NCBI RefSeq assembly: GCF_004792515.1
Contig: NZ_CP038865.1
Location: 1,892,001 to 1,956,000 of the forward strand
Direction of reading: 5' to 3'
Length of the DNA stretch: 64,000 nucleotides
Source: Vagococcus xieshaowenii
Lineage (GTDB): Bacteria > Bacillota > Bacilli > Lactobacillales > Vagococcaceae
A program made the position numbers and the translations under genes. Of this stretch, positions 1 to 64,000 are shown piece by piece. Each line of letters opens with the position of its first letter. The stretch's first letter is position 1. The notes below the pieces were generated by a model. The model was not told the DNA's origin, searched no databases, and saw only the letters and a program-made list of their open reading frames with translations.

Positions 1-142
1 CTTGAAGCTTAACGACCTCTCAAGCACTCTTTGTAATCAGGCTTTTAGTCGCAACTTCCTCGGTAATAGGTCTGACCTCTAAAAAATTTTCAAATTTTTC
101 GTTGTTCTGTGCCTATTACTCGTAAGACTAAACACCCTCTTG

Positions 143-346
143 CCTACTAAAATTCGAAATCGCCGCCGCAGCGAAGCTTCGGTTGGGCACGGCGCTGCAT
201 GTGCCCACTATCCTTTGATGGTTACCTGTCACCACATATTCTGTCTCTCTGACCACGTCTTCCCTCTTGGGTGAACCATTCATTTACTGTTTCTAGACAC
301 GAACACACGTTCTGCCTATTGCTCGATGTCAGATACCAGATTAAGG
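143..346 (-). repeat. Conserved 3' flanking block of DGR target, copy 1
   Basis: A block of about 200 bp directly downstream (sense direction) of variable repeat 1. It recurs almost unchanged after the other two variable genes (4238-4424 and 11328-11531). Within the roughly 165 bp best aligned I count only 3 to 4 substitutions between copies. It covers the end of the coding sequence, the stop codon and a non-coding tail with two potential hairpins: GGGCAC...GTGCCC at about 185-206, and a CCG-rich hairpin at about 164-182. DGR targets are known to need sequence and structure just past the VR for homing; whether this block serves that role is inference. Confidence 0.8.
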
Positions 347-1938
347 TAAAGCGCGGGGCGCAACCCGTACTCGGTGGTCACAGTGTTGGCGCCGACGCTG
401 CCACTCGCGTTCACATCGCACGCGCCGCTACTAGTCGTCATAGGCGAGCGCAACCACCAAGGAGCTGCTTTTCCATTGTATTTCGCGATGCTATCTGCGT
501 CATTCTCCCACGTCGTCAACACATCCGCCGTACTTAACGCAAACGCCGTTGGCGTATTATTTCCATTAATGGTCGTTACCTCAGTGGTATCAGTAGCACT
601 TGTCTCTTCATGCGGCAAGTCCACTCCCGATACAAATGTCCCTAAGTCACTTCCCGCGATACGTTCCTCATAAAATGCCTGCATCTCACGCTCTAACGTT
701 GAGCCTGTATAATCATTACCGTCACCGTTTTTTGGATTAAACTGAACTTCCTTCTGTATCTCATCCGTCACCATTAAGACTACATTGTTGCTATCTTTCA
801 TGATTTTCCAATCAATCCCTGCTTGGTTGATAATGTCATTGGTTTCAAATGGTTGGACGGTCACACTCGTTTCTGCAGTCAAACCATCTGCATCCGTTGC
901 AGTAATGGTGATAACTGTTCCGACTAACTCATTTAGTCCTAACGTTAAGACACCTGTCTCCTGATCAATCGTCGTTTGACTAGATGTTTGACCAGAAATC
1001 GCGTAGGATACCACTTCTTTATTAGGACTAACCGTTACGGTGCTCAAGCGTTTTGGTTCTGGGTTATCTACGCTCAGTTCTAATTCAACCTCTGGCACTT
1101 GTTCTGTTCCTGGTGTGTCTGTTAGTGACCACGTCAGGGTAGTGGCATAGCGTGCCTCTTTTAATTTGTTCGCTTTACCTGGAACCATTAATTGGACGTC
1201 TTTACTTAGTTGCGTCATCTCGGCATCAAAATCGCCATGTGTGCCATCATTGGCCATTAACGTTTCACCTAAATTGACAAACCACGTGCCCATGCCTTGA
1301 CCTGTGTCTCCCTCAACGATAGGCGTGGTATCACCTGGTGTAATAACATACTTAGCTGGACTTTTTTCTGTCGCGGCTATTGTTGGCGTGGCTAAATTCG
1401 GCGCGTCTGTTTCAGAGCCGTTGGTCGTCATCTTAAGATTTTGTAAGGTAATCTTTGTTCCTGGTAAGAAAGAGGATTCATCTGCTGTTTTAAAACCAGC
1501 ATCTTGTGTGACAGACAATGACCACTTCCCGTCTACCCAGCCACGTGCATCTGTTACTTGCACATAATTATTCACAAATTTAGTTTGGCCATCTTCTGTT
1601 CTTAATAATTGGGCCGCGGCATAATACGTTTGGTCAGTTGTCGTGATTTCTTGTGCTCCGAAATAGAGATTCGAGGCGAAGTCGATGGTGATTGGACCTT
1701 TATTATCCGTTCCTGCTAACTCTTCTTCTGGGTTTTCAGGGTCAAGCGGGGTCACTGTTCCCCCTTCTTCTGGATCAATAGGCTCAATGACCTCATAGAT
1801 TTTATCGAAATCCACGCCAGCTTGACTGGTTGCTGGTTTCGTGTCAATCTTTGAAGTGGCTTCTGCCGCTAACATTAACGGGCTTTGCGACAGACCTAAT
1901 GTACTTACTAACATGATAGTCAGACGTTTCTTTTTCAT
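316..1938 (-). CDS. DGR-diversified WxL surface protein 1
   Basis: Predicted secreted, cell-wall-bound protein of 540 residues whose C-terminus is a DGR target. A signal peptide covers about 1-25 and a Pro/Asp/Glu-rich linker about 40-80. A WxL domain covers about 81-270, with the two WxL motifs WSLSV and LTWSL. An Ig-like segment covers about 275-365. The C-terminal domain is of the DUF6273/C-type-lectin kind, with the WWLRSP and GLRPALYLNL motifs bracketing the variable residues. I chose the ATG at 1938 because AAAGGAGAGG lies 8 bases upstream; an earlier ATG at 1971 has no such site. WxL domains bind peptidoglycan non-covalently, so the variable domain should be displayed on the surface. 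The ligand is unknown. Confidence 0.93.
   Translation of the reverse strand: MKKKRLTIMLVSTLGLSQSPLMLAAEATSKIDTKPATSQAGVDFDKIYEVIEPIDPEEGGTVTPLDPENPEEELAGTDNKGPITIDFASNLYFGAQEITTTDQTYYAAAQLLRTEDGQTKFVNNYVQVTDARGWVDGKWSLSVTQDAGFKTADESSFLPGTKITLQNLKMTTNGSETDAPNLATPTIAATEKSPAKYVITPGDTTPIVEGDTGQGMGTWFVNLGETLMANDGTHGDFDAEMTQLSKDVQLMVPGKANKLKEARYATTLTWSLTDTPGTEQVPEVELELSVDNPEPKRLSTVTVSPNKEVVSYAISGQTSSQTTIDQETGVLTLGLNELVGTVITITATDADGLTAETSVTVQPFETNDIINQAGIDWKIMKDSNNVVLMVTDEIQKEVQFNPKNGDGNDYTGSTLEREMQAFYEERIAGSDLGTFVSGVDLPHEETSATDTTEVTTINGNNTPTAFALSTADVLTTWENDADSIAKYNGKAAPWWLRSPMTTSSGACDVNASGSVGANTVTTEYGLRPALYLNLVSDIEQ
347..471 (-). repeat. DGR variable repeat 1 (VR1)
   Basis: This 125-bp segment matches the template repeat at 10333-10457 without gaps. 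By hand alignment on the coding strand there are about 22 differences, and about 19 of them fall at template adenines, changed to G, C or T. The three non-adenine changes are one T to G, one C to T and one C to A. The GC-rich end (GGGTTGCGCCCCGCGCTTTA) is unchanged and is the likely initiation-of-mutagenic-homing segment. It encodes the last part of the variable lectin-like domain of the 316-1938 protein. Confidence 0.95.
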
Positions 1939-1971
1939 TGTGACATCCTCTCCTTTATGATTCTTATGCAT

Positions 1972-2313
1972 TTTTTCTATAGATAACCGTATTATTTTTC
2001 CCTTTTTTATCGTGAAAGCAACAGGGTGCTTGACCGATTAACCTTGATTGACTTCTTTCGTCCCGTCAATTAACTTGATTGCTTCTCTATGGTAGCGAGC
2101 GATTAAGCGAACGGTGTGGACTCTTGACCAGCACGACCAAAATTTTTCTAGCGTTCACACCCTATTGAACCAAGAGACATTGATGCGTATATCTCATTCA
2201 TCAACTAGAATGCCAAATGTTCGCGTTTGTCACGCTTCATTTGTTTGAAAGGTTGCTATCATTCGTTCATTACCACCACGTAATTTAGCCATTGACCTCA
2301 TTCTGTCAAAGAC
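1972..2313. other. Intergenic spacer with possible coding relic
   Basis: About 340 bp between two WxL genes. I see no strong terminator or promoter. On the minus strand a 20-codon open stretch starting MAKLRGGNERMI is followed by stops in all frames, which looks like a decayed gene end, but I cannot name the parent. Nothing else is supportable here. Confidence 0.3.
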
Positions 2314-3183
2314 TTACGCTTCGTTTGCTGGTTGGTTGGTTAATGTCCATGTTAACTCAGCTGTATAAGCGGTTGATTTCTTAACAGACGCGCCTGGTAC
2401 TTCTAATTGAACGGCCGTATTAAACCAATCTTGTCCGCTTACTTGACCGTCTTCACCAAGAACGTCAGCCTTCACTAAAGTCCCTCTAGTTTCTCCTAGT
2501 TCTTCCGTTACAGCTGTTCCACCATTTCCTGCTAGATAGAAGAATTGTCCGGCTCCGTGGCCTTCAGAGGCGGTCATCACCTCTACGCTAATTGCTTTTT
2601 CTTCCGTTGAAGGCTCAATAGCGAAGGCTTCTTTAGCTTCAATACCTGTTGTATCTGATGCAGAGTTAACAGCGCCATTGGATACATTGATTTTTGCGCC
2701 TTCTAATTCATGCTCTGCTTCATCTTTGAACGCTTGTGTTTGTTCAACTTTCAACGTCCAACCAGCTAGACTACCTGTGTTATCTGTAATTTGCACATAG
2801 TTAGGGTTGATGACTTTGACATCTGACCCTGTGATAGTTGATTTTGACGCGAATGCTGGATACGTTTCGTCACTGTTTGAGATTTTTTGAATGCCAAAGT
2901 TTAAGGTTGACACAAAATCAATCGTTAACGGACCTGTTTGGCCTGTTTCTTTATCTGGTTCGTCTGGTGTAATCTCTGGTGTCGTTGGATCTGGATTTTC
3001 TGGATCAGTTGGGTCGACGATAGGCGGTGATACCGGTGGATTCGTTGCCTCATCATCCACTACAAAGTGAACTTTCCCTTCGCTGGTTTCATTCGTTGTG
3101 ATTCCTTCTTCAGCAAATACCGCTGTGTTTAGACTGCCTAATACTAAGGTACTTAATAATAACGTGCTCATCATTTTTTTCAT
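2314..3183 (-). CDS. WxL domain surface protein (non-variable)
   Basis: Secreted protein of 289 residues. It has an N-terminal signal peptide (MKKMMSTLLLSTLVLG...VFAEE), an acidic Pro-rich linker of the PTDPENPDP type, and a WxL domain beginning at GPLTIDFVSTLNFG and ending in the distal motif LTWTLTNQ. It has no C-terminal variable domain, so it is not a DGR target. The ATG at 3183 is preceded by AAAGAGG at 7 bases and is preferred over an ATG at 3204. WxL proteins attach to peptidoglycan and work in complexes with DUF916 and LPXTG partners from the same cluster, both of which are present here. The proximal motif reads GWTLKV. Confidence 0.9.
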   Translation of the reverse strand: MKKMMSTLLLSTLVLGSLNTAVFAEEGITTNETSEGKVHFVVDDEATNPPVSPPIVDPTDPENPDPTTPEITPDEPDKETGQTGPLTIDFVSTLNFGIQKISNSDETYPAFASKSTITGSDVKVINPNYVQITDNTGSLAGWTLKVEQTQAFKDEAEHELEGAKINVSNGAVNSASDTTGIEAKEAFAIEPSTEEKAISVEVMTASEGHGAGQFFYLAGNGGTAVTEELGETRGTLVKADVLGEDGQVSGQDWFNTAVQLEVPGASVKKSTAYTAELTWTLTNQPANEA

Positions 3184-3202
3184 ATCATATCCTCTTTCCA
3201 TC

Positions 3203-3250
3203 AATAACTCTTTTAATAACTCTTTTAATAACTCTTTTAATAATTCTTTT
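3203..3250 (-). repeat. Four 12-bp tandem repeats between WxL genes
   Basis: The unit AATAACTCTTTT (plus strand) occurs four times in a row, with one C to T change in the last copy. It fills most of the 77-bp gap between the stop of the WxL gene at 3261 and the start at 3183, just upstream of the ribosome binding site. A change in copy number would alter intergenic spacing without touching either protein. Confidence 0.9.
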
Positions 3251-3260
3251 AGGTGGTTGG

Positions 3261-4139
3261 TTATGCCCCTTCACTTGCTGAAGGAATGGCTTCTAATGTC
3301 CACGTTAAATCTGTTTTATACGTTGTATCTTTCATCTTGATTGCGCTACCTGGGACGTCTAATTGGATATCTTTGCTAATTTGGTAAGGGATTTCCTTGT
3401 CTCCTACTTTTAATTCTGGGAAGTCTCCGTAACTCCCATCATCTTCTACTAACTCTTGACCTAGATTTAAGAACCATGTTCCGATTCCTTGTCCCTCAGT
3501 TGCCTCAACAAGGGTCATTTTAGTTCCCGGGTCCAATTCATGCTTTTCAATAGCATGGCCCTCTTCATTGGTCATCTTGATTTGTGGGGCTGCCGCTTCT
3601 TCATTCCCTGTGTTGGTCATCTTTAAGTGGTTGAACGTCAGCGCTGCGCCTTCTAATTCGCCTGCTGATGATGAGAATTGTTCCTCTTGAGTCACGCTTA
3701 AGGTCCAGCCTGCATCAGCTACCCCACGACCATCTGTTACTTGGACATAGTTATTCACAAAACGATAATCTGTTAAATCATTTTCTTCTGTTTCCTCATT
3801 ATAAGTATAAACCTTTGACGGTTGAGCCGCTGGGTGATACGTTTCATCATTACTTGAAATAGCTTGTGAACCGAAGTATAGTTTTGATACAAAGTCAATC
3901 GTTAACGGACCTTCTAGCCCTGTTCCTGGGTTGCCTGTATCTGGATTTTCTGGGTCTACTGGGTCAATCACCCCTCCACCATCTGGATCTAATGGATCCG
4001 TTGCTCCATCTTTTTCTTTATAATGAATCGCTGCTTCTGATGTCGCATCTTCAGGTTCGAATTCCGCCGCAAAGACTGCTGAGGTGTTGCTTAATACCAT
4101 TGTACTTAATAATATGAAGGCTAACACTTGTTTTCTCAT
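3261..4139 (-). CDS. WxL domain surface protein (non-variable)
   Basis: Secreted protein of 292 residues with a signal peptide (MRKQVLAFILLSTMVLSNTSAVFAAE), a DPLDPDGGG/DPENPDTG linker and a WxL domain from about residue 78 (GPLTIDFVSKLYFG) to the end. The two motifs are GWTLSVTQ and LTWTLEAI. It is closely related in plan to the WxL parts of the variable proteins but lacks their extra C-terminal domains. The ATG follows GAGGAG at a normal distance. It lies in the same direction as its neighbours and is probably co-transcribed with them. Confidence 0.9.
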   Translation of the reverse strand: MRKQVLAFILLSTMVLSNTSAVFAAEFEPEDATSEAAIHYKEKDGATDPLDPDGGGVIDPVDPENPDTGNPGTGLEGPLTIDFVSKLYFGSQAISSNDETYHPAAQPSKVYTYNEETEENDLTDYRFVNNYVQVTDGRGVADAGWTLSVTQEEQFSSSAGELEGAALTFNHLKMTNTGNEEAAAPQIKMTNEEGHAIEKHELDPGTKMTLVEATEGQGIGTWFLNLGQELVEDDGSYGDFPELKVGDKEIPYQISKDIQLDVPGSAIKMKDTTYKTDLTWTLEAIPSASEGA

Positions 4140-4237
4140 GTTTGTTACTCCTCTTTTATTATTTGATTTTATTTTTAAACGTTGTGTAATGGGCTTCGTG
4201 CCTTACACAAGCGTTGTTCCCCTATAAGTTTTCTAAA

Positions 4238-4424
4238 TAGCCGCCGCATCTTCGCTGCGGTTGGGCACGGCGCTGCATGTGCCCACTATCCTTTGATGGT
4301 TACCTGTCACCACCTATTCTGTCTCTCTGACCACGTCTTCCCTCTTGGGTTAACCATTCATTTACTGTTTCTAGACACGAACACACGTTCTACCTATTGC
4401 TCGATGTCAGATACCAGATTAAGG
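4238..4424 (-). repeat. Conserved 3' flanking block of DGR target, copy 2
   Basis: Second copy of the block described at 143-346. It begins at GCCGCCGCATC and runs to the end of VR2. It differs from copy 1 by about three substitutions in the 165-bp core. The CCG-rich hairpin is weaker here because its stem has changes, while the GGGCAC...GTGCCC hairpin is intact. Confidence 0.8.
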
Positions 4425-6043
4425 TAAAGCGCGGGGCGCAACCCGTTCGTGCCGCCCACGGTGTTGCTGATGACGCTGCCACCCGTGCTCACAGCGCGCG
4501 CGTAGTTACTAGTCGTACCAGGCGTGCGCAACCACCACCAATCAGCTGAACCATCGTATTTCGCGATTCTATCTACATCATTCTCCCACGTCGTCAACAC
4601 ATCCGCCGTACTTAACGCAAACGCCGTTGGCGTATTATTTCCATTAATGGTCGTTACATCAGTGATATCAGTATCACTTGTCTCTGTATGCGGCAAGTCC
4701 ACTCCCGATACAAACGTCCCTAAGGCACTTCCCGCAATGCTATTATCATAAAATGCCTTCATTTCACTCTCTAACGTTGAATTCGTATAATCATTACCGT
4801 CAGACTGTGTTGGATTAAACACAACTTCCTTCTTCTGTATCTCATCCGTCACCATTAAGACTTTGTTACGTTCATCTTCTTTCATGATTTTCCAGTCAAT
4901 TAATTGTCCCTCTTTGTCTGGAATTGCAATGACCTCATTTTTTACAAACGGTAAGACCGTTACGGTGCCTGTCTCGCTTTGTCCTCCTTGTGTCATCGCT
5001 GTAATCGTGATTTCAGTATTGTCTGCTAAATCTGACCCAAAGTAGAAGTAATTTGTCTCTGCGTCTACATACGTCTTATCAGAAGGTGCGCCTTCAATCC
5101 TATACGTTGTACCTTCCACGTTTGAACTTAATTTAAGTGGTTCAATCGTACGATGGGCACTTGTGGCAATCTCATCTTTCACATTTTTAATAGTAAAGGC
5201 TAAGGTTTCTTCTGGTGGAATCCCCGGCACATCCTGCATCGTCCATGTTAGGGTCGTGCGGTACTTTCCTTGTGAAACCTTTGTCGCACTTCCTGGGACA
5301 AGTAATTGCACGTCTTTACTCAACTTGCTAATCCCTTCTGCGTATTGACCATAAGAGCCATCGTTAGGGGTTAGTGTTTGTCCTAACTCGACAAACCATG
5401 TCCCAGCCCCTTCACCGGCTTGACCGTCAATTAATTGAACCGCTTCGGCTGGGTCTAACACATAGCGTCCGTCATGTTCTTCGGTACCATTAGGGTCTGC
5501 GGTTGTGGGAGGTGTTCCCCCGCCATCTGCAGTGGTTCTAAGCCCCAATGCGCCAATCGATAATTGTGCCCCGACTAATGGATCTCCTGCGGATGTTCTA
5601 AATTCATCGTCTTGTTTTACATATAATTTCCAACTTGCCTCACTGTCGCCACGATTATCCGTCACTTGGACATAGTTATTCACAAGGTCACGGGTCTCGT
5701 TGCCGTCCTCATCGACTTGTTTATACGGTTGGGCAGCGGCATAATACGTTTTATCCTCTTGCATCGTGGCTTGTTGTTTACCAAAGTAAAAATTAGACAC
5801 AAAATCTAGACGTAACATCCCATCGTTGCCTGTTGGCGGTAACGTTTCTTCTGGATTTTCTGGATCTAGTGGGGTAATCTCACTACCATCCCCTGGTAAT
5901 TGTGGGTTAGACGGATCCGCCTTTGACGTAAACGTTACGTCAGCTGGTGTAGTGCCTTCTAATGTATCAGCCGCTAATGTTAGGGGCATATTGCCTAAGA
6001 TGATGGTGCTGACTAAGCTCATCGTTAATAATTGTTTTTTCAC
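4394..6043 (-). CDS. DGR-diversified WxL surface protein 2
   Basis: Secreted protein of 549 residues with the same plan as the 316-1938 protein. The signal peptide covers 1-25, then an acidic linker (PLDPENPEETLPP). The WxL domain runs about 78-275 with motifs SWKLYVKQ and LTWTMQDV. An Ig-like stretch covers about 280-370. The C-terminal domain starts near LIDWKIMKEDE and ends in the variable segment and GLRPALYLNLVSDIEQ. The last 160 residues are nearly identical to protein 1 outside the VR, which implies cassette duplication or gene conversion. The start is GTG at 6043 behind AAAGGGGAAT. It lies directly downstream of the WxL gene at 6061-6840. Confidence 0.93.
   Translation of the reverse strand: MKKQLLTMSLVSTIILGNMPLTLAADTLEGTTPADVTFTSKADPSNPQLPGDGSEITPLDPENPEETLPPTGNDGMLRLDFVSNFYFGKQQATMQEDKTYYAAAQPYKQVDEDGNETRDLVNNYVQVTDNRGDSEASWKLYVKQDDEFRTSAGDPLVGAQLSIGALGLRTTADGGGTPPTTADPNGTEEHDGRYVLDPAEAVQLIDGQAGEGAGTWFVELGQTLTPNDGSYGQYAEGISKLSKDVQLLVPGSATKVSQGKYRTTLTWTMQDVPGIPPEETLAFTIKNVKDEIATSAHRTIEPLKLSSNVEGTTYRIEGAPSDKTYVDAETNYFYFGSDLADNTEITITAMTQGGQSETGTVTVLPFVKNEVIAIPDKEGQLIDWKIMKEDERNKVLMVTDEIQKKEVVFNPTQSDGNDYTNSTLESEMKAFYDNSIAGSALGTFVSGVDLPHTETSDTDITDVTTINGNNTPTAFALSTADVLTTWENDVDRIAKYDGSADWWWLRTPGTTSNYARAVSTGGSVISNTVGGTNGLRPALYLNLVSDIEQ
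4425..4548 (-). repeat. DGR variable repeat 2 (VR2)
   Basis: Matches the template at 10333-10453 with one in-frame TGG codon added. By hand count about 17 of some 20 substitutions are at template adenines. The non-adenine changes include TCG to ACG and a third-position T to C. The GC-rich end is identical to the template. It encodes the segment from SADWWWLRTP to TNGLRPAL in the 4394-6043 protein. Confidence 0.94.
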
Positions 6044-6060
6044 GATTTATTCCCCTTTCT

Positions 6061-6826
6061 CTATAGTTGACTGTCTGGCGCATCGGTTAACGTCCAGACA
6101 AACTCTGTTTGATAATTAACGGCATCTTTCGGTGTTGAACCAGGAATGAAAAATTGCACACCCGTATTCTTTTCTCTACCATCTGGTAAGGTGTCAATTT
6201 TCCCCCAGCTGTCTAGCCATGTGCCAAAGCCTTCACCTGAATCTGCCTGCATAACGACGGACATTTCACCTGGTGTTAGCGCGACATCATGGGCAGTTGG
6301 GCGTTGCGTGTCGTCCGTCACATTAGACGTCGCTTGACTCTCTACTAGACGAATTTCAGCCCCGTCAAGAACGGGATATTTCGCCGCTTGATTTTCAAAC
6401 TGAGCAAGTTGTTTAACAGTTAATCGCCAACCTGATGCGCCACCGCGTAAGTCAGTGACTTGTAAATAATTCGCTGTCTTCTTGTCTGTGTCGACTGCCG
6501 TGCCTTCGTCATTGGCATAATATTGTGGATTGGCATAATACGTTTGGTCTTTATTACTGATTTCATTGGTGCCAAAGTCAAACGTTGAGACAAAGTCAAT
6601 GGATAATGGCCCCGGTGTGCCTGGTTCTGGTTTACCTTCTGGATCGGTCGGATTCCACGGTGAAACGGGTACCTCTGGATCAGGGTTTTCTGGATGAAGT
6701 GGGAGCGTGGTGTCCTCACTTGGAATAAATTGAACATGGCCATTTGATGTGATGCTTGAGCTGTCTTCTTGAGCAAATGCGACTGTCGTGAAACTTGACA
6801 CTAACCATAAAGCCAATAAAGAAGGA

Positions 6827-6840
<14 letters not shown>
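6061..6840 (-). CDS. WxL domain surface protein (non-variable)
   Basis: Secreted protein of 259 residues. It has a signal peptide (MKKINPSLLALWLVSSFTTVAFAQE), a PLHPENPDPEVP linker and a WxL domain with GPLSIDFVSTFDFG at its start, GWRLTVKQ as proximal motif and FVWTLTDA as distal motif. The ATG at 6840 lies 10 bases after AAAGGAG. An in-frame codon at 6894 would give an implausible basic extension and overlap the LPXTG gene more deeply. The 14-bp overlap with the LPXTG gene upstream suggests translational coupling. Not a DGR target. Confidence 0.9.
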
Positions 6841-7345
<505 letters not shown>

Positions 7346-7362
7346 TCATTCTTCCTCCTTTT

Positions 7363-8364
7363 TTATTTCTTTTTCTTCACTAACAATAGAATAATGATCG
7401 CAAGTAATGCGGCAATCACGCCAATACCAATCATTAAATATAAATTTGTGTTATCTTCTTCGATTGACACATCTTTTTCGTTATATTTCTTTGCTTCTTC
7501 TGAGGTGATCTCGAAGTCTTTTTCTAGTGACCATTTATCACTCCCTGAGCTCGCTTCAATGTGCATGGTATATTTACCGGCTGCTAATTTCTTTCCTTCC
7601 ATGCGTAACGGGAAGGCCATCGTCGTGTTAGGTGCCATCTGGATACCCTCTTTGGTTGTTTCATAAAGCGTTTCACTCTTGCCTTGTTTGGTTACTTTCG
7701 CATCAACCTTTAGTTGATTCATGTATTTAGCGACTGGATTTTGTAAATAAGAATAAATCACGTTACGGGCATTTAATTGATCGGCTTCTACTTTATTTAA
7801 TTTCAAATCTGAGGGTAAGCTGTTGTCGTTCTCACGTAGTAAAACCGCAACAGAGTAGGCAAACTTATTTTCAATCGTCATCCCACCGGCTGTCTCGTCT
7901 TCTTTTTCTTCTTCCTCAACTTCTTTAAAGGTCAAGCCACCTGCGATTAACCCATCGAAGGCTTTTTCTGGCATTTCGATAGTTACTTTATAGTCATAGC
8001 TGCCATTCGCTGGGATTTTCACCGTTTGGCTATCGGCCTTCGCGATTTCTTTTAAGTTAGCGGGTGCTGTGTCATCCACAGTATCCTTCGTCTGGCCATA
8101 ATCCACCACCCCGTTAATATTCGTTGTCGCAGGCTCGATTAAGGCTTCTACCTCTATTTCTTTATCGCTATGGTTTTTAATCTTGGTCACTAAGGTTTGT
8201 TTCTGACCCGCTGTCATATCTAAATCGAAGTACGTGCTACCTTCGCGTTGGTTATCCGGCAACACCGTATCGACACTAAAATTCAATTCACTTGCTTGCG
8301 TACTCGTTACACCAAAAATCCCTACAGAACATAAAGATGTCATTAACAATACAAATTTCTTCAT
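7363..8364 (-). CDS. WxL-interacting protein, DUF916 and DUF3324 domains
   Basis: Protein of 333 residues. It has a signal peptide (1-24), a DUF916 domain (about 27-150, starting FSVDTVLPDNQ and containing YFDLDMTAGQKQTL), a DUF3324 domain (about 165-300), a C-terminal transmembrane helix (about 308-328, LMIGIGVIAALLAIIILLLV) and a KKKK tail. Proteins of this family sit in the membrane and bind WxL proteins and peptidoglycan. It is the first gene after the palindromic promoter at 8439-8503, so it probably heads an operon running through the LPXTG, WxL and variable genes. Confidence 0.93.
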   Translation of the reverse strand: MKKFVLLMTSLCSVGIFGVTSTQASELNFSVDTVLPDNQREGSTYFDLDMTAGQKQTLVTKIKNHSDKEIEVEALIEPATTNINGVVDYGQTKDTVDDTAPANLKEIAKADSQTVKIPANGSYDYKVTIEMPEKAFDGLIAGGLTFKEVEEEEKEDETAGGMTIENKFAYSVAVLLRENDNSLPSDLKLNKVEADQLNARNVIYSYLQNPVAKYMNQLKVDAKVTKQGKSETLYETTKEGIQMAPNTTMAFPLRMEGKKLAAGKYTMHIEASSGSDKWSLEKDFEITSEEAKKYNEKDVSIEEDNTNLYLMIGIGVIAALLAIIILLLVKKKK

Positions 8365-8438
8365 TATTTCTTCACTCCTATGTCATTATTTTCATTATTA
8401 AAAGGATTTACTCTACTAAACTTCTCAGTCCATTCATT

Positions 8439-8503
8439 AGTATGACAGAATTCAATTTTACGAACTGTTTTTTTTTTAGAAAAATTTTCTAAAAAAAACA
8501 GTT
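8439..8503 (-). promoter_or_regulatory. Promoter with large AACTG...CAGTT palindrome (WxL operon)
   Basis: On the minus strand a palindrome (8463-8503) has arms AACTGTTTTTTTT and AAAAAAACAGTT around an A/T core. Its inner edge CAGTTC takes the -35 place, followed by 17 bp and CATACT as -10 (8439-8444). The same layout occurs at 14053-14117 and 14535-14601. The poor -35 and the overlapping palindrome suggest dependence on an activator; the Mga-like regulator at 14703-16184 is the obvious candidate, by inference. Confidence 0.7.
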
Positions 8504-8594
8504 TGATTGCTGCCGCATCCTTACAACTTCATTATCACATAATTTAACAATCGCAACTGTTATATTTTGAGTAAAAATCATGAAGAACAAACAG

Positions 8595-9592
8595 TTACAA
8601 TCCTTCATTAAATGAACGAGAAGACGAGGGTAAATAGCGTTTAGAGAAGAAATAGGCCTTGCCTGTTTGTAAGTAATGGCGATAGGTCGTGACGTGTTCA
8701 TTGGCGAGTGGTTGATGTTTAAATTTTAGACGTAAGCGTCGTTTAATACGTTGTGGCAATACGTGATAACACCCTTGATTAGCCGTTAGTTGATACCGCC
8801 AACCTAGCCATTCTACCCCATTCTTCAACGGAAATAGTTGTGTTTTGCGCGGATGATAGGCGAGGCCAAGCTCCCATAAATGTTGGATAATGTGTTGGCG
8901 TGTCACTTGTAGGGCTTGCTTATCAGGATGAAGGAGAACCAAATCGTCCATGTAGCGCGCATAAAAACGATGCCCTAACTGCTGAACGATAAGCGTATCT
9001 AATGAATGAAGCGTGGCGTTGGCCCACCATTGACTCGTTTGATTCCCAAGGGGTAACCCTTTACCAGGTGAGGCATGATAACTTTCAATGATTTGATAAC
9101 ATAACCCTTTTACCTCTTCTGGATACGGGGCACTAGCGATGAATTGTTTTAATCTAGCATGCGGGATACTATCATAAAAATGACGAATATCAACACGTAA
9201 GACGTAACACGTAGCTTTGTCGTGCGAGCTAAGTTGATGAATAAACTGGCGTAAGTTGCGACGTGCATACGACGTCCCCCTTCGCCGACGACAAGCCGCC
9301 GTGTGAGGCAGTAAGAACGGCTCCGTATAAGGTATAATATAACGCTGACACAGGGCATAATTCACAAGACGATCGACAAAAGTTGACGCTGAAATGACGC
9401 GGCGCTTAGAGTCCGTTACTACAAAAGTCCGATAACCTCCGTGTTGATAGGCGCCTTCTTTCAAGGCAGATAAGATAAGAGAACAGACAACTGATGAGAC
9501 AAATCATACTCAAACGCCACGACTTCAGGATGCTGACGTTTACCTTTACGACAATGTTGATAGGCCCGATATAAGTCAACATAATCAAACAT
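8595..9592 (-). CDS. DGR reverse transcriptase, frame interrupted by 5-bp duplication
   Basis: Reverse transcriptase of the DGR class, which copies the template RNA with errors at adenines. Motif 4 reads LGNQTSQ, the DGR form rather than the QGxxxSP of group II introns. The catalytic centre is YMDD with VDIRHFYDSI as the first Asp motif. Translation from ATG 9592, overlapping the upstream gene by 8 bp, gives a typical DGR-RT N-terminus (CRKGKRQHPEVVAFEYD) and stops at codon 44. The rest reads in another frame. The plus strand carries GATAA twice in tandem at 9469-9478. Removing one copy restores a single 330-residue frame (...SVLLSALKEGAYQ...) with YMDD at about 212-215. As read, the only long frame starts at TTG 9464 and lacks 41 N-terminal residues. 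Confidence 0.93.
9469..9478 (-). repeat. GATAA tandem duplication breaking the RT frame
   Basis: The plus strand reads GATAAGATAAGA, two full 5-bp units and part of a third. One unit removed gives an uninterrupted reverse transcriptase; two units put the N-terminus and catalytic part out of frame. It could be a slipped-strand mutation, a reversible phase switch, or an assembly error. Confidence 0.85.
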
Positions 9593-10127
9593 GTGTGTCT
9601 AACCTCTTGACACACGCTAAGAGCGATTCGCCAAAATCCGCTACCTTCTTCTCCGACATTCCGCTCACCAAAGTCAATGCCTCAAGGGTTTGAGGACGTT
9701 GGCTCACTAACGCTTCCAATGTGGCATTCGAACAGATAATAAACGGCGAAACCCCGTTTAATTTAGCTTGCGCCTGACGCCACTGCCTTAACTGCTCAAA
9801 CCAACGGTCGTGTGTAGAGGCATCAAGCATTTGAGAACATTCTTCAAGCGGCACCAAAATACCTTCCCACCCTAAGGAGGTTAATCGTAACAGTTGAAGA
9901 TTGCCACGTTGTCTATAGCCCACCAACCCTTCCGTTATGAACTGGTCAATCATCTGTTCGATGGCTTCTTTACGATAGTTTTTCAAACACCCACGTTCAC
10001 ATCGGGTTATTTCTTGAACTTCTTCTTTCAATTGATTGCCTTTTAACACCTTCACCGTAGTCGTCTTACCGAATTGTCCGCCTAACTTGGCAATCACACG
10101 TAGAACACATTGTTTGTCTCTTTCCAT
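9585..10127 (-). CDS. DGR accessory protein, RecQ-tail type (RQC + HRDC)
   Basis: Protein of 180 residues that resembles only the C-terminal part of RecQ helicases. Residues about 5-95 look like the winged-helix RQC domain (VLRVIAKLGGQFGKTTTVKVLKG and later LRLTSLGWEGI). Residues about 108-178 match an HRDC domain (FEQLRQWRQAQAKLNGVSPFIICSNATLEAL, then SGMSEKKVADFGE). No helicase motifs are present. HRDC proteins are a known minor class of DGR accessory genes. The likely job is binding nucleic acid, perhaps the cDNA, TR RNA or VR hairpin, with the RT whose start it overlaps by 8 bp. RBS AAAGGAAAGG lies upstream of the ATG. Confidence 0.85.
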   Translation of the reverse strand: MERDKQCVLRVIAKLGGQFGKTTTVKVLKGNQLKEEVQEITRCERGCLKNYRKEAIEQMIDQFITEGLVGYRQRGNLQLLRLTSLGWEGILVPLEECSQMLDASTHDRWFEQLRQWRQAQAKLNGVSPFIICSNATLEALVSQRPQTLEALTLVSGMSEKKVADFGESLLACVKRLDTHV

Positions 10128-10153
10128 CTAACCTTTCCTTTCTAATACAAAAT

Positions 10154-10179
10154 AAAAAGGGGCAGAATCGTTTCTGCCC
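10154..10179 (-). terminator. Rho-independent terminator after the TR spacer
   Basis: On the minus strand GGGCAGAA, a 4-base loop and TTCTGCCC are followed by CTTTTT. It lies between the template repeat and the RQC-HRDC/RT genes. It probably defines the 3' end of a separate TR RNA of the Avd-side transcript and lets only part of transcription reach the RT. Confidence 0.85.
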
Positions 10180-10332
10180 GCGTATGAACGGCGTGTGAAT
10201 CACAACCGCTACTTATCACACTCTTTTTATATTTTTTTCTATCCTTAGGGATAAAAGGGAACCTAAACTCCTTTAATCGTGATACTGACAAGGGGCACGT
10301 GCCACTTGTTGCGGATTCTTTGGGATTAAAGC
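10180..10332 (-). ncRNA. Spacer downstream of TR, putative part of DGR RNA
   Basis: Non-coding segment of about 150 bp between the TR and the terminator. In the Bordetella phage DGR a spacer of similar size 3' of the TR is needed to prime and template cDNA synthesis. Here it contains the perfect palindrome GGCACGTGCC (about 10295-10304) and short inverted repeats such as TGTGAATCACA. The role is inferred from position. Confidence 0.55.
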
Positions 10333-10457
10333 TAAAGCGCGGGGCGCAACCCGTTCGTGTTGTTCACATTGTTGTTGTTGACGTTGCCATTCGTGTTCAC
10401 ATTGCGCGCGTTGTTACTAGTCGTATTAGGCGAGCGCAACCACCAATTAGCTGCTTT
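10333..10457 (-). repeat. DGR template repeat (TR)
   Basis: This 125-bp repeat starts just after the Avd-like stop codon. In the register used by the variable genes it has 40 codons, of which 15 are AAC or AAT. AAY codons can change to many amino acids by adenine mutation without giving a stop, the hallmark of DGR templates. The flanking framework is identical to the VRs: TGGTGGTTGCGCTCGCCT at one end and GGGTTGCGCCCCGCGCTTTA at the other. Matching VRs are at 347-471, 4425-4548 and 11532-11661. Identity with the VRs stops right after CTTTA. Confidence 0.96.
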
Positions 10458-10460
10458 CGT

Positions 10461-10841
10461 TTAGTCCCCATCCGGGGAGATTCTTTTTTGGTCGGAGGTT
10501 AGCCAGCGATAGACTAACTTCCGACAACTTTCTAATGGTTCGACTAATGACAGGTAATCTTTTTGAAGAAGGCAGCCTGTTTCAAAACCTAGCTCAACCA
10601 TGAAACCAAGTAGTTTCAAATCCGTCATGACTTGACGCTGATAAGTTTGACGTGTGTGGAACGTTTCTTTCTCAAGCGGGAGCTCATTGGCTTGGTAAAT
10701 CCCTTCAACCACCCCTAAAGTGAGCGTCTGCATTTTCCCAACCAAGCTAAAGCGGAAGTGCTTGGGACTTGATTGCGTAACACGAAAGATTAACCGAGCT
10801 AACGCTTTGGCACTAGCGGCAACATAAAATTCTTCTGCCAT
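10461..10841 (-). CDS. Avd-like DGR accessory variability determinant
   Basis: Basic helical protein of 126 residues fitting the Avd / 23S rRNA intervening-sequence four-helix-bundle family. It has the typical motif PKHFRFSLVGKMQTLTLGVVEGIY at about 26-49 (described here in part: PKHFRFSLVGKMQ), and a late helix with GFMVELGFETGCLL. Avd forms a pentamer that binds the RT and the template RNA and is needed for cDNA synthesis in the Bordetella DGR. The gene order Avd, TR, RT matches that system. The stop codon is 3 bp from the TR edge, and the start is 3 bp after the preceding RNase H-like gene. Confidence 0.85.
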   Translation of the reverse strand: MAEEFYVAASAKALARLIFRVTQSSPKHFRFSLVGKMQTLTLGVVEGIYQANELPLEKETFHTRQTYQRQVMTDLKLLGFMVELGFETGCLLQKDYLSLVEPLESCRKLVYRWLTSDQKRISPDGD

Positions 10842-10843
10842 TT

Positions 10844-11314
10844 CTAAAGCTCTCCTTCAAAGGGGACTTGCGTATACAAGGCTTGCTTGGCTAGATACTT
10901 ACTGTATCTGGCATTAAACGCTTGACTTTTGCCACTAATCAAACGACAACGGACGTCGTCAAATCGTTTAAGCTCATGACGCAGGTCCCGCCATTCTTTT
11001 TGGTTCTTGACGGGTTTATTTTGTTTGGTTAGCCATTGTTGTTGGGCCCATTCCTCTAAATAACCTTTGGTTAGGGCATGATAAAGATAACTCATCGAAG
11101 TATAAAGTTGCACTGGGCGATGAGGGTGTTGAATCATCCCTAGGGCTGTCGCCACCCCTTCTAAAAGCCCAACTTGCAGACTAACACCAGGTGTCACCTT
11201 GGCATAGGTTTTACGATGTTGCCCTGACTGTAAGACAATCCCACAACTAGTGTACACCTCATCAAAAACCGCGTCACTCTTGACTACACTGATGTAACAG
11301 TTTATCTCTGTCAT
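10844..11314 (-). CDS. RNase HI-like protein without catalytic acids, DGR-linked
   Basis: Protein of 156 residues. By eye it aligns over most of its length with RNase HI. The block EEWAQQQWLTKQNKPVKNQKEW (about residues 85-106) matches the helix and basic-protrusion region, where the E. coli enzyme has KKPVKN followed by a DLWQRL helix. LLEGVATAL fits the region of the catalytic Glu, and YTSMSYLYHAL fits TDSQYVRQG. The four catalytic positions (D10, E48, D70, D134 in E. coli numbering) read as non-acidic residues here. It may bind RNA-DNA hybrid or the template RNA without cutting. It sits 3 bp upstream of the Avd-like gene, which ties it to the DGR. The family call is inferred from motif order and needs a profile search. 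Confidence 0.6.
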   Translation of the reverse strand: MTEINCYISVVKSDAVFDEVYTSCGIVLQSGQHRKTYAKVTPGVSLQVGLLEGVATALGMIQHPHRPVQLYTSMSYLYHALTKGYLEEWAQQQWLTKQNKPVKNQKEWRDLRHELKRFDDVRCRLISGKSQAFNARYSKYLAKQALYTQVPFEGEL

Positions 11315-11327
11315 CCCTACTCTACCC

Positions 11328-11531
11328 CCTACTAAATTTTGAAATCGCCGCCGCAGCTTCGCTGCGGTTGGGCACGGCGCTGCATGTGCCCACTATTCTT
11401 TAATGGTTACCTGTCACCACCTATTCTGTCTCTCTGACCACGTCTTCCCTCTTGGGTGAACCATTCATTTACTGTTTCTAGACACGAACGCACGTTCTGC
11501 CTATTGCTCGATGTCAGATACCAGATTAAGG
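11328..11531 (-). repeat. Conserved 3' flanking block of DGR target, copy 3
   Basis: Third copy of the block seen at 143-346 and 4238-4424. The CCG-rich hairpin is perfect here: CCGCAGC, loop GAA, GCTGCGG at about 11350-11366. The GGGCAC...GTGCCC hairpin is conserved. It differs from copy 1 by about four substitutions in the 165-bp core although the genes they follow differ strongly, so the non-coding tail is better conserved than much of the coding sequence. Confidence 0.8.
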
Positions 11532-13930
11532 TAAAGCGCGGGGCGCAACCCCTTCACGTTGTCCACATAGGCGAACCAGAGGGTAGTGCCCTGCGTGTCC
11601 ACATAGCGCACGGCGTTGTTAAAAGTCGGCCTAGGCGAGCGCAACCACCACCAATCTCTCTCACCCTCGTAGTCGTACGCTACTCTATCGAAGCCTTTCG
11701 TCTTCGTCACATCCCAATTAGTTAACGCAAACGCCGTTGGCGTATTATTTCCATTAATGGTCGTTAAATAATCTTCATCCGTATTCGGCAAGTCCACTCC
11801 CGATACAAATGTCCCTAAGTCACTTCCCGCGATACGTTCCTCATAAAATGCCTGCATCTCACGCTCTAACGTTGAGCCTGTATAATCATTACCGTCATCC
11901 AGTGTTGGATTAAACTCAACTTCCTTCTGTATCTCATCCGTCACCATTAAGACTTCATTGTTGCTATCTTTCATGATTTTCCAATCAATCCCTGCTTGGT
12001 TGATGATGTCATTCGTTTCAAATGGCGCAATCGTTACCGCATAGCGTACCACTTCTTTGCCACTTGTCACACGAACAATCAATTCTCCTACTTGTTCGTT
12101 CAAGCCAACTGTCAATTCACCCGTTGTATCGTTGATAGTTGTATCTTTTGACGTCGCATTTTCCAAGCTATACGTTGGACTAGATAAATCACTTTCAATC
12201 GTCACGGCTTGCCCTTGTGTGAAGTTCCCTGCATCATCTTTTGTTAAGTTCAATCGTTTCACACTTCCCCATGCAATCGGATCTGGGTCTGGGATTTCAT
12301 TCCCCGGGCCATCCGCTAAGGTCCATAATACCGTTCCGCTATACGTGCCTGTTTTGGCTTCACTAGCCTTCATATCTAACGTCAGTTTATCCGCTAACTC
12401 AACCGTTTTTTCCTCTGATTGACTGGCTTCTTGTGAATAAACAATAGCCGATGTGTCACTGTTAATTAATTCTTTTCCTTCTTCCGTTTGGACGTAAACA
12501 TGTTGATTTAAGACATGGTTGTCTTGTGCTTCATTAGTCAAATCCTGCACCATTGACGCTTGGACATGCCAGCTTGGCTCTTCTAAGTCTTCACGGTTAT
12601 CGGTCACTTTTAGGTCACCAGTAATACTTGCTGGATAACTACCTGCATCGCTAATATCCAACTGACCAAATGAAACCGTCTCAGGCAGGGACGTAAAACT
12701 TAAACCATCCGTGATATCTTTGACCGTTAACTCGGTGGTTGCTTCAAAGGTTTCACCTTTTGACGCATAGGTTAGCGTAATGTCTTGTTCACCTTTGTCT
12801 TCCGTCTTAACCGCTTTGACGTTTTTAATCTCAACGTCTTGAGCCTCTATACTAGATGGATTGCCATAACCGTCTGTTAGGCTGTCGATAAATAAACCTG
12901 GGTCAACGTCTTCGTCTTGATAAATCGTCGCTTCTTTGACGGTCATCCCTAATTGTTCGACGATGTACCAATCAGTGGTTGGTTGCTTTTCTTGGTAGTT
13001 GACGACTAAGTCTTGGTTGGTCACTGGCACTTGATTGAAGTGGCCCTCTTTATCTTTGGTTGACCATTTGCCTGTGGTATCTGTTGGTGCGTTTAACGTG
13101 TCAAAACCACTCTCTGATTGGAACGTGAAGTCTTCACCAAGTCTGATGTGGATTAAGTTGTCTAAGCCTTCAAACATCGCCTTCATGTCGGTGATTTTTT
13201 CAGTATTAAATACGCTTAAATCTAGGCTTGTCAAGGCGTGACTGTCTTTAAAGAAATTAGCTAAGCTAGTGGCTTCTTTAGTGTTAAGATTGTCTAAGCC
13301 GTTGATTGTTTTTAGCGAAGTGAAACCGCTAAATAGACCGGCTCCCCCTTCATCGATTAACTCGATAGTGCCTTTTATTTCAATCGTTTCGATTGACGCG
13401 ATGTCCACACCGGCCGCTTCGAAATAGCTGTAGGCTTCCGGTTGCTTAGCATCTGTCTTCGTCGCCTCGTCCAGACGCGCGGTTTCAATGATTAAGGTGT
13501 TCCCTACCACTTCATAAGTCACCTCATTCGTGGTAACAGGGGATGTTTCTTCTTCCTCTGTGGCTACCGTTGTTTCTGTAGCATCCGTTGACGCTTCTTC
13601 TGATGCCACTGTCGTTTCAGTTACATCAGAAGAGGCTTCCTCACTAGTCTGAGTCGAAGCTATGTCTGATTCTTCCACCACTTCAACGGTTTCTTCCGTA
13701 CTCTGTGGTGCCTCCTGACTACTTTCTTGCGTCACGTGACTTTCTTGAATCAATTGTTCGGCTAGTTCGCTGGTGGCTAGTGTACTTTGAATCGCTTCTG
13801 CACTGACCTCATCTGCTGATAATGGTTGCGCGTTATGGGCGTTACTAATTCCTTGTACCGCAACGCTTCCCATTGTTAAACCGATTAACCCGACAACGCC
13901 AATTTTTTTGTGTAAATGATTTCTTTTCAA
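11501..13930 (-). CDS. DGR-diversified BspA-LRR/WxL surface protein 3
   Basis: Large secreted protein of about 809 residues. After a long signal peptide comes a Ser/Thr/Glu-rich stretch with ASEEASTDATETTVA-like repeats (about 55-145). Next is a BspA/DUF285-type leucine-rich segment (about 165-280, SLKTINGLDNLNTKEATS and LTSLDLSVFNTEKITDM), then a bacterial Ig-like domain and a WxL domain (SWHVQASM and VLWTLADG motifs, about 430-590). An Ig-like strand region and the variable lectin-like C-terminal domain follow. The start is probably TTG 13930, 9 bases after AGGAGG; an ATG at 13948 lies upstream of that site. It heads the DGR operon and has its own palindromic promoter. LRR plus variable domain suggests adhesion. 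Confidence 0.9.
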   Translation of the reverse strand: MKRNHLHKKIGVVGLIGLTMGSVAVQGISNAHNAQPLSADEVSAEAIQSTLATSELAEQLIQESHVTQESSQEAPQSTEETVEVVEESDIASTQTSEEASSDVTETTVASEEASTDATETTVATEEEETSPVTTNEVTYEVVGNTLIIETARLDEATKTDAKQPEAYSYFEAAGVDIASIETIEIKGTIELIDEGGAGLFSGFTSLKTINGLDNLNTKEATSLANFFKDSHALTSLDLSVFNTEKITDMKAMFEGLDNLIHIRLGEDFTFQSESGFDTLNAPTDTTGKWSTKDKEGHFNQVPVTNQDLVVNYQEKQPTTDWYIVEQLGMTVKEATIYQDEDVDPGLFIDSLTDGYGNPSSIEAQDVEIKNVKAVKTEDKGEQDITLTYASKGETFEATTELTVKDITDGLSFTSLPETVSFGQLDISDAGSYPASITGDLKVTDNREDLEEPSWHVQASMVQDLTNEAQDNHVLNQHVYVQTEEGKELINSDTSAIVYSQEASQSEEKTVELADKLTLDMKASEAKTGTYSGTVLWTLADGPGNEIPDPDPIAWGSVKRLNLTKDDAGNFTQGQAVTIESDLSSPTYSLENATSKDTTINDTTGELTVGLNEQVGELIVRVTSGKEVVRYAVTIAPFETNDIINQAGIDWKIMKDSNNEVLMVTDEIQKEVEFNPTLDDGNDYTGSTLEREMQAFYEERIAGSDLGTFVSGVDLPNTDEDYLTTINGNNTPTAFALTNWDVTKTKGFDRVAYDYEGERDWWWLRSPRPTFNNAVRYVDTQGTTLWFAYVDNVKGLRPALYLNLVSDIEQ
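11532..11661 (-). repeat. DGR variable repeat 3 (VR3), diverged
   Basis: Shares with the TR the GC-rich end, the WWWLRSP framework and TTTAACAACGCC-like internal stretches, but needs two or more in-frame insertions. These are an extra TGG shared with VR2, an extra GTG, and one more codon in the GNVNNNN region. Many differences are not at template adenines. It looks like an older or recombined target, or one written from a different template. Confidence 0.8.
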
Positions 13931-14052
13931 CGTCTGTCTCCTCCTCATAATGTTTAGTTTATCTATTGCTTCTTTCTAATATTGCTGACGTAGACTCTTT
14001 CTTTTGACAAACTGGTCCTCTTCTTTGCTTTACATGACACAGTCCATTTAAT

Positions 14053-14117
14053 AGTATGACAGAATTTATTTTTACGAACTGTTTTTTTTTGAAAATATTT
14101 TCCTAAAAAAAACAGTT
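14053..14117 (-). promoter_or_regulatory. Palindromic promoter of variable gene 3 / DGR operon
   Basis: The palindrome at 14077-14117 (AACTG...CAGTT with T and A runs) overlaps CAGTTC as -35. After 17 bp comes CATACT as -10 (14053-14058). The stretch from the palindrome through ATTCTGTCATACTA to GGACTG is nearly the same as at 8430-8503, so these two promoters share ancestry and probably a regulator. The 5' leader to the TTG start is about 115 bases. Confidence 0.7.
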
Positions 14118-14148
14118 CAGCAGTATGCACGACACCTTAATAAAGGAC

Positions 14149-14502
14149 TTAACTGACTAAATCAAATAAAGTTGGTACTTGATCATCGCCTGAGAAACGA
14201 TAGTTTTCTTTCATAAAAACCTTGTAGTCATTAGATTGTAATCTCATAATCTCATCTTCTGTTAAGTCCTCATCATCAATAAACGAAAAGATTATTTGTA
14301 AGCGTGCGTCTAATCCAAAAAGTTTGCCCAAGCATTCAAAACTAGACTCTGCTGAAAGATTTTCTAAGTGATGCGTCATCTCGGTTAAAATTATTTCTAT
14401 TTCATGGACCAATTTGGTTTTGGTATGGTATTGCTTGCATACATCATGAAAGAAGGCAAAATAGACTTCTTGTGTTAACGCTTTGCTGGTAGACGGCTTC
14501 AT
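14149..14502 (-). CDS. Hypothetical protein
   Basis: Protein of 117 residues that I do not recognise. It is mostly helical and acidic, with no signal peptide or membrane segment: the N-terminus MKPSTSKALTQEVYFAFFHDVCKQYHTKTK is polar and the middle has an EDEDLTEDEI-like acidic helix. The ATG follows AAGGAGG at 7 bases. It is the first gene after a third copy of the palindromic promoter and lies between the Mga-like regulator and variable gene 3. A regulatory role in the WxL/DGR locus is possible but unproven. Confidence 0.7.
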   Translation of the reverse strand: MKPSTSKALTQEVYFAFFHDVCKQYHTKTKLVHEIEIILTEMTHHLENLSAESSFECLGKLFGLDARLQIIFSFIDDEDLTEDEIMRLQSNDYKVFMKENYRFSGDDQVPTLFDLVS

Positions 14503-14534
14503 GTCTATCCCTCCTTATATTACTCTATAATCGT

Positions 14535-14601
14535 ATTATGCCATAGGCGCCTCACAATGAACTGTTATTTTTTTAATAAAATTTAGACAAAATAAACAGT
14601 T
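14535..14601 (-). promoter_or_regulatory. Palindromic promoter of hypothetical gene 14149-14502
   Basis: The palindrome at 14560-14601 has AACTGTT and AACAGTT arms around an A/T core. It is followed by 18 bp and CATAAT as -10 (14535-14540), about 30 bases before the ATG. The core sequence differs from the other two sites but the arms and geometry are kept, as expected for a protein-binding site. Confidence 0.65.
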
Positions 14602-14650
14602 CGGCAAGTTTCTATCTACTAAAACGCACCAAATGAGGCATTATTGACTC

Positions 14651-14690
14651 AAAAAAAACGCTAGAGAACTATCATAATAGTTCCCTAGCG
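14651..14690 (-). terminator. Terminator of Mga-like regulator gene
   Basis: On the minus strand CGCTAGGGAACTAT, loop TATG, ATAGTTCTCTAGCG are followed by eight T. There is one mismatch in a 14-bp stem. It ends the transcript of the regulator gene that stops at 14703. Confidence 0.92.
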
Positions 14691-14702
14691 CGATAACTAA
14701 GT

Positions 14703-16184
14703 TTATTCATCTTTTATGACTAATGCATTCAGGGCTTTTCTTTTTTCCTGTCTAACCCATACAATGATTCTATCTAAGATAGTGTAAGAAAAGTAGTGAC
14801 TGATCCTAATAATATTTTCTTCATCGCATCCGTCTAATAATAAATTCGTGATAATCAAATTACCCGATTGTTTCAAATCAGCTAATGATTCTTTTTTTTC
14901 GATAATACGAATATCGACATAATCCCCTAATTCAAACTCAATTCTAGTTTTAATATATTCCGCATAATACACATCATAATCAACATAAATCAAGATATTC
15001 ACTTTTAATCGTTCTCTTATTTCTTCTATAAACACATGATTAAACCGTGTCTGTAACAAATAAAAAGCAAAAGGAAAATAGTGCGTTTTACTAGCGTCAA
15101 TGTGTTTATCATACAGCTTCTTAATCGCAGGAATAATATCTTTCACTAACAAATCAGCATTCTCTACGAAATTCACATACTCGTTATTGACCACAACAAG
15201 ATCTATAACCTCTTTAGTTAAAGACAAGTAACCAAAAATGCCATCATACATATCGCGGCAGACGAGTTGTTTGATTTCTTCATTGATAGGTAAATTAAAT
15301 AACGTTTCTACTTCGGTTACAAAGTCATAAATAGAAAGTAATTCTGGATGATCTTTTAGTTTAAGCTTTTTATAATTACTAACCTTAAGAAAATCATTAT
15401 GTAAGAACGCAGAAAAAACATTCTCAATAAACTCAACCGATAAACTATTTGGGATTTTATGTACACCAAGGAATGGAACATTAGAAAGTACGTTGGATAG
15501 TTTTAAAAAGGCTGGTAACGCTTTACCCACTTTCCTAACAGAAGCCATCGAGTGGCCGTGTTTCTCCCGTGTTAGTGCCACTAACGATAACAGTTGGAAA
15601 TTCAAGCGTTCTTGAAGGGACTTATTCCGATGAGCAAATGGAATATCAAGGTCATAAAATTGATCAATGTATTGTTTTTCTTCCTCTTTAAATGGCGTAT
15701 TACTTAGACCGTACGTTTCTTTGAATAATCTAAAAAACAACACACGAATCGTTCGTTCGTCCCCTTCCAGTCGAAGGGGACGCGTTAGGATAGCACAATC
15801 CATCAAGGCTAATTTTTCATTTAGTCTCGCGATGATTTTTCTTATGGTTGATTCACTGACAAATAGTTCGAGCGATAGTGTCAGATAACTCATATCTTCG
15901 TTAAAAAAAATCTGTTCCAATAAATGATATTCAAGACTTTGAGATAAAATTTTAGAAATACAGCCATCATAAGATAGATTATTATTAATGTTTAATGTAA
16001 TATCAACCTTTTGTATGAGGATGATAGGCTCACCTATGATAGCATTGAGATCACTGATTAACTTATTTAAATTATTTCGTGAAATATCAAACATCTTGCA
16101 TAACTCTTCATAAGTATAGTTACGTTCCTTCAACATTTTTATTAATTGAATACACAATCGATCTCTATCAGACAGTAATAACAT
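14703..16184 (-). CDS. Mga/AtxA-family transcriptional regulator
   Basis: Protein of 493 residues. The N-terminal helix-turn-helix region (about 1-60, LIKMLKERNYTYEELCKMFDISRNNLNKLISDL) and a second Mga-type winged helix (about 75-120, LSLELFVSESTIRKIIARLNEKL) are followed by PRD-like helical domains and a C-terminal EIIB-like part (LKVNILIYVDYDVYYAEYIKTRIE). Proteins of this type activate surface-protein genes in streptococci and enterococci and often sit beside their targets. It probably controls the palindromic promoters at 8439, 14053 and 14535. The start ATG is at 16184 behind GGAGGCAGCGCTTC. Confidence 0.88.
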   Translation of the reverse strand: MLLLSDRDRLCIQLIKMLKERNYTYEELCKMFDISRNNLNKLISDLNAIIGEPIILIQKVDITLNINNNLSYDGCISKILSQSLEYHLLEQIFFNEDMSYLTLSLELFVSESTIRKIIARLNEKLALMDCAILTRPLRLEGDERTIRVLFFRLFKETYGLSNTPFKEEEKQYIDQFYDLDIPFAHRNKSLQERLNFQLLSLVALTREKHGHSMASVRKVGKALPAFLKLSNVLSNVPFLGVHKIPNSLSVEFIENVFSAFLHNDFLKVSNYKKLKLKDHPELLSIYDFVTEVETLFNLPINEEIKQLVCRDMYDGIFGYLSLTKEVIDLVVVNNEYVNFVENADLLVKDIIPAIKKLYDKHIDASKTHYFPFAFYLLQTRFNHVFIEEIRERLKVNILIYVDYDVYYAEYIKTRIEFELGDYVDIRIIEKKESLADLKQSGNLIITNLLLDGCDEENIIRISHYFSYTILDRIIVWVRQEKRKALNALVIKDE

Positions 16185-16428
16185 GAAGCGCTGCCTCCTA
16201 TTCTTAGGCTCTTTATTAACTCATTTATTCTTTATAAACACAAAAAGTATAACATGTAGTTAAATAGAAAGTAAACGTATTACTATTTCACCACAAGCAA
16301 GCTGAATTGGTTCACCTTAAATAACGTTTGTTTTATATTTCAAATACATGACATTTCGTCTCTTTTAAAAAAAACGTTAGTTATTATGCCATAATGAACA
16401 ATGAAAAAAATATTAAGGGGAAAAACAA

Positions 16429-17253
16429 ATGAAACAGGCTCTAAAAACAGCATTAATGGTCACACCTTTTGTTGCCACGACCACACTCATTTCTGCTGAT
16501 GCAGAAGAAATAGCCGCTATCGGCGAAGAAATTCATGAGAGCAACCTCACCACCAGAAAGGGGAACACACAAACTTTTATAGACTCGATTGCCTCTCAAG
16601 CGCAAGCAGTCGCTGCAGCAAATGATTTGTACGCTTCTGTTATGATTGCCCAAGCTTGTTTAGAAACAGGTTACGGTACAAGTTCATTAAGCCAAGCGCC
16701 AAACTACAATTTATTTGGAATTAAAGGTGCCTATAACGGACGATATGTGACCATGCAAACTTGGGAAGATGATGGGAAGGGAAATGCTTATTGGATAGAC
16801 GCAAATTTCAGGAAATATCCATCATTTAAAGAAGCCTTTAATGACAACGCTCATGTATTGAAAACGACAAGCTTTTCTTCAGGTCATTATTATTATGCAG
16901 GTGCTTGGAAAAGCCAGACGACCTCCTATAAAGAAGCAACTGCTTGGCTAACTGGACGATATGCAACAGATACCGGCTATGGAGGGAAATTAAATGCCAT
17001 TATCGAAACTTACCAGCTTAGCCAATATGATTCACCTGGTAATGAGACAGGCGGAGGCACTACCGAAAACAATACTAATCTCTCAACAGAGGACAAAAAA
17101 CACACGGTAGTTTCAGGAGATACGCTTTACGCTATTGCGAAACAACATCATACAACAGTTGCCGCCATTAAGACATGGAACAAATTAAAAACAGATACTA
17201 TCTATATTGGGCAAACACTATTGGTATCAGCAAAAAAAAACGCCAGAAACTAG
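16429..17253 (+). CDS. Secreted N-acetylglucosaminidase with one LysM (truncated)
   Basis: Cell-wall hydrolase of the AcmA/AtlA glucosaminidase family, 274 residues as read. A signal peptide covers 1-25. The glucosaminidase domain covers about 45-205, with the catalytic Glu in AQACLETGYGTS and the motif NYNLFGIKGAY. A LysM domain covers about 225-268 (HTVVSGDTLYAIAKQHHTT...IYIGQTLLV). The frame ends soon after a run of nine A (17232-17240), and two further LysM repeats follow in the next frame. With eight A the protein would run on to 17614 (about 394 residues). It may still be active, with weaker wall binding. AGGGG precedes the ATG. It stands alone, divergent from the Mga-like gene. Confidence 0.9.
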   Translation: MKQALKTALMVTPFVATTTLISADAEEIAAIGEEIHESNLTTRKGNTQTFIDSIASQAQAVAAANDLYASVMIAQACLETGYGTSSLSQAPNYNLFGIKGAYNGRYVTMQTWEDDGKGNAYWIDANFRKYPSFKEAFNDNAHVLKTTSFSSGHYYYAGAWKSQTTSYKEATAWLTGRYATDTGYGGKLNAIIETYQLSQYDSPGNETGGGTTENNTNLSTEDKKHTVVSGDTLYAIAKQHHTTVAAIKTWNKLKTDTIYIGQTLLVSAKKNARN

Positions 17254-17614
17254 CCAAGAAAACAATGCGAGGCCATTACCCGATACCTCTCATACGCAAG
17301 TAACGCGTTATCAAATCAAGGCAGGAGATACGTTATACAGTATCTCCAAAAAGTATCAAACATCTATCGCAAATCTTAAACAATGGAACAACTTGACCTC
17401 TGATAGGATTGTTATTGGACAATTATTAAATGTGTCGGCTAATACATCTAACCATTCTACATCCAGCGAAACAACACATTATACAGTAAAATCAGGGGAT
17501 ACCTTGTACAGTATTGCAACGCAACACCATACAACCGTTTCTCAATTAAAGACATGGAATAATCTGAAGTCTGACCTGATTTTTGTCGCACAAGTATTAG
17601 TGGTGACACAATAA
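17242..17614 (+). pseudogene. Detached LysM tail of the glucosaminidase
   Basis: Frame-shifted continuation of the gene at 16429. Translation in the second frame gives TPETSQENN... and two LysM domains, TRYQIKAGDTLYSISKKYQ and THYTVKSGDTLYSIATQHH, each followed by the usual LKxWNNL and IxxxQxLxV segments. Deleting one A in the nine-A run joins them to the hydrolase. A start inside this part would not give a signal peptide, so on its own it would not be exported. It could be a slippage-controlled gene, a mutation or a sequencing error. Confidence 0.85.
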
Positions 17615-17845
17615 AGGACGTTAATAAAAAAGGGCCCCTATCTGTGTTGAGAGTATAGGCGACCTTTTCATGACACCAATAATCTTGACAGTGCAAACAT
17701 TTACCTCTCTTAACGCTCACTGACAGGGGCATTGGACATCAGCCCTATATGTCTCTTACTAGATAGTGAGTTTTGATTTTCTTAGAAAATATTTTATCAA
17801 CCAAAAAGAGACAACTATTATACAACTATATTGGAGAAAACTATT

Positions 17846-18070
17846 ATGACAACTATTAAGATTGGGGACCGATGCAAATGTACAAGTCCCTTATTAACAG
17901 ACATATTTTGGGGAAGAGTAGAAAAACTTTACAGCTTATCTGCTTTAGTATCAGTGGACACTTATCAAGAAAAAGATGCTGAAAAAGTACTGGAGTTAAA
18001 CAAGAGACTCATCGTATCAATCGCAACCATTGAACAGCCCGAGAAAGAAGACACACAACGTAATAACTAA
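17846..18070 (+). CDS. Small DUF2187-like protein
   Basis: Small protein of 74 residues starting MTTIKIGDRC. The pattern IGDxxx...GxVEKLY...ALVSVDTY...LELNKR resembles the DUF2187/YkvS family of small beta-rich proteins. The ATG at 17846 is chosen because GGAG lies 9 bases upstream; a TTG at 17831 overlaps that site. The family assignment is by eye and moderate. It belongs to the accessory stretch next to a small membrane protein. Confidence 0.55.
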   Translation: MTTIKIGDRCKCTSPLLTDIFWGRVEKLYSLSALVSVDTYQEKDAEKVLELNKRLIVSIATIEQPEKEDTQRNN

Positions 18071-18172
18071 ATGATGACACATTAGCAAGAAGTGCAGTCA
18101 ACAGATGAAAAATGGTGGTTAATCTTCTACTCGACTATTTTTAAAATAAATTTTAACACTCAGGAGTGTCGC

Positions 18173-18484
18173 ATGACGATGAAATTCTTATTCTACATGA
18201 CCTTACTTTTAGTTACGCTATATATTTGGAAAAAACCGAAAAAACAGGCGAAATATTGTATAATAGGAACGATTGGTGTAACAATCCTACTTGACTACAG
18301 GAATATACCTACATTAGCCACTGATAAAATAGGCTTACTCACTCCCTTGACTTTCTGGCGCACATCTTTGGCCCCTTATGAACTTATCTCTTTTGGGGCA
18401 CTGGCTTTCACCTTAATCACGTATTCAAAAAGTGAGAAACAAGACCGAAAACAGCGAGAAGACGCTATAGATATTGATACTTAA
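18173..18484 (+). CDS. Small membrane protein, unknown
   Basis: Protein of 103 residues with two to three likely membrane segments (FLFYMTLLLVTLYIW, YCIIGTIGVTILLDY, YELISFGALAFTLITY) and a charged C-terminal tail (SEKQDRKQREDAIDID). The ATG at 18173 follows AGGAG at 7 bases; an upstream in-frame ATG at 18092 has no site. I do not recognise the family. The strong terminator at 18563-18598 follows it. Confidence 0.6.
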   Translation: MTMKFLFYMTLLLVTLYIWKKPKKQAKYCIIGTIGVTILLDYRNIPTLATDKIGLLTPLTFWRTSLAPYELISFGALAFTLITYSKSEKQDRKQREDAIDIDT

Positions 18485-18562
18485 CTTAAAAGTGATACAA
18501 TAAAAGTATATAAATTGGTCTTTGTTAGTTCCTACAAAAAAACTAACGTGATAATTGATTGC

Positions 18563-18598
18563 AAAAGAGACACGAATTGAAATTCGTGTCTCTTTTTT
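18563..18598. terminator. Bidirectional terminator
   Basis: A perfect 15-bp stem, AAAAGAGACACGAAT and ATTCGTGTCTCTTTT, with loop TGAA, has a run of A on one side and T on the other. It separates the plus-strand gene ending at 18484 from the minus-strand gene ending at 18617 and serves both. Confidence 0.93.
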
Positions 18599-18616
18599 CG
18601 ATATCTTGTCAAAATT

Positions 18617-19249
18617 TCAAAGTATTGGACTACTCGAGGTCTTAATCACTGATCTTTTTAAATAGCTATAATTGATCGAAATGCTTCGGTCTAAGCTAAC
18701 ATTTGAAGCATAATCATAGTTGAGTGGATATTTATAAAGAGTTAATTGGCTTTCATTCATCCAACCAAATGGACTATCAGGTGAACTATGTAAAAAGAAA
18801 CTACCCTGTAAACTGTCACAGTTTGAACAAACATTGGCGAAATAACTGCGTTGTTCCGTATACGAATATTTTTTCTTACAACCAAATCTTTCCACCAATT
18901 GTACCCGAAGAAAATCTGGCATATCGCTCTCAACCGGCCATATCTGCAAATCAAACCCCGTCTTCTGCTGAACCGTTTCCCTTTGACTGACGTTCTCTAA
19001 TTCAATGATATCTTCTGATAAGACACCTATTGCATATACATTAGTTGTTTTGTCACACTTCCAACACGTCTGTTTCCCTTCAACAATAAATATATTCTCT
19101 TTAAAAACTAACTCACCATTAAGCCATTTCTCAAATTTCCAATAGTTATTTCTATGATTAGCACACCACTTTTTTAATGTTGGCTCCCATTTTGCTCCTA
19201 ATTTTTTGGCCTCATCTTTTTCTGAAAAGGGTACATTTAACAAAATCAT
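18617..19249 (-). CDS. DUF5710-domain protein with zinc-ribbon Cys pairs
   Basis: Protein of 210 residues. The N-terminus (1-45, LNVPFSEKDEAKKLGAKWEPTLKKW) is a clear DUF5710 domain, a small module often found in DNA-processing proteins of mobile elements. It is followed by CWKCDKTTNVYAIGV (about 61-76) and CSNCDS (about 139-144), pairs of Cys likely to bind zinc. The C-terminal part is not recognised. The start ATG follows GGAGGAATTTT. It is probably part of the island cargo; its biochemical role is unknown. Confidence 0.7.
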   Translation of the reverse strand: MILLNVPFSEKDEAKKLGAKWEPTLKKWCANHRNNYWKFEKWLNGELVFKENIFIVEGKQTCWKCDKTTNVYAIGVLSEDIIELENVSQRETVQQKTGFDLQIWPVESDMPDFLRVQLVERFGCKKKYSYTEQRSYFANVCSNCDSLQGSFFLHSSPDSPFGWMNESQLTLYKYPLNYDYASNVSLDRSISINYSYLKRSVIKTSSSPIL

Positions 19250-19659
19250 AATAAAATTCCTCCTTATTTAGCATCTTATCTATTATACATTATCATAAAC
19301 CCTCGTTGTTTTAAAACAACATTTAATGAAACAGATGATGTATTTATCAAGAGTATAGGTTCCTTTAGGATTAATGATACGTTTTAGCACGGCATCCTAT
19401 AGATTTACTTATTAATATTATTTAAAATTAAGACTTAAGAAAAGATAGACAATATCTGTAAAATAGCACCTTATCTACCCAAATGTGGCACTTACTTTAG
19501 TAATATTACAGCTGATATAACTATGACTTCTTATACTAAATTAGACACCCTCTCTTTTAATAAAATATCATGTAGTACGTATGAACAAATCACAAAACAG
19601 GTGTAGTGCGACAAGGTGTCGCCGATAAATAATAGGAAATAAATTAAGGAGACTAAAGA
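19250..19659. other. Gene-free spacer upstream of 19660
   Basis: About 410 bp of A/T-rich DNA between divergent genes. It should contain the promoters of both, but I see no clear -35/-10 pair. It ends with the segment CGCCGATAAATAAT (19619-19632), which recurs at 28948-28961. No coding potential seen. Confidence 0.4.
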
Positions 19660-20031
19660 ATGAACAATAATACACCACTCTTTGACTATGATACAGCCCG
19701 TGAAGCATATACAAATAATCGCATGACACATAGTGAATTTTATAGCACATTGGCACAGGCTATTAGTTATAGCGACCTAAGAAGTATTCTTCCATCAAGA
19801 TACTATCTATCAAATGATGATAATCTTAACGACATCCCTTTATACGTCTGGGACGAAAGGCATTATCAAGTACAATTTTTATTAAATCGTGCCATGAACC
19901 AACAGCGTATCAAGAAGAAACAAGCGTCTATTTCACTAGCTGAATCTGTTTGTTTATTGAAATTTGTTGCGAGAAATGAAATGATGTATTGCCTCGATTG
20001 TACAAGTGAATCTGAAGAACTGGAGGTATAA
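19660..20031 (+). CDS. Hypothetical protein upstream of radC-like gene
   Basis: Protein of 123 residues starting MNNNTPLFDYDTAREAY. It is soluble and mostly helical, with no recognised motif. AAGGAG precedes the ATG. It ends 3 bp before the RadC-like gene, so the two are surely co-transcribed. Similar small genes occur beside RadC in integrative elements, which is all the context allows. Confidence 0.7.
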   Translation: MNNNTPLFDYDTAREAYTNNRMTHSEFYSTLAQAISYSDLRSILPSRYYLSNDDNLNDIPLYVWDERHYQVQFLLNRAMNQQRIKKKQASISLAESVCLLKFVARNEMMYCLDCTSESEELEV

Positions 20032-20034
20032 TAT

Positions 20035-20502
20035 ATGAAAGATAAAACGATTATTTGCGAAGAAATCATTTCGTTGAAACAAGTAAAAAGAAAAAGGCAG
20101 TCTAAACTACTACCCGAAAAAGTCACCTCGAGCTTTTCGATAGCACATTGGCTCACTCGCCACATCGGTAGTCAAACGCAAGAGTACCTCGTCTTAATTT
20201 GTCTTAACACAAAAAACGAAATTATTAACTATTCAACTGTGTGCATCGGAACGCTCAACCAGTCGCTTGCGCATCCTCGAGATTTACTTCAGAGGGCACT
20301 ACTTTGTAATTCAGCGAACATTATCATTAGCCACAATCACCCCTCTGGAATTTCAACGCCTAGCTCTGCTGACGAAAAATTCACTAAACGTCTAAAAGAA
20401 GCGTGTGAAATCGTTGGTATCTCTCTTCTGGACCATATCATTGTCACAGACAACAAAGATTATTACAGCTTTCGTGAAGTACAACCCGATTGTTTAAATT
20501 GA
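20035..20502 (+). CDS. RadC-like JAB/MPN-domain protein
   Basis: Protein of 155 residues consisting mostly of the RadC JAB domain. The metal-binding signature is present: the His pair in SHNHPSGISTPSSAD (about 100-114) and the downstream LDHIIVTD. Chromosomal RadC is longer (about 220 residues) and has an N-terminal HhH domain, which is absent here. Short forms like this are common in integrative elements, plasmids and phages. The molecular role is not settled; RadC is no longer thought to be a repair enzyme. It is followed by a terminator into which an IS has inserted. Confidence 0.85.
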   Translation: MKDKTIICEEIISLKQVKRKRQSKLLPEKVTSSFSIAHWLTRHIGSQTQEYLVLICLNTKNEIINYSTVCIGTLNQSLAHPRDLLQRALLCNSANIIISHNHPSGISTPSSADEKFTKRLKEACEIVGISLLDHIIVTDNKDYYSFREVQPDCLN

Positions 20503-20633
20503 TTACTTATTGCCTTCACTTGACAAGGGTGTTATAATTTTGATGAATTTATTTCGAAAATCGATTGATGTTTATATTAAATAAATTCATCATAAATAAC
20601 AAGACTTTAATAAATTTTTATTTTAATATAAGC

Positions 20634-20668
20634 TAAAACACAGGTACTCATCAGTACCTGTGTTTTTT
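20634..20668 (+). terminator. Terminator interrupted at its T-run by ISL3-type IS
   Basis: AAAACACAGGTACT, loop CATC, AGTACCTGTGTTTT form a 14-bp stem ending in TGTTTTTT. The last eight bases are the target duplication of the IS that starts at 20669, and they are repeated at 22195-22202. The terminator probably ended the radC-like transcript. Confidence 0.88.
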
Positions 20669-22194
20669 GGCTCTATAATAAATAGGACTGATGAAGCTTT
20701 ATTCCTTCTTCAGCCCTATTTTTGTATTTAATCTTAAAAAAACATATCGCCTTTTGTTAAAATTAAGTTACCACACAAAACAAACAAAAGGAGCGATATG
20801 CTATGATTAATGATATCAAAAAAATTTATGGAATTGAAGACTCTAATCTAACAATTTCTAGTGTTTCCGAAGGAACCTATCGTAATAAGCCTGCGAAAAT
20901 TATAAAAGCGAGCTATAAACCTAAAACGATAGCTTGCCCTCATTGTGACTCTTCTCCAAGAGAATGCGACGGCAAGTACGTTATTGTTAAGAATGGTTCT
21001 AAAGAAGTAGAGATTCTATTAACACATGAGAACACAGGAATTGTCTCTATGAAGCTATCTAAGCAACGCTATCGTTGTCGCAACTGTAATAAGCACTGGA
21101 CTGCTCAAATTGATTTAGTTAAACCTTGTCACAATGTTTCAAGGATAATTGAAGGCAAAATTATTGAGTTATTAGGTGAAAGAATATCTCTAAAACTAAT
21201 TGCTAAATTATGTAGTGTTTCAATAAGTAAAGTGATTCAGGTATTAAAATCGTTAGAAACTTACCTTCCTAGTCCAAAAAACCGTTGGTTGCCTGAGGTT
21301 TTAATGGTTGATGAATTCCGTTCGCATACAGCCATAGAAGACTCTATGAGTTTTATTTGTGCTGATGGCAATTCAGGGCGATTAGTAGAAATATTGGAAA
21401 GTAGACGATTAAATTATCTCATGCCTCACTTTAATGGTTATCCAGATGAAGAACGTTTTAAAGTAAAATACCTTGTGACAGATATGAATGCAGCTTATTT
21501 CCAATTAGTGAAGGATATCTTTCCAAATGCTGAATTAATCATTGATCGTTTTCATATTGTTAAACATTTGAATGAAGCCTTTAATAGTTTCAGAGTACGG
21601 GAAATGAAAAAACTCAAAGCATCGGGACATAAAGTAGAAGCAAGTAAACTTAAGAAAAATTGGCGCTTCCTACTTAAAAATAGATTAGACATTAATATCT
21701 CTGAATACAAAAGATGGCCGAGCTTTCGGTCAAATAAATATCCTTATTTGACCGAACTGATGATGATTGATCGGTTATTAGATTTTTCCGAACCTCTAAA
21801 ATTAGCCTATGGCTACTTCCATGATTTATTAGATTCATTTAGAAGAAAAGAATATGAACGATTCTTTGAATTATTGAATACTTTACCAGAAGAATTAGAT
21901 GAAGAGTTTAAAGGACAAGTACAAAACCTAATACGTCATCAAGAAGGAATTACCAATGCTTTAATACATCCCTATTCAAATGGGAAGATTGAAGCAAAGA
22001 ATACACACATCAAAACATTAAAACGAGTTTCTTATGGATTCAAATCTTTCAGCAATATGAGGATTAGAATCTTTTTAACCGAAGGTTTGATAGAAGTTAA
22101 TCATTAAATAACAAAAAACCATGAAATCAGAGAATGTTTTCCCCAATTTCATGGTTGGCTAAAATTACTCATCAGTCCAATTTGACAAAGAGCC
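20669..22194 (+). mobile_element. ISL3-family insertion sequence
   Basis: Complete element of about 1526 bp. The left end GGCTCTATAATAAATAGGAC and the inverted right end GGCTCTTTGTCAAATTGGAC match over 26 bp with five mismatches, both continuing TGATGA. The 8-bp flanks TGTTTTTT (20661-20668 and 22195-22202) are a perfect target duplication. It carries one transposase gene with a hairpin (AACCATGAAAT...ATTTCATGGTT) after it. The intact ends and duplication suggest recent insertion. Confidence 0.95.
20803..22107 (+). CDS. ISL3-family transposase
   Basis: Transposase of 434 residues. An N-terminal zinc finger (CPHCDSSPRE... and CRNCNKHW, about 45-105) and a helix-turn-helix region (RISLKLIAKLCSVSISKVIQVLKSL) lead into the DDE_Tnp_ISL3 catalytic domain. 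The acidic residues sit in LMVDEF (about 168), YLVTDMNAAY (about 226) and IEAKNTHIKTLKR near the C-terminus. Length is normal for the family. The frame is intact and enclosed by the element's inverted repeats, so it may be active. AGGAGC lies upstream of the ATG. Confidence 0.95.
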   Translation: MINDIKKIYGIEDSNLTISSVSEGTYRNKPAKIIKASYKPKTIACPHCDSSPRECDGKYVIVKNGSKEVEILLTHENTGIVSMKLSKQRYRCRNCNKHWTAQIDLVKPCHNVSRIIEGKIIELLGERISLKLIAKLCSVSISKVIQVLKSLETYLPSPKNRWLPEVLMVDEFRSHTAIEDSMSFICADGNSGRLVEILESRRLNYLMPHFNGYPDEERFKVKYLVTDMNAAYFQLVKDIFPNAELIIDRFHIVKHLNEAFNSFRVREMKKLKASGHKVEASKLKKNWRFLLKNRLDINISEYKRWPSFRSNKYPYLTELMMIDRLLDFSEPLKLAYGYFHDLLDSFRRKEYERFFELLNTLPEELDEEFKGQVQNLIRHQEGITNALIHPYSNGKIEAKNTHIKTLKRVSYGFKSFSNMRIRIFLTEGLIEVNH

Positions 22195-22254
22195 TGTTTT
22201 TTGATTATCCGAAGAAACGAAAATGGCAAGGTCTAAATAATGGCTCCCACCAGA

Positions 22255-22578
22255 TTATTCTTCCTTAGATATCTCGACAATATCTTGAATTATATTAGTT
22301 AGTTCAGTTTTTTTAGGCGATACCTTCACTTCCCTAAAGAGTTTAGAGAGTACCGGATCCACACTTTCTAAATCTAAAAAACCAAAAAATTCTGAAGGAG
22401 TCATTTTCAATCCTGCCATTATTTTTTCTAATGTATTAAGCGTAATATTGATTTCATTACGTTCAATACGACCCAAATATGTATCATCAATATCTGTTGC
22501 AACGGACAAGTCTGAAAGAGTCATATCTCGTGCAGTTCTATAAATTCTAATTTGGCTGGAAATTAGCTCATTTAACAA
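22255..22578 (-). CDS. XRE-family helix-turn-helix regulator
   Basis: Protein of 107 residues with a classic HTH_3 domain at about 8-64 (IRIYRTARDMTLSDLSVATDIDDTYLGRIERNEINITLNTLEKIMAGL) and a short C-terminal tail that ends VEISKEE. It probably binds DNA as a dimer. It is divergent from the lipoprotein gene at 22835 across a 256-bp spacer and may regulate it or itself. Similar small XRE proteins occur in prophages and islands. Confidence 0.85.
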   Translation of the reverse strand: MLNELISSQIRIYRTARDMTLSDLSVATDIDDTYLGRIERNEINITLNTLEKIMAGLKMTPSEFFGFLDLESVDPVLSKLFREVKVSPKKTELTNIIQDIVEISKEE

Positions 22579-22834
22579 TGATGATCACCTCCATTAATTC
22601 AATGTTAGATGGAAATAAGTGAAATTATAAGGCTATAGATATATTATTTGGATCAAAATTATGATATAAATGTATAGTAACGTTGTTTAAACGTTCATTT
22701 ATTTTTAACCACCAGTTTATTTTACCCACCTTAACCGATAAAGGAGTGCATGTAGAACGACAAACTTATACAATAATAAACTAACTTAAATAACTACTAA
22801 GCATTAATCTAAAAAAACAGATAGGACTGATATC

Positions 22835-23854
22835 ATGATGAAAACAAAAAAGAAATTAACCCTACTAGCTTTTTGTTGTGGCATGCTTTTGTCATTAACC
22901 GCTTGTAAGAGTAATAAAATTGATGACACATGGGTTAAATATGACGAGTCAACAGAATTAGACAAAACAACTTGGAAAATTGATGCCAAAGCAAATATGC
23001 TAGCCATTACAGAATATGAAAATGGTGAACAAGAAGAGACTGAACTTCTGAGTCTTTATATAGACAAAGAGAAAGGTTTATTAACCCAAGTAACAAATGA
23101 TGGTGATCGCGAAGCCTATCCTTTTACTGTTGACAAAGATACACTAACCATTGGAGAGAAAACATTCTATCGCGAAGGCTCAAAAATTGAAAAAGAAAAC
23201 GTAACAGAAATCAAAAAAACAAGAGAAAAAAATGAAAAGGAGCGCAAAAAAAGAGACAAAGAGGAGAAAGAAAAAGAAGAAAAACTTAAAATCGAAGAAC
23301 AAGCTTATAATAAGGCGATTGAGGCACTAGAAGAGAGAATAAATGCTGAATTCATAAAAAAATATGAAGGCGATTGGTACTCAGAAGATGGATTTAATCG
23401 AGACAATACGAATCAATATCAAACAGCAAGTGCAACAAAAATTACCGTTAAAGATAATAAAATTGCTAGTCAATCTTCTGAAGTAAGCATTGGTGACGAA
23501 CGCGACATTCGCAAAGAAGAGATACTAGAAGGAAACTTTATAGGCATCACTCTACTACGTAAATATGAATACAATGACTATGAACAACCTGAAAATGTAC
23601 CTACCAATATCGATCTCCCTGATTCAATTGAAGGGATAGAAAAAATTGAAACATTAGCTGATTTTGCTGATTATTTACTTAAAAATAACGTTGAGACGTT
23701 GTCTTTCTCTAGCCAAACAACGAAATACAAAGGAAAAAGCCCGGTCCTAATTTTAAACCTGTATAACTTAGAAGAATTACATACATTCAACACTGACCAA
23801 GCATTCTTAAAACAATTATCTTATGGTTTTAAAGAGACTGATTTTGATATTTAA
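22835..23854 (+). CDS. Lipoprotein with coiled coil, unknown function
   Basis: Protein of 339 residues. It has a lipoprotein signal with lipobox LTAC (Cys at about 24), a beta-rich segment resembling small lipoprotein folds (about 30-110), a strongly charged coiled coil of Lys/Glu/Arg (about 118-170), and a C-terminal domain that contains WYSEDGFNRDN. I do not recognise the family. Two ATG codons adjoin at 22835 and 22838 and either may be used. It begins a group of three exported proteins (with the PrsA-like and CAP genes) that look functionally linked. Confidence 0.75.
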   Translation: MMKTKKKLTLLAFCCGMLLSLTACKSNKIDDTWVKYDESTELDKTTWKIDAKANMLAITEYENGEQEETELLSLYIDKEKGLLTQVTNDGDREAYPFTVDKDTLTIGEKTFYREGSKIEKENVTEIKKTREKNEKERKKRDKEEKEKEEKLKIEEQAYNKAIEALEERINAEFIKKYEGDWYSEDGFNRDNTNQYQTASATKITVKDNKIASQSSEVSIGDERDIRKEEILEGNFIGITLLRKYEYNDYEQPENVPTNIDLPDSIEGIEKIETLADFADYLLKNNVETLSFSSQTTKYKGKSPVLILNLYNLEELHTFNTDQAFLKQLSYGFKETDFDI

Positions 23855-23910
23855 TCAATCCGTACATTAAAAAAAGACTTATAAAAAAAATAAACAACTG
23901 GAGGATTTTT

Positions 23911-24819
23911 ATGAAAAGCAAAAAATTAATCAAAATGGGAACAATCAGCCTACTTACTGGATTAGTACTAACAGGCTGTGGTTCAAGTAACGACACAAAG
24001 GTAACAAACGATAAAGAAACGGTTGCTATCACCATGAAAGGTAAGGAATTATCAGGAAAGGATATTTACAACCTGATAAAAGCCGATGCAAACACGCAAA
24101 ATGCGATGAGACAAGCCTTAGTTGCTGAAGCCTTCGCTACTATCTATGGTGACAAAATCACCAATAAAGACGTTGACGCTAAATACACGGAATTACGTGA
24201 AACTTACGGTGCTGAGACGTTTGATAAAGTTTTAGAACAAAAAGGCTTATCTGTTGATGATTACAAAGCAAATCTAAAATCACAATTAATTACGGAGTTT
24301 GGCTTACGTGAGGGGGGAAAAGTCACGGACAAAGACATCGAAAACACTTGGAAAACATTTGAACCAACATCAGAAGTTAAATTAGCCCAATTCAAAAACA
24401 AAAAAGAAGCTGACAGTTTCTTAAAAGAAGAGAAAAAAGCGAAAGCCGATTTTGTTAAATTAGCCGCTAAAGCAGTAAATAAAGACAACTTGACGACTTC
24501 ATTTGATTCAGCTGACACAAGCGTTCCTGAGAGTGTTAAAACTGCCGCTTGGAAACTAAAAAACAAGGAAACATCTGGCGTAATCGAAGCGGTTAATAGC
24601 AATTATGAAACAGAATACTACGTGGTAAATATGGTTAAACGTGGCGAAAAAGGCAAAGACATGAATAAATTCAAAGACGAATTAACCGAAATCGCCATCA
24701 CCAACGCTCTACAAGACACGGAAACAACAAACAAAATCATTGGTAACGTACTAAAAGAAGCCAACGTCAAAATCGAAGATAAAGATTTAACCGACTTATT
24801 CATTAATTACCAAAACTAA
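23911..24819 (+). CDS. prsA: PrsA-like extracellular foldase lipoprotein
   Basis: Membrane-anchored folding factor of 302 residues. It has lipobox LTGC (Cys at about 23), an N-terminal chaperone part of the SurA/PrsA type (about 45-145), and a degenerate parvulin-like segment (about 150-235, VKLAQFKNKKEADSF...KAKADFVKLAAKAVNKDN). A C-terminal helical part completes the bowl. PrsA helps secreted proteins fold outside the membrane. The parvulin active-site pattern is not clear, so it may be chaperone-only. GGAGG precedes the ATG. It lies immediately before the secreted CAP protein, a possible client. It may be a second copy beside a core prsA. Confidence 0.82.
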   Translation: MKSKKLIKMGTISLLTGLVLTGCGSSNDTKVTNDKETVAITMKGKELSGKDIYNLIKADANTQNAMRQALVAEAFATIYGDKITNKDVDAKYTELRETYGAETFDKVLEQKGLSVDDYKANLKSQLITEFGLREGGKVTDKDIENTWKTFEPTSEVKLAQFKNKKEADSFLKEEKKAKADFVKLAAKAVNKDNLTTSFDSADTSVPESVKTAAWKLKNKETSGVIEAVNSNYETEYYVVNMVKRGEKGKDMNKFKDELTEIAITNALQDTETTNKIIGNVLKEANVKIEDKDLTDLFINYQN

Positions 24820-24847
24820 TTTATCACTGATGAAAGGAAGACTATTT

Positions 24848-26299
24848 ATGAAAAACACTTTGAAGAAAAGCTTAGTACTCTTAGCAGCATCTACCTTATT
24901 AATCAATAGTCCAATCGCCCTAGCTGGCACATGGAATGGTGTTGATGGCGTCTCTGATACCGTCATTGCGAATATCACAAAATACGAAAACTTAGCAGCT
25001 GGGTTAGACGGTCAAATTGAAACACTTAATTGGCAAATCCAGCAAAATGAAGGGTCTTGCCAAAACGCTTTGAACATGATGGAACAAATCAAAAATGCAA
25101 AACCTGGTGATGCCTTATATGATCCAGACGGGACATATTATGCCGAATGGCAACAAGCTTATAACAACAACTACCAGCCGATGCAAGTACGTAAAAAAGA
25201 ACGAGAAAAATTACAAAACCAGAAACAAAATCACTTAAACTTAGCCGAACAAAATCGCCAAGAAGCTAATCGCCAAGCTGAAGCTATTAAAAATCAAAAT
25301 AATAATAACAACAATAATAATGGCGGTAGTGGTAATTCTGGTGGTAACAACGGCAACTCAGGTGGTAACGGTGGTGGCAACACTGTGGCACCAGTACAAC
25401 CAGTTGAACCTTCAGAGCCTGAAGTAACAGAACCTTCGGAACCCGAAGTGACTGAACCTTCTGAACCAGAAATCACTGAACCTGAAGTGACAGAGCCTGA
25501 AATCACACAACCAGAAACACCAGATGAAGACAAAGAAGAAGAAAAAGAACCTGAAATCACACAACCAGAAACACCAGATGAAGACAAAGAAGAAGAAAAA
25601 GAACCTGAAGTTGAAATCCCTAATCCTGGTGACACAGAAGAAAATCAAAACATTGTCGATGAAAACGACGACGAAATCAAAGAAGATTTAGATGATTTTG
25701 ATCACGACAAAACAGTTGAAGAACTATTAACTCAAAATGATGATGGGTCTATCTCTGTATCAGAAGATGCGATGAAAAAAGCCATCTTAGATAAAATCAA
25801 CGAATACCGTGTTGCCGCTGGTTTAGATCCAGTAGAATCATCTGAATCATTAGTTAACTACGCAACATCTAAAGGCGATGATTACGCTAATGCTGTTGAA
25901 GCAGGACGTCCAAGTTCTGGTCACTCTAACAGCCAATTGTCTCAAGGCTACTACGATGAAGCAATGGATTCTAACGATGACTTTGAATATATCCTTGATG
26001 ACTTAGCTGGTTTCAGCTTCGACTTCACTGCTAAAAACTATGACTCTATGGATGATGCCTTAGACTACCTTGATAAATTAGCAGAAATGATCGTTGGTCC
26101 AATGGGTGGTTTCTTATCTGATGACCATGCTTTAGATATCTTAAACCCATTAGCGGCTTACGCTTCAGTCGGTTTAGTATCTCGTGAAGAAACATACATT
26201 GATGCTTGGACTGGTGAAGAAAAAACTACAACAGTTTGGTACCTGGCTTATGTTTACGCTGCATCTAGCGACAAACGCGAAGAACTAGAAAACAAATAA
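24848..26299 (+). CDS. Secreted CAP-superfamily protein with Pro/Glu repeats
   Basis: Secreted protein of 483 residues. The signal peptide (MKNTLKKSLVLLAASTLLINSPIALAG) starts at ATG 24848, behind GAAAGGAAG, not at the earlier 24830. Residues about 35-150 form a helical/coiled segment, then an Asn/Gly-rich linker. A repeat region has EPSEPEVT units and a perfect tandem copy of an 18-residue ITQPETPDEDKEEEK-type unit. The C-terminal CAP/SCP domain (about 310-480, KAILDKINEYRVAAGLDPV, SSGHSNSQ and YASVGLV) lacks any membrane anchor. CAP proteins have varied extracellular roles. A strong terminator follows. Confidence 0.85.
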   Translation: MKNTLKKSLVLLAASTLLINSPIALAGTWNGVDGVSDTVIANITKYENLAAGLDGQIETLNWQIQQNEGSCQNALNMMEQIKNAKPGDALYDPDGTYYAEWQQAYNNNYQPMQVRKKEREKLQNQKQNHLNLAEQNRQEANRQAEAIKNQNNNNNNNNGGSGNSGGNNGNSGGNGGGNTVAPVQPVEPSEPEVTEPSEPEVTEPSEPEITEPEVTEPEITQPETPDEDKEEEKEPEITQPETPDEDKEEEKEPEVEIPNPGDTEENQNIVDENDDEIKEDLDDFDHDKTVEELLTQNDDGSISVSEDAMKKAILDKINEYRVAAGLDPVESSESLVNYATSKGDDYANAVEAGRPSSGHSNSQLSQGYYDEAMDSNDDFEYILDDLAGFSFDFTAKNYDSMDDALDYLDKLAEMIVGPMGGFLSDDHALDILNPLAAYASVGLVSREETYIDAWTGEEKTTTVWYLAYVYAASSDKREELENK

Positions 26300-26304
26300 T
26301 ACAA

Positions 26305-26342
26305 AAACCCTCTGAGAACAATCTCAGGGGGTTTATTTTTTT
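26305..26342 (+). terminator. Terminator after CAP protein gene
   Basis: AAACCCTCTGAGA, loop ACAA, TCTCAGGGGGTTT and then ATTTTTTTT form a strong rho-independent terminator just after the stop codon at 26299. Confidence 0.93.
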
Positions 26343-26502
26343 TGTACCATATTATCAACTTATTTTAAAGCATCCAAACACGTACTAAAAACCATCATAG
26401 CCAATCAGTTTAAGCCGCCCACTAATTCATTAAAACGTTTAGACCTCAACGCTTCAGATAAACTATCAACTGTATAATCTTTGTAACACAAGATTGTGCT
26501 TC

Positions 26503-27069
26503 TTAATTTTCAACACTATTATTTCCCAAATAATCCTTTGCTATCATTTCTAAATCTTTATAATCAAGGCATCTAGTAGATACTCTATCTTCAGGAAATT
26601 GGTATTTCCGCTCATATAATTTTATTGCCATTTCTTCAATTCCTAATTCTCTAATTTTTTCTATTTGCTTATTTAATAAATCTATATATTTAGATTTTCC
26701 AATCTCACTATCAAAATCTCTATACGTATCCATTTTAGAATTATCTATCTTTTGAATTAGTTCTTTAGGAACTGGAAACATATAATTTAAATTAACAACA
26801 GCATATAAGTCTCCTATACCACCAGTTTTTTCGTTGTTTGGTTTAAAAACTTTTATAAAATCCGCACTATTACGCAACCTTAAATGTCTTTGTTGTGGAT
26901 GAGATACTTGGGTAACATATACTAAGTCATTCATTTCAAATAATGGAGAAAAAAATGGTTTTAGTAGTTTTCTCCCTCTCGCATCATAATATTCAGAATT
27001 TGGAATTCTTGGTTCTTTTACTCTCAAGAAATCTAAATAGTTTTTATCAACTTTTATCCATTCCAACAT
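26503..27069 (-). CDS. Type III toxin, ToxN/AbiQ-like endoribonuclease
   Basis: Protein of 188 residues that fits the ToxN/AbiQ family of type III toxins: the N-terminal strand WIKVDKNYLDFLR, then RIPNSEY, a beta-rich core with DLVYVTQVSHPQ, the family motif NLNYMFPVPKELIQKID (about 95-111), and a helix YIDLLNKQIEKIRE. These toxins cut RNA and often abort phage infection; they are held inactive by repeat RNAs encoded just upstream. Here three 33-nt repeats and a terminator lie right before it. The ATG at 27069 sits 8 bases after GGGAG; an ATG at 27075 is only 2 bases away. Confidence 0.85.
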   Translation of the reverse strand: MLEWIKVDKNYLDFLRVKEPRIPNSEYYDARGRKLLKPFFSPLFEMNDLVYVTQVSHPQQRHLRLRNSADFIKVFKPNNEKTGGIGDLYAVVNLNYMFPVPKELIQKIDNSKMDTYRDFDSEIGKSKYIDLLNKQIEKIRELGIEEMAIKLYERKYQFPEDRVSTRCLDYKDLEMIAKDYLGNNSVEN

Positions 27070-27090
27070 ACTCATATCTCCCTATAAAAA

Positions 27091-27113
27091 TAGACCTACA
27101 AAACGTAGGTCTA
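27091..27113 (-). terminator. Attenuating terminator between antitoxin RNA and toxin
   Basis: TAGACCTAC and GTAGGTCTA form a 9-bp stem with a 5-base loop, followed on the minus strand by TTTTTATAGG. Type III loci use such a leaky terminator to make far more antitoxin RNA than toxin mRNA. Confidence 0.88.
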
Positions 27114-27116
27114 ACT

Positions 27117-27220
27117 ATTAAAACAGTTTTGGTAGGCTCTGTAACCTCTATTAAAACAGTTTTGGTAGGCTCTGTAACCTCTATTAAAACAGTTTTGGTA
27201 GGCTCTGTAACCTCTATTAA
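27117..27220 (-). ncRNA. Type III antitoxin RNA repeats (3 x 33 nt plus part)
   Basis: Three identical 33-bp units (27117-27149, 27150-27182, 27183-27215) and five bases of a fourth. On the minus strand each unit contains AGGTTACAGAGCCTACCAAA followed by an A/T-rich end. In ToxIN and AbiQ systems each repeat folds into a pseudoknot that binds one toxin subunit, and the toxin itself cuts the repeats apart. A -10-like TATTATATA lies just upstream at about 27223-27234. Confidence 0.88.
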
Positions 27221-27332
27221 CTACCTATATAATATCATAAAGTTTTATTGACTACAAGTAGTCAGACCTAAGAAATCCCCTCCCTACTACAGTATTTTCA
27301 TTACTTAGATATTCTAAAAGTAACACTATATA

Positions 27333-27611
27333 TTATTGAAATGAATTAAAATTATCTAGACTATCAACAGTTGTATCCCGTTTAGGTTTGCGTGGAAACA
27401 TAATATTAAGTAACATCCCGACCAACAACAATAAGCCAGGGATTGTCAACATGTACCACACAACATCTTGTACAATAACCGCGGTACGATACATCTGTTC
27501 TAACATAATGGGTATATCATGTTTGATTTCCCATAACATTTTGACAGCGTATAACAATAATACCGTCCACGCACTGCTCAACATAATGGCGAATGTGTGG
27601 GAAATATACAA
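27333..27611 (-). CDS. Small membrane protein, uncertain
   Basis: Possible protein of up to 92 residues with two hydrophobic stretches (AWTVLLLYAVKMLW and WYMLTIPGLLLLVGMLLNIMF) and a basic tail (RKPKRDTT). The first codon would be TTG 27611, with an ATG at 27584; neither has a convincing ribosome binding site. Kept because of the regular two-helix membrane pattern. It lies just upstream of the type III antitoxin promoter. Confidence 0.4.
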   Translation of the reverse strand: MYISHTFAIMLSSAWTVLLLYAVKMLWEIKHDIPIMLEQMYRTAVIVQDVVWYMLTIPGLLLLVGMLLNIMFPRKPKRDTTVDSLDNFNSFQ

Positions 27612-27639
27612 CCCTGCTAGCTTAAACGAAAGCTAACAT

Positions 27640-29233
27640 ACCTGTGGATCTCTCAAAATTTTTTTCGTATAAATTATTGGGTATCATCCTATTCTGTTAA
27701 CACACGGTTCGACAGGGTAACAACAGCGTTCGTATTTCTTTCTTAAAATATGACATAGTTATAATTTGTTGTAACAAAATTGATAAAAATCATACTTACG
27801 ACACACATGGTCCGATATTGTGGTAACAATGACTTACAGACTGGAAAACATCTCTATTTCTTTATTGGTACATTCTTGTACGAGAACCTAAGAATATCAA
27901 AAACACCATGGTGCCAATGTTTGTCACCATTTTATCAGGAAGAATATACGTGGGCCCTTAAAATGTCGGCTGTTTGTTAGGTTACGCTGGCATCTCCGGC
28001 TCCATTTTACCCCATATATTCTTCCTATTTCTATGTTCAAAAAAGGTATAGGTCCCAATTCCCTCGGCTAATTGTTAAGTAACGTGGACATCTCCGACTC
28101 GGTCTTTCCCAGCCCATTTTTGTACACACAATATTGCTTGATAGTCCTGCGGACAGCTTTGCTGACATGCCCTGGAACCATCTTCTGTTACCAGAATATT
28201 AGGCATGTATCGGGAAACATTTTGCTGAACGCTGTCGCTTCTTTTTTGATTGAGCTTCGCTAACTTCCTCGTGTCTTTTTTCGTGATTACTTTTGATGTC
28301 TCCAGGGGACAAGCCCCTGACAATAGATCTTGACCAAAGACATCAAACCACCCCCATTTTGGACCTCTGAGAGCCATTTTCGGGACATAAATGTCCATAT
28401 GTACATTGTCTGACAAAATACCTCTAAAAATGGGGGTAAATGTCCATACCCCTAGTTGATAAATCAACGTTTCTGAAGGGGTATGGACATTGTGTACACG
28501 AATCAGCACCAACTTCGGCAACGATGTCTGCCTCAAAACGTTGGTACCAGTGGTGTGCCACCATGTTATGTCCACTGGGTGATAAAATTGGTGGTCACGA
28601 GGAAAGAGCATAAGGGGTGTGTATGACAAAATTCATCTGCGATAAATTTTCCCAGTCGGCATAGCCGACCACACCCTTTACTTCGTCTCTAAAAAAGCTT
28701 CGCTTTTTTGCTCCTCAGCTCCGCTTCACGGAACTGCTCATGACAACTTAATTTTCAACTTGCGTTAAAAATTAAGTCTTATTGTTTAGCAGACAATGCC
28801 TGCTTTTTAAGTACAATAACAAATTAAATTGACACAAGTTATAATAATTAGCTCCCCGTCAAACATATTTATCAAACAACCATACACTATTCTTATATTT
28901 TTATATAAAATAATAATATTAACAGGATATAAAAGCACCACCAATGGCGCCGATAAATAATTTGAAAACATTAACAAATTCTCTCCTATTTCAAGAAAGA
29001 AGGCCTACTGTACATCGCATCATAATTTGATAATTACTGTTCAGTATTGTTTTCCACCTATATAATTCCTAACTTTTTAAGTGTAAAAAGTTGCAGGATG
29101 TAACTACTAACCTATTGAATGATCTTTAACATCAATGCTTTCTTTCGTTTAACTATAGACCATTTATTAAAAAAGAATATATAATTGTTTTATCTATTCA
29201 TATATATATATTACATAAAAAAGGAGCTTCATA
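27640..29233. other. Gene-poor island segment with duplicated and palindromic sequence
   Basis: About 1.6 kb with no gene I can support, visibly richer in G and C than its neighbours over 27.9-28.75 kb. A diverged direct duplication is seen at about 27977-28012 and 28072-28120 (TGTTARGTWACG... then CATCTCCG). A 13-bp inverted repeat TGTCCATACCCCT...AGGGGTATGGACA lies at 28439-28491 and encloses GTTGATAAATCAAC. Small repeats of the type AAGCTTCGCTTTTT and CAGCTCCGCTTCACGG follow at 28694-28735. An origin of transfer or replication for the island is one guess. The segment 28750-29233 is A/T-rich and holds the promoter region of the next gene. Confidence 0.45.
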
Positions 29234-30427
29234 ATGAATTTTCAAAAATTACTTTATAAAGATATGGGAACAAAAGTAAACGACTTTAGGAAAAAAAATA
29301 ATAAAACACAAGATAATTTAATAGAAGATATCTCTCAAAAATACCATTACTCATTTGATAGGCAACGCATCTCAGCTATTGAAAACGGAAAAACTGACCC
29401 TCGAAAAAATCCATACCTTATGTCATCATTACAACTAGATATCTTCTCTAACATGTTGAACATTGATAAAACTACCTTTATTTTTGGTGATAAACAAGAT
29501 AGAGAAAAACTAATTAAATTGATTTTATTATCAATTATTATGAATGGCGACAAGGACAGATTCGATAAGGATATTCAGTTACCATTTTTAAAAAGTGTAA
29601 AAAATCCTTTTGAATATGAGCAAACAGGTCACGATTATTTAATTTATCAATTCACAGATGCTAATAGTCACTCTGTTTTCAAAGATGAAAATAAATTATT
29701 AATAAATTCAGAAGAATTCAATAATTTTATTAATTCATCCTTTCCTTTTTTTGCTAACAAAGAAAATATTGATAAATATAACATTTTGTACACTGGCTAT
29801 TCTAAAGATTTACTAGAACCTTCCACGTTACTTATTAAGCTGTTATTCGGAAACCTTAAATTTGCGAAAAGCTTTATTGAACATTTTACTAATATAAATA
29901 TCGCTTATGGAACCTTTAAGGAAGAAGCACTGAACTTACTGCAAAACAAAGGGGTTTATGGTAGTCTAGCAATTGACTGGACATTAACTTACTTCCCACA
30001 ATTCATCACAGCATTTGAAGAATTGTGGGACAATAAAAAAGACGTATTAATGAAGTTTTTCGATGAGCAAATATTCCGTCTAAGCAACGATGCACACGCT
30101 TTAAAAAAATTAAATGATAAACATTTTAATTATGTGATACAATCTGAAGCATTCATTTACTTACTTCAAGAATTATTAACAGTGGATGAATACACCCATG
30201 ACACTGCAATTGGTCACAATCACGTTAGGAGCAGAATACAAGCGGCATTAAACATGAATCCTGAATTGAATGCAAAACGAGATATCACAAGTAACTACTA
30301 TGATGTAAATCAACTAGGTTACGATATTGATATACTTACACAATGTTATAGCAAACTTTCAGAAGATAATGATGTTAAGGATATACACTTATTTGCGAAA
30401 AGATATGTAGATATAAAAACGGTGTAA
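29234..30427 (+). CDS. XRE-family regulator with long C-terminal domain
   Basis: Protein of 397 residues. The N-terminal HTH domain (about 10-70) contains VNDFRKKNNKTQDNLIEDIS and RQRISAIENGKTDP. The long helical C-terminus has no motif I recognise; its length might suggest a sensor or peptide-binding type of regulator, but no TPR pattern is obvious. AAGGAGC precedes the ATG. It lies upstream of the excisionase and integrase genes and may control island excision. Confidence 0.75.
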   Translation: MNFQKLLYKDMGTKVNDFRKKNNKTQDNLIEDISQKYHYSFDRQRISAIENGKTDPRKNPYLMSSLQLDIFSNMLNIDKTTFIFGDKQDREKLIKLILLSIIMNGDKDRFDKDIQLPFLKSVKNPFEYEQTGHDYLIYQFTDANSHSVFKDENKLLINSEEFNNFINSSFPFFANKENIDKYNILYTGYSKDLLEPSTLLIKLLFGNLKFAKSFIEHFTNINIAYGTFKEEALNLLQNKGVYGSLAIDWTLTYFPQFITAFEELWDNKKDVLMKFFDEQIFRLSNDAHALKKLNDKHFNYVIQSEAFIYLLQELLTVDEYTHDTAIGHNHVRSRIQAALNMNPELNAKRDITSNYYDVNQLGYDIDILTQCYSKLSEDNDVKDIHLFAKRYVDIKTV

Positions 30428-30442
30428 ATATAACAATCAAAT

Positions 30443-30485
30443 AAAAGGTACGCAATCGTCTTTTTAGATAATTGTGTACCTTTTT
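30443..30485 (+). terminator. Terminator after XRE regulator
   Basis: AAAGGTACGCAAT and ATTGTGTACCTTT form a 13-bp stem with one G-U type pair and a long loop, followed by a T-run. Confidence 0.85.
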
Positions 30486-30592
30486 ATGTAGTAGATTTTT
30501 ACAGATTAGCCACACATTTTCACGCATGTATAAATCCGCTTGAACAAAATATACTAATAATATCAAATAATCAAAAGAAAGGATGAATTTAG

Positions 30593-30775
30593 ATGAACGA
30601 ATACCCACTTTTACTCACACGTCAACAAGCTTCAAAATTCTTGGGAATTGACCCTAAGTCATTCGATCAATATATTCGACGTCACCCTGATTTCCCTTGT
30701 TTTATGGTAGGAAAACAGGAACGATACCTTAAATCAAAATTAATCGAATTTATTGAAAACAACTGTGTAAAATAA
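30593..30775 (+). CDS. Excisionase-like small HTH protein
   Basis: Protein of 60 residues made of one winged-helix/MerR-like HTH: LLTRQQASKFLGIDPKSFDQYIRRHPDFPCFMVGKQERYLKSKLIEFIE. This is the form of Xis proteins and HTH_17 modules that sit next to tyrosine integrases in Gram-positive islands. GAAAGGATG precedes the ATG. It is 98 bp upstream of the integrase with a terminator-like structure between them, so the two are not simply one message. It probably directs excision or regulates the integrase gene. Confidence 0.82.
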   Translation: MNEYPLLLTRQQASKFLGIDPKSFDQYIRRHPDFPCFMVGKQERYLKSKLIEFIENNCVK

Positions 30776-30780
30776 CACTT

Positions 30781-30852
30781 AAAAAGATTGATAAGAATGA
30801 TAGCTCTCATACGTTATATGAGTCATCTATCTGCTTTATCAATCTTTTTTTA
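30781..30852 (+). terminator. Hairpin terminator between xis-like and integrase genes
   Basis: AAAAAGATTGATAA pairs with TTTATCAATCTTTTTTT across a nested inner hairpin (TAGCTCTCATA...TATGAGTCATCTA). The right arm is T-rich, so this can end the Xis message and limit integrase transcription. Confidence 0.75.
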
Positions 30853-30873
30853 TTGAAGGAAGGATGAAAAGAA

Positions 30874-31920
30874 ATGGCAACTATTATAAAAAGAGGTAAC
30901 GCTTATCGCGCAACCGTTTCGCTTTATAAGAAAGGGGAATATAAAAGAGAGACAAAATCATTTAAAAATAAAAAAGATGCTGAACTGTGGGCACTTGAAA
31001 TGGAGCTCGAAAAAGGACGGGGAAAAAACTTAGCAGAACGCTCAACATTATTTCCAGATTTCTACCGAAACTGGGTCAATACGATTAAGAAAAATGATGT
31101 TAGAGAAGCAACCTATATCAACTATATGCGTACAATCACAGTAGTTGAATCCCTATTTCAAGGTATTCAGTTAAAACACTTAGATGATATCGTTATGCAA
31201 AAAAAAATTGATCGTTATGCTGAAACACATTCAAAAAAAACGACAAAAGAATTAGTACTCAAAATACGTGGCTCATTAAAGTATGCCTATGCTAGAGGTT
31301 TAATTACCAATGATTTTGGTCATCTATTAAAAGCTCGTGGACAAGAACAACCAAAAAGGAATGTTGCTTTATCTATTACAGAATTTAAAAAGCTTAGACA
31401 ATATTGTTTAAATCATCAAGAGGCGGAATTTAATGTGTTAGTTTTACTTGCATTAGAAACAGGTGCACGCCGCGGGGAACTGTTAGGGATTACTAAAGAA
31501 GATATTTATGAGTATGGTATCAAAATAAGACACTCAATTAGCCCAACCAATAACGATACACAATTAAAGACGAAACATTCTAAACGTGATATTTCAATCA
31601 ATCAAGATGTCTATCATGCTCTTATAAAGCTGGCTGATAATAAATCTGATTATATTTTTGATTGGAATGGTTTCAGACAAGCTTCACAGCTACAACAATT
31701 ATTAAGGAAATTGAATATTAAAAAGACGACTTTTCACGGACTGCGTGACACACACGCATCGTTCTTATTCTCAAAAGATATTAGCATAGATTATATTTCA
31801 AGACGGTTAGGTCACAACTCTATTTTGACAACACAAAACTACTATCTAGAATTAATGCCAGAAAAAAAGCACCAGCAAGATGCTGATGCTTTAGAGCTCT
31901 TAAACGATTTATCTTTATGA
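30874..31920 (+). CDS. int: Tyrosine site-specific integrase
   Basis: Integrase of 348 residues of the Tn916/phage type. It has an N-terminal AP2-like arm-binding domain (about 1-50, KRGNAYRATVSLYKKGEYKRETKSFKNKKDAELWA), a SAM-like core-binding domain (about 55-150), and a catalytic domain. The catalytic domain carries Arg in ALETGARRGELLGI, the HGLRDTHASFLF block, LGHNS and the nucleophile Tyr in TTQNYYLEL. GAAGGAAGG precedes the ATG. It ends 56 bp from the 3' end of rpsI, so the element is integrated there. All key residues are present, so it looks functional. Confidence 0.95.
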   Translation: MATIIKRGNAYRATVSLYKKGEYKRETKSFKNKKDAELWALEMELEKGRGKNLAERSTLFPDFYRNWVNTIKKNDVREATYINYMRTITVVESLFQGIQLKHLDDIVMQKKIDRYAETHSKKTTKELVLKIRGSLKYAYARGLITNDFGHLLKARGQEQPKRNVALSITEFKKLRQYCLNHQEAEFNVLVLLALETGARRGELLGITKEDIYEYGIKIRHSISPTNNDTQLKTKHSKRDISINQDVYHALIKLADNKSDYIFDWNGFRQASQLQQLLRKLNIKKTTFHGLRDTHASFLFSKDISIDYISRRLGHNSILTTQNYYLELMPEKKHQQDADALELLNDLSL

Positions 31921-31990
31921 TTAACACCAACTGACACCAAAAAGTGCCAGTAAACGTTGATACAATAAGGAATTGATTAACGTTTTGAGA
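31921..31990. other. Probable att junction of the island at the rpsI 3' end
   Basis: The integrase gene faces the rpsI stop codon (TTAACGTTTTGAGAACTGTG on the plus strand). Ribosomal protein genes, including rpsI, are known integration targets for streptococcal and enterococcal elements. The exact core cannot be set because I found no second copy of this 3' end within the window. Confidence 0.55.
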
Positions 31991-32369
31991 ACTGTGAAGA
32001 TTTACGTGCTTTCTTAAGACCTGGTTTTTTACGTTCAACCATACGAGAGTCACGTGTTAATAATCCAGCACGTTTTAATGGTGTACGGAAGTCTGGGTCA
32101 ACTTGTAGTAACGCACGAGCGATACCGTGACGAGTTGCGCCAGCTTGTCCAGCATATCCACCACCGTTAACGTTAACTAAAACGTCATAAGCACCTTTAG
32201 TGTCAGTAACCGCAAATGGTTGGTTAACTACTTCACGTAGGTCAGCATGTGGAATATATTCTTCGATGTCTTTATTGTTCATAATGATTTTACCTGTACC
32301 GGGTACTAAACGTACGCGAGCTACAGATCTTTTACGACGGCCAGTGCCGCTGTATTGTACTTTAGCCAA
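31977..32369 (-). CDS. rpsI: 30S ribosomal protein S9
   Basis: Protein of 130 residues, full length, with the family start [23 protein letters not shown] and the conserved C-terminal tail [14 protein letters not shown], whose last Lys-Arg reaches the P-site tRNA. It lies 13 bp after rplM, the usual pair. Its 3' end is the apparent integration site of the adjoining island; the reading frame and the normal KR end are kept. Confidence 0.98.
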
Positions 32370-32382
32370 TGAAATTCCCTCC

Positions 32383-32826
32383 TTAAATTAGGTTTGTGAT
32401 ATCTAAAACTTCAGGTTGTTGTGCAGCGTGATTATGCTCAGCGCCACCGTAAACGAATAATTTAGAACCTTGTTGACGTCCTAAAGTATTTTTAGGTAAC
32501 ATACCTTTAACTGATAATTCGATTAAACGACGAGAGTTCTTGTCGCGTAATTCACCAGCAGAGATAGATTTTAAACCACCTGGGAATCCAGAATGACGGT
32601 GATAAATTTTATCACTTGCTTTTTTACCTGTTAATTTTACTTGATCAGCGTTAATTACGATTACATAGTCACCAGTATCCACATGAGGTGTGAATGTTGG
32701 TTTATTTTTTCCACGTAAGATAGATGCAACTACTGCAGATAATCGACCCATAGGGATATCTGTTGCGTCTACTACGTACCATTTACGTTCTATTTCGCCA
32801 GCTTTGGCCATATATGTTGTACGCAC
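32383..32826 (-). CDS. rplM: 50S ribosomal protein L13
   Basis: Protein of 147 residues starting at GTG 32826 ([21 protein letters not shown]), which is the family start and follows GGAGG at a normal distance. An in-frame ATG at 32847 would add seven unusual residues. The conserved HRHSGFPGG and [14 protein letters not shown] motifs are present. It is first of the rplM-rpsI pair, and the 230-bp spacer upstream toward truA holds no gene. Confidence 0.97.
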
Positions 32827-33082
32827 TTTGTTTTCCTCCAATTTCAATCTACTAAATGTTTGACTTTCATAACAAGTTTCCGGGGCTTATCATGGGGCAA
32901 ACAATACCATCTATCATATTAACTGTTTATCACAATAATGTCAAACATTTGTTTACATTTTTTGCAAATTTATTTTCATCCTTCTATACGCTGAAACGAT
33001 TGATATTACACGCTTCAACCAACGTTTCTCTTCAAGCCATTCAAAAACAACTTATCCGGGTGTACACGTATGATTCATCCCA

Positions 33083-33874
33083 TTAATTGGACGACTCTTC
33101 CTGATAAGCTTTCTTCGGTTTCCCATCATATCTTACTTCCATCAAATATAACCCTTCAGGATGTGCTGTTGGTCCAATGTAATCTTTACTTTGTTGATCA
33201 ATTGCTAATTTAAATGCGTCCTCAGGTAATTTATTTTGCCCAATCTTCATTAAAGTGCCTACTAAAATGCGCACCATTTTATACAGGAACCCTGTCCCTC
33301 GGAAAATAAATAACAGCTCTTGCGTTTCTTTATTTTCTTCAACTCGTGCTTCAAAAATTGTGCGGACACGGTCTTCAACTGAGCTCCCTGTTGCGCAAAA
33401 CGGTGTGAAGTCGTGTGTGCCAATCAGATCCTCCATAGCGCGTTGCATACGTTCAACATCCAAATCTCCAGTATACGGATAAAAAGCGGCGTAGTGACGT
33501 TTAAACGGCACTCTAGGGCGTCCTATATCCAAACGATAGTGATATGTTTTTTCTGTCGCTAAATAACGAGAGTGAAACGTGTCCGCCACCTGTTCAACCG
33601 AACGCACAGCAATATCTTCCGGTGACTGGGTATCAAACGCATGGCGAAACTTCTCCGCGTCTCGTTCTTGTGGTAAATCAAAATGAATCACTTGTCCCCA
33701 CGCATGGACACCCGCATCCGTACGACCTGATGCATGCACATAAACAGGCTTACCTCCATTTAATTTTTTTAACGTATCTTCTAACACTAATTGGACCGTT
33801 AAACTCTCTCCTTGCGTTTGAAAGCCACTGTAACGTGTCCCATCATAGGCAATAACTGCTTTGTATCTCACCAT
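33083..33874 (-). CDS. truA: tRNA pseudouridine synthase A
   Basis: Enzyme of 263 residues that converts uridines 38-40 of tRNA anticodon arms to pseudouridine. The catalytic Asp lies in SGRTDAGVHAWGQV (about 51-64). Other family motifs are YDGTRYSGFQTQ at the start and GTGFLYKMVRILVGTL near 210. It follows ecfT, the usual Firmicute order, but a terminator separates them. Confidence 0.97.
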   Translation of the reverse strand: MVRYKAVIAYDGTRYSGFQTQGESLTVQLVLEDTLKKLNGGKPVYVHASGRTDAGVHAWGQVIHFDLPQERDAEKFRHAFDTQSPEDIAVRSVEQVADTFHSRYLATEKTYHYRLDIGRPRVPFKRHYAAFYPYTGDLDVERMQRAMEDLIGTHDFTPFCATGSSVEDRVRTIFEARVEENKETQELLFIFRGTGFLYKMVRILVGTLMKIGQNKLPEDAFKLAIDQQSKDYIGPTAHPEGLYLMEVRYDGKPKKAYQEESSN

Positions 33875-33894
33875 AATTTATACTTCCTCCTATT

Positions 33895-33928
33895 AAAAAA
33901 AGGCTGTGGCAACCATTGCCGCAGCCTC
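33895..33928 (-). terminator. Terminator after ecfT
   Basis: On the minus strand GGCTGCGGCAA, loop TGG, TTGCCACAGCC and seven T form a good terminator with one mismatch. It separates the ECF genes from truA. Confidence 0.88.
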
Positions 33929-33941
33929 ACATATGTTTATC

Positions 33942-34739
33942 TTATTTTCTTAAAAAAATCAATGCAACCGTTAATAATGCAAAGACTAGCACACAGACAG
34001 TATCTCGCATTTCCCACTTCAATTGACGATACTTAGTACGTCCGTCTCCGCCTTGATAACCACGGGCTTCCATAGCTGTGGCTAATTCTTCTGCACGGTT
34101 AAAACTACTGATGAACAAAGGAATTAATAAGGGCACAATCGCCTTCATTTTATCCATTAAATTCCCATCATTAAAATCTACCCCACGCGCACGTTGAGCA
34201 TTCATGATTTTTTCTGTCTCATCCATTAAAGTTGGCACAAAACGAAGTGCAATAGACAACATTAATGACACTTCATGCGCCGGAAACTTAATCACTTTTA
34301 ACGGACGTAATAACGCCTCTATCGCATCAGATAACGATAACGGCGGCGTTGTTAACGTCAACAATGTCGACATAAAGATAATTAGGACAAAACGGCAGAA
34401 AATAAAGAGCGCATTTTGCACCCCAAATTCAGTTAAAGAAAAGACACCCCATTGCCAATACACTTTACCACCTTGTGTAAAGAATAACTGCAAAATAACA
34501 GTGAATAAAATTAGCCAAATCATCGGTTTCACACCACGAATAAAAAACTTTAAATCAACTTTTGATAAAAAAATTGCCATCAATGTAAAAGCAAACATTA
34601 ACGCATAAGAAGCGAAATTATTACACAAGAAAATAATACCAATAAAATAAAAACTACATAATAACTTGGTACGCGGATCCATACGGTGAATTACCGAATC
34701 CCCCGGCATATAGCGACCAAAAATTAATTTATCTGTCAT
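33942..34739 (-). CDS. ecfT: ECF transporter transmembrane protein EcfT
   Basis: Membrane component of 265 residues of the energy-coupling-factor module that serves several vitamin-binding S proteins. There are several membrane helices in the first half ([29 protein letters not shown]). The coupling helices contain the family ARG motifs [11 protein letters not shown] (about 178-188) and [12 protein letters not shown] (about 217-228). The start overlaps the ecfA2 stop (ATGA). The last helix is at the C-terminus ([16 protein letters not shown]). Confidence 0.97.
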
Positions 34740-35611
34740 GCTTGGCCACCTACTTTTAAGTCAAACTGTTTATTTTTTAATGCCGTTACTAACTCTTCGG
34801 TTGTTAAAGGTAATTGATCAAACACAAAACCTTTTTTCATTAATTCATTAGCAAAACGTGTCGCAGTTGGTACACCTAAATGCTTTTCTTCCAACCACTC
34901 TACATCATTAAACACCTCACTAGGTACACCTTGTTTAATCACAGTACCTTTTTCTAGAACAACCACGTAATCAGCAAAATCTGCCACATCGTCCATTAAA
35001 TGTGTCACTAAAACAATTGTCATCTGACGTTCTTCGTGTAGGCGATTAAACATGTTCATCATGTCTTCGCGTCCTTTTGGATCAAGTCCTGCTGTCGGCT
35101 CATCTAATACTAAAACAGACGGTTCCATCGCAAGTACACCCGCAATCGCCACACGACGCATTTGACCACCAGACAATTCAAACGGTGAACGCTCTAAATA
35201 GCTCTCATCTAGTCCGACCAGTTCAATCACTTCTTTGGTAATCTTCTCAATCTCTTCAGCACTACGACCAAAATTTTTAGGACCAAAGCCTATATCCTTT
35301 GCGACTGTTTCTTCAAATAATTGTGCCTCAGGAAATTGGAAAACAATTCCGACTTGCTGACGAATCGGCTTTAGATTTTTATTATCCGTGCTTGGTGTAA
35401 TCACACGATCACCGATAGTCACACTTCCTTCTGTTGGTTTAACTAAGGCATTCAAGTGTTGTAAAAAAGTAGACTTCCCACTACCTGTATGTCCCACTAA
35501 AGCGGTATAAGAACCGTCTTGAATGGTTAAATCAATATCATACAACGCTCTTTGTTCAAAAGGTGTATGGGGTTGGTAAGTAAACCCTACTTGTTCAAAG
35601 CGGATGTCCAT
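34736..35611 (-). CDS. ecfA2: ECF transporter ATPase EcfA2
   Basis: ABC ATPase of 291 residues. Walker A is GHTGSGKST, the signature LSGGQMRR, Walker [13 protein letters not shown] and the switch His VTHLMDD. The ATG at 35611 ([13 protein letters not shown]) lies 5 bases after GGTGGAG and is preferred to a GTG at 35617. It overlaps the ecfA1 end by 25 bp and pairs with EcfA1 as a heterodimer. Confidence 0.97.
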
Positions 35612-36426
35612 AACCACTCCACCATCCTTTCTTCTGACATATAATCAGCTGGCACGTCCATTCCTTGTGCACGCATTTCCATTTTTAATTTTTCTGGGAA
35701 AGGCAAATCTAATCCCATTTCAATTAAGTCTTGACCTGCAGAGAATATTTCTTCTGGTAAGCCATCCTTAAAGACACGTCCTTCACGCATCACTAAAACA
35801 CGTGTCGCATTAGCTGCTTCATCGATATCATGTGTAATTGAAATGACCGTAATATTTTTCTCATCACGAATCTCTTGTATCGTTTTGATTACTTCCATAC
35901 GTCCTTCTGGATCCAACATACTGGTTGCTTCATCCAAAATAATAACATCAGGACTAAGGGCTACAACGCCTGCAATCGCGACACGTTGTTTCTGACCTCC
36001 AGATAAGCGGACAGGCTCCTTCTTAGCAAAATCTGTCATACGAACTTTTTCCAATGATTCTTTCACAATTCGTAGCATATCTTCACGAGGAATCCCATGA
36101 TTTTCTAAGCCAAAGGCAACATCGTCTTCAACAGTTGAACCGACAAATTGATTATCAGGATTTTGAAATACCATCCCGATTTTTTTACGAATATTCCAAA
36201 CATTCTCTTCATTCATTGGTAAACCTTCCACCACAACGTCACCTGAGGAAGGTACGATTAGACCATTAATTGTTTTAGCAAGTGTTGATTTACCTGACCC
36301 ATTATGACCAATAACAGCTAACCATTCACCTTCATAAACATTCAACGAGACATCTGTTAACGCTTGACGTTCATCATCTTCTTGATATTTAAAATTTACC
36401 TTACTTAATTCAATAATTGGTTTCAT
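35587..36426 (-). CDS. ecfA1: ECF transporter ATPase EcfA1
   Basis: ABC ATPase of 279 residues starting [15 protein letters not shown] at ATG 36426, preceded by GGTGAG at 5 bases; an ATG at 36438 lacks a site. Walker A is GHNGSGKST, the signature LSGGQKQR, Walker [13 protein letters not shown] and the switch SITHDID. It is first of the ecfA1-ecfA2-ecfT operon, lying downstream of rplQ as in most Firmicutes. Confidence 0.97.
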
Positions 36427-36438
36427 TTTTCTCACCAT

Positions 36439-36765
36439 AATCTATGTATTTGACATTACGTTTAAATGTAAAAAAATAAGCTAGCCTAATGTTAGCTAAC
36501 CTTGATAATTATTATTCATTATCATTACTAATAGTACCTAAAAAAGCCAAAAAATTCAATTAAATAAGTAAATTATACTCATTTCTTTGAAGTAAACGAA
36601 CTCACTAAAAAAATGTACAAAAAAAACACTTTATGATGAACGCTAGCTCCCTAACATGCAAGTTAGGGAGTAGCCACCACGAGCTAGACTTTAAGCCAAT
36701 AAAATCGACTCAACATCATAACACTCTAAATAAATCATCAATAAAGTGATGGTATAGTTTTTATG
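36439..36765. other. Spacer between rplQ and ecfA1 with hairpin
   Basis: About 330 bp without a gene. CTCCCTAAC, loop ATGCAA, GTTAGGGAG at 36650-36673 form a 9-bp stem, extended by GCTA/TAGC. On the minus strand the T-run comes only 14 bases later, so it is a weak candidate terminator for the ribosomal operon. The rest is A/T-rich and probably holds the ecf promoter, which I could not define. Confidence 0.5.
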
Positions 36766-37146
36766 TTAGACAAGTTCTAAAATAACCATTTTTGCTGCGT
36801 CTCCGCGGCGTGGTTCTGTTTTTAAGATACGTGTGTAACCACCGTTACGTTCAGCATAACGAGGAGCGATATCGTTGAATAACTTTTGTAAAGCTGTTTC
36901 AACTACGATTCCATCATTTTCTTCACGAACATCAGCAACTTCATTTCTTACGAAAGTAGCAGCTTGACGACGTGCATGTAAATCTCCACGTTTACCTAAA
37001 GTAATCATTTTTTCAGCAAGAGAACGAACTTCTTTAGCACGAGCTTCAGTTGTTACGATTCTTTCGTTGATCAATAAGTCAGTAGTTAAATCACGTAACA
37101 TTGCTTTACGTTGACTACTTGTACGGCCTAATTTACGATAACTCAC
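36766..37146 (-). CDS. rplQ: 50S ribosomal protein L17
   Basis: Protein of 126 residues, full length for Firmicutes, with [24 protein letters not shown] at the start and [26 protein letters not shown] at the end. It is the last gene of the alpha operon, 29 bp after rpoA, and is followed by the ECF genes after a long spacer. Confidence 0.98.
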
Positions 37147-37175
37147 GTTGTTTCCCTCCTTACTTAAGAAAAATT

Positions 37176-38114
37176 CTAGTCGTCTTGGCGTAATGAAAGT
37201 TCTAATTCGTTAAGTTTAAACTTAACTTCATCTAAAGACTTGCGTCCTAAGTTACGAACTTTAATCATTTCAGCTTCAGATTTATTAGTTAATTCTTGTA
37301 CAGAGTTAATACCTGCTCTCTTCAAGCAGTTGTATGAACGAACTGATAAGTCTAACTCTTCAATCGTCATTTCAAGCATTTTCTCTTTTTGAGTTTCTTC
37401 TTTTTCTACCATGATTTCAGCATGTTTCGCTTCATCTGTTAGATTTACGAAGATATCTAAATGCTCAGTAAGAATTTTAGCAGCTAAGCTAATAGATTCT
37501 TGCGGCTTGATTGATCCATCTGTCCAAACTTCAAGTGTTAATTTATCGAAATCGTCACGACGACCGACACGAGTATTTTCAACTTGATAATTTACACGAC
37601 GAACTGGTGTGTAAATTGAATCCACAGGTAATACACCAATTGGCATATCTTCTGTTTTGTTTTCTTCAGCTTGAACATAGCCTCGACCTGGTTTTACAAC
37701 CAATTTTGCATGGAAAGTTGCACCTTCTGCAACAGTACATAGGTATAAATCTTTGTTTAAAATTTCAACATCACTGTCGACAATAATGTCGCCTGCTGTG
37801 ACAACAGCTGGACCAGTAACATCTATTTCAAGGGATTTTTCTTCTTCAGCATAAAGCTTTAATGCTAATCCTTTAATATTCAAAATGATTTGAGTTACAT
37901 CTTCTCTCACACCAGGAACGGTTGAGAATTCATGTAAAACACCATCAATTTGTAAATTAGTGATTGCTGCTCCGGGTAAAGAAGACAGTAAAATACGACG
38001 AAGAGAATTACCTAAAGTAGTCCCATAACCTCTTTCAAGTGGTTCAATGACGAACTTGCCATAATCTCTATCCTCATCAATTTTGGTGATTCGTGGTTTT
38101 TCAAATTCAATCAT
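37176..38114 (-). CDS. rpoA: RNA polymerase alpha subunit
   Basis: Alpha subunit of 312 residues. The N-terminal assembly domain (1-230) contains [28 protein letters not shown]. The C-terminal DNA- and activator-binding domain (about 245-305) contains [25 protein letters not shown] and [14 protein letters not shown]. It lies between rpsK and rplQ as usual. The ATG follows a GAAAGGGG site. Confidence 0.99.
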
Positions 38115-38192
38115 TTTTGTCTATACCCCTTTCAAAACGAAAAGTGTTCAGTTCAATGACGTTCAAGTTACGTTCAAAATGAAAGACGCTCA

Positions 38193-38582
38193 TTAAACAC
38201 GACGGCGTTTTGGAGGGCGGCATCCATTATGCGGAACTGGTGTTACGTCACGAATTGCAGTCACTTCTAAACCTGTTGCTTGTAATGAACGAATTGCTGC
38301 TTCACGACCAGAACCAGGGCCTTTAACTGTAACTTCAACAGTTTTCAAACCATGTTCCATAGCTGTTTTTGTAGCTGCTTCCGCTGCCATTTGGGCTGCG
38401 AATGGAGTAGCTTTTTTGCTACCTTTGAATCCTAAAGATCCAGCAGATGACCAAGAAATAGCATTTCCGTGTACATCTGTAATCATAATGATTGTGTTAT
38501 TGAATGTTGAATGGATATGCGCGATACCAGCTTCAATATTCTTTTTCACACGACGTTTTCTGCTAACTTTTTTTGCTACCAT
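38193..38582 (-). CDS. rpsK: 30S ribosomal protein S11
   Basis: Protein of 129 residues with the conserved core [15 protein letters not shown], the [28 protein letters not shown] end and the glycine-rich [14 protein letters not shown] motif. It is in the rpsM-rpsK-rpoA order, 33 bp after rpsM. Confidence 0.98.
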
Positions 38583-38615
38583 GAAGTTCTAACCTCCTTC
38601 ATAAGTTAATTATTA

Positions 38616-38981
38616 TTATTTTTTCTTGCCAGCGATAGCACGGGCTGGGCCTTTACGAGTACGTGCATTGTTCTTTGTGTTTTGTCCGCGAACTGGTAAA
38701 CCACGACGGTGACGGATTCCTCGGTATGAACCGATTTCCATTAATCGTTTAATGTTTAGGTTAACTTCACGACGTAAGTCACCTTCGATTTTTAGTTTAT
38801 CAATCTCAGCACGGATTTTGTCTAATTGATCGTTTGTTAAGTCACGAACACGAATATCTTCTGATACTCCAGCGTCAGCTAACACTTTTTGAGCGGTATT
38901 TTTACCGATACCAAAAATGTATGTTAATGAAATAACAACTCGTTTCTCACGAGGGATATCTACTCCTGCAATACGAGCCAT
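38616..38981 (-). CDS. rpsM: 30S ribosomal protein S13
   Basis: Protein of 121 residues starting [21 protein letters not shown], with [27 protein letters not shown] near the end, the family signature that contacts tRNA and the 50S subunit. The basic tail GKKK is present. Normal start behind GGAGG. Confidence 0.98.
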
Positions 38982-39002
38982 GTATATTACACCTCCTACT
39001 TA

Positions 39003-39134
<132 letters not shown>

Positions 39135-39146
39135 TTACGGAGTGCA

Positions 39147-39365
39147 CTATTTAAAGCGATAAGTAATGCGACCGCGAGTCAAGTCATACGGTGACAGTTC
39201 AACTGTTACCTTATCTCCTGGTAAGATTCGAATGTAGTGCATTCTGATTTTACCAGAAACATGAGCTAAAACTTCATGGCCATTTTCTAGTTCTACTTTA
39301 AACATCGCATTCGGCAAAGTATCAACAACTGTTCCTTCAATTTCAATCACATCTTCTTTTGCCAC
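39147..39365 (-). CDS. infA: Translation initiation factor IF-1
   Basis: Protein of 72 residues, a single S1/OB-fold domain: [29 protein letters not shown] through [11 protein letters not shown]. It binds the 30S A site. It follows adk after a 200-bp spacer that appears to hold its own promoter. Confidence 0.98.
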
Positions 39366-39453
39366 TTTGAGTACCTCCTTATTACTTGTTTGTTATCATT
39401 CACGATAAAAATCGCTATGGCACTCGGACATTGTTGAGAAACTCAACTTGTCT

Positions 39454-39482
39454 ATTATAACATAAAGCCAAATTTTTTTAAA
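39454..39482 (-). promoter_or_regulatory. Likely promoter upstream of infA
   Basis: On the minus strand TTTAAA (-35), 17 bp and TATAAT (-10, plus 39454-39459) form a plausible sigma-A promoter in the spacer between adk and infA. The -35 matches consensus at four of six bases. Confidence 0.55.
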
Positions 39483-39566
39483 GCCTTTGTCTTAATAACC
39501 ATAGGGCAAATTGACCTAATTTAACTCACAAGCATTCAAGTGTTTTCTCTTTCGGGCTTGAAGTTA

Positions 39567-40217
39567 TTAAATGTTGTCAATGATGACTTTAACATCTTCA
39601 AATACAACATCAATATCACGATTTCCATCGATAGTATGTAGAAGGCCTTGTTCTTTGTAGTATGCCAAAATTGGCGCGCTATCTTTAATATTAACCGCCA
39701 AACGATTTTTAACCACTTCTGGTTTATCGTCTTCGCGTTGGTAGAAATTATGTCCTCCGCAACGATCGCAAGTATCTTCTACTTTTGGCATATGGTTAAG
39801 CTTATGATAAGTTGCACCGCAATCTTTACACATAAAGCGTCCAGCTAGACGGTCAATTAAGACGTCTTCTTCAACATGAATTTCGATAACAGCATCTATC
39901 TTTTTGCCTAAATCTGTTAGAATTTCTTCTAACGCACTGCTTTGATCAAATGTACGTGGGAAGCCATCTAGTAAAAAGCCCTTTTCAGTGTCTTGTTCAG
40001 CTAGACGTTCTTTCACGATACCATTTGTAACTTCGTCTGGAACTAGGTTACCTGCATCAATGTATGATTTAGCTAATTTCCCAAGTTCAGTACCATTTTT
40101 CATTGCCGCACGGAACATATCTCCAGTAGAAATATGTGGAATGTGGTAAGTGTCGATGATACGTTCTGCTTGAGTACCTTTTCCAGCACCGGGTAACCCC
40201 ATAATAAGAATGTTCAT
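39567..40217 (-). CDS. adk: Adenylate kinase
   Basis: Enzyme of 216 residues making 2 ADP from ATP and AMP. The P-loop is [10 protein letters not shown], the AMP site [18 protein letters not shown], and the LID domain carries a Cys4 zinc site (CKDCGATYH... and CDRCGG, about 130-153), the Gram-positive long form. It lies between secY and infA as usual, and starts 60 bp after secY. Confidence 0.98.
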
Positions 40218-40277
40218 TGGTTGATCCTCCTAGTAAGTTCGAGGCAGTGCTGAAGATATTTCCTCAGCACTTCGCTC

Positions 40278-41576
40278 TTACTCCACGATGAAGCCTGTAT
40301 ATTGGCGTTTCATCAATAAACCTTCCAATTGTTTAGCTGTTTCTAAAGCAACCCCAATCACGATCAAAAGACTTGTTCCTCCCAAACCGACAGCGGCTGG
40401 TAAGTTAAAGACATTTTGCGCAATAATTGGAATTAAAGCAACAGCGGCTAGGAAGATAGCACCGGCAACACTCAAATGTTTTAACACAGTTGAAATGTAT
40501 TCCTCAGTACCTTTTCCGGGACGCACACTTGGAATGTAACTACCTTGTTTTTGTAAGTTCTCTGCCACTTTCTCAGGGTTAACTTGGACAAACGCATAGA
40601 AGAAAGTGAAGGCTACGATAAGAATACCGTAAATAGTACCACCTAATGGCGTACTATAATCAAACACTTGTTTCAATACTTGATACCAAGTTTCGCCACC
40701 TTTTGAGTTAGCGAGTAACGATAAAATTTGGCCTGGCGTCGTAATCAATGAACTAGCAAAGATTACTGGGATCACGCCGGCTGCATTTACCTTCAATGGT
40801 AGGTAACTACTTTGTGGAGCTCCAGCAACTCTCTTTGTATATTGAATTGGCAATTTACGTTCCGCTTGGTTAAAGTATGTAACAAAGGTCACGATTAATA
40901 AAATTGCTAATAATAATAAAACAACAAAAATCACGGATTTCCATAAGTTTTCACTTTTAACATTAATAAAGTAATCTTCAATTATTGATTTAATTCCTTT
41001 TGGTACACGAGAGATAATACCAGCAAAGATAATCATTGAAACACCGTTTCCGATTCCTTTTTCAGTAATTTGCTCTCCTAACCAAGTAACCAACATCGTT
41101 CCAGCAGTCAGAATAATTCCAATCACGATATAAGTCTTAAGACCTTTCTCGATTAAGAAGCTACGACCAGCAAATTGATTAAATCCAGCTGTTAACATGA
41201 TAGATTGCATGAATCCCATGAACAACGTTAAGTAACGTGTTGCTTGATTTAATTTACGGCGTCCCACTTCTCCTTGTTTAGACCATTCAACAAACTTTGG
41301 CACAATGTCCATTTGCAGTAATTGAATAATAATTGAAGAGGTAATATATGGAGAAACTCCCATTGCGAACAATGAGAAATTTTCCATGGCACTACCACTA
41401 ACAGTATTAATCATGTTAAATAATGGATTTGAACTTAGTTTTGCTAATGCTTTAACATCAACCCCAGGAACTGTTATATGAGCTCCTAGTCGAAAAGCGA
41501 ACAGAATGAACAACGTAAATAGAATTCTACTACGAATGCTTTTTTCCTTAAACGCACTTTTCAATAGTTTAAACAT
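40278..41576 (-). CDS. secY: Preprotein translocase subunit SecY
   Basis: Channel protein of 432 residues with ten membrane helices. The family motifs are GVSPYITSSIIIQLLQM (helix 2 area), the plug region after helix 1, and the SYLPLKVNAAGVIPVIFA block. The start overlaps the rplO stop by one base, so the two are translationally coupled. It forms the Sec channel that exports the WxL and other secreted proteins. Confidence 0.98.
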   Translation of the reverse strand: MFKLLKSAFKEKSIRSRILFTLFILFAFRLGAHITVPGVDVKALAKLSSNPLFNMINTVSGSAMENFSLFAMGVSPYITSSIIIQLLQMDIVPKFVEWSKQGEVGRRKLNQATRYLTLFMGFMQSIMLTAGFNQFAGRSFLIEKGLKTYIVIGIILTAGTMLVTWLGEQITEKGIGNGVSMIIFAGIISRVPKGIKSIIEDYFINVKSENLWKSVIFVVLLLLAILLIVTFVTYFNQAERKLPIQYTKRVAGAPQSSYLPLKVNAAGVIPVIFASSLITTPGQILSLLANSKGGETWYQVLKQVFDYSTPLGGTIYGILIVAFTFFYAFVQVNPEKVAENLQKQGSYIPSVRPGKGTEEYISTVLKHLSVAGAIFLAAVALIPIIAQNVFNLPAAVGLGGTSLLIVIGVALETAKQLEGLLMKRQYTGFIVE

Positions 41577-42016
41577 TAGATCACCTCGATTGATCCACCA
41601 GCTGCTTCGATAGCTTCTTGAGCAGCTTTAGAGAATTTAGCAGCTTTCACTGTTAATTTCTTAGTTAAAGATCCATTAGCTAATACTTTGATACCAGCTT
41701 TTTCATCTTTAACAATACCAGCTTCAACTAAGATAGCAGGTGTAACTTCTGCACCGTTTTCGAATTTCTCTAATACGTCTAAGTTAATTACAGCGTATTC
41801 TTTACGGTTGATGTTTGTGAATCCACGTTTTGGTAAGCGTTGGAATAATGGTGTTTGACCACCTTCAAATCCTAAACGAACGCCACCGCCTGAACGAGCT
41901 TTTTGACCTTTTTGACCTCTACCAGCTGTTTTACCATTACCAGATGAAGTTCCGCGACCAACTCTGTTACGTACGTGTCTTGATCCTTCTGAAGGTTGTA
42001 ATTCATGAAGTTTCAT
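41576..42016 (-). CDS. rplO: 50S ribosomal protein L15
   Basis: Protein of 146 residues starting [22 protein letters not shown], with [35 protein letters not shown] and the C-terminal AAGGSIEVI. It lies between rpmD and secY. Confidence 0.98.
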
Positions 42017-42056
42017 ACTTTGGGCACCTCCTCTTTTGTAGTCTAACTTTTATCTA

Positions 42057-42236
42057 TTAAACTTCTTCAACGTCCACTAAATGTGAAACAGTTCTAATCA
42101 TACCTTTGATTGCTTCGTTAGCAGGCTTAACAACTGAGCTGTTAGTTTTACCTAAGCCTAGAGCTTTAACTGTATCACGTTGGTTTTGAGGACGTCCGAT
42201 AACGCTGCGTTTTAAAGTAATTTTTAATTCTGACAT
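42057..42236 (-). CDS. rpmD: 50S ribosomal protein L30
   Basis: Protein of 59 residues starting [22 protein letters not shown] 42236 is chosen because it stands 8 bases after AAGGAGG, while ATG 42242 is only 3 bases away, and 59 residues is the usual length. It is in the rpsE-rpmD-rplO order. Confidence 0.96.
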
Positions 42237-42249
42237 TACCATGTCCTCC

Positions 42250-42750
42250 TTATCCGATGATTTCTTCTACAGTTTTGCCACGTAATTCAGCAACTTCTTC
42301 AACACGTTTTAAGCGATCTAATCCTTCGATTGTCGCACGAATAACGTTAATTGGTGTGTTTGAACCTAATGATTTAGATGTTACATCAGCAACACCAGCA
42401 AGTTCTAAGACAGCACGAACTGGTCCACCAGCAGCAACTCCGGCACCGGCTACAGCAGGTTTCATCATGATACGGCCACCACCAAAGCTTCCAATTACTT
42501 CATGAGGAAGGGTAGAACCTACCATTGGTACTTCAATTAAGTTTTTCTTAGCGTCTTCAATCGCTTTACGGATTGCTTCAGGTACTTCTTGAGCTTTACC
42601 TGTACCGAAACCTACGTGACCATTTCTATCTCCTACTACTACTAATGCAGCAAAACGTAAACGACGTCCACCTTTTACAACTTTAGTAACACGGTTGATA
42701 GATACAACGCGGTCTTCTAATTCCAAACCTTTTGGATCGATATAAACCAT
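42250..42750 (-). CDS. rpsE: 30S ribosomal protein S5
   Basis: Protein of 166 residues with the dsRNA-binding-like N-terminal domain ([31 protein letters not shown]) and the C-terminal [33 protein letters not shown] segment, the site of ram mutations in other species. Confidence 0.98.
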
Positions 42751-42770
42751 GAATGGTAATCCTCCTTTTC

Positions 42771-43127
42771 CTAAAATTCTAGTCCATTTTCACGTGCTGC
42801 TTCAGCTAGTGCTGCAACACGGCCATGGTAAAGATAACCACCACGGTCGAAGACTACTTTTTTATTTCCATTTGCTACTGCGCGTTCAGCAACTAATTTA
42901 CCAACTGCGGCAGCTTGTTCAACTTTAGTTCCACCTGAAATTTCTTTATCTAAGGTAGAGGCACTTGCTAGCGTCACACCCGCTACGTCATCAATTAATT
43001 GAGCGTAGATGTTAGTGTTCGAACGGAACACGTTTAAGCGTGGGCACTCAGCAGTACCAGAAATGTTTTTTCTTACACGTTGATGTCTCTTTTGACGTGT
43101 TTTGTTTTTATCTGGTTTAGAAATCAC
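42771..43127 (-). CDS. rplR: 50S ribosomal protein L18
   Basis: Protein of 118 residues. The start is set at GTG 43127 ([21 protein letters not shown]), 5 bases after GAGGTGA; this is the family start, and a GTG at 43136 would overlap the binding site. It binds 5S rRNA. The ending is [17 protein letters not shown]. Confidence 0.95.
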
Positions 43128-43164
43128 AATTGTCACCTCTTTAATTTATTTTTTTCGGTTAAGA

Positions 43165-43701
43165 CTATTTACCAGTCTTACCTTCTTTACGTCGTACAAA
43201 TTCACCAACATAGCGAATTCCTTTACCTTTATAAGGTTCTGGAGGACGTACTCCACGGATGTTAGCAGCTAATTCACCAACGTGTTCTTTGTTGGCACCC
43301 TTAACGATAACTTTTGTATTTGAAGGAACTTCAATTGTAATTCCTTCTGGAGCGTTAAACTCAACTGGATGAGAGTAACCAACGTTCAATACAAGTTTTG
43401 TTCCTTGCATTTGTGCACGGTACCCAACCCCGATAAGTTCTAATTCTTTTGCAAAGCCTTCGCTTACACCTGTCACCATGTTAAATAGGTTAGAACGCAT
43501 TGTTCCGTGTAATGAACGGCTTTCTTTAGCGTCGTTTTCACGAGTTAAAGTAATTTCATTTCCTTCGATATTGATTGCGATTTGACTAGCAAATTCGCGG
43601 CTCAATTCACCTTTAGGTCCTTTAACAGTTACCACGTTTCCGTTTTGTTCAACTGTAACGCCTGCAGGGATGATTACTGGTTTATTACCAATACGGCTCA
43701 C
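43165..43701 (-). CDS. rplF: 50S ribosomal protein L6
   Basis: Protein of 178 residues starting [19 protein letters not shown], with the two repeated L6 domains and the signature [22 protein letters not shown] near the C-terminus. It lies between rpsH and rplR. Confidence 0.98.
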
Positions 43702-43731
43702 TCAAGACACCTCCTTATATACTTTTACTGA

Positions 43732-44130
43732 TTACCAAACGTAAGCTAATACTTCGCCACCAATTTTACGTTGTCTAGCTTCTTTGTCGGTGATTACACC
43801 TTCAGAAGTAGAAATGATAGCGATACCTAGTCCGTTTAATACTTTAGGAACTTCATCAGCTTTAACATAAGCTCTTAGTCCTGGTTTTGAAATACGTTTT
43901 AAGTTTGTAATAACACGCTCTTCGTTACGTCCATATTTTAAGAAAACACGGATAACGCCTTGCTTGTCATCTTCGATATATTCAACATCGCGGATGAATC
44001 CTTCGTTTTTAAGGATGTTTGCGATATCAAGTTTGATTTTAGATGCAGGGACTTCTAACATTTCATGTTTAACCATGTTTGCATTACGAATGCGTGTTAA
44101 TAAGTCTGCGATTGGATCTGTCATGACCAT
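43732..44130 (-). CDS. rpsH: 30S ribosomal protein S8
   Basis: Protein of 132 residues starting [23 protein letters not shown] and ending [28 protein letters not shown] is the family signature. S8 binds 16S rRNA and in other bacteria represses the spc operon. Confidence 0.98.
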
Positions 44131-44166
44131 TGAATTATGTACCTCCTTCTATGCGGGATTATAGGT

Positions 44167-44352
44167 TTACCAGCTAGCTTTCTTCACGCCGGGAATTTGT
44201 CCTTTATAGGCAAGTTCGCGGAAGCAAATACGGCAAAGTTTAAATTTGCGATAAACTGAATGTGGACGACCACAACGTTCACAACGAGTGTACTCTTGAG
44301 TAGAGAATTTAGCTGGACGTTTGTTTTTAGCAATCATTGATTTTTTAGCCAC
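44167..44352 (-). CDS. rpsN: 30S ribosomal protein S14 type Z
   Basis: Protein of 61 residues, the short zinc-binding form: [20 protein letters not shown] provides CxxC...CxxC. The ending [15 protein letters not shown] is typical. It lies between rplE and rpsH, the normal position of the Z form. Confidence 0.98.
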
Positions 44353-44370
44353 GTAGTTCGCCTCCTTTTA

Positions 44371-44910
44371 TTATTTTTGGAATGGCATTCCAAGTTGTGT
44401 TAATAATTCACGTGATTCTTCGTCAGTGTTAGCAGTTGTAACAATAACGATATCCATACCACGTACTTTATCTACTAAATCGTAGTCTACTTCAGGGAAG
44501 ATTAATTGTTCTTTAACTCCTAAAGTATAGTTACCACGACCGTCGAATGATTTTGTACTTACACCATGGAAGTCACGTACACGAGGTAAAGATACAGTTA
44601 CTAATTTATCTAAGAATTCGTACATTCTTTCGCCACGTAAAGTTACTTTACAGCCGATAGGCATACCTTCACGTAATCTAAATCCAGCAATTGATTTCTT
44701 TGCCTTGGTAATTACAGGTTTTTGTCCTGAAATTAAAGTTAATTCTTCCACAGCTTTATCTAAAGTTTTTGAGTTAGATACAGCTTCACCTACACCCATG
44801 TTAATAACGATTTTATCAACTTTTGGTGTTTGCATGATTGAGCTATAATTGAATTTCTCCATTAAAGCAGGAGTTACTTCGTTTAAATATTTTTCTTTTA
44901 GGCGGTTCAT
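44371..44910 (-). CDS. rplE: 50S ribosomal protein L5
   Basis: Protein of 179 residues starting [22 protein letters not shown], with [28 protein letters not shown] and the end [12 protein letters not shown]. It binds 5S rRNA. It is in the rplX-rplE-rpsN order. Confidence 0.98.
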
Positions 44911-44937
44911 TTCCGTCGGTCCCTCCTTTCGTTACTA

Positions 44938-45249
44938 TTACTTATCTAAAACTTCTCCAGTTTTCTTAGAAACGCGTACTTTTTTACCGTCTACCTCTTT
45001 ATGGCCAACACGAGTTGCTTCGCCAGTAGTTGGGTCAACCACCATTACGTTTGATACGTGAATTGGTGCCTCAGTTTCGATGATTCCACCTTGAGGAGCA
45101 GTAGCACTAGGCTTTTGATGTTTCTTAACCATGTTGATTCCTTCAACGATGACTTGATCTTTTTTAGGGAACGCAGTTAATACTACGCCTTCTTTGTTTT
45201 TGTCTTTACCAGTGATAACTTTTACTTTATCGCCTTTTTTAACAAACAT
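44938..45249 (-). CDS. rplX: 50S ribosomal protein L24
   Basis: Protein of 103 residues. ATG 45249 gives the family start [21 protein letters not shown] (KOW motif). A GTG at 45261 lies inside the AAAGGAGGTG binding site and is rejected. The ending is [13 protein letters not shown]. Confidence 0.96.
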
Positions 45250-45281
45250 ATTGTCTCGCACCTCCTTTAACTAACATGTAA

Positions 45282-45650
45282 TTATAATACTTCTGGTGCT
45301 AATGAAATAATTTTCATGAAGTTACTATCACGTAATTCACGAGCAACAGGTCCAAAGATACGAGTTCCACGTGGGCTCTTATCGTCACGGATAATTACAC
45401 ATGCATTTTCATCAAATTTAATATATGAACCGTCAGCACGACGAGCTCCTGATTTAGTTCTAACGATTACAGCTTTTACAACTTCACCTTTTTTAACAAC
45501 TCCACCTGGCGTAGCACTCTTAACAGTAGCAACGATGATATCACCGATGTTAGCATTGTTACGTCCTGAACCACCAAGTACACGAATTGTTAGTACTTCT
45601 TTAGCACCTGAGTTGTCAGCTACTTTCAAACGACTTTCTGTTTGGATCAC
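45282..45650 (-). CDS. rplN: 50S ribosomal protein L14
   Basis: Protein of 122 residues starting [27 protein letters not shown] and ending [13 protein letters not shown], with the basic [14 protein letters not shown] motif. It lies between rpsQ and rplX. Confidence 0.98.
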
Positions 45651-45701
45651 TATAGTATCCTCCTTTCAGATTTAAACTTACAATCTATAGGAAAATCTCG
45701 A

Positions 45702-45965
45702 TTAAATGATAACCGCTTCTTCAACTACCTCTAATAAACGGAAACGTTTAGTAGCAGATAATGGACGAGTTTCCATAATTTTCACGATATCTCCAACTTT
45801 AGCAACATTGTTTTCATCGTGTGCTTTGTATTTCTTAGAATATTTAACACGTTTACCGTATACTTTATGTGTTTTTCTTGTTTCGACAACAACTGTAATA
45901 GTTTTGTCCATTTTATCTGAAACAACACGGCCTTGATAAACTTTACGTTCATTTCTTTCAGTCAT
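45702..45965 (-). CDS. rpsQ: 30S ribosomal protein S17
   Basis: Protein of 87 residues with [22 protein letters not shown] and the signature [27 protein letters not shown]. It lies between rpmC and rplN. Confidence 0.98.
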
Positions 45966-45986
45966 ACGTATGGCCTCCTTCCACTA

Positions 45987-46178
45987 TTACTTAACTTCTT
46001 GCTCACGCAAAACAGTTTTAATGCGGGCAATCGATTGACGTACTTTTTTAATACGTGATGTATCTTCTAATTGACCAGTAGCTAATTGGAATCTTAAGTT
46101 GAATAATTCTTCTTTAAATTCTTTTTCTTTAGCTTGTAATTCAGCAGTGGTTAATTCTTTGATTTCATTAGCCTTCAT
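45987..46178 (-). CDS. rpmC: 50S ribosomal protein L29
   Basis: Protein of 63 residues starting [21 protein letters not shown] at ATG 46178, the family start; the frame is open to 46190 but that codon gives an unusual VNR extension. It overlaps the rplP end by 11 bp. It sits at the peptide exit and helps bind SRP and trigger factor. Confidence 0.96.
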
Positions 46179-46602
46179 TCGATTCACCACCCATTTCTTC
46201 GCGTTTTACAATTTTAGTTTTCACTGGTAATTTGTGAGAAGCTAAACGTAATGCTTCACGTGCTACTTCTTCAGAAACGCCAGCGATTTCAAACATGATT
46301 TTTCCACGTTTAACTGGTGCTACCCAACCTTCAGGTGCCCCTTTACCTTTACCCATACGAACTCCGATAGCTTTAGAAGTGTATGATTTATGAGGGAAAA
46401 TTTTGATCCATACTTTCCCTCCACGTTTCATATGACGAGTCATCGCAATACGAGCCGCTTCGATTTGACGGTTAGTGATCCATTTTGAATCAACCGCTTG
46501 TAAACCATATTCACCAAAAGTTACTTCTTTACCACCTTTGGCTTCACCACGCATTTTCCCACGGAATTCACGACGGTGTTTTACACGTTTAGGTACTAAC
46601 AT
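46168..46602 (-). CDS. rplP: 50S ribosomal protein L16
   Basis: Protein of 144 residues starting [24 protein letters not shown], with [33 protein letters not shown] and a C-terminus [15 protein letters not shown]. It is 3 bp after rpsC. Confidence 0.98.
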
Positions 46603-46604
46603 GT

Positions 46605-47261
46605 TTATTTCCCTCCTTTCTCAGTGTTTTTAACTCCTGGAAGGATTTCTCCACGGTAGATCCAAACTTTAACGCCTAATTTACCGTAAGTTGTGTCTGC
46701 TTCTTCCCATGCGTAGTCAATATCTGCACGCAATGTGTGTAAAGGAACAGTTCCTTCTGAGTAACCTTCTGAACGAGCGATGTCAGCTCCGTTTAAACGA
46801 CCAGAAACCATAGTTTTGATCCCTTGAGCTCCAGCTCTCATTGTACGTTGGATTGCTTGTTTTTGAGCACGACGGAAAGCAACACGGTTTTCTAATTGAC
46901 GTGCAATTCCTTCGCCGACTAATTTAGCATCCAAGTCAGGTTTTTTAATTTCTACAATGTTAATATGCACTCTCTTACCAGTTAATGCATTTAATTCTTT
47001 ACGTAACTTCTCAACCTCTGATCCGCCTTTACCAATAACCATACCTGGTTTAGCTGTATGGATTGATACGTTAACGCGGTTTGCAGCGCGTTCGATTTCA
47101 ATTGTTGAAACTGCGGCATCAGCTAGGTTTTTCGCAATGTACTTGCGGATGTTTAAGTCTTCGTGTAAGTATTCTGCGTATTCTTTTTCGGCATACCATT
47201 TAGCATCCCAGTCGCGGATAATGCCAACACGCATTCCTATTGGATGTACTTTTTGACCCAC
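46605..47261 (-). CDS. rpsC: 30S ribosomal protein S3
   Basis: Protein of 218 residues starting [24 protein letters not shown]. The KH domain is at about 40-110 ([19 protein letters not shown]), and the C-terminal domain has the [23 protein letters not shown] type (here [14 protein letters not shown]). It lies between rplV and rplP. Confidence 0.98.
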
Positions 47262-47273
47262 TGAATGTCCCTC

Positions 47274-47621
47274 CTATTTCTCAGTCACTACTACTGTAAT
47301 ATGACTTGTTCTTTTGTTGATTGGTGATGCTGAACCTTTTGCACGTGGACGGAAACGTTTCATCGTTGGTCCTTCGTTAACAAATGCTTCAGATATTACC
47401 AATTTCTCAACATCTAAATCAAAGTTGTTTTCTGCATTAGCTACAGCAGACATTAATACTTTTTCAATTAGACCAGCTGCTTTGTTCGGAGTGTATTTCA
47501 AAATTGAAATAGCTTCCGCAACACTTTTACCTCTAATTAAGTCGATCACTAGACGTGATTTACGAGGTGAAGTGCGTACTGTTTTAGCAGTTGCTCTTGC
47601 TGAAGTAATTTGTTCTGTCAT
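47274..47621 (-). CDS. rplV: 50S ribosomal protein L22
   Basis: Protein of 115 residues. The start is ATG 47621 ([21 protein letters not shown]), 8 bases after GGGAGG, rather than a TTG at 47627. The exit-tunnel loop and signature [25 protein letters not shown] are present. Confidence 0.96.
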
Positions 47622-47643
47622 TTGCAATTCCTCCCCTCAATAA

Positions 47644-47922
47644 TTAGCGGCGTGTTTTCTTATCGTCAGCTACGTGACCTTTGTATGTTCTTGTTGGTGC
47701 AAATTCACCTAATTTGTGCCCAACCATGTCTTCTTGAATGTAAACTGGTACATGTTTTCTACCATCATAAACTGCGATAGTTAATCCTACAAAGTTAGGA
47801 AAGATTGTAGAACGACGAGACCAAGTTTTGATCACTTGTTTTTTCTCTGAATCTTTTTGCTCTAATACTTTTTTCATTAAATGATCATCGCAAAAAGGTC
47901 CTTTCTTCAAACTGCGTCCCAT
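47644..47922 (-). CDS. rpsS: 30S ribosomal protein S19
   Basis: Protein of 92 residues starting [19 protein letters not shown], with the signature [14 protein letters not shown] and the ending DDKKTRR. It lies between rplB and rplV. Confidence 0.98.
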
Positions 47923-47964
47923 GGTGAACCTCCTCTCAAAATTTACGGTTGTTTATAAACCTAA

Positions 47965-48795
47965 TTATTTTGTTTTACGACGACGAACGATTAACTTATC
48001 ATTCTTATTTTTCTTACGAGTTTTGTAACCCAATGTAGGTTTGCCCCATGGCGTCATTGGTGATGGACGTCCGATTGGTGCTTTACCTTCACCACCACCG
48101 TGTGGGTGATCGTTAGGGTTCATTACGCTACCACGTACTGTTGGGCGTTTACGCATCCAACGGCTACGTCCAGCTTTACCGATGTTAACTAATTCGTGTT
48201 GTTCGTTACCTACAGAACCGATTGTCGCACGACAAGTTCCTAAGATCATACGAACTTCACCAGAGTTCAAGCGGATTAATACGTATTTGCCTTCTTTACC
48301 TAAAACTTGCGCTTTAGTACCAGCAGAACGGATTAATTGTCCACCTTTACCAGGTTTAGTTTCGATATTGTGGATTACAGTACCTACAGGGATGTTAACT
48401 AATGGTAACGCGTTACCAACTTTAATATCCGCTTCTGGTCCAGAAACTAATTTGTCTCCTACTTGTAGTCCTTTTGGAGCTAAGATGTATGCTTTCACAC
48501 CATCTTCATAGTGAACTAACGCAATGTTAGCTGTTCTATTTGGATCGTATTCAATAGTTTTAACTGTTGCTACGACGTTATCTTTGTTACGTTTGAAGTC
48601 AATCAAACGGTATTGACGTTTGTGTCCTCCACCTTGGTGGCGTACAGTGATACGTCCCATGTTGTTACGACCAGCGTTATTTTTAGATGATTGTAACAAT
48701 GTTTTTTCTGGTTTATTAGTTGTAATTTCAGAAAAATCTAGGGATGTCATGTTACGACGACCATTCGTGGTTGGTTTGTAGTGTTTAATGCCCAC
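47965..48795 (-). CDS. rplB: 50S ribosomal protein L2
   Basis: Protein of 276 residues starting [43 protein letters not shown]-type sequence (here [16 protein letters not shown]) near 220-240 lies close to the peptidyl-transferase centre. It ends [10 protein letters not shown]. Confidence 0.99.
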
Positions 48796-48839
48796 GTTAA
48801 ATTCCCTCCTACTTAAAAATGAGTAGCTATTTTAGTTGC

Positions 48840-49127
48840 TTATTCAGCACTAAATAATTCGATTTCTTTTGAATCTTTAGTTAGAGTCACAATCGCTTTA
48901 CGACGTTTGCTAGTATAACCAGCATAGCGACCCATACGTTTAAATTTAGGTTTAACATTCATGATGTTAACTTTTTCAACTTTTACACCAAATACTGTTT
49001 CAACAGCTTGTTTAACTAATGTTTTGTTAGCACGAGTATCTACATCAAATGTGTATTTTTTCTCGTCCATTGCAAGCATTGAAGCTTCAGTAATAACTGG
49101 TTTTTTAATTAAGTCATGTAATTCCAT
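48840..49127 (-). CDS. rplW: 50S ribosomal protein L23
   Basis: Protein of 95 residues starting [29 protein letters not shown], with the segment [22 protein letters not shown]. It docks SRP and trigger factor at the exit. It overlaps rplD by one base. Confidence 0.98.
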
Positions 49128-49750
49128 TATACAAGTACCTCCTCTAATTGAGTAAGAGCGGCTTGAGTAATTAACATTTTCTTGTTAGATACTACATCTA
49201 AAACAGATACGTTATCAGCAGAAACTACAGAAACATTTGGTAAATTACGAGCTGATAAAGCTGCGAAATCATTTCCGTTTTCTAAAACTACTAATACTTT
49301 TGTAGATACCTCTAAATTAGATAAAACTTCTTTGAAGTTTTTAGTTTTTGGTGCGTCAAATGTTAATCCATCTACTACCACCAAATTATTTTCAGCAACT
49401 TTTTCAGATAATACTGAGCGGATTGCTAAGCGACGAACTTTTTTAGGAAGTTTGTAGCTGTATGAACGTGGTGTTGGTCCGAATACAACGCCACCTCCAC
49501 GCCATTGTGGTGAGCGGATTGATCCTTGACGTGCACGACCAGTTCCTTTTTGACGCCATGGTTTACGACCACCACCGCGGACTGCGCTACGATTTTTTAC
49601 TGCGTGTGTTCCTTGTCTTAAAGAAGCACGTTGCATGATGATTGCATCAAATACGACACTTTCATTTGGTTCGATACCGAAAATAGTTTCGTTTAATTCA
49701 ATTTCGCCATTTTTAGTACCATCTTGTTTGAATAATGCTACAGAAGTCAT
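49127..49750 (-). CDS. rplD: 50S ribosomal protein L4
   Basis: Protein of 207 residues starting [20 protein letters not shown]. The long tunnel loop contains [38 protein letters not shown]. In other bacteria L4 represses the S10 operon; the leader here is 50743-50906. Confidence 0.98.
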
Positions 49751-49776
49751 TCCTTAGTTCCTCCTTCCTTCAACAA

Positions 49777-50409
49777 TTATTTAGCAGACTTAACTGCTTG
49801 CTGGATTTGAACTAATGATTTCTTAGAACCTGGTACATTACCTTTAATTAAGATAACGTTTTTCTCAACGTCAACACGTACAATTTCAAGATTTTGAATT
49901 GTCACGCGGTCGCCACCCATTTGACCAGCTAATTTTTTATTTTTAAATACGCGGTTCGGATCTACAGGACCCATTGAACCAGGACGACGGTGGTAACGAG
50001 AACCATGACTCATTGGTCCACGAGCTTGTCCATGGCGTTTGATAACCCCTTGGAACCCTTTACCCTTTGTTGTACCCGTAACGTCTACGATATCTCCAGC
50101 TTGGAAAACATCTACTTTAATTTCTTGTCCTACTTCGTATTCCCCTAGCTCAACATCAGTAAATTCCTTAATGAAGCGCTTAGGAGTTGCACTTGCTTTT
50201 GCAACATGACCCATAGCAGGTTTATTTGATAAAACTTCACGTTTGTCTTGGAAACCAACCTGAATAGCTTCGTAACCGTCTGTTTCGTTTGTTTTAACTT
50301 GTAAAACAACGTTAGCAGCCGCTTCGATAACTGTTACAGGAATTAGTTCACCGTTCTCAGTAAAGATTTGTGTCATACCTACTTTTGTTCCTAAGATTCC
50401 TTTGGTCAT
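49777..50409 (-). CDS. rplC: 50S ribosomal protein L3
   Basis: Protein of 210 residues starting [30 protein letters not shown], with the loop reaching the peptidyl-transferase centre ([22 protein letters not shown]) and the C-terminal signature. Confidence 0.98.
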
Positions 50410-50433
50410 GATTACACCCCCATCATCTTAATT

Positions 50434-50742
50434 TTATAGTTTGATTTCAATATTTACACCGCTTGGTAAGTCTAGCTTCATTAAAGCGTCAACTGTTTTT
50501 GGTGTTGGATTCACAATGTCGATTAAACGTTTGTGAGTTCGCATTTCAAATTGTTCACGAGAATCTTTGTACTTATGTGTCGCACGGATTACTGTGTATA
50601 GAGAACGCTCTGTTGGTAATGGAATTGGTCCAGAAATGTCTGCCCCAGTTCTTTTTGCTGTTTCAACGATTTTCTCTGCCGCTTGATCCAGTGTACGGTG
50701 TTCATACGCTTTTAAACGAATACGAATTTTTTGCTTTGCCAT
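50434..50742 (-). CDS. rpsJ: 30S ribosomal protein S10
   Basis: Protein of 102 residues starting [20 protein letters not shown] at ATG 50742, behind GAAGGAGG; the frame is open to 50811, but the extra 23 residues have no family support. S10 (NusE) also works in transcription antitermination. It is first of the S10 operon. Confidence 0.97.
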
Positions 50743-50912
50743 ATTTTTCCCTCCTTCGCCTACTTTAAAATTAGACATAGCTCCACGAAAATATCCGATA
50801 CGACCTTCCATGGCAACTCTTCCGGGCGTGTCGCAACCTTTCGCTTCCCAGCCTGAAGGCTTTCTTCGAATAGCCCCCTGTGTCGTGATTGTCTATGCAC
50901 AACACTTCTAAT

Positions 50913-50941
50913 AGTATACAAAAAAAAAAGCCTGCACGCAA
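50913..50941 (-). promoter_or_regulatory. S10 operon promoter
   Basis: On the minus strand TTGCGT (-35, plus 50936-50941), 17 bp and TATACT (-10, plus 50913-50918). Transcription would start near 50906 and give a leader of about 160 bases that is rich in potential structure (GAAGCGAAAGG, CCTTCAGG). The promoter lies inside the terminator of the upstream gene. Confidence 0.8.
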
Positions 50942-50948
50942 GCTTTTT
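50923..50948 (-). terminator. Terminator of gene 50966-51694, overlapping S10 promoter
   Basis: AAAAAAAGCTTGC and GCAGGCTTTTTTT form a stem with one mismatch and a very small loop. It ends the upstream transcript, and its right arm supplies the spacer of the S10 promoter. Confidence 0.75.
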
Positions 50949-50965
50949 TTATTATTTTTTTAAAT

Positions 50966-51694
50966 TTATTGCAACCATGGATATGCGTTTAACACTTTAT
51001 CTAATTGCGAATATAAATAAGTTTTTTCTTCACCATCAGATAAGTTTTGTACCTCATTAACAGCATTAGCATAATCGTCATAAGTAAATGTTGACGAATC
51101 TCTTACACCGTCATCAGTAACCAATACTTCAACTAATGATTTTGCATAACCATCATCTGACTCTTCTTCAATAGAAACTGAATCTGTCGATACTTCGTCG
51201 CCGTTCAATATTGCTAATAGAGTGGTTTTAAATGCGTCATCAGGTAATGTTTCTTCTATTATATTGATGACTCTTTGAATATCTTCTTCTTTTATCTCAT
51301 CTTTCATCGTGGCGTTAGTTACTTCATCACCATTTAATACCGTTTCTTTAAACAAATTATTAACTTCTTTTAAAGCCGCCCATTTACTTTTTGCTGTTTC
51401 TACTAACTTTGTTTGCTCGTCAGATCCTTTAACAGCTTTCTTCACTTCTGAAATTTGTTTATCGCTAATTTTCTTAGATAAATAAACACTGTCACTATCT
51501 AAATACAAAACATCTGCAGAGACTTTTGTTTTGTCCTTTTTTTGATTACTCTCTTTTTTTTCAGGTGCTATTTCTCCAGCAACATTAGCATTTAATTTTT
51601 CTGATTGATCTTTAGAATATTTTAATCCCACCGCAATTGAAGCAAACGCAAAAATGGCAGATAAAACTAAAACCAATAAACTCTTTTTATTCAT
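50966..51694 (-). CDS. Membrane-anchored extracellular protein, unknown
   Basis: Protein of 242 residues with one N-terminal hydrophobic helix (LLVLVLSAIFAFASIAVGL, about 6-24) serving as signal or anchor, then a Lys/Glu-rich soluble part. LYLDSDSVYLSKKISDKQISEVKKAV begins a helical domain, and three YxxA/DDxxY-type segments follow. I do not recognise the family. It stands alone between tuf and rpsJ with its own terminator, a position that usually has no gene in relatives, so it may be lineage-specific. Confidence 0.75.
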   Translation of the reverse strand: MNKKSLLVLVLSAIFAFASIAVGLKYSKDQSEKLNANVAGEIAPEKKESNQKKDKTKVSADVLYLDSDSVYLSKKISDKQISEVKKAVKGSDEQTKLVETAKSKWAALKEVNNLFKETVLNGDEVTNATMKDEIKEEDIQRVINIIEETLPDDAFKTTLLAILNGDEVSTDSVSIEEESDDGYAKSLVEVLVTDDGVRDSSTFTYDDYANAVNEVQNLSDGEEKTYLYSQLDKVLNAYPWLQ

Positions 51695-51779
51695 TCATAA
51701 ACCTCCATTTTTCTTCATTCACCTATAAGAATACCTTATTTCTTCGGTCTAAACAACTAATTTTCATCTTTTAGAAAGA

Positions 51780-51812
51780 CAAAAAAAGCTAGTAGCAAAT
51801 GCTACTAGCTTT
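51780..51812 (-). terminator. Terminator after tuf
   Basis: On the minus strand AAAGCTAGTAGC, loop ATTT, GCTACTAGCTTTTTTT: a perfect 12-bp stem with a T-run, 23 bp after the tuf stop. Confidence 0.95.
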
Positions 51813-51834
51813 GGAGTTTGTAAGTTAACAAAGA

Positions 51835-53022
51835 TTACTCTTTGATTGTTGAAACAACACCTGAACCTACAGTACGTCCACCTTCACGAATTGAGAAACG
51901 AGTTCCTTCTTCGATAGCGATTGGGTGGATTAAGTTAACGTCGATTGTTACGTTATCGCCAGGCATAACCATTTCAGTTCCTTCTGGTAATTCGATAACA
52001 CCAGTAACGTCAGTTGTACGGAAGTAGAATTGAGGACGGTAGTTTCCGAAGAATGGAGTATGACGTCCGCCTTCTTCTTTGCTCAATACATATACTTCAG
52101 CGTTGAATTTTGTATGTGGAGTGATTGTTCCTGGTTGAGCTAATACTTGTCCACGTTGGATATCTTCACGAGATACACCACGTAATAAAGCACCAATGTT
52201 GTCACCAGCTTCAGCGTAATCTAATAATTTACGGAACATTTCAACACCAGTAACTGTTGTTTTACCAGTTTCTTCAGCGATACCGATAACTTCAACTTCG
52301 TCACCAACTTTGATTTGTCCACGTTCAACACGTCCTGTAGCAACAGTACCACGACCAGTAATTGAGAATACATCCTCAACTGGCATCATGAATGGTTTGT
52401 CATGGTCACGTTCTGGAGTTGGGATGTAAGCATCAACTTCAGCCATTAATTCTAAGATTTTAGCTTCGTATTCTTCGTCGCCTTCTAAAGCGCGTAAAGC
52501 AGAACCAGCTACGATTGGAGTATCGTCACCAGGGAATTCGTATTCTGATAATAAGTCACGAACTTCCATTTCTACTAATTCTAATAATTCTTCATCGTCA
52601 ACCATATCCATTTTGTTTAAGAAAACAACGATGTATGGTACACCAACGTTACGAGATAATAAGATATGCTCGCGTGTTTGTGGCATTGGGCCATCAGCAG
52701 CAGATACTACTAAGATAGCTCCGTCCATTTGAGCAGCACCTGTGATCATGTTTTTAACATAGTCAGCATGTCCTGGGCAGTCTACGTGAGCGTAGTGACG
52801 GTTTTCTGTTTCGTACTCGATATGAGAAGTAGAAATTGTAATTCCACGTTCTTTTTCTTCTGGAGCGTTATCGATTTCATCGTAACCTTTTGCTTCTCCA
52901 CCTAAAGCTTTTGCTAATACAGTTGCGATAGCAGCTGATAATGTAGTTTTACCATGGTCAACGTGTCCGATTGTACCAATATTTACATGGGGTTTAGAAC
53001 GGTCAAATTTTTCTTTAGCCAT
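51835..53022 (-). CDS. tuf: Elongation factor Tu
   Basis: GTPase of 395 residues that brings aminoacyl-tRNA to the ribosome. G1 is [10 protein letters not shown]3 DCPGHADY, G4 NKMD and G5 SALRA. Domains 2 and 3 are complete and end GVVSTIKE. It follows fusA after 123 bp that hold a hairpin, and has a strong terminator after it. The ATG is preceded by AGGAGGA. Confidence 0.99.
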
Positions 53023-53069
53023 TTTAATATGTTCCTCCTAATATATATGTTTTTTTATATTCGATAAAT

Positions 53070-53090
53070 CTCCCGTCACACAGACGGGAG
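53070..53090 (-). promoter_or_regulatory. Hairpin between fusA and tuf
   Basis: CTCCCGTC, loop of five bases, GACGGGAG. There is no T-run on the minus strand, so it is more likely a processing or partial-attenuation structure than a terminator. Confidence 0.5.
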
Positions 53091-53145
53091 TTTAATCTCA
53101 AATTATATTTTACATGATTTCTTCCAAAATGAATAGTCCTATAGA

Positions 53146-55236
53146 TTATTCAGCTGAAGATCCACCATTTTTCTTGATGATTTCTTCTTGAATAGATTTA
53201 GGAACGTCTTCATAGTGGTCGAATACCATCATGAATGTACCACGTCCTTGAGTTGCAGAACGTAATGTAGTTGCGTAACCAAACATTTCAGCTAATGGAA
53301 CCATAGCATTCACGATTTGTGAGTTACCATGAGCTTCCATACCTTCAACGCGTCCACGACGAGCAGTTACATGTCCCATAATATCTCCTAAGAAATCTTC
53401 TGGTACAGTAATAGTAACTTTCATCATTGGCTCTAAGATTACTGGGTTAGCTTTCTTAGCAGCAGCTTTTAATGCCATAGAGGCAGCTACACGGAAAGCA
53501 GTTTCGTTAGAATCGACATCATGGTATGAACCATCATAAAGTTTTGCTTTAATATCAACTAATGGATATCCAGCAAGAACCCCGTTGTCCATAGAGTCTG
53601 CTAATCCTTTTTCAACCGCTGGGATGTATTCACGAGGAACCACACCACCGACGATAGCATTTTCGAATTCGAAACCTTTACCTTCTTCGTTTGGAGTGAA
53701 TTCAACCCAAACGTGTCCGTATTGACCTTTACCACCAGACTGACGTACAAATTTACCTTCAGCTTGTGTTAATGGTGCACGGAATGTTTCACGGTAAGAT
53801 ACTTGAGGAGCTCCTACGTTCGCTTCAACTTTAAATTCACGACGCATACGGTCAACAAGAACGTCCAAGTGAAGTTCTCCCATACCAGAGATAACTGTTT
53901 CACCTGTTTCAACGTTAGTTTCAACACGGAATGATGGATCTTCTTCTGCAAGTTTTTGTAAAGCAATACCCATTTTATCTTGGTCAGCTTTTGATTTTGG
54001 TTCAACAGCGACTTGGATAACTGGTTCTGGGAATTCAATTGATTCTAAGATTACTGGAGAGTCCATCGCACATAGCGTGTCCCCTGTTGTAGTATCTTTA
54101 AGACCAACTGCCGCAGCAATATCACCTGAGTAAACTTTGTCAATTTCTTGACGTGTGTTCGCGTGCATTTGTAGGATACGTCCGATACGTTCTTTTTTAT
54201 CTTTAGAAGCGTTCAATACGTAAGATCCACTTTCAAGTACACCTGAGTAAACACGGAAGAAAGTTAAACGACCTACGAATGGGTCAGTCATAACTTTAAA
54301 GGCTAATGATGCAAACGGTGCTTCGTCATCCGCTGGGCGAGTGATTTCGTCACCTGTTTTAGAATCAATACCTTTAATAGCTTCGATATCTAATGGTGAA
54401 GGTAAGTATGCTAAAACAGCATCTAGCATTAACTGTACCCCTTTGTTTTTGAAGGCTGAACCAGCTAATACAGGGAAGAATTCAACGTTGATTGTTGCTT
54501 GGCGGATACCTGCAACTAATTCCTCTTCAGTGATTTCTTCACCGTCAAGATATTTCATCATTAATTCTTCATCAGTTTCAGCTACTGCTTCGACTAATTT
54601 TTCACGGTATTCTTTAGCTTGAGCCATGTAGTCTTCTGGAATTTCAGTTTCTTGGATGTCAGTTCCTAAATCGTTTGTATAGATTTCAGCTTTCATCTTA
54701 ACTAAGTCGATAATTCCTGTGAAGTCTTCTTCAGAACCGATTGGTAATTGAATTGGGTGAGCATTAGCTCCTAAACGATCATGTAAAGATTTTACAGAGT
54801 ATAGGAAGTCTGCACCAATTTTATCCATTTTGTTACAGAATACAATACGTGGTACTTTATATTCTGTCGCTTGGCGCCAAACTGTTTCAGTTTGAGGTTC
54901 AACACCAGATTGTGAGTCAAGAACTGTTACAGCGCCATCTAATACACGTAGAGAACGTTGTACTTCAATTGTGAAGTCCACGTGCCCTGGAGTATCGATG
55001 ATGTTTACGCGGTAACCGTTCCATTGTGCTGTTGTAGCAGCTGATGTGATAGTGATACCACGTTCTTGCTCTTGTTCCATCCAGTCCATTTGTGAAGCAC
55101 CTTCATGTGTTTCACCAATTTTATGGATTTTACCAGTATAGTATAAAATACGCTCTGTTGTAGTAGTTTTACCCGCATCAACGTGAGCCATGATACCGAT
55201 ATTACGAGTTTTTTCAAGTGAAAATTCTCTAGCCAC
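53146..55236 (-). CDS. fusA: Elongation factor G
   Basis: Translocation GTPase of 696 residues. G1 is [10 protein letters not shown]3 DTPGHVDF, G4 NKMDK; domain IV contains [33 protein letters not shown], and domain V ends at [15 protein letters not shown]. It lies in the str operon order rpsL-rpsG-fusA-tuf. It starts 88 bp after rpsG. Confidence 0.99.
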
Positions 55237-55324
55237 AGTAATTTCTCCTCTCCATATGTCAGTAATTAATTATCCGATTATAATAAATTGTTCGTCATAC
55301 TTTAAATAAAAAGTATTGAAAATC

Positions 55325-55795
55325 TTACCAACGGAAATGAGCAAATGCTCTGTTCGCTTCTGCCATTTTATGTGTGTCTTCACGTTTTTTAACTGAAGCA
55401 CCTGTATTGTTAGCAGCGTCCATTAATTCTTTTGCTAAACGTTGATCCATTGTATGTTCTCCACGTTTACGAGAATAATCTACGATCCAACGTAATGCTA
55501 AAGTTGTTTGACGAGCTGGGCGTACCTCAACTGGTACTTGGTAGTTAGAACCACCCACACGACGAGCTTTAACTTCTAAGTCAGGTTTAATGTTATCCAT
55601 AGCTTGTTCGAAAACTTCTAACGGATCGTTACCTGTTGATTCTTTAATAATATCAAATGCGTTGTAAATGATGCTTGCAGCAGTTCCACGTTTACCATCT
55701 ACCATTACACGGTTAATTAAACGAGTAACGTCTTGTGATTTGTAAATTGGATCTGGCAAAACTTCACGTTTTGAGACAGGGCCTTTACGAGGCAT
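55325..55795 (-). CDS. rpsG: 30S ribosomal protein S7
   Basis: Protein of 156 residues starting [31 protein letters not shown] and ending [12 protein letters not shown]. It is the assembly nucleator of the 30S head. 51 bp after rpsL. Confidence 0.98.
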
Positions 55796-55846
55796 TCAAA
55801 TTCCTCCTTCCAGAATTCTAATTTTTTTATGTATTTTAATTTAAAA

Positions 55847-56266
55847 TTATTTTGCTGCTTTAGGGCGTTTTGCACCGTATTTAGAACGGCTTTGTTTACG
55901 ATCAGCTACACCAGCTGTATCTAAAGCACCACGAACTACGTGATAACGTACCCCCGGTAAATCTTTTACACGTCCACCGCGGATTAAAACCACGCTATGT
56001 TCTTGTAAGTTATGACCGATACCTGGAATGTAAGCAGTCACCTCGATGTTGTTTGATAAACGTACACGGGCGAATTTACGTAAAGCTGAGTTTGGTTTTT
56101 TAGGCGTCATAGTACCTACACGAGTACAAACTCCACGTTTTTGAGGAGCGTTTGTGTTAGTATGAGCTTTTTTCAAACTGTTGTAGCCTTTACCTAACGC
56201 AGGTGAGTCAGATTTAGTTGTTTTTGGTTTACGAGATTTACGCACCAATTGATTAATTGTTGGCAT
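55847..56266 (-). CDS. rpsL: 30S ribosomal protein S12
   Basis: Protein of 139 residues. ATG 56266 gives the family start [15 protein letters not shown], behind GGAGG; the frame is open to 56308 but that extension is not conserved. The decoding loops [11 protein letters not shown] (with Lys at the streptomycin site) and [13 protein letters not shown] are wild-type in form. Confidence 0.97.
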
Positions 56267-56334
56267 TATTTTTCCTCCTTCCCTAGCTGTCTTTCTAGTA
56301 CCACACATCCTGGTGGTTCATTTTTTGAGATAAA

Positions 56335-56366
56335 AAAGTTTGCAAGCTAACTTGCAAGTATTTATC
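56335..56366 (-). promoter_or_regulatory. Hairpin in the str operon leader
   Basis: On the minus strand ACTTGCAAGTTAGCTTGCAA is followed by ACTTTTTT. The stem (CTTGCAA/TTGCAAG with a short loop) and T-run look like an intrinsic terminator between the promoter and rpsL, so it may attenuate the operon. Confidence 0.55.
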
Positions 56367-56439
56367 TTTTAAAATGCTTTTCTGTAGACAGTCAGAACGT
56401 TCATATTAAATATAAACCTGTACATAAAGCACCTTCAAT

Positions 56440-56468
56440 ATCTTAACATGGCGTTTTTTTTCTGTCAA
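56440..56468 (-). promoter_or_regulatory. str operon promoter
   Basis: On the minus strand TTGACA (plus 56463-56468), 17 bp and TAAGAT (plus 56440-56445). The -35 is perfect. It gives a leader of about 165 bases before rpsL. Confidence 0.88.
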
Positions 56469-56638
56469 CAACTTCGAATGAAATTTTTTTGTAGTTTTTT
56501 ATAATCATCCACACCTAGCTTTTCTTACCTAGAGGTTGCCTTGTCTAATAATTAATTGAGAATTACGAGACAATACTGTTTTTTTGCTTCATAAAAAGGT
56601 AAGATAAAAGTATTAAATCAAAGGAGCGAATTATTTCA

Positions 56639-57316
56639 ATGAATTTAAAACAATTAGTCGGTATTGAAGCAGCAACTTATGTTAAAGATGGCATGACAGT
56701 TGGTCTTGGAACAGGATCAACAGCCTATTATATGGTAGAAGAAATCGGTCGTCGTGTAAAAGAGGAAGGCTTACAAATTACCGGTGTCACTACTTCAAAC
56801 GCGACACAAGAACAAGCCCTTGCTCTAGGCATCCCACTAAAAAGCATTGATGAAGTAACGCATGTAGACCTTACAATCGACGGTGCAGATGAAATTAGTG
56901 CTAACTTCCAAGGGATTAAAGGTGGCGGTGCTGCCTTGTTGTTCGAAAAAATCGTTGCAACGTATTCAGATAAAGTCATTTGGATTGTAGACGAATCAAA
57001 AATGGTTGAACATTTAGGTGCGTTTCCTTTACCAGTTGAAGTGATTCCTTATGGTTCTGATCAATTAATGCGTAAATTCAATGAAAAAGGCTTAAATCCT
57101 GTGTTACGTACTAACGAACAAGGTGATATCGTCAAAACAGACAGCCAAAACTATATCATTGACTTAAAGCTAGGAAAAATTAAAAACCCAACTGAATTAG
57201 CTCATTACCTAACCAATCAAGTAGGCGTTGTCGAACACGGTTTATTCTTAGATATGGTCAATACTGTCATCATTGGACGTACTGAAGGCGTTGAAACGTT
57301 AAATCCACGCAATTAA
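56639..57316 (+). CDS. rpiA: Ribose-5-phosphate isomerase A
   Basis: Enzyme of 225 residues in the pentose phosphate pathway. Motifs are [17 protein letters not shown] (phosphate loop), TIDGADEIS with the active-site Asp residues, and [25 protein letters not shown] precedes the ATG. It is followed closely by gpmA and probably co-transcribed. Confidence 0.97.
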
Positions 57317-57358
57317 TTCACTTATGTAACAAGGTAAACTATTAGGAGGCGAATGAAT

Positions 57359-58048
57359 ATGAAAAAAGTAGTAGTTATTCGACATGGTCAAAGTGTTTGG
57401 AATCTTGAAAACCGATTCACTGGATGGACAGATGTTCCTTTAAGCGAACAAGGTATCCAAGAAGCTCATTTAGCAGGACAAAAAATCAAAGAAGCACACT
57501 TACAGTTTGATGAAGTCTATACATCTGTTTTACAACGCGCAATTAGAACAGCTCATATCGTCATGGAAGAAATCGGACAACTTTGGGTGCCTGAATATAA
57601 ATCTTGGCGTCTAAACGAACGACATTATGGTGCGTTACAAGGGCTTAATAAACAAGATACTGCAGATAAATACGGAGAAGAACAAGTAACCTTATGGCGT
57701 CGTTCTTATGATGTTCTCCCGCCTTTATTAGAGCCTGGAGACGAACGTAGTGCTTCATTAGATCCTAAATATCAGCATCTAGACCCTCACGCTATTCCAC
57801 GAGGTGAAAGTTTACAGACAACTTTAGTGCGTACGTTACCTTTTTGGCAAGATCATATCGCTCCTAAATTACTGAATAACGAAACTATTTTAATCGTTGC
57901 TCATGGTAATTCATTACGCTCTATCGCCATGCATTTAGAAGGGTTAACCGAGGAACAAATTTTAGAATTAGAAATTCCAACGGGACAACCACTTGTGTAT
58001 GAATTGAACGACGATCTAAGTTTCCATTCAAAATATTACCTATCATAA
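57359..58048 (+). CDS. gpmA: 2,3-bisphosphoglycerate-dependent phosphoglycerate mutase
   Basis: Glycolytic enzyme of 229 residues. The phospho-His lies in VIRHGQSVWNLENRFTGW, with LNERHYGALQGLNK and the second His in IVAHGNSLRSI. ATG 57359 is 9 bases after AGGAGG; ATG 57353 is only 3 bases away. It may be one of several mutase paralogs in the genome. Confidence 0.93.
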   Translation: MKKVVVIRHGQSVWNLENRFTGWTDVPLSEQGIQEAHLAGQKIKEAHLQFDEVYTSVLQRAIRTAHIVMEEIGQLWVPEYKSWRLNERHYGALQGLNKQDTADKYGEEQVTLWRRSYDVLPPLLEPGDERSASLDPKYQHLDPHAIPRGESLQTTLVRTLPFWQDHIAPKLLNNETILIVAHGNSLRSIAMHLEGLTEEQILELEIPTGQPLVYELNDDLSFHSKYYLS

Positions 58049-58089
58049 TAAAGAGGCGTTACGACAAATTGTCATAACGCCTCTTTATT
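58047..58089. terminator. Bidirectional terminator between gpmA and hydrolase
   Basis: AATAAAGAGGCGTTA and TAACGCCTCTTTATT are perfect 15-bp arms around an inner GACAAATTGTC palindrome. It serves the two convergent genes. Confidence 0.93.
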
Positions 58090-58801
58090 TACTCAAAAAC
58101 GCCAATACATGATCATTGAACCATCTTGGACGTAAAAATGGCACCGAATGTCCCACACCCTTTACGCGTTCAACGGTAACATTCGGCAACTGTTCTGAGA
58201 TATTATTAATATGTTGCGGTTCAATGATATCCCAGACACCTTGTATTAATAAAACAGGTGCAGTTAATTGTTGTAACTCTTCTCGACTAATCCCTGTTTC
58301 AGCTAACGCTAACTGCGCACGACGTTTAGCGGCTGAAAAATTAAAAAAGGTCACAAACTTTAAATAAAGTCTCGTTTTAACTTGTTGTGAAGGTTTTAAT
58401 CCCTCTAATGAAACATTTGGAGAAACTAATACTAGTTTATCTAGATAGTCCGGATAATATTTAGCAAATAACAACGCGATATTGGCACCATCGCTAAAGC
58501 CAACAAGTGATACTTTCAATAATTGTTCTTTTTGGATTAACTCATAGATATCTTCAACGATCATTTCAAACGTCAACGTATTCTGTGTGTTAGTTGAACA
58601 GCCATGATCTCTTGTATCTAACCAAATCGTTTTGAAGCGTTGACTAAATGTCGTTTTTTGTTTCATGAAGTAACGGTGACTCTGGCTATTACCGTGCAAA
58701 AACATCACGGCTTCCCCATACCCTCTGATTTGATAATGTATTGTTGAACCATCTCTTACTATCATTTCTTTATTCACACGATCATCTACTCTCTTATTCA
58801 C
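58085..58801 (-). CDS. Alpha/beta-fold hydrolase
   Basis: Protein of 238 residues with the alpha/beta-hydrolase fold: oxyanion motif FLHGNSQSH (about 33-41), nucleophile Ser in LVGFSDGAN (about 98-106), acid Asp in QGVWDIIEP and His in GVGHSVPF. The substrate is unknown. The start is uncertain: GTG 58801 as given, or a GTG 24 bases later. No signal peptide, so it is cytoplasmic. Confidence 0.88.
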   Translation of the reverse strand: MNKRVDDRVNKEMIVRDGSTIHYQIRGYGEAVMFLHGNSQSHRYFMKQKTTFSQRFKTIWLDTRDHGCSTNTQNTLTFEMIVEDIYELIQKEQLLKVSLVGFSDGANIALLFAKYYPDYLDKLVLVSPNVSLEGLKPSQQVKTRLYLKFVTFFNFSAAKRRAQLALAETGISREELQQLTAPVLLIQGVWDIIEPQHINNISEQLPNVTVERVKGVGHSVPFLRPRWFNDHVLAFLSK

Positions 58802-58987
58802 TTAAACACTCTTTTCTAATAGTTTACAAAAACATCACATACTTTCCTACCTTTTGTGCTGAATCTTATAAAATACTAAAAAAATCAGACTTTAGTCCTA
58901 GATAAACTTCCTCCATAGGCTCCATTGTAAATATCACCCCTTTTTTTTATTATTTAAGTAAGCAAACAAACAACGAGGTGAAGAAAA

Positions 58988-59134
58988 ATGAAACAACTAA
59001 CAAAATTATTATCAAATGAATGGACAATTTTTTCTATGAAAGCTGTTTTTTACACAGGTATCTTAGTTGCAATGATCTATTTGTATCATTTCTGTCACGT
59101 CGGACAAGGTTCTTTCATTTATAACCAATTCTAG
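58988..59134 (+). CDS. dltX: Teichoic acid D-alanylation protein DltX
   Basis: Protein of 48 residues: MKQLTKLLSNEWTIFSMKAV, a membrane helix (FYTGILVAMIYLYHF) and a conserved C-terminus GQGSFIYNQF. DltX is a short membrane peptide at the head of dlt operons in Firmicutes. Its C-terminal motif interacts with DltB and may carry D-alanine. The ATG follows GAGGTGAAG. It is 10 bp before dltA. Confidence 0.93.
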   Translation: MKQLTKLLSNEWTIFSMKAVFYTGILVAMIYLYHFCHVGQGSFIYNQF

Positions 59135-59144
59135 GAGAAAACTT

Positions 59145-60662
59145 ATGAACGTTAATAAAATTATTCAACAAATTAAAGAAACGGCATCATCCTATCCTAA
59201 TCAACTTTATTACGATGATCGCTTAACAACTATAACTGGCACTTATCAAGCGTTAGAAGAACAGTCAAATGCGCTAGCACACTATTTCATTGAACATTTA
59301 CCAAATAAACAACCGATTTTAGTAAAAGGCGGGCTTAATAAGGAAATGATTATTACATTCCTTGCTTGTTTAAAGTCTGGGCATCCGTATGTACCAGTAG
59401 ATACTCACACACCGGATGATAGACTTCACATGATTTACGAGGAAGCACAACCGGGATTAGTTGTCTCATTCGATGAGTGGCCTTTAGCAACTAATCAACT
59501 TATCAACTTACAACAGTTCAATCAAATAACGAGTGTTTACAAAGATGTGGTCGACCCAACTTATTGGGTGAAACAGGACGACCTTGTCTATATCATTTTT
59601 ACTTCTGGCACAACCGGCAAACCTAAAGGCGTGCAAATCACTTATAACAACTTAATCAGTTATACTGACTGGATGTTGAGTGACTTCAAGCTAAAAAAAC
59701 AGCAACGCTTTTTATGCCAAGCACCGTTTTCATTTGATTTATCTGTCATGGATTTATATCCAGCGCTTTTAACAGAAGGAACATTGGTACCTTTAGCAAA
59801 AAACGTGACCGATAATTTCCCTATACTTTTTAAAACACTTCCGTCATTAAATATCAACGTATGGGTTTCAACGCCCTCATTTATGGAAATTTGTTTAATG
59901 GATTCTCAGGTAAATCAAGAACAGATGGCGAGCTTATCACACTTCTTGTTTTGTGGAGAAGAATTACCGCATAACGTGGCAACAAAATTAAGTCAGCAAT
60001 TTCCAGCTAGTCTAATTTTCAACACATACGGTCCTACTGAAGCAACAGTAGCGGTGACTAGTGTACCGATTACACAAGACATACTGGCGACCTATCCCCG
60101 TTTACCTTTAGGAAAAGTCAAATCGGATACTCAATTAGTTATTTTAGAAACAGAGCCCGGCGAAGACGATGACCAAATCGGGGAAATTTTAATTGTTGGC
60201 CCTAGCGTTTCGCCTGGCTATTATCAAAACCCTGAAAAAACAGCGGAAGCTTTCGTTCAATACGATGGACAAGCGGCATACAAAACTGGTGATTTAGGCT
60301 ATATCAAAAATGATTTACTATTTTATCAAGGTCGAATGGATGATCAAATCAAATTACACGGTTATCGCATTGAGTTAGGTGATATTGAACATCATCTAGA
60401 AGATATCAACCGCATTCGTCGTGCTTGCGTCTTACCTAAGTACCAAAACGGAAAAGTCAAACAACTCATTGCCTATATTGTGATGAAAGAAGCTAGCGAG
60501 CTTAACGATCGGCAACAAACAACAGAGATTAAATCAGAACTATCTCATCATTTAATGCCGTATATGATTCCACAAAAATTCATTTACTTAGACAGCTTCC
60601 CGTTAACAGCCAACGGAAAAATTAATCGGAAAGAATTAGCACAAGGAGGCTCTTCATCATGA
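59145..60662 (+). CDS. dltA: D-alanine--D-alanyl carrier protein ligase DltA
   Basis: Adenylating enzyme of 505 residues that activates D-alanine and loads it onto DltC. Motifs are IIFTSGTTGKPKGVQ (about 149-163), NTYGPTEATVAVT, YKTGDLGY, GRMDDQIKLHGYRIELGDIE and the catalytic Lys in NGKINRKEL. It ends inside the dltB start (ATG overlap of 4 bp). Confidence 0.98.
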   Translation: MNVNKIIQQIKETASSYPNQLYYDDRLTTITGTYQALEEQSNALAHYFIEHLPNKQPILVKGGLNKEMIITFLACLKSGHPYVPVDTHTPDDRLHMIYEEAQPGLVVSFDEWPLATNQLINLQQFNQITSVYKDVVDPTYWVKQDDLVYIIFTSGTTGKPKGVQITYNNLISYTDWMLSDFKLKKQQRFLCQAPFSFDLSVMDLYPALLTEGTLVPLAKNVTDNFPILFKTLPSLNINVWVSTPSFMEICLMDSQVNQEQMASLSHFLFCGEELPHNVATKLSQQFPASLIFNTYGPTEATVAVTSVPITQDILATYPRLPLGKVKSDTQLVILETEPGEDDDQIGEILIVGPSVSPGYYQNPEKTAEAFVQYDGQAAYKTGDLGYIKNDLLFYQGRMDDQIKLHGYRIELGDIEHHLEDINRIRRACVLPKYQNGKVKQLIAYIVMKEASELNDRQQTTEIKSELSHHLMPYMIPQKFIYLDSFPLTANGKINRKELAQGGSSS

Positions 60663-61909
60663 TGGTGTCTTGGTTAAATTCATTTCCTTACTTAACACCA
60701 TATGAAAAGCCTTTTTACTTTATTCTTATCGCCTTATTTTTTATTCCATCGATTATCTATTCATTAAAAGGGAAAAGACTGACAGGTTATCAAGCCTTCC
60801 TCACACTTTTTTTCTTATGGATTAGCTTTGCTGGACCTAATAAGACACAAGGATTGGCATTAATCGGCTATTTAATTTGGCAAGTGGTCGTTAGTAAGTT
60901 GTATTTCAATTATCGCCAACAAGCAAATCAATCGGGTTGGTTTTATCTCAGTGTGCTTCTGAGTATCGTCCCAATGTTTTTGATTAAGCTCTTACCTATT
61001 TTTACTCAACAAGCACCACTAGTTAATCACGGACAACCCTTATTTTATTTCTTAGGTTATTCTTATTTAACGTTTAAATCTGTTCAAGTAATTATGGAAA
61101 CGCGAGATGGACAAATTAAGGAATTGAAAATAAAAGATTATGTTAACTTCTTAGTCTTCTTCCCTACGATTTCAGCCGGACCGATTGATCGTTTTCGTCG
61201 TTTCACTACGAATTATTATCAACATCCTGACCACGATACATATGTGAAATTGTTAGGAAAAGGTATTAACTACATTTTCTTAGGTATTTTATACAAATTT
61301 ATTATTGGCTATTTATTAGGTAGTTTATTACTACCTGTCATTCAAAATGAAGCGTTAAACGGCAGTATGTTATTCCTTGGTTCTTTAGGCTATATGTATG
61401 TGTATAGTTTTTACCTATTCTTTGACTTCGCCGGTTACAGTCTATTCGCGGTTGGAGTCAGTTACTTATTAGGTTACGAAACGCCAATGAACTTCAATAA
61501 ACCATTTATTGCTCAAAACATCAAAGATTTCTGGAATAGATGGCATATGTCTTTATCTTTCTGGTTTAGAGATTATGTTTACATGCGTTTGATGTTTACT
61601 TTAATTAAGAAAAAAGTATTCAAAAGCCGAATTGTAGCTTCAAATATCGGTTACTTTGCACTATTCCTAATTATGGGCGTTTGGCACGGTTTAACGTGGT
61701 ACTATATCGCTTACGGCTTATTCCATGCGACTGCTATTTGTGTCAACGATGCCTGGCTTCGCTATAAGAAAAAACATAAAGGACAGCTACCAAGCAATCA
61801 TTGGACAAAGGCGTTAGCCATCTTCATCACGTTCAATACCGTTTGCTTTAGCTTACTAATTTTCTCAGGATTTTTTGATCTTGTGATAAAACAATTCTTT
61901 ACTATTTAA
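60659..61909 (+). CDS. dltB: D-alanyl transfer protein DltB (MBOAT)
   Basis: Membrane O-acyltransferase of 416 residues that moves D-alanine across the membrane. It has many membrane helices; the MBOAT catalytic His is in MGVWHGLTWYYIAYG (about 340-354), and the second motif is FWNRWHMSLSFWFRDYVY. It starts MMVSWLNSFPYLTPYEKPFYF. Confidence 0.98.
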   Translation: MMVSWLNSFPYLTPYEKPFYFILIALFFIPSIIYSLKGKRLTGYQAFLTLFFLWISFAGPNKTQGLALIGYLIWQVVVSKLYFNYRQQANQSGWFYLSVLLSIVPMFLIKLLPIFTQQAPLVNHGQPLFYFLGYSYLTFKSVQVIMETRDGQIKELKIKDYVNFLVFFPTISAGPIDRFRRFTTNYYQHPDHDTYVKLLGKGINYIFLGILYKFIIGYLLGSLLLPVIQNEALNGSMLFLGSLGYMYVYSFYLFFDFAGYSLFAVGVSYLLGYETPMNFNKPFIAQNIKDFWNRWHMSLSFWFRDYVYMRLMFTLIKKKVFKSRIVASNIGYFALFLIMGVWHGLTWYYIAYGLFHATAICVNDAWLRYKKKHKGQLPSNHWTKALAIFITFNTVCFSLLIFSGFFDLVIKQFFTI

Positions 61910-61937
61910 TTAACCAACACTAAAGGAGATTATTATA

Positions 61938-62177
61938 ATGACAACGGAAACTATGGTATTAAACATTTTAGAAGATATTACTGGGGCTGAAAACTTAGCA
62001 GCAGAACTTAACACTGATTTATTCGATGAAGGGATTCTTGATTCACTTGCTAGCGTGCAACTATTAGTAGAATTAGAAAATCAATGTGGCGTAGCTGTAC
62101 CAATTTCTGAATTCGATCGTTCTGAATGGGGAACACCACAACAAATCATTGATCAAGTCACACAATTACAAAACTAA
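61938..62177 (+). CDS. dltC: D-alanyl carrier protein DltC
   Basis: Acyl-carrier-type protein of 79 residues. The 4'-phosphopantetheine site is the Ser in DEGILDSLASVQLLVEL (about residue 36). AAAGGAG precedes the ATG. It overlaps the dltD start by one base. Confidence 0.98.
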   Translation: MTTETMVLNILEDITGAENLAAELNTDLFDEGILDSLASVQLLVELENQCGVAVPISEFDRSEWGTPQQIIDQVTQLQN

Positions 62178-63430
62178 TGTCTAAGAAAAAACTTTTCATG
62201 GCGATTGGCCCTTTAATGGTGGCTATCTGCCTGGTGATAGTATTGCTCTTTTCCCCATTCAAATGGACGAGTCGTCCTTCAGAAAAAGCAATTCACCAGT
62301 CGGCTTCGTCAATGTCCATTAATGTCATTAAAGGCAATTCGTTAAAAAATACTGCGATGGGAACAGGCAAGTACTTACCTTTTTTTGGCTCTTCAGAGTT
62401 GAGCCGAATCAATGCTTTACATCCGTCTGTTTTGGCACAGAAATATCAACGAGATTATGAACCCTTCCTATTAGGGGCACCTGGTACGCAATCATTAGCA
62501 CAATTTTTAATGATTCAATCAATGGGGAAAGAATTAACCAATAAGCAAGTGGTCTTTATTATTTCACCACAATGGTTTGTTAAAGAAGGCGTAAGTGATG
62601 CGATGTTTTCACTTTATTACTCGCCTCTACAAACTTATCAATGGGTCTTAACACATAAAGAAGACAGTGAAGCGAGTCGCTACACCGCACAACGCTTATT
62701 AGATTTTTCAAGTGTTAAATCCGATACCTTATTAAATAAAGTCCTACAAAAAATGGCAGACGGTGAGGAACTATCCAGCACGGATATCAAAGGCGCTACC
62801 TTCCAACATAATTTATTTAGCCAGGAAGATCATCTCTTTTCTAAATTCGCTGTTAGAAGTAAACAAAAACGAATTGATAAAGCAGAAAAACAATTACCTA
62901 ACGTCTATAATGATGAACAGTTAGATCAATTAGCCGTTCAACTAGGTAGTAAAAATACCAGTAACAATCCGTATCAAATTTCGAATAAATTTTACGACAC
63001 ACGGATTGCCCCTGTAGAAAGTAGTCTAGAAAACTCACAAAAGAAATTTAACTATTTAAATTCTCCCGAATATGCCGATTTCCAACTAGTATTAAATCAA
63101 ATGGCTAAGGAAAACATTAAACCACTATTTGTTATTCCTCCCGTAAATAAAAAATGGTCTGACTATACAGGGGTTTCTCAAGAGATGCTAAAAGATTTTA
63201 GCATTAAAATTAAGCAACAACTAACCAGTCAAGGATTTAAAACTATCGCAGATTATACAGATCAAAATGATGTAGATTACTTTATGGAGGATACTATTCA
63301 TTTAGGATGGCGTGGATGGTTAGCATTAGATGAGGACTTACAAGCCTTTTTAAAAACTAACCCCTCTGTTCATTACGAAATAGATAATGACCGCTATTTA
63401 ACAACAGATTGGCAAGAATATCACCCTTAA
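62177..63430 (+). CDS. dltD: D-alanyl-lipoteichoic acid protein DltD
   Basis: Protein of 417 residues with one N-terminal membrane helix (LFMAIGPLMVAICLVIVLLF) and an SGNH-like extracellular domain: the Ser in FFGSSELSR (about 71-79) and the Asp/His pair in EDTIHLGWRGW near the C-terminus. It is thought to hand D-alanine to lipoteichoic acid. Last gene of the operon. Confidence 0.98.
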   Translation: MSKKKLFMAIGPLMVAICLVIVLLFSPFKWTSRPSEKAIHQSASSMSINVIKGNSLKNTAMGTGKYLPFFGSSELSRINALHPSVLAQKYQRDYEPFLLGAPGTQSLAQFLMIQSMGKELTNKQVVFIISPQWFVKEGVSDAMFSLYYSPLQTYQWVLTHKEDSEASRYTAQRLLDFSSVKSDTLLNKVLQKMADGEELSSTDIKGATFQHNLFSQEDHLFSKFAVRSKQKRIDKAEKQLPNVYNDEQLDQLAVQLGSKNTSNNPYQISNKFYDTRIAPVESSLENSQKKFNYLNSPEYADFQLVLNQMAKENIKPLFVIPPVNKKWSDYTGVSQEMLKDFSIKIKQQLTSQGFKTIADYTDQNDVDYFMEDTIHLGWRGWLALDEDLQAFLKTNPSVHYEIDNDRYLTTDWQEYHP

Positions 63431-63450
63431 TTACTTCATCATATTAAAAT

Positions 63451-63501
63451 AGACAAAAAAACCTGAGACACACTACTAGCGTGTTTCAGGTTTTTTTGTC
63501 T
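63451..63501. terminator. Bidirectional terminator after dltD
   Basis: AGACAAAAAAACCTGA and TCAGGTTTTTTTGTCT form long perfect outer arms, with ACACAC/GTGT pairs inside and a loop near TACTAGC. It serves dltD and the convergent dehydrogenase gene. Confidence 0.93.
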
Positions 63502-63513
63502 ATTTTATTTTCT

Positions 63514-64000
63514 TTATTTAAGACACTTAGTCAAAATTTGTAGTACATCATCGGCTGTTAGTGGCACATATGAACTAGTTGATAAGGCACTATGCTCAAT
63601 CGCTTTTTCAGCCATCAAAGCTAATTTTTCCTCGCCAATCCCTACTTCAGGCAATGTCATTGGCACGCCCCATGCTTTGAACATGTTTTTTAACTCGTAA
63701 ATCCCGGCTTTGGCTAACGCGTATTTGTCATCGATTACAGCTAATCCCATGACATTCACCGCAAACATCGCAAATTTATCAACGGTGTCTTCGTTCAACA
63801 CATATTCCATCCAACGTGGTGTCACGATGGCTAACCCAATACCATGTGTGATATCATAATACGCACTTAATTCATGCTCAATTGCATGACACGTCCAAGC
63901 ACCTGATTTCCCACGACCTGTTAGACCATTTAATGCTAGTGAACTGGCCCACATTAAGTTCGCTCTGGCTTCATAGTTAGTAGGTTCTTCTAGTGCGATT
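63514..64000 (-). CDS. Iron-containing alcohol dehydrogenase, C-terminal part
   Basis: The 3' part of a gene that runs off the window. The frame stays open from the last base in the window, so the apparent ATG at 63954 is internal (sequence before it reads NYEARANL). Visible motifs are LNGLTGRGKSGAWTCHAIEHELSAYYDITHGIGLAI, with the metal-binding His residues, and a C-terminal cap domain. It is of the type III (Fe-ADH, YqhD/butanol dehydrogenase-like) family; the substrate cannot be set from this part. Confidence 0.93.
   Translation of the reverse strand, partial: IALEEPTNYEARANLMWASSLALNGLTGRGKSGAWTCHAIEHELSAYYDITHGIGLAIVTPRWMEYVLNEDTVDKFAMFAVNVMGLAVIDDKYALAKAGIYELKNMFKAWGVPMTLPEVGIGEEKLALMAEKAIEHSALSTSSYVPLTADDVLQILTKCLK

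Follow-up and report, generated by a model that had tools for sequence, protein, structure and literature searches.

Organization of the DGR locus

The window analysed here is a 64-kb stretch (64,000 nucleotides) of the Vagococcus xieshaowenii contig NZ_CP038865.1. A DGR locus was found on its minus strand, where the parts follow one another in the order target gene, RNase H-like gene, avd, template repeat (TR), structured spacer, RQC-HRDC gene and reverse transcriptase (RT) gene (Table 1). The stop codon of the RNase H-like gene is separated from the avd start by 2 bp, and the ribosome-binding site of avd (AAGGAGAG) sits inside the 3' end of the RNase H-like gene. The Avd assignment comes from a match to phrog_3206; the scores against Pfam (bAvd) and NCBIfam are below the respective cutoffs. 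The RQC-HRDC protein aligns to positions 404-589 of RecQ (TIGR01389), i.e. to the C-terminal half without the helicase. The segment between the RNase H-like gene and the nearest target gene belongs to a 241-nt repeat, copies of which are located downstream of the second variable repeat (VR2) and downstream of VR1, and this segment is likely to serve as a homing-site flank and as the leader of the RNase H-like gene. An Rfam scan of positions 1-16,500 of the window yielded no match.

Table 1. Features of the DGR locus and its targets (positions refer to the window)
Feature	Position	Strand	Remarks
Third target surface protein, with VR3	316-1971	-	Related to the VR1 target
VR3	343-459	-	17/34 TR adenines changed, 3/75 other positions, P 5e-8
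Target protein (WxL + DUF6273), with VR1	4394-6043	-	
VR1	4421-4537	-	16/34 TR adenines changed, 2/75 other positions, P 4e-8
RT, remainder (289 aa, other frame)	8595-9464	-	phrog_1423, E 2.1e-63; RVT_1
RT, N-terminal part (43 codons)	9461-9592	-	ATG at 9592, TGA at 9461-9463
RQC + HRDC protein (180 aa)	9585-10127	-	PF00570, 4.3e-19; PF09382, 3.3e-7
Structured spacer 3' of TR	10128-10330	-	Fold z = -3.5
Terminator-like hairpin closing the spacer	10160-10179	-	Terminator scan
TR core (109 nt)	10333-10441	-	
Avd, divergent (126 aa)	10461-10841	-	phrog_3206, E 3e-11; bAvd, 8.6e-4
RNase H-like gene (156 aa)	10844-11314	-	ATG start; RNase HI homology, catalytically dead
Probable leader/flank segment downstream of VR2	11326-11500	-	Within 241-nt repeat (92%); GC hairpin
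Target surface protein, DUF6273 C-terminus, with VR2	11501-13948	-	
VR2	11528-11650	-	16/34 TR adenines changed, 8/75 other positions, 6 nt inserted

The region that contains the WxL/surface genes and the three DGR targets (positions 1-14000) has a GC content of 0.44-0.46 for most of its length, compared with 0.31-0.40 to the right of 14 kb, and is likely to be an acquired island. A DNA search of plasmids and phages with the whole locus gave no match. A 78-nt repeat (88%) with a long A/T hairpin was also observed, at 8426-8503 and 14040-14117; its two copies lie upstream of two operons, the one with the DGR and target genes and the next one for surface proteins. At up to 3 mismatches, the 27-nt core of this repeat was found at no other site in the genome. 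The repeat is possibly a shared regulatory site (an Mga-like regulator is encoded at 14703-16184) or an element boundary.

Variable repeats and reverse transcriptase

Three VRs were found in a search of the whole genome, all of them within the window, in the genes of three surface proteins with related C-termini. The 6 nt inserted in VR2 consist of two 3-nt insertions, and non-adenine changes are more numerous in this repeat than in VR1 and VR3; VR2 may be an older or differently templated VR. Because the VRs depart from the TR mainly at adenines, the RT was active recently, and the locus is a genuine, recently active DGR.

The start of the RT gene overlaps the stop of the HRDC gene by 8 nt, and its first 43 codons resemble the N-terminus of DGR RTs. 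The remaining part, in the other frame, contains the motifs LPLGNQTSQ and RYMDDL (YMDD) that mark a DGR RT, and the DGR RTs found elsewhere are at best about 40% identical to this RT. In the GCF_004792515.1 assembly, the gene is thus frameshifted near 9461-9464, which is either a real lesion or an indel error of the assembly.

An RNase HI homologue upstream of avd

The 156-aa product matched RNase_H of Pfam (PF00075) with an E-value of 2.2e-8 (34.8 bits, above the cutoff of 25.8), and the RNase H family was also the best one in the PHROG search (E 1.4e-9). In a sequence search of the PDB, the best match was 3h08, the RNase HI of Chlorobium tepidum (E 2.6e-9), and hhalign aligned the product to RNase HI with an E-value of 1.2e-11. 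The NCBIfam model for ribonuclease HI gave an E-value of 2.6e-13 but only 49.8 bits, so that the equivalog cutoff of 160 bits was not reached. RNase H was the only Pfam family above cutoff and RNase H families were the only ones matched in NCBIfam, with no match to the Avd, HRDC or MSL families. Judged by these sequence comparisons, the product is a true RNase HI homologue, the match being far above chance.

An AlphaFold model built from an alignment of this protein with 14 phage RNases HI had a pLDDT of 92.9 and a pTM of 0.87 and displayed the canonical order of elements. When compared with RNase HI structures by Foldseek and VIA-align, the model gave Z-scores of 19-21.8 over 142-146 residues, with 21.8 for Chlorobium 3h08 and about 20 for E. 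coli RNase HI. Since the input alignment consists of RNases HI, the model is not independent of homology. The model obtained from the single sequence was uninformative (pLDDT 35), and the fold assignment is therefore based on homology together with the alignment-based model.

Loss of catalytic and substrate-reading residues

The protein was compared with 26 RNases HI from phages, Bacillota and E. coli. The E. coli sequence in the alignment was verified through its length and the numbering of its residues. The catalytic set D-E-D-H-D is retained in 26 of 26 comparison sequences, and the RNase H-like protein reads S-L-S-K-K at these positions. Gapless alignment and alignment to the E. coli enzyme both gave the replacements D10 to S9, E48 to L50, D70 to S73, H124 to K129 and D134 to K139. 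At the equivalents of N16, T43, N44 and N45, which in structures of RNase H with its hybrid are the positions that read the RNA and DNA strands, the protein has A, S, L and Q, respectively, and AQQ takes the place of the basic KKR in the handle. The scaffold of the handle, W..W..PVKN..W, has been kept (W85, W90, P97-V98-K99-N100 and W104 in E. coli numbering; the kept W89, W94, V102, N104 and W108 in the numbering of the protein itself). Among the 35 near-invariant columns, defined as those conserved in at least 85% of real RNase HI enzymes, 10 are retained, none of which is catalytic or substrate-reading. The branch leading to the protein amounts to 10 changes per column against a median of 0.46, about twenty times as long, although a branch of this length is poorly measured. 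Such a long branch together with an intact frame suggests a prolonged freedom from catalytic constraint rather than recent decay.

The earlier note on this DNA, made from the letters and their translations, had described an RNase HI-like protein next to Avd in a DGR operon, with all four catalytic acids apparently lost, and had proposed a structure prediction against RNase HI as a check. The position of the gene just upstream of avd, with the TR, VRs and RT in place, agrees with this description, as do the database matches and the alignment-based model, which has an RNase HI fold. The loss of the four acids was confirmed position by position, and the catalytic histidine has been lost besides.

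The host genome carries a second RNase H gene elsewhere, with its acids intact, so the dead copy is not the sole RNase H of the cell. As a RecQ-like open frame of 621 aa is likewise present separately in the same genome, the two extra accessories of the DGR look like disarmed copies, one of an RNase H and the other of a RecQ.

Distribution among genomes and DGR loci

A second copy of the RNase H-like gene was found neither in the genomes of the family (29), the order (395) and a Bacillota sample (388) nor in IMG/VR and the phage and plasmid collections, and single-protein patterns, which pick up only close relatives, detected no homologue when run against 84,980 species genomes. The matches listed in these searches were all ordinary-looking RNases HI, with identities of 37% or less in the aligned stretches, and the best 11 Bacillota matches had an intact D-E-D-H-D set in 11 of 11 cases. 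The protein is thus known from one example (n = 1). Another phage RNase H-like ORF (locus L148, 2995-3414) adjoins a terminase-like gene and seemingly lacks the active-site acids.

About 140 other DGR-RT loci were taken from sets of viruses, genomes and Bacillota. Their flanks, scanned over up to 6-8 kb, showed no RNase H or HRDC neighbour. Because no HRDC neighbour occurred at any of these loci, the scan covered DGRs outside the HRDC-type clade. HRDC matches in phage records were considered as candidate DGRs and rejected, as they proved to be RecQ/UvrD-type helicases.

Possible role of the RNase H-like protein

We consider that the protein may be a nuclease-dead subunit with an RNase HI fold in the ribonucleoprotein formed by RT, Avd and TR RNA. 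It would then resemble the inactive connection (tether) domain that retroviral RTs possess, except that it is made as a separate protein; we would give this reading a probability of roughly 0.45, the highest among the explanations considered. The protein would be co-translated with Avd, would join the particle of RT, Avd and TR RNA, and might form a scaffold or clamp there, close to the cDNA-RNA duplex as it emerges. Because it cannot cut, the TR RNA template would stay intact during mutagenic copying, and removal of the RNA would be left to host enzymes. Conceivably, K129 and K139, which stand where the metal was bound, could make metal-free contacts with phosphates. The tight junction with avd, the intact ORF, the lost catalytic set and the presence of three VRs in a DGR of working type favour a subunit role. 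The single example, the loss of the substrate-reading residues and KKR, the frameshifted RT and the lack of an RNase H-like neighbour at all other DGR-RT loci examined count against it.

The RNase HI fold, the partly kept handle, the pI of 9.2 and the missing catalytic residues would also be compatible with a non-cutting holder or protector of the RNA-DNA hybrid, and the RT product of the BPP-1 DGR is indeed a covalent hybrid of cDNA and TR RNA (PMC12875486). However, with N16, T43, N44 and N45 replaced, and the basic KKR in the handle as well, classical hybrid recognition is unlikely to have survived, and we regard this explanation as an unlikely one. The suggestion in the earlier note that a non-cutting version might protect or hold the template or hybrid is consequently upheld in its first part, a non-cutting RNase HI fold, and weakened in its second. 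Judged by the same residues, a scaffold or a partner of RT or Avd would fit at least as well as hybrid holding, and the subunit reading is ranked above the hybrid protector because it is the hybrid-reading residues themselves that have been lost.

Slightly less likely again is a domesticated RNase H-fold protein that regulates the surface-protein genes or is an unrelated passenger with no part in the DGR. Such a passenger would be in keeping with the occurrence of the gene in one DGR only, other DGRs managing without it, and with the acquired appearance of the island. It is less easily reconciled with the placement of the gene between target and avd, its coupling to avd and its location on the same strand as the TR RNA and the RT, and no other function was found near the gene. 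The frameshift in the RT gene could alternatively mean that an ordinary, active RNase H was recruited by the DGR and is now eroding along with the RT. This seems improbable, since the ORF is intact, the hydrophobic core pattern and the predicted fold are kept, the catalytic positions are all substituted in an unbroken frame, and the predominance of adenine changes in the VRs speaks for a recently active RT. It is very improbable that the protein is still an active nuclease whose catalytic site has moved, because the four metal-ligand columns contain no acid and both D134 and H124 have become lysine, although D14, D18, E19 and E52 are close in sequence to the former active-site elements.

If the preferred reading, a nuclease-dead subunit of the RT-Avd-TR ribonucleoprotein, is extended to its origin, the DGR would have recruited and disarmed an RNase HI and turned it into a trans-acting subunit of the connection or tether type, independently of and in parallel to retroviral RTs and beside a helicase-stripped RecQ. 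This wider proposal is more tentative, with the odds against it. The presence in one DGR of an RNase H that cannot cut and of a RecQ C-terminus without helicase draws attention directly to the handling of the hybrid, in a process by which the cDNA has to be separated from its RNA template and moved to the target.

Comparison with known systems

The protein shares with bacterial and phage RNases HI, such as E. coli RnhA and 3h08, the fold, the order of strands and helices and the handle motif, and differs from them in the replacement of the five catalytic positions and the Asn/Thr recognition positions and in its extremely long branch. Inactive RNase H1 reagents are expected to retain the hybrid-binding residues that the RNase H-like protein has lost. 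The likeness between the two lies in a non-cutting RNase H, and catalytically inactive RNase H1 is described as an R-loop reagent (PMC12134985).

In the literature covered here, the accessory proteins reported for DGRs are Avd, HRDC and MSL (PMC4891356, PMC10053308). Like them, the RNase H-like protein is small and has its gene inside the DGR cassette, and the RQC-HRDC protein recalls the DGRs of Treponema denticola, in which HRDC overlaps the RT (PMC4891356, PMC10053308). None of the three named accessories is RNase H-like, which for these bears out the remark in the earlier note that no such DGR accessory was known, and the text of the 2021 global DGR survey contains no mention of an RNase (PMC8144416). 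The locus is a DGR with an unusual accessory, whose novelty, judged against the literature covered here, is not certain. An RNase H fold would enlarge the still small set of DGR accessories, and the parts found here form a testable set.

In retroviral RTs, a former RNase H has become the connection domain, which is inactive and touches the primer strand (PMC8387031, PMC9040795). Both it and the protein described here are inactivated RNase H domains, and a partnership with RT is inferred for the latter. The retroviral domain is fused to the RT, between the thumb and RNase H, and is of independent origin, whereas the RNase H-like protein is encoded by a separate ORF. If the latter works with the RT, it would represent a bacterial parallel to the retroviral connection domain.
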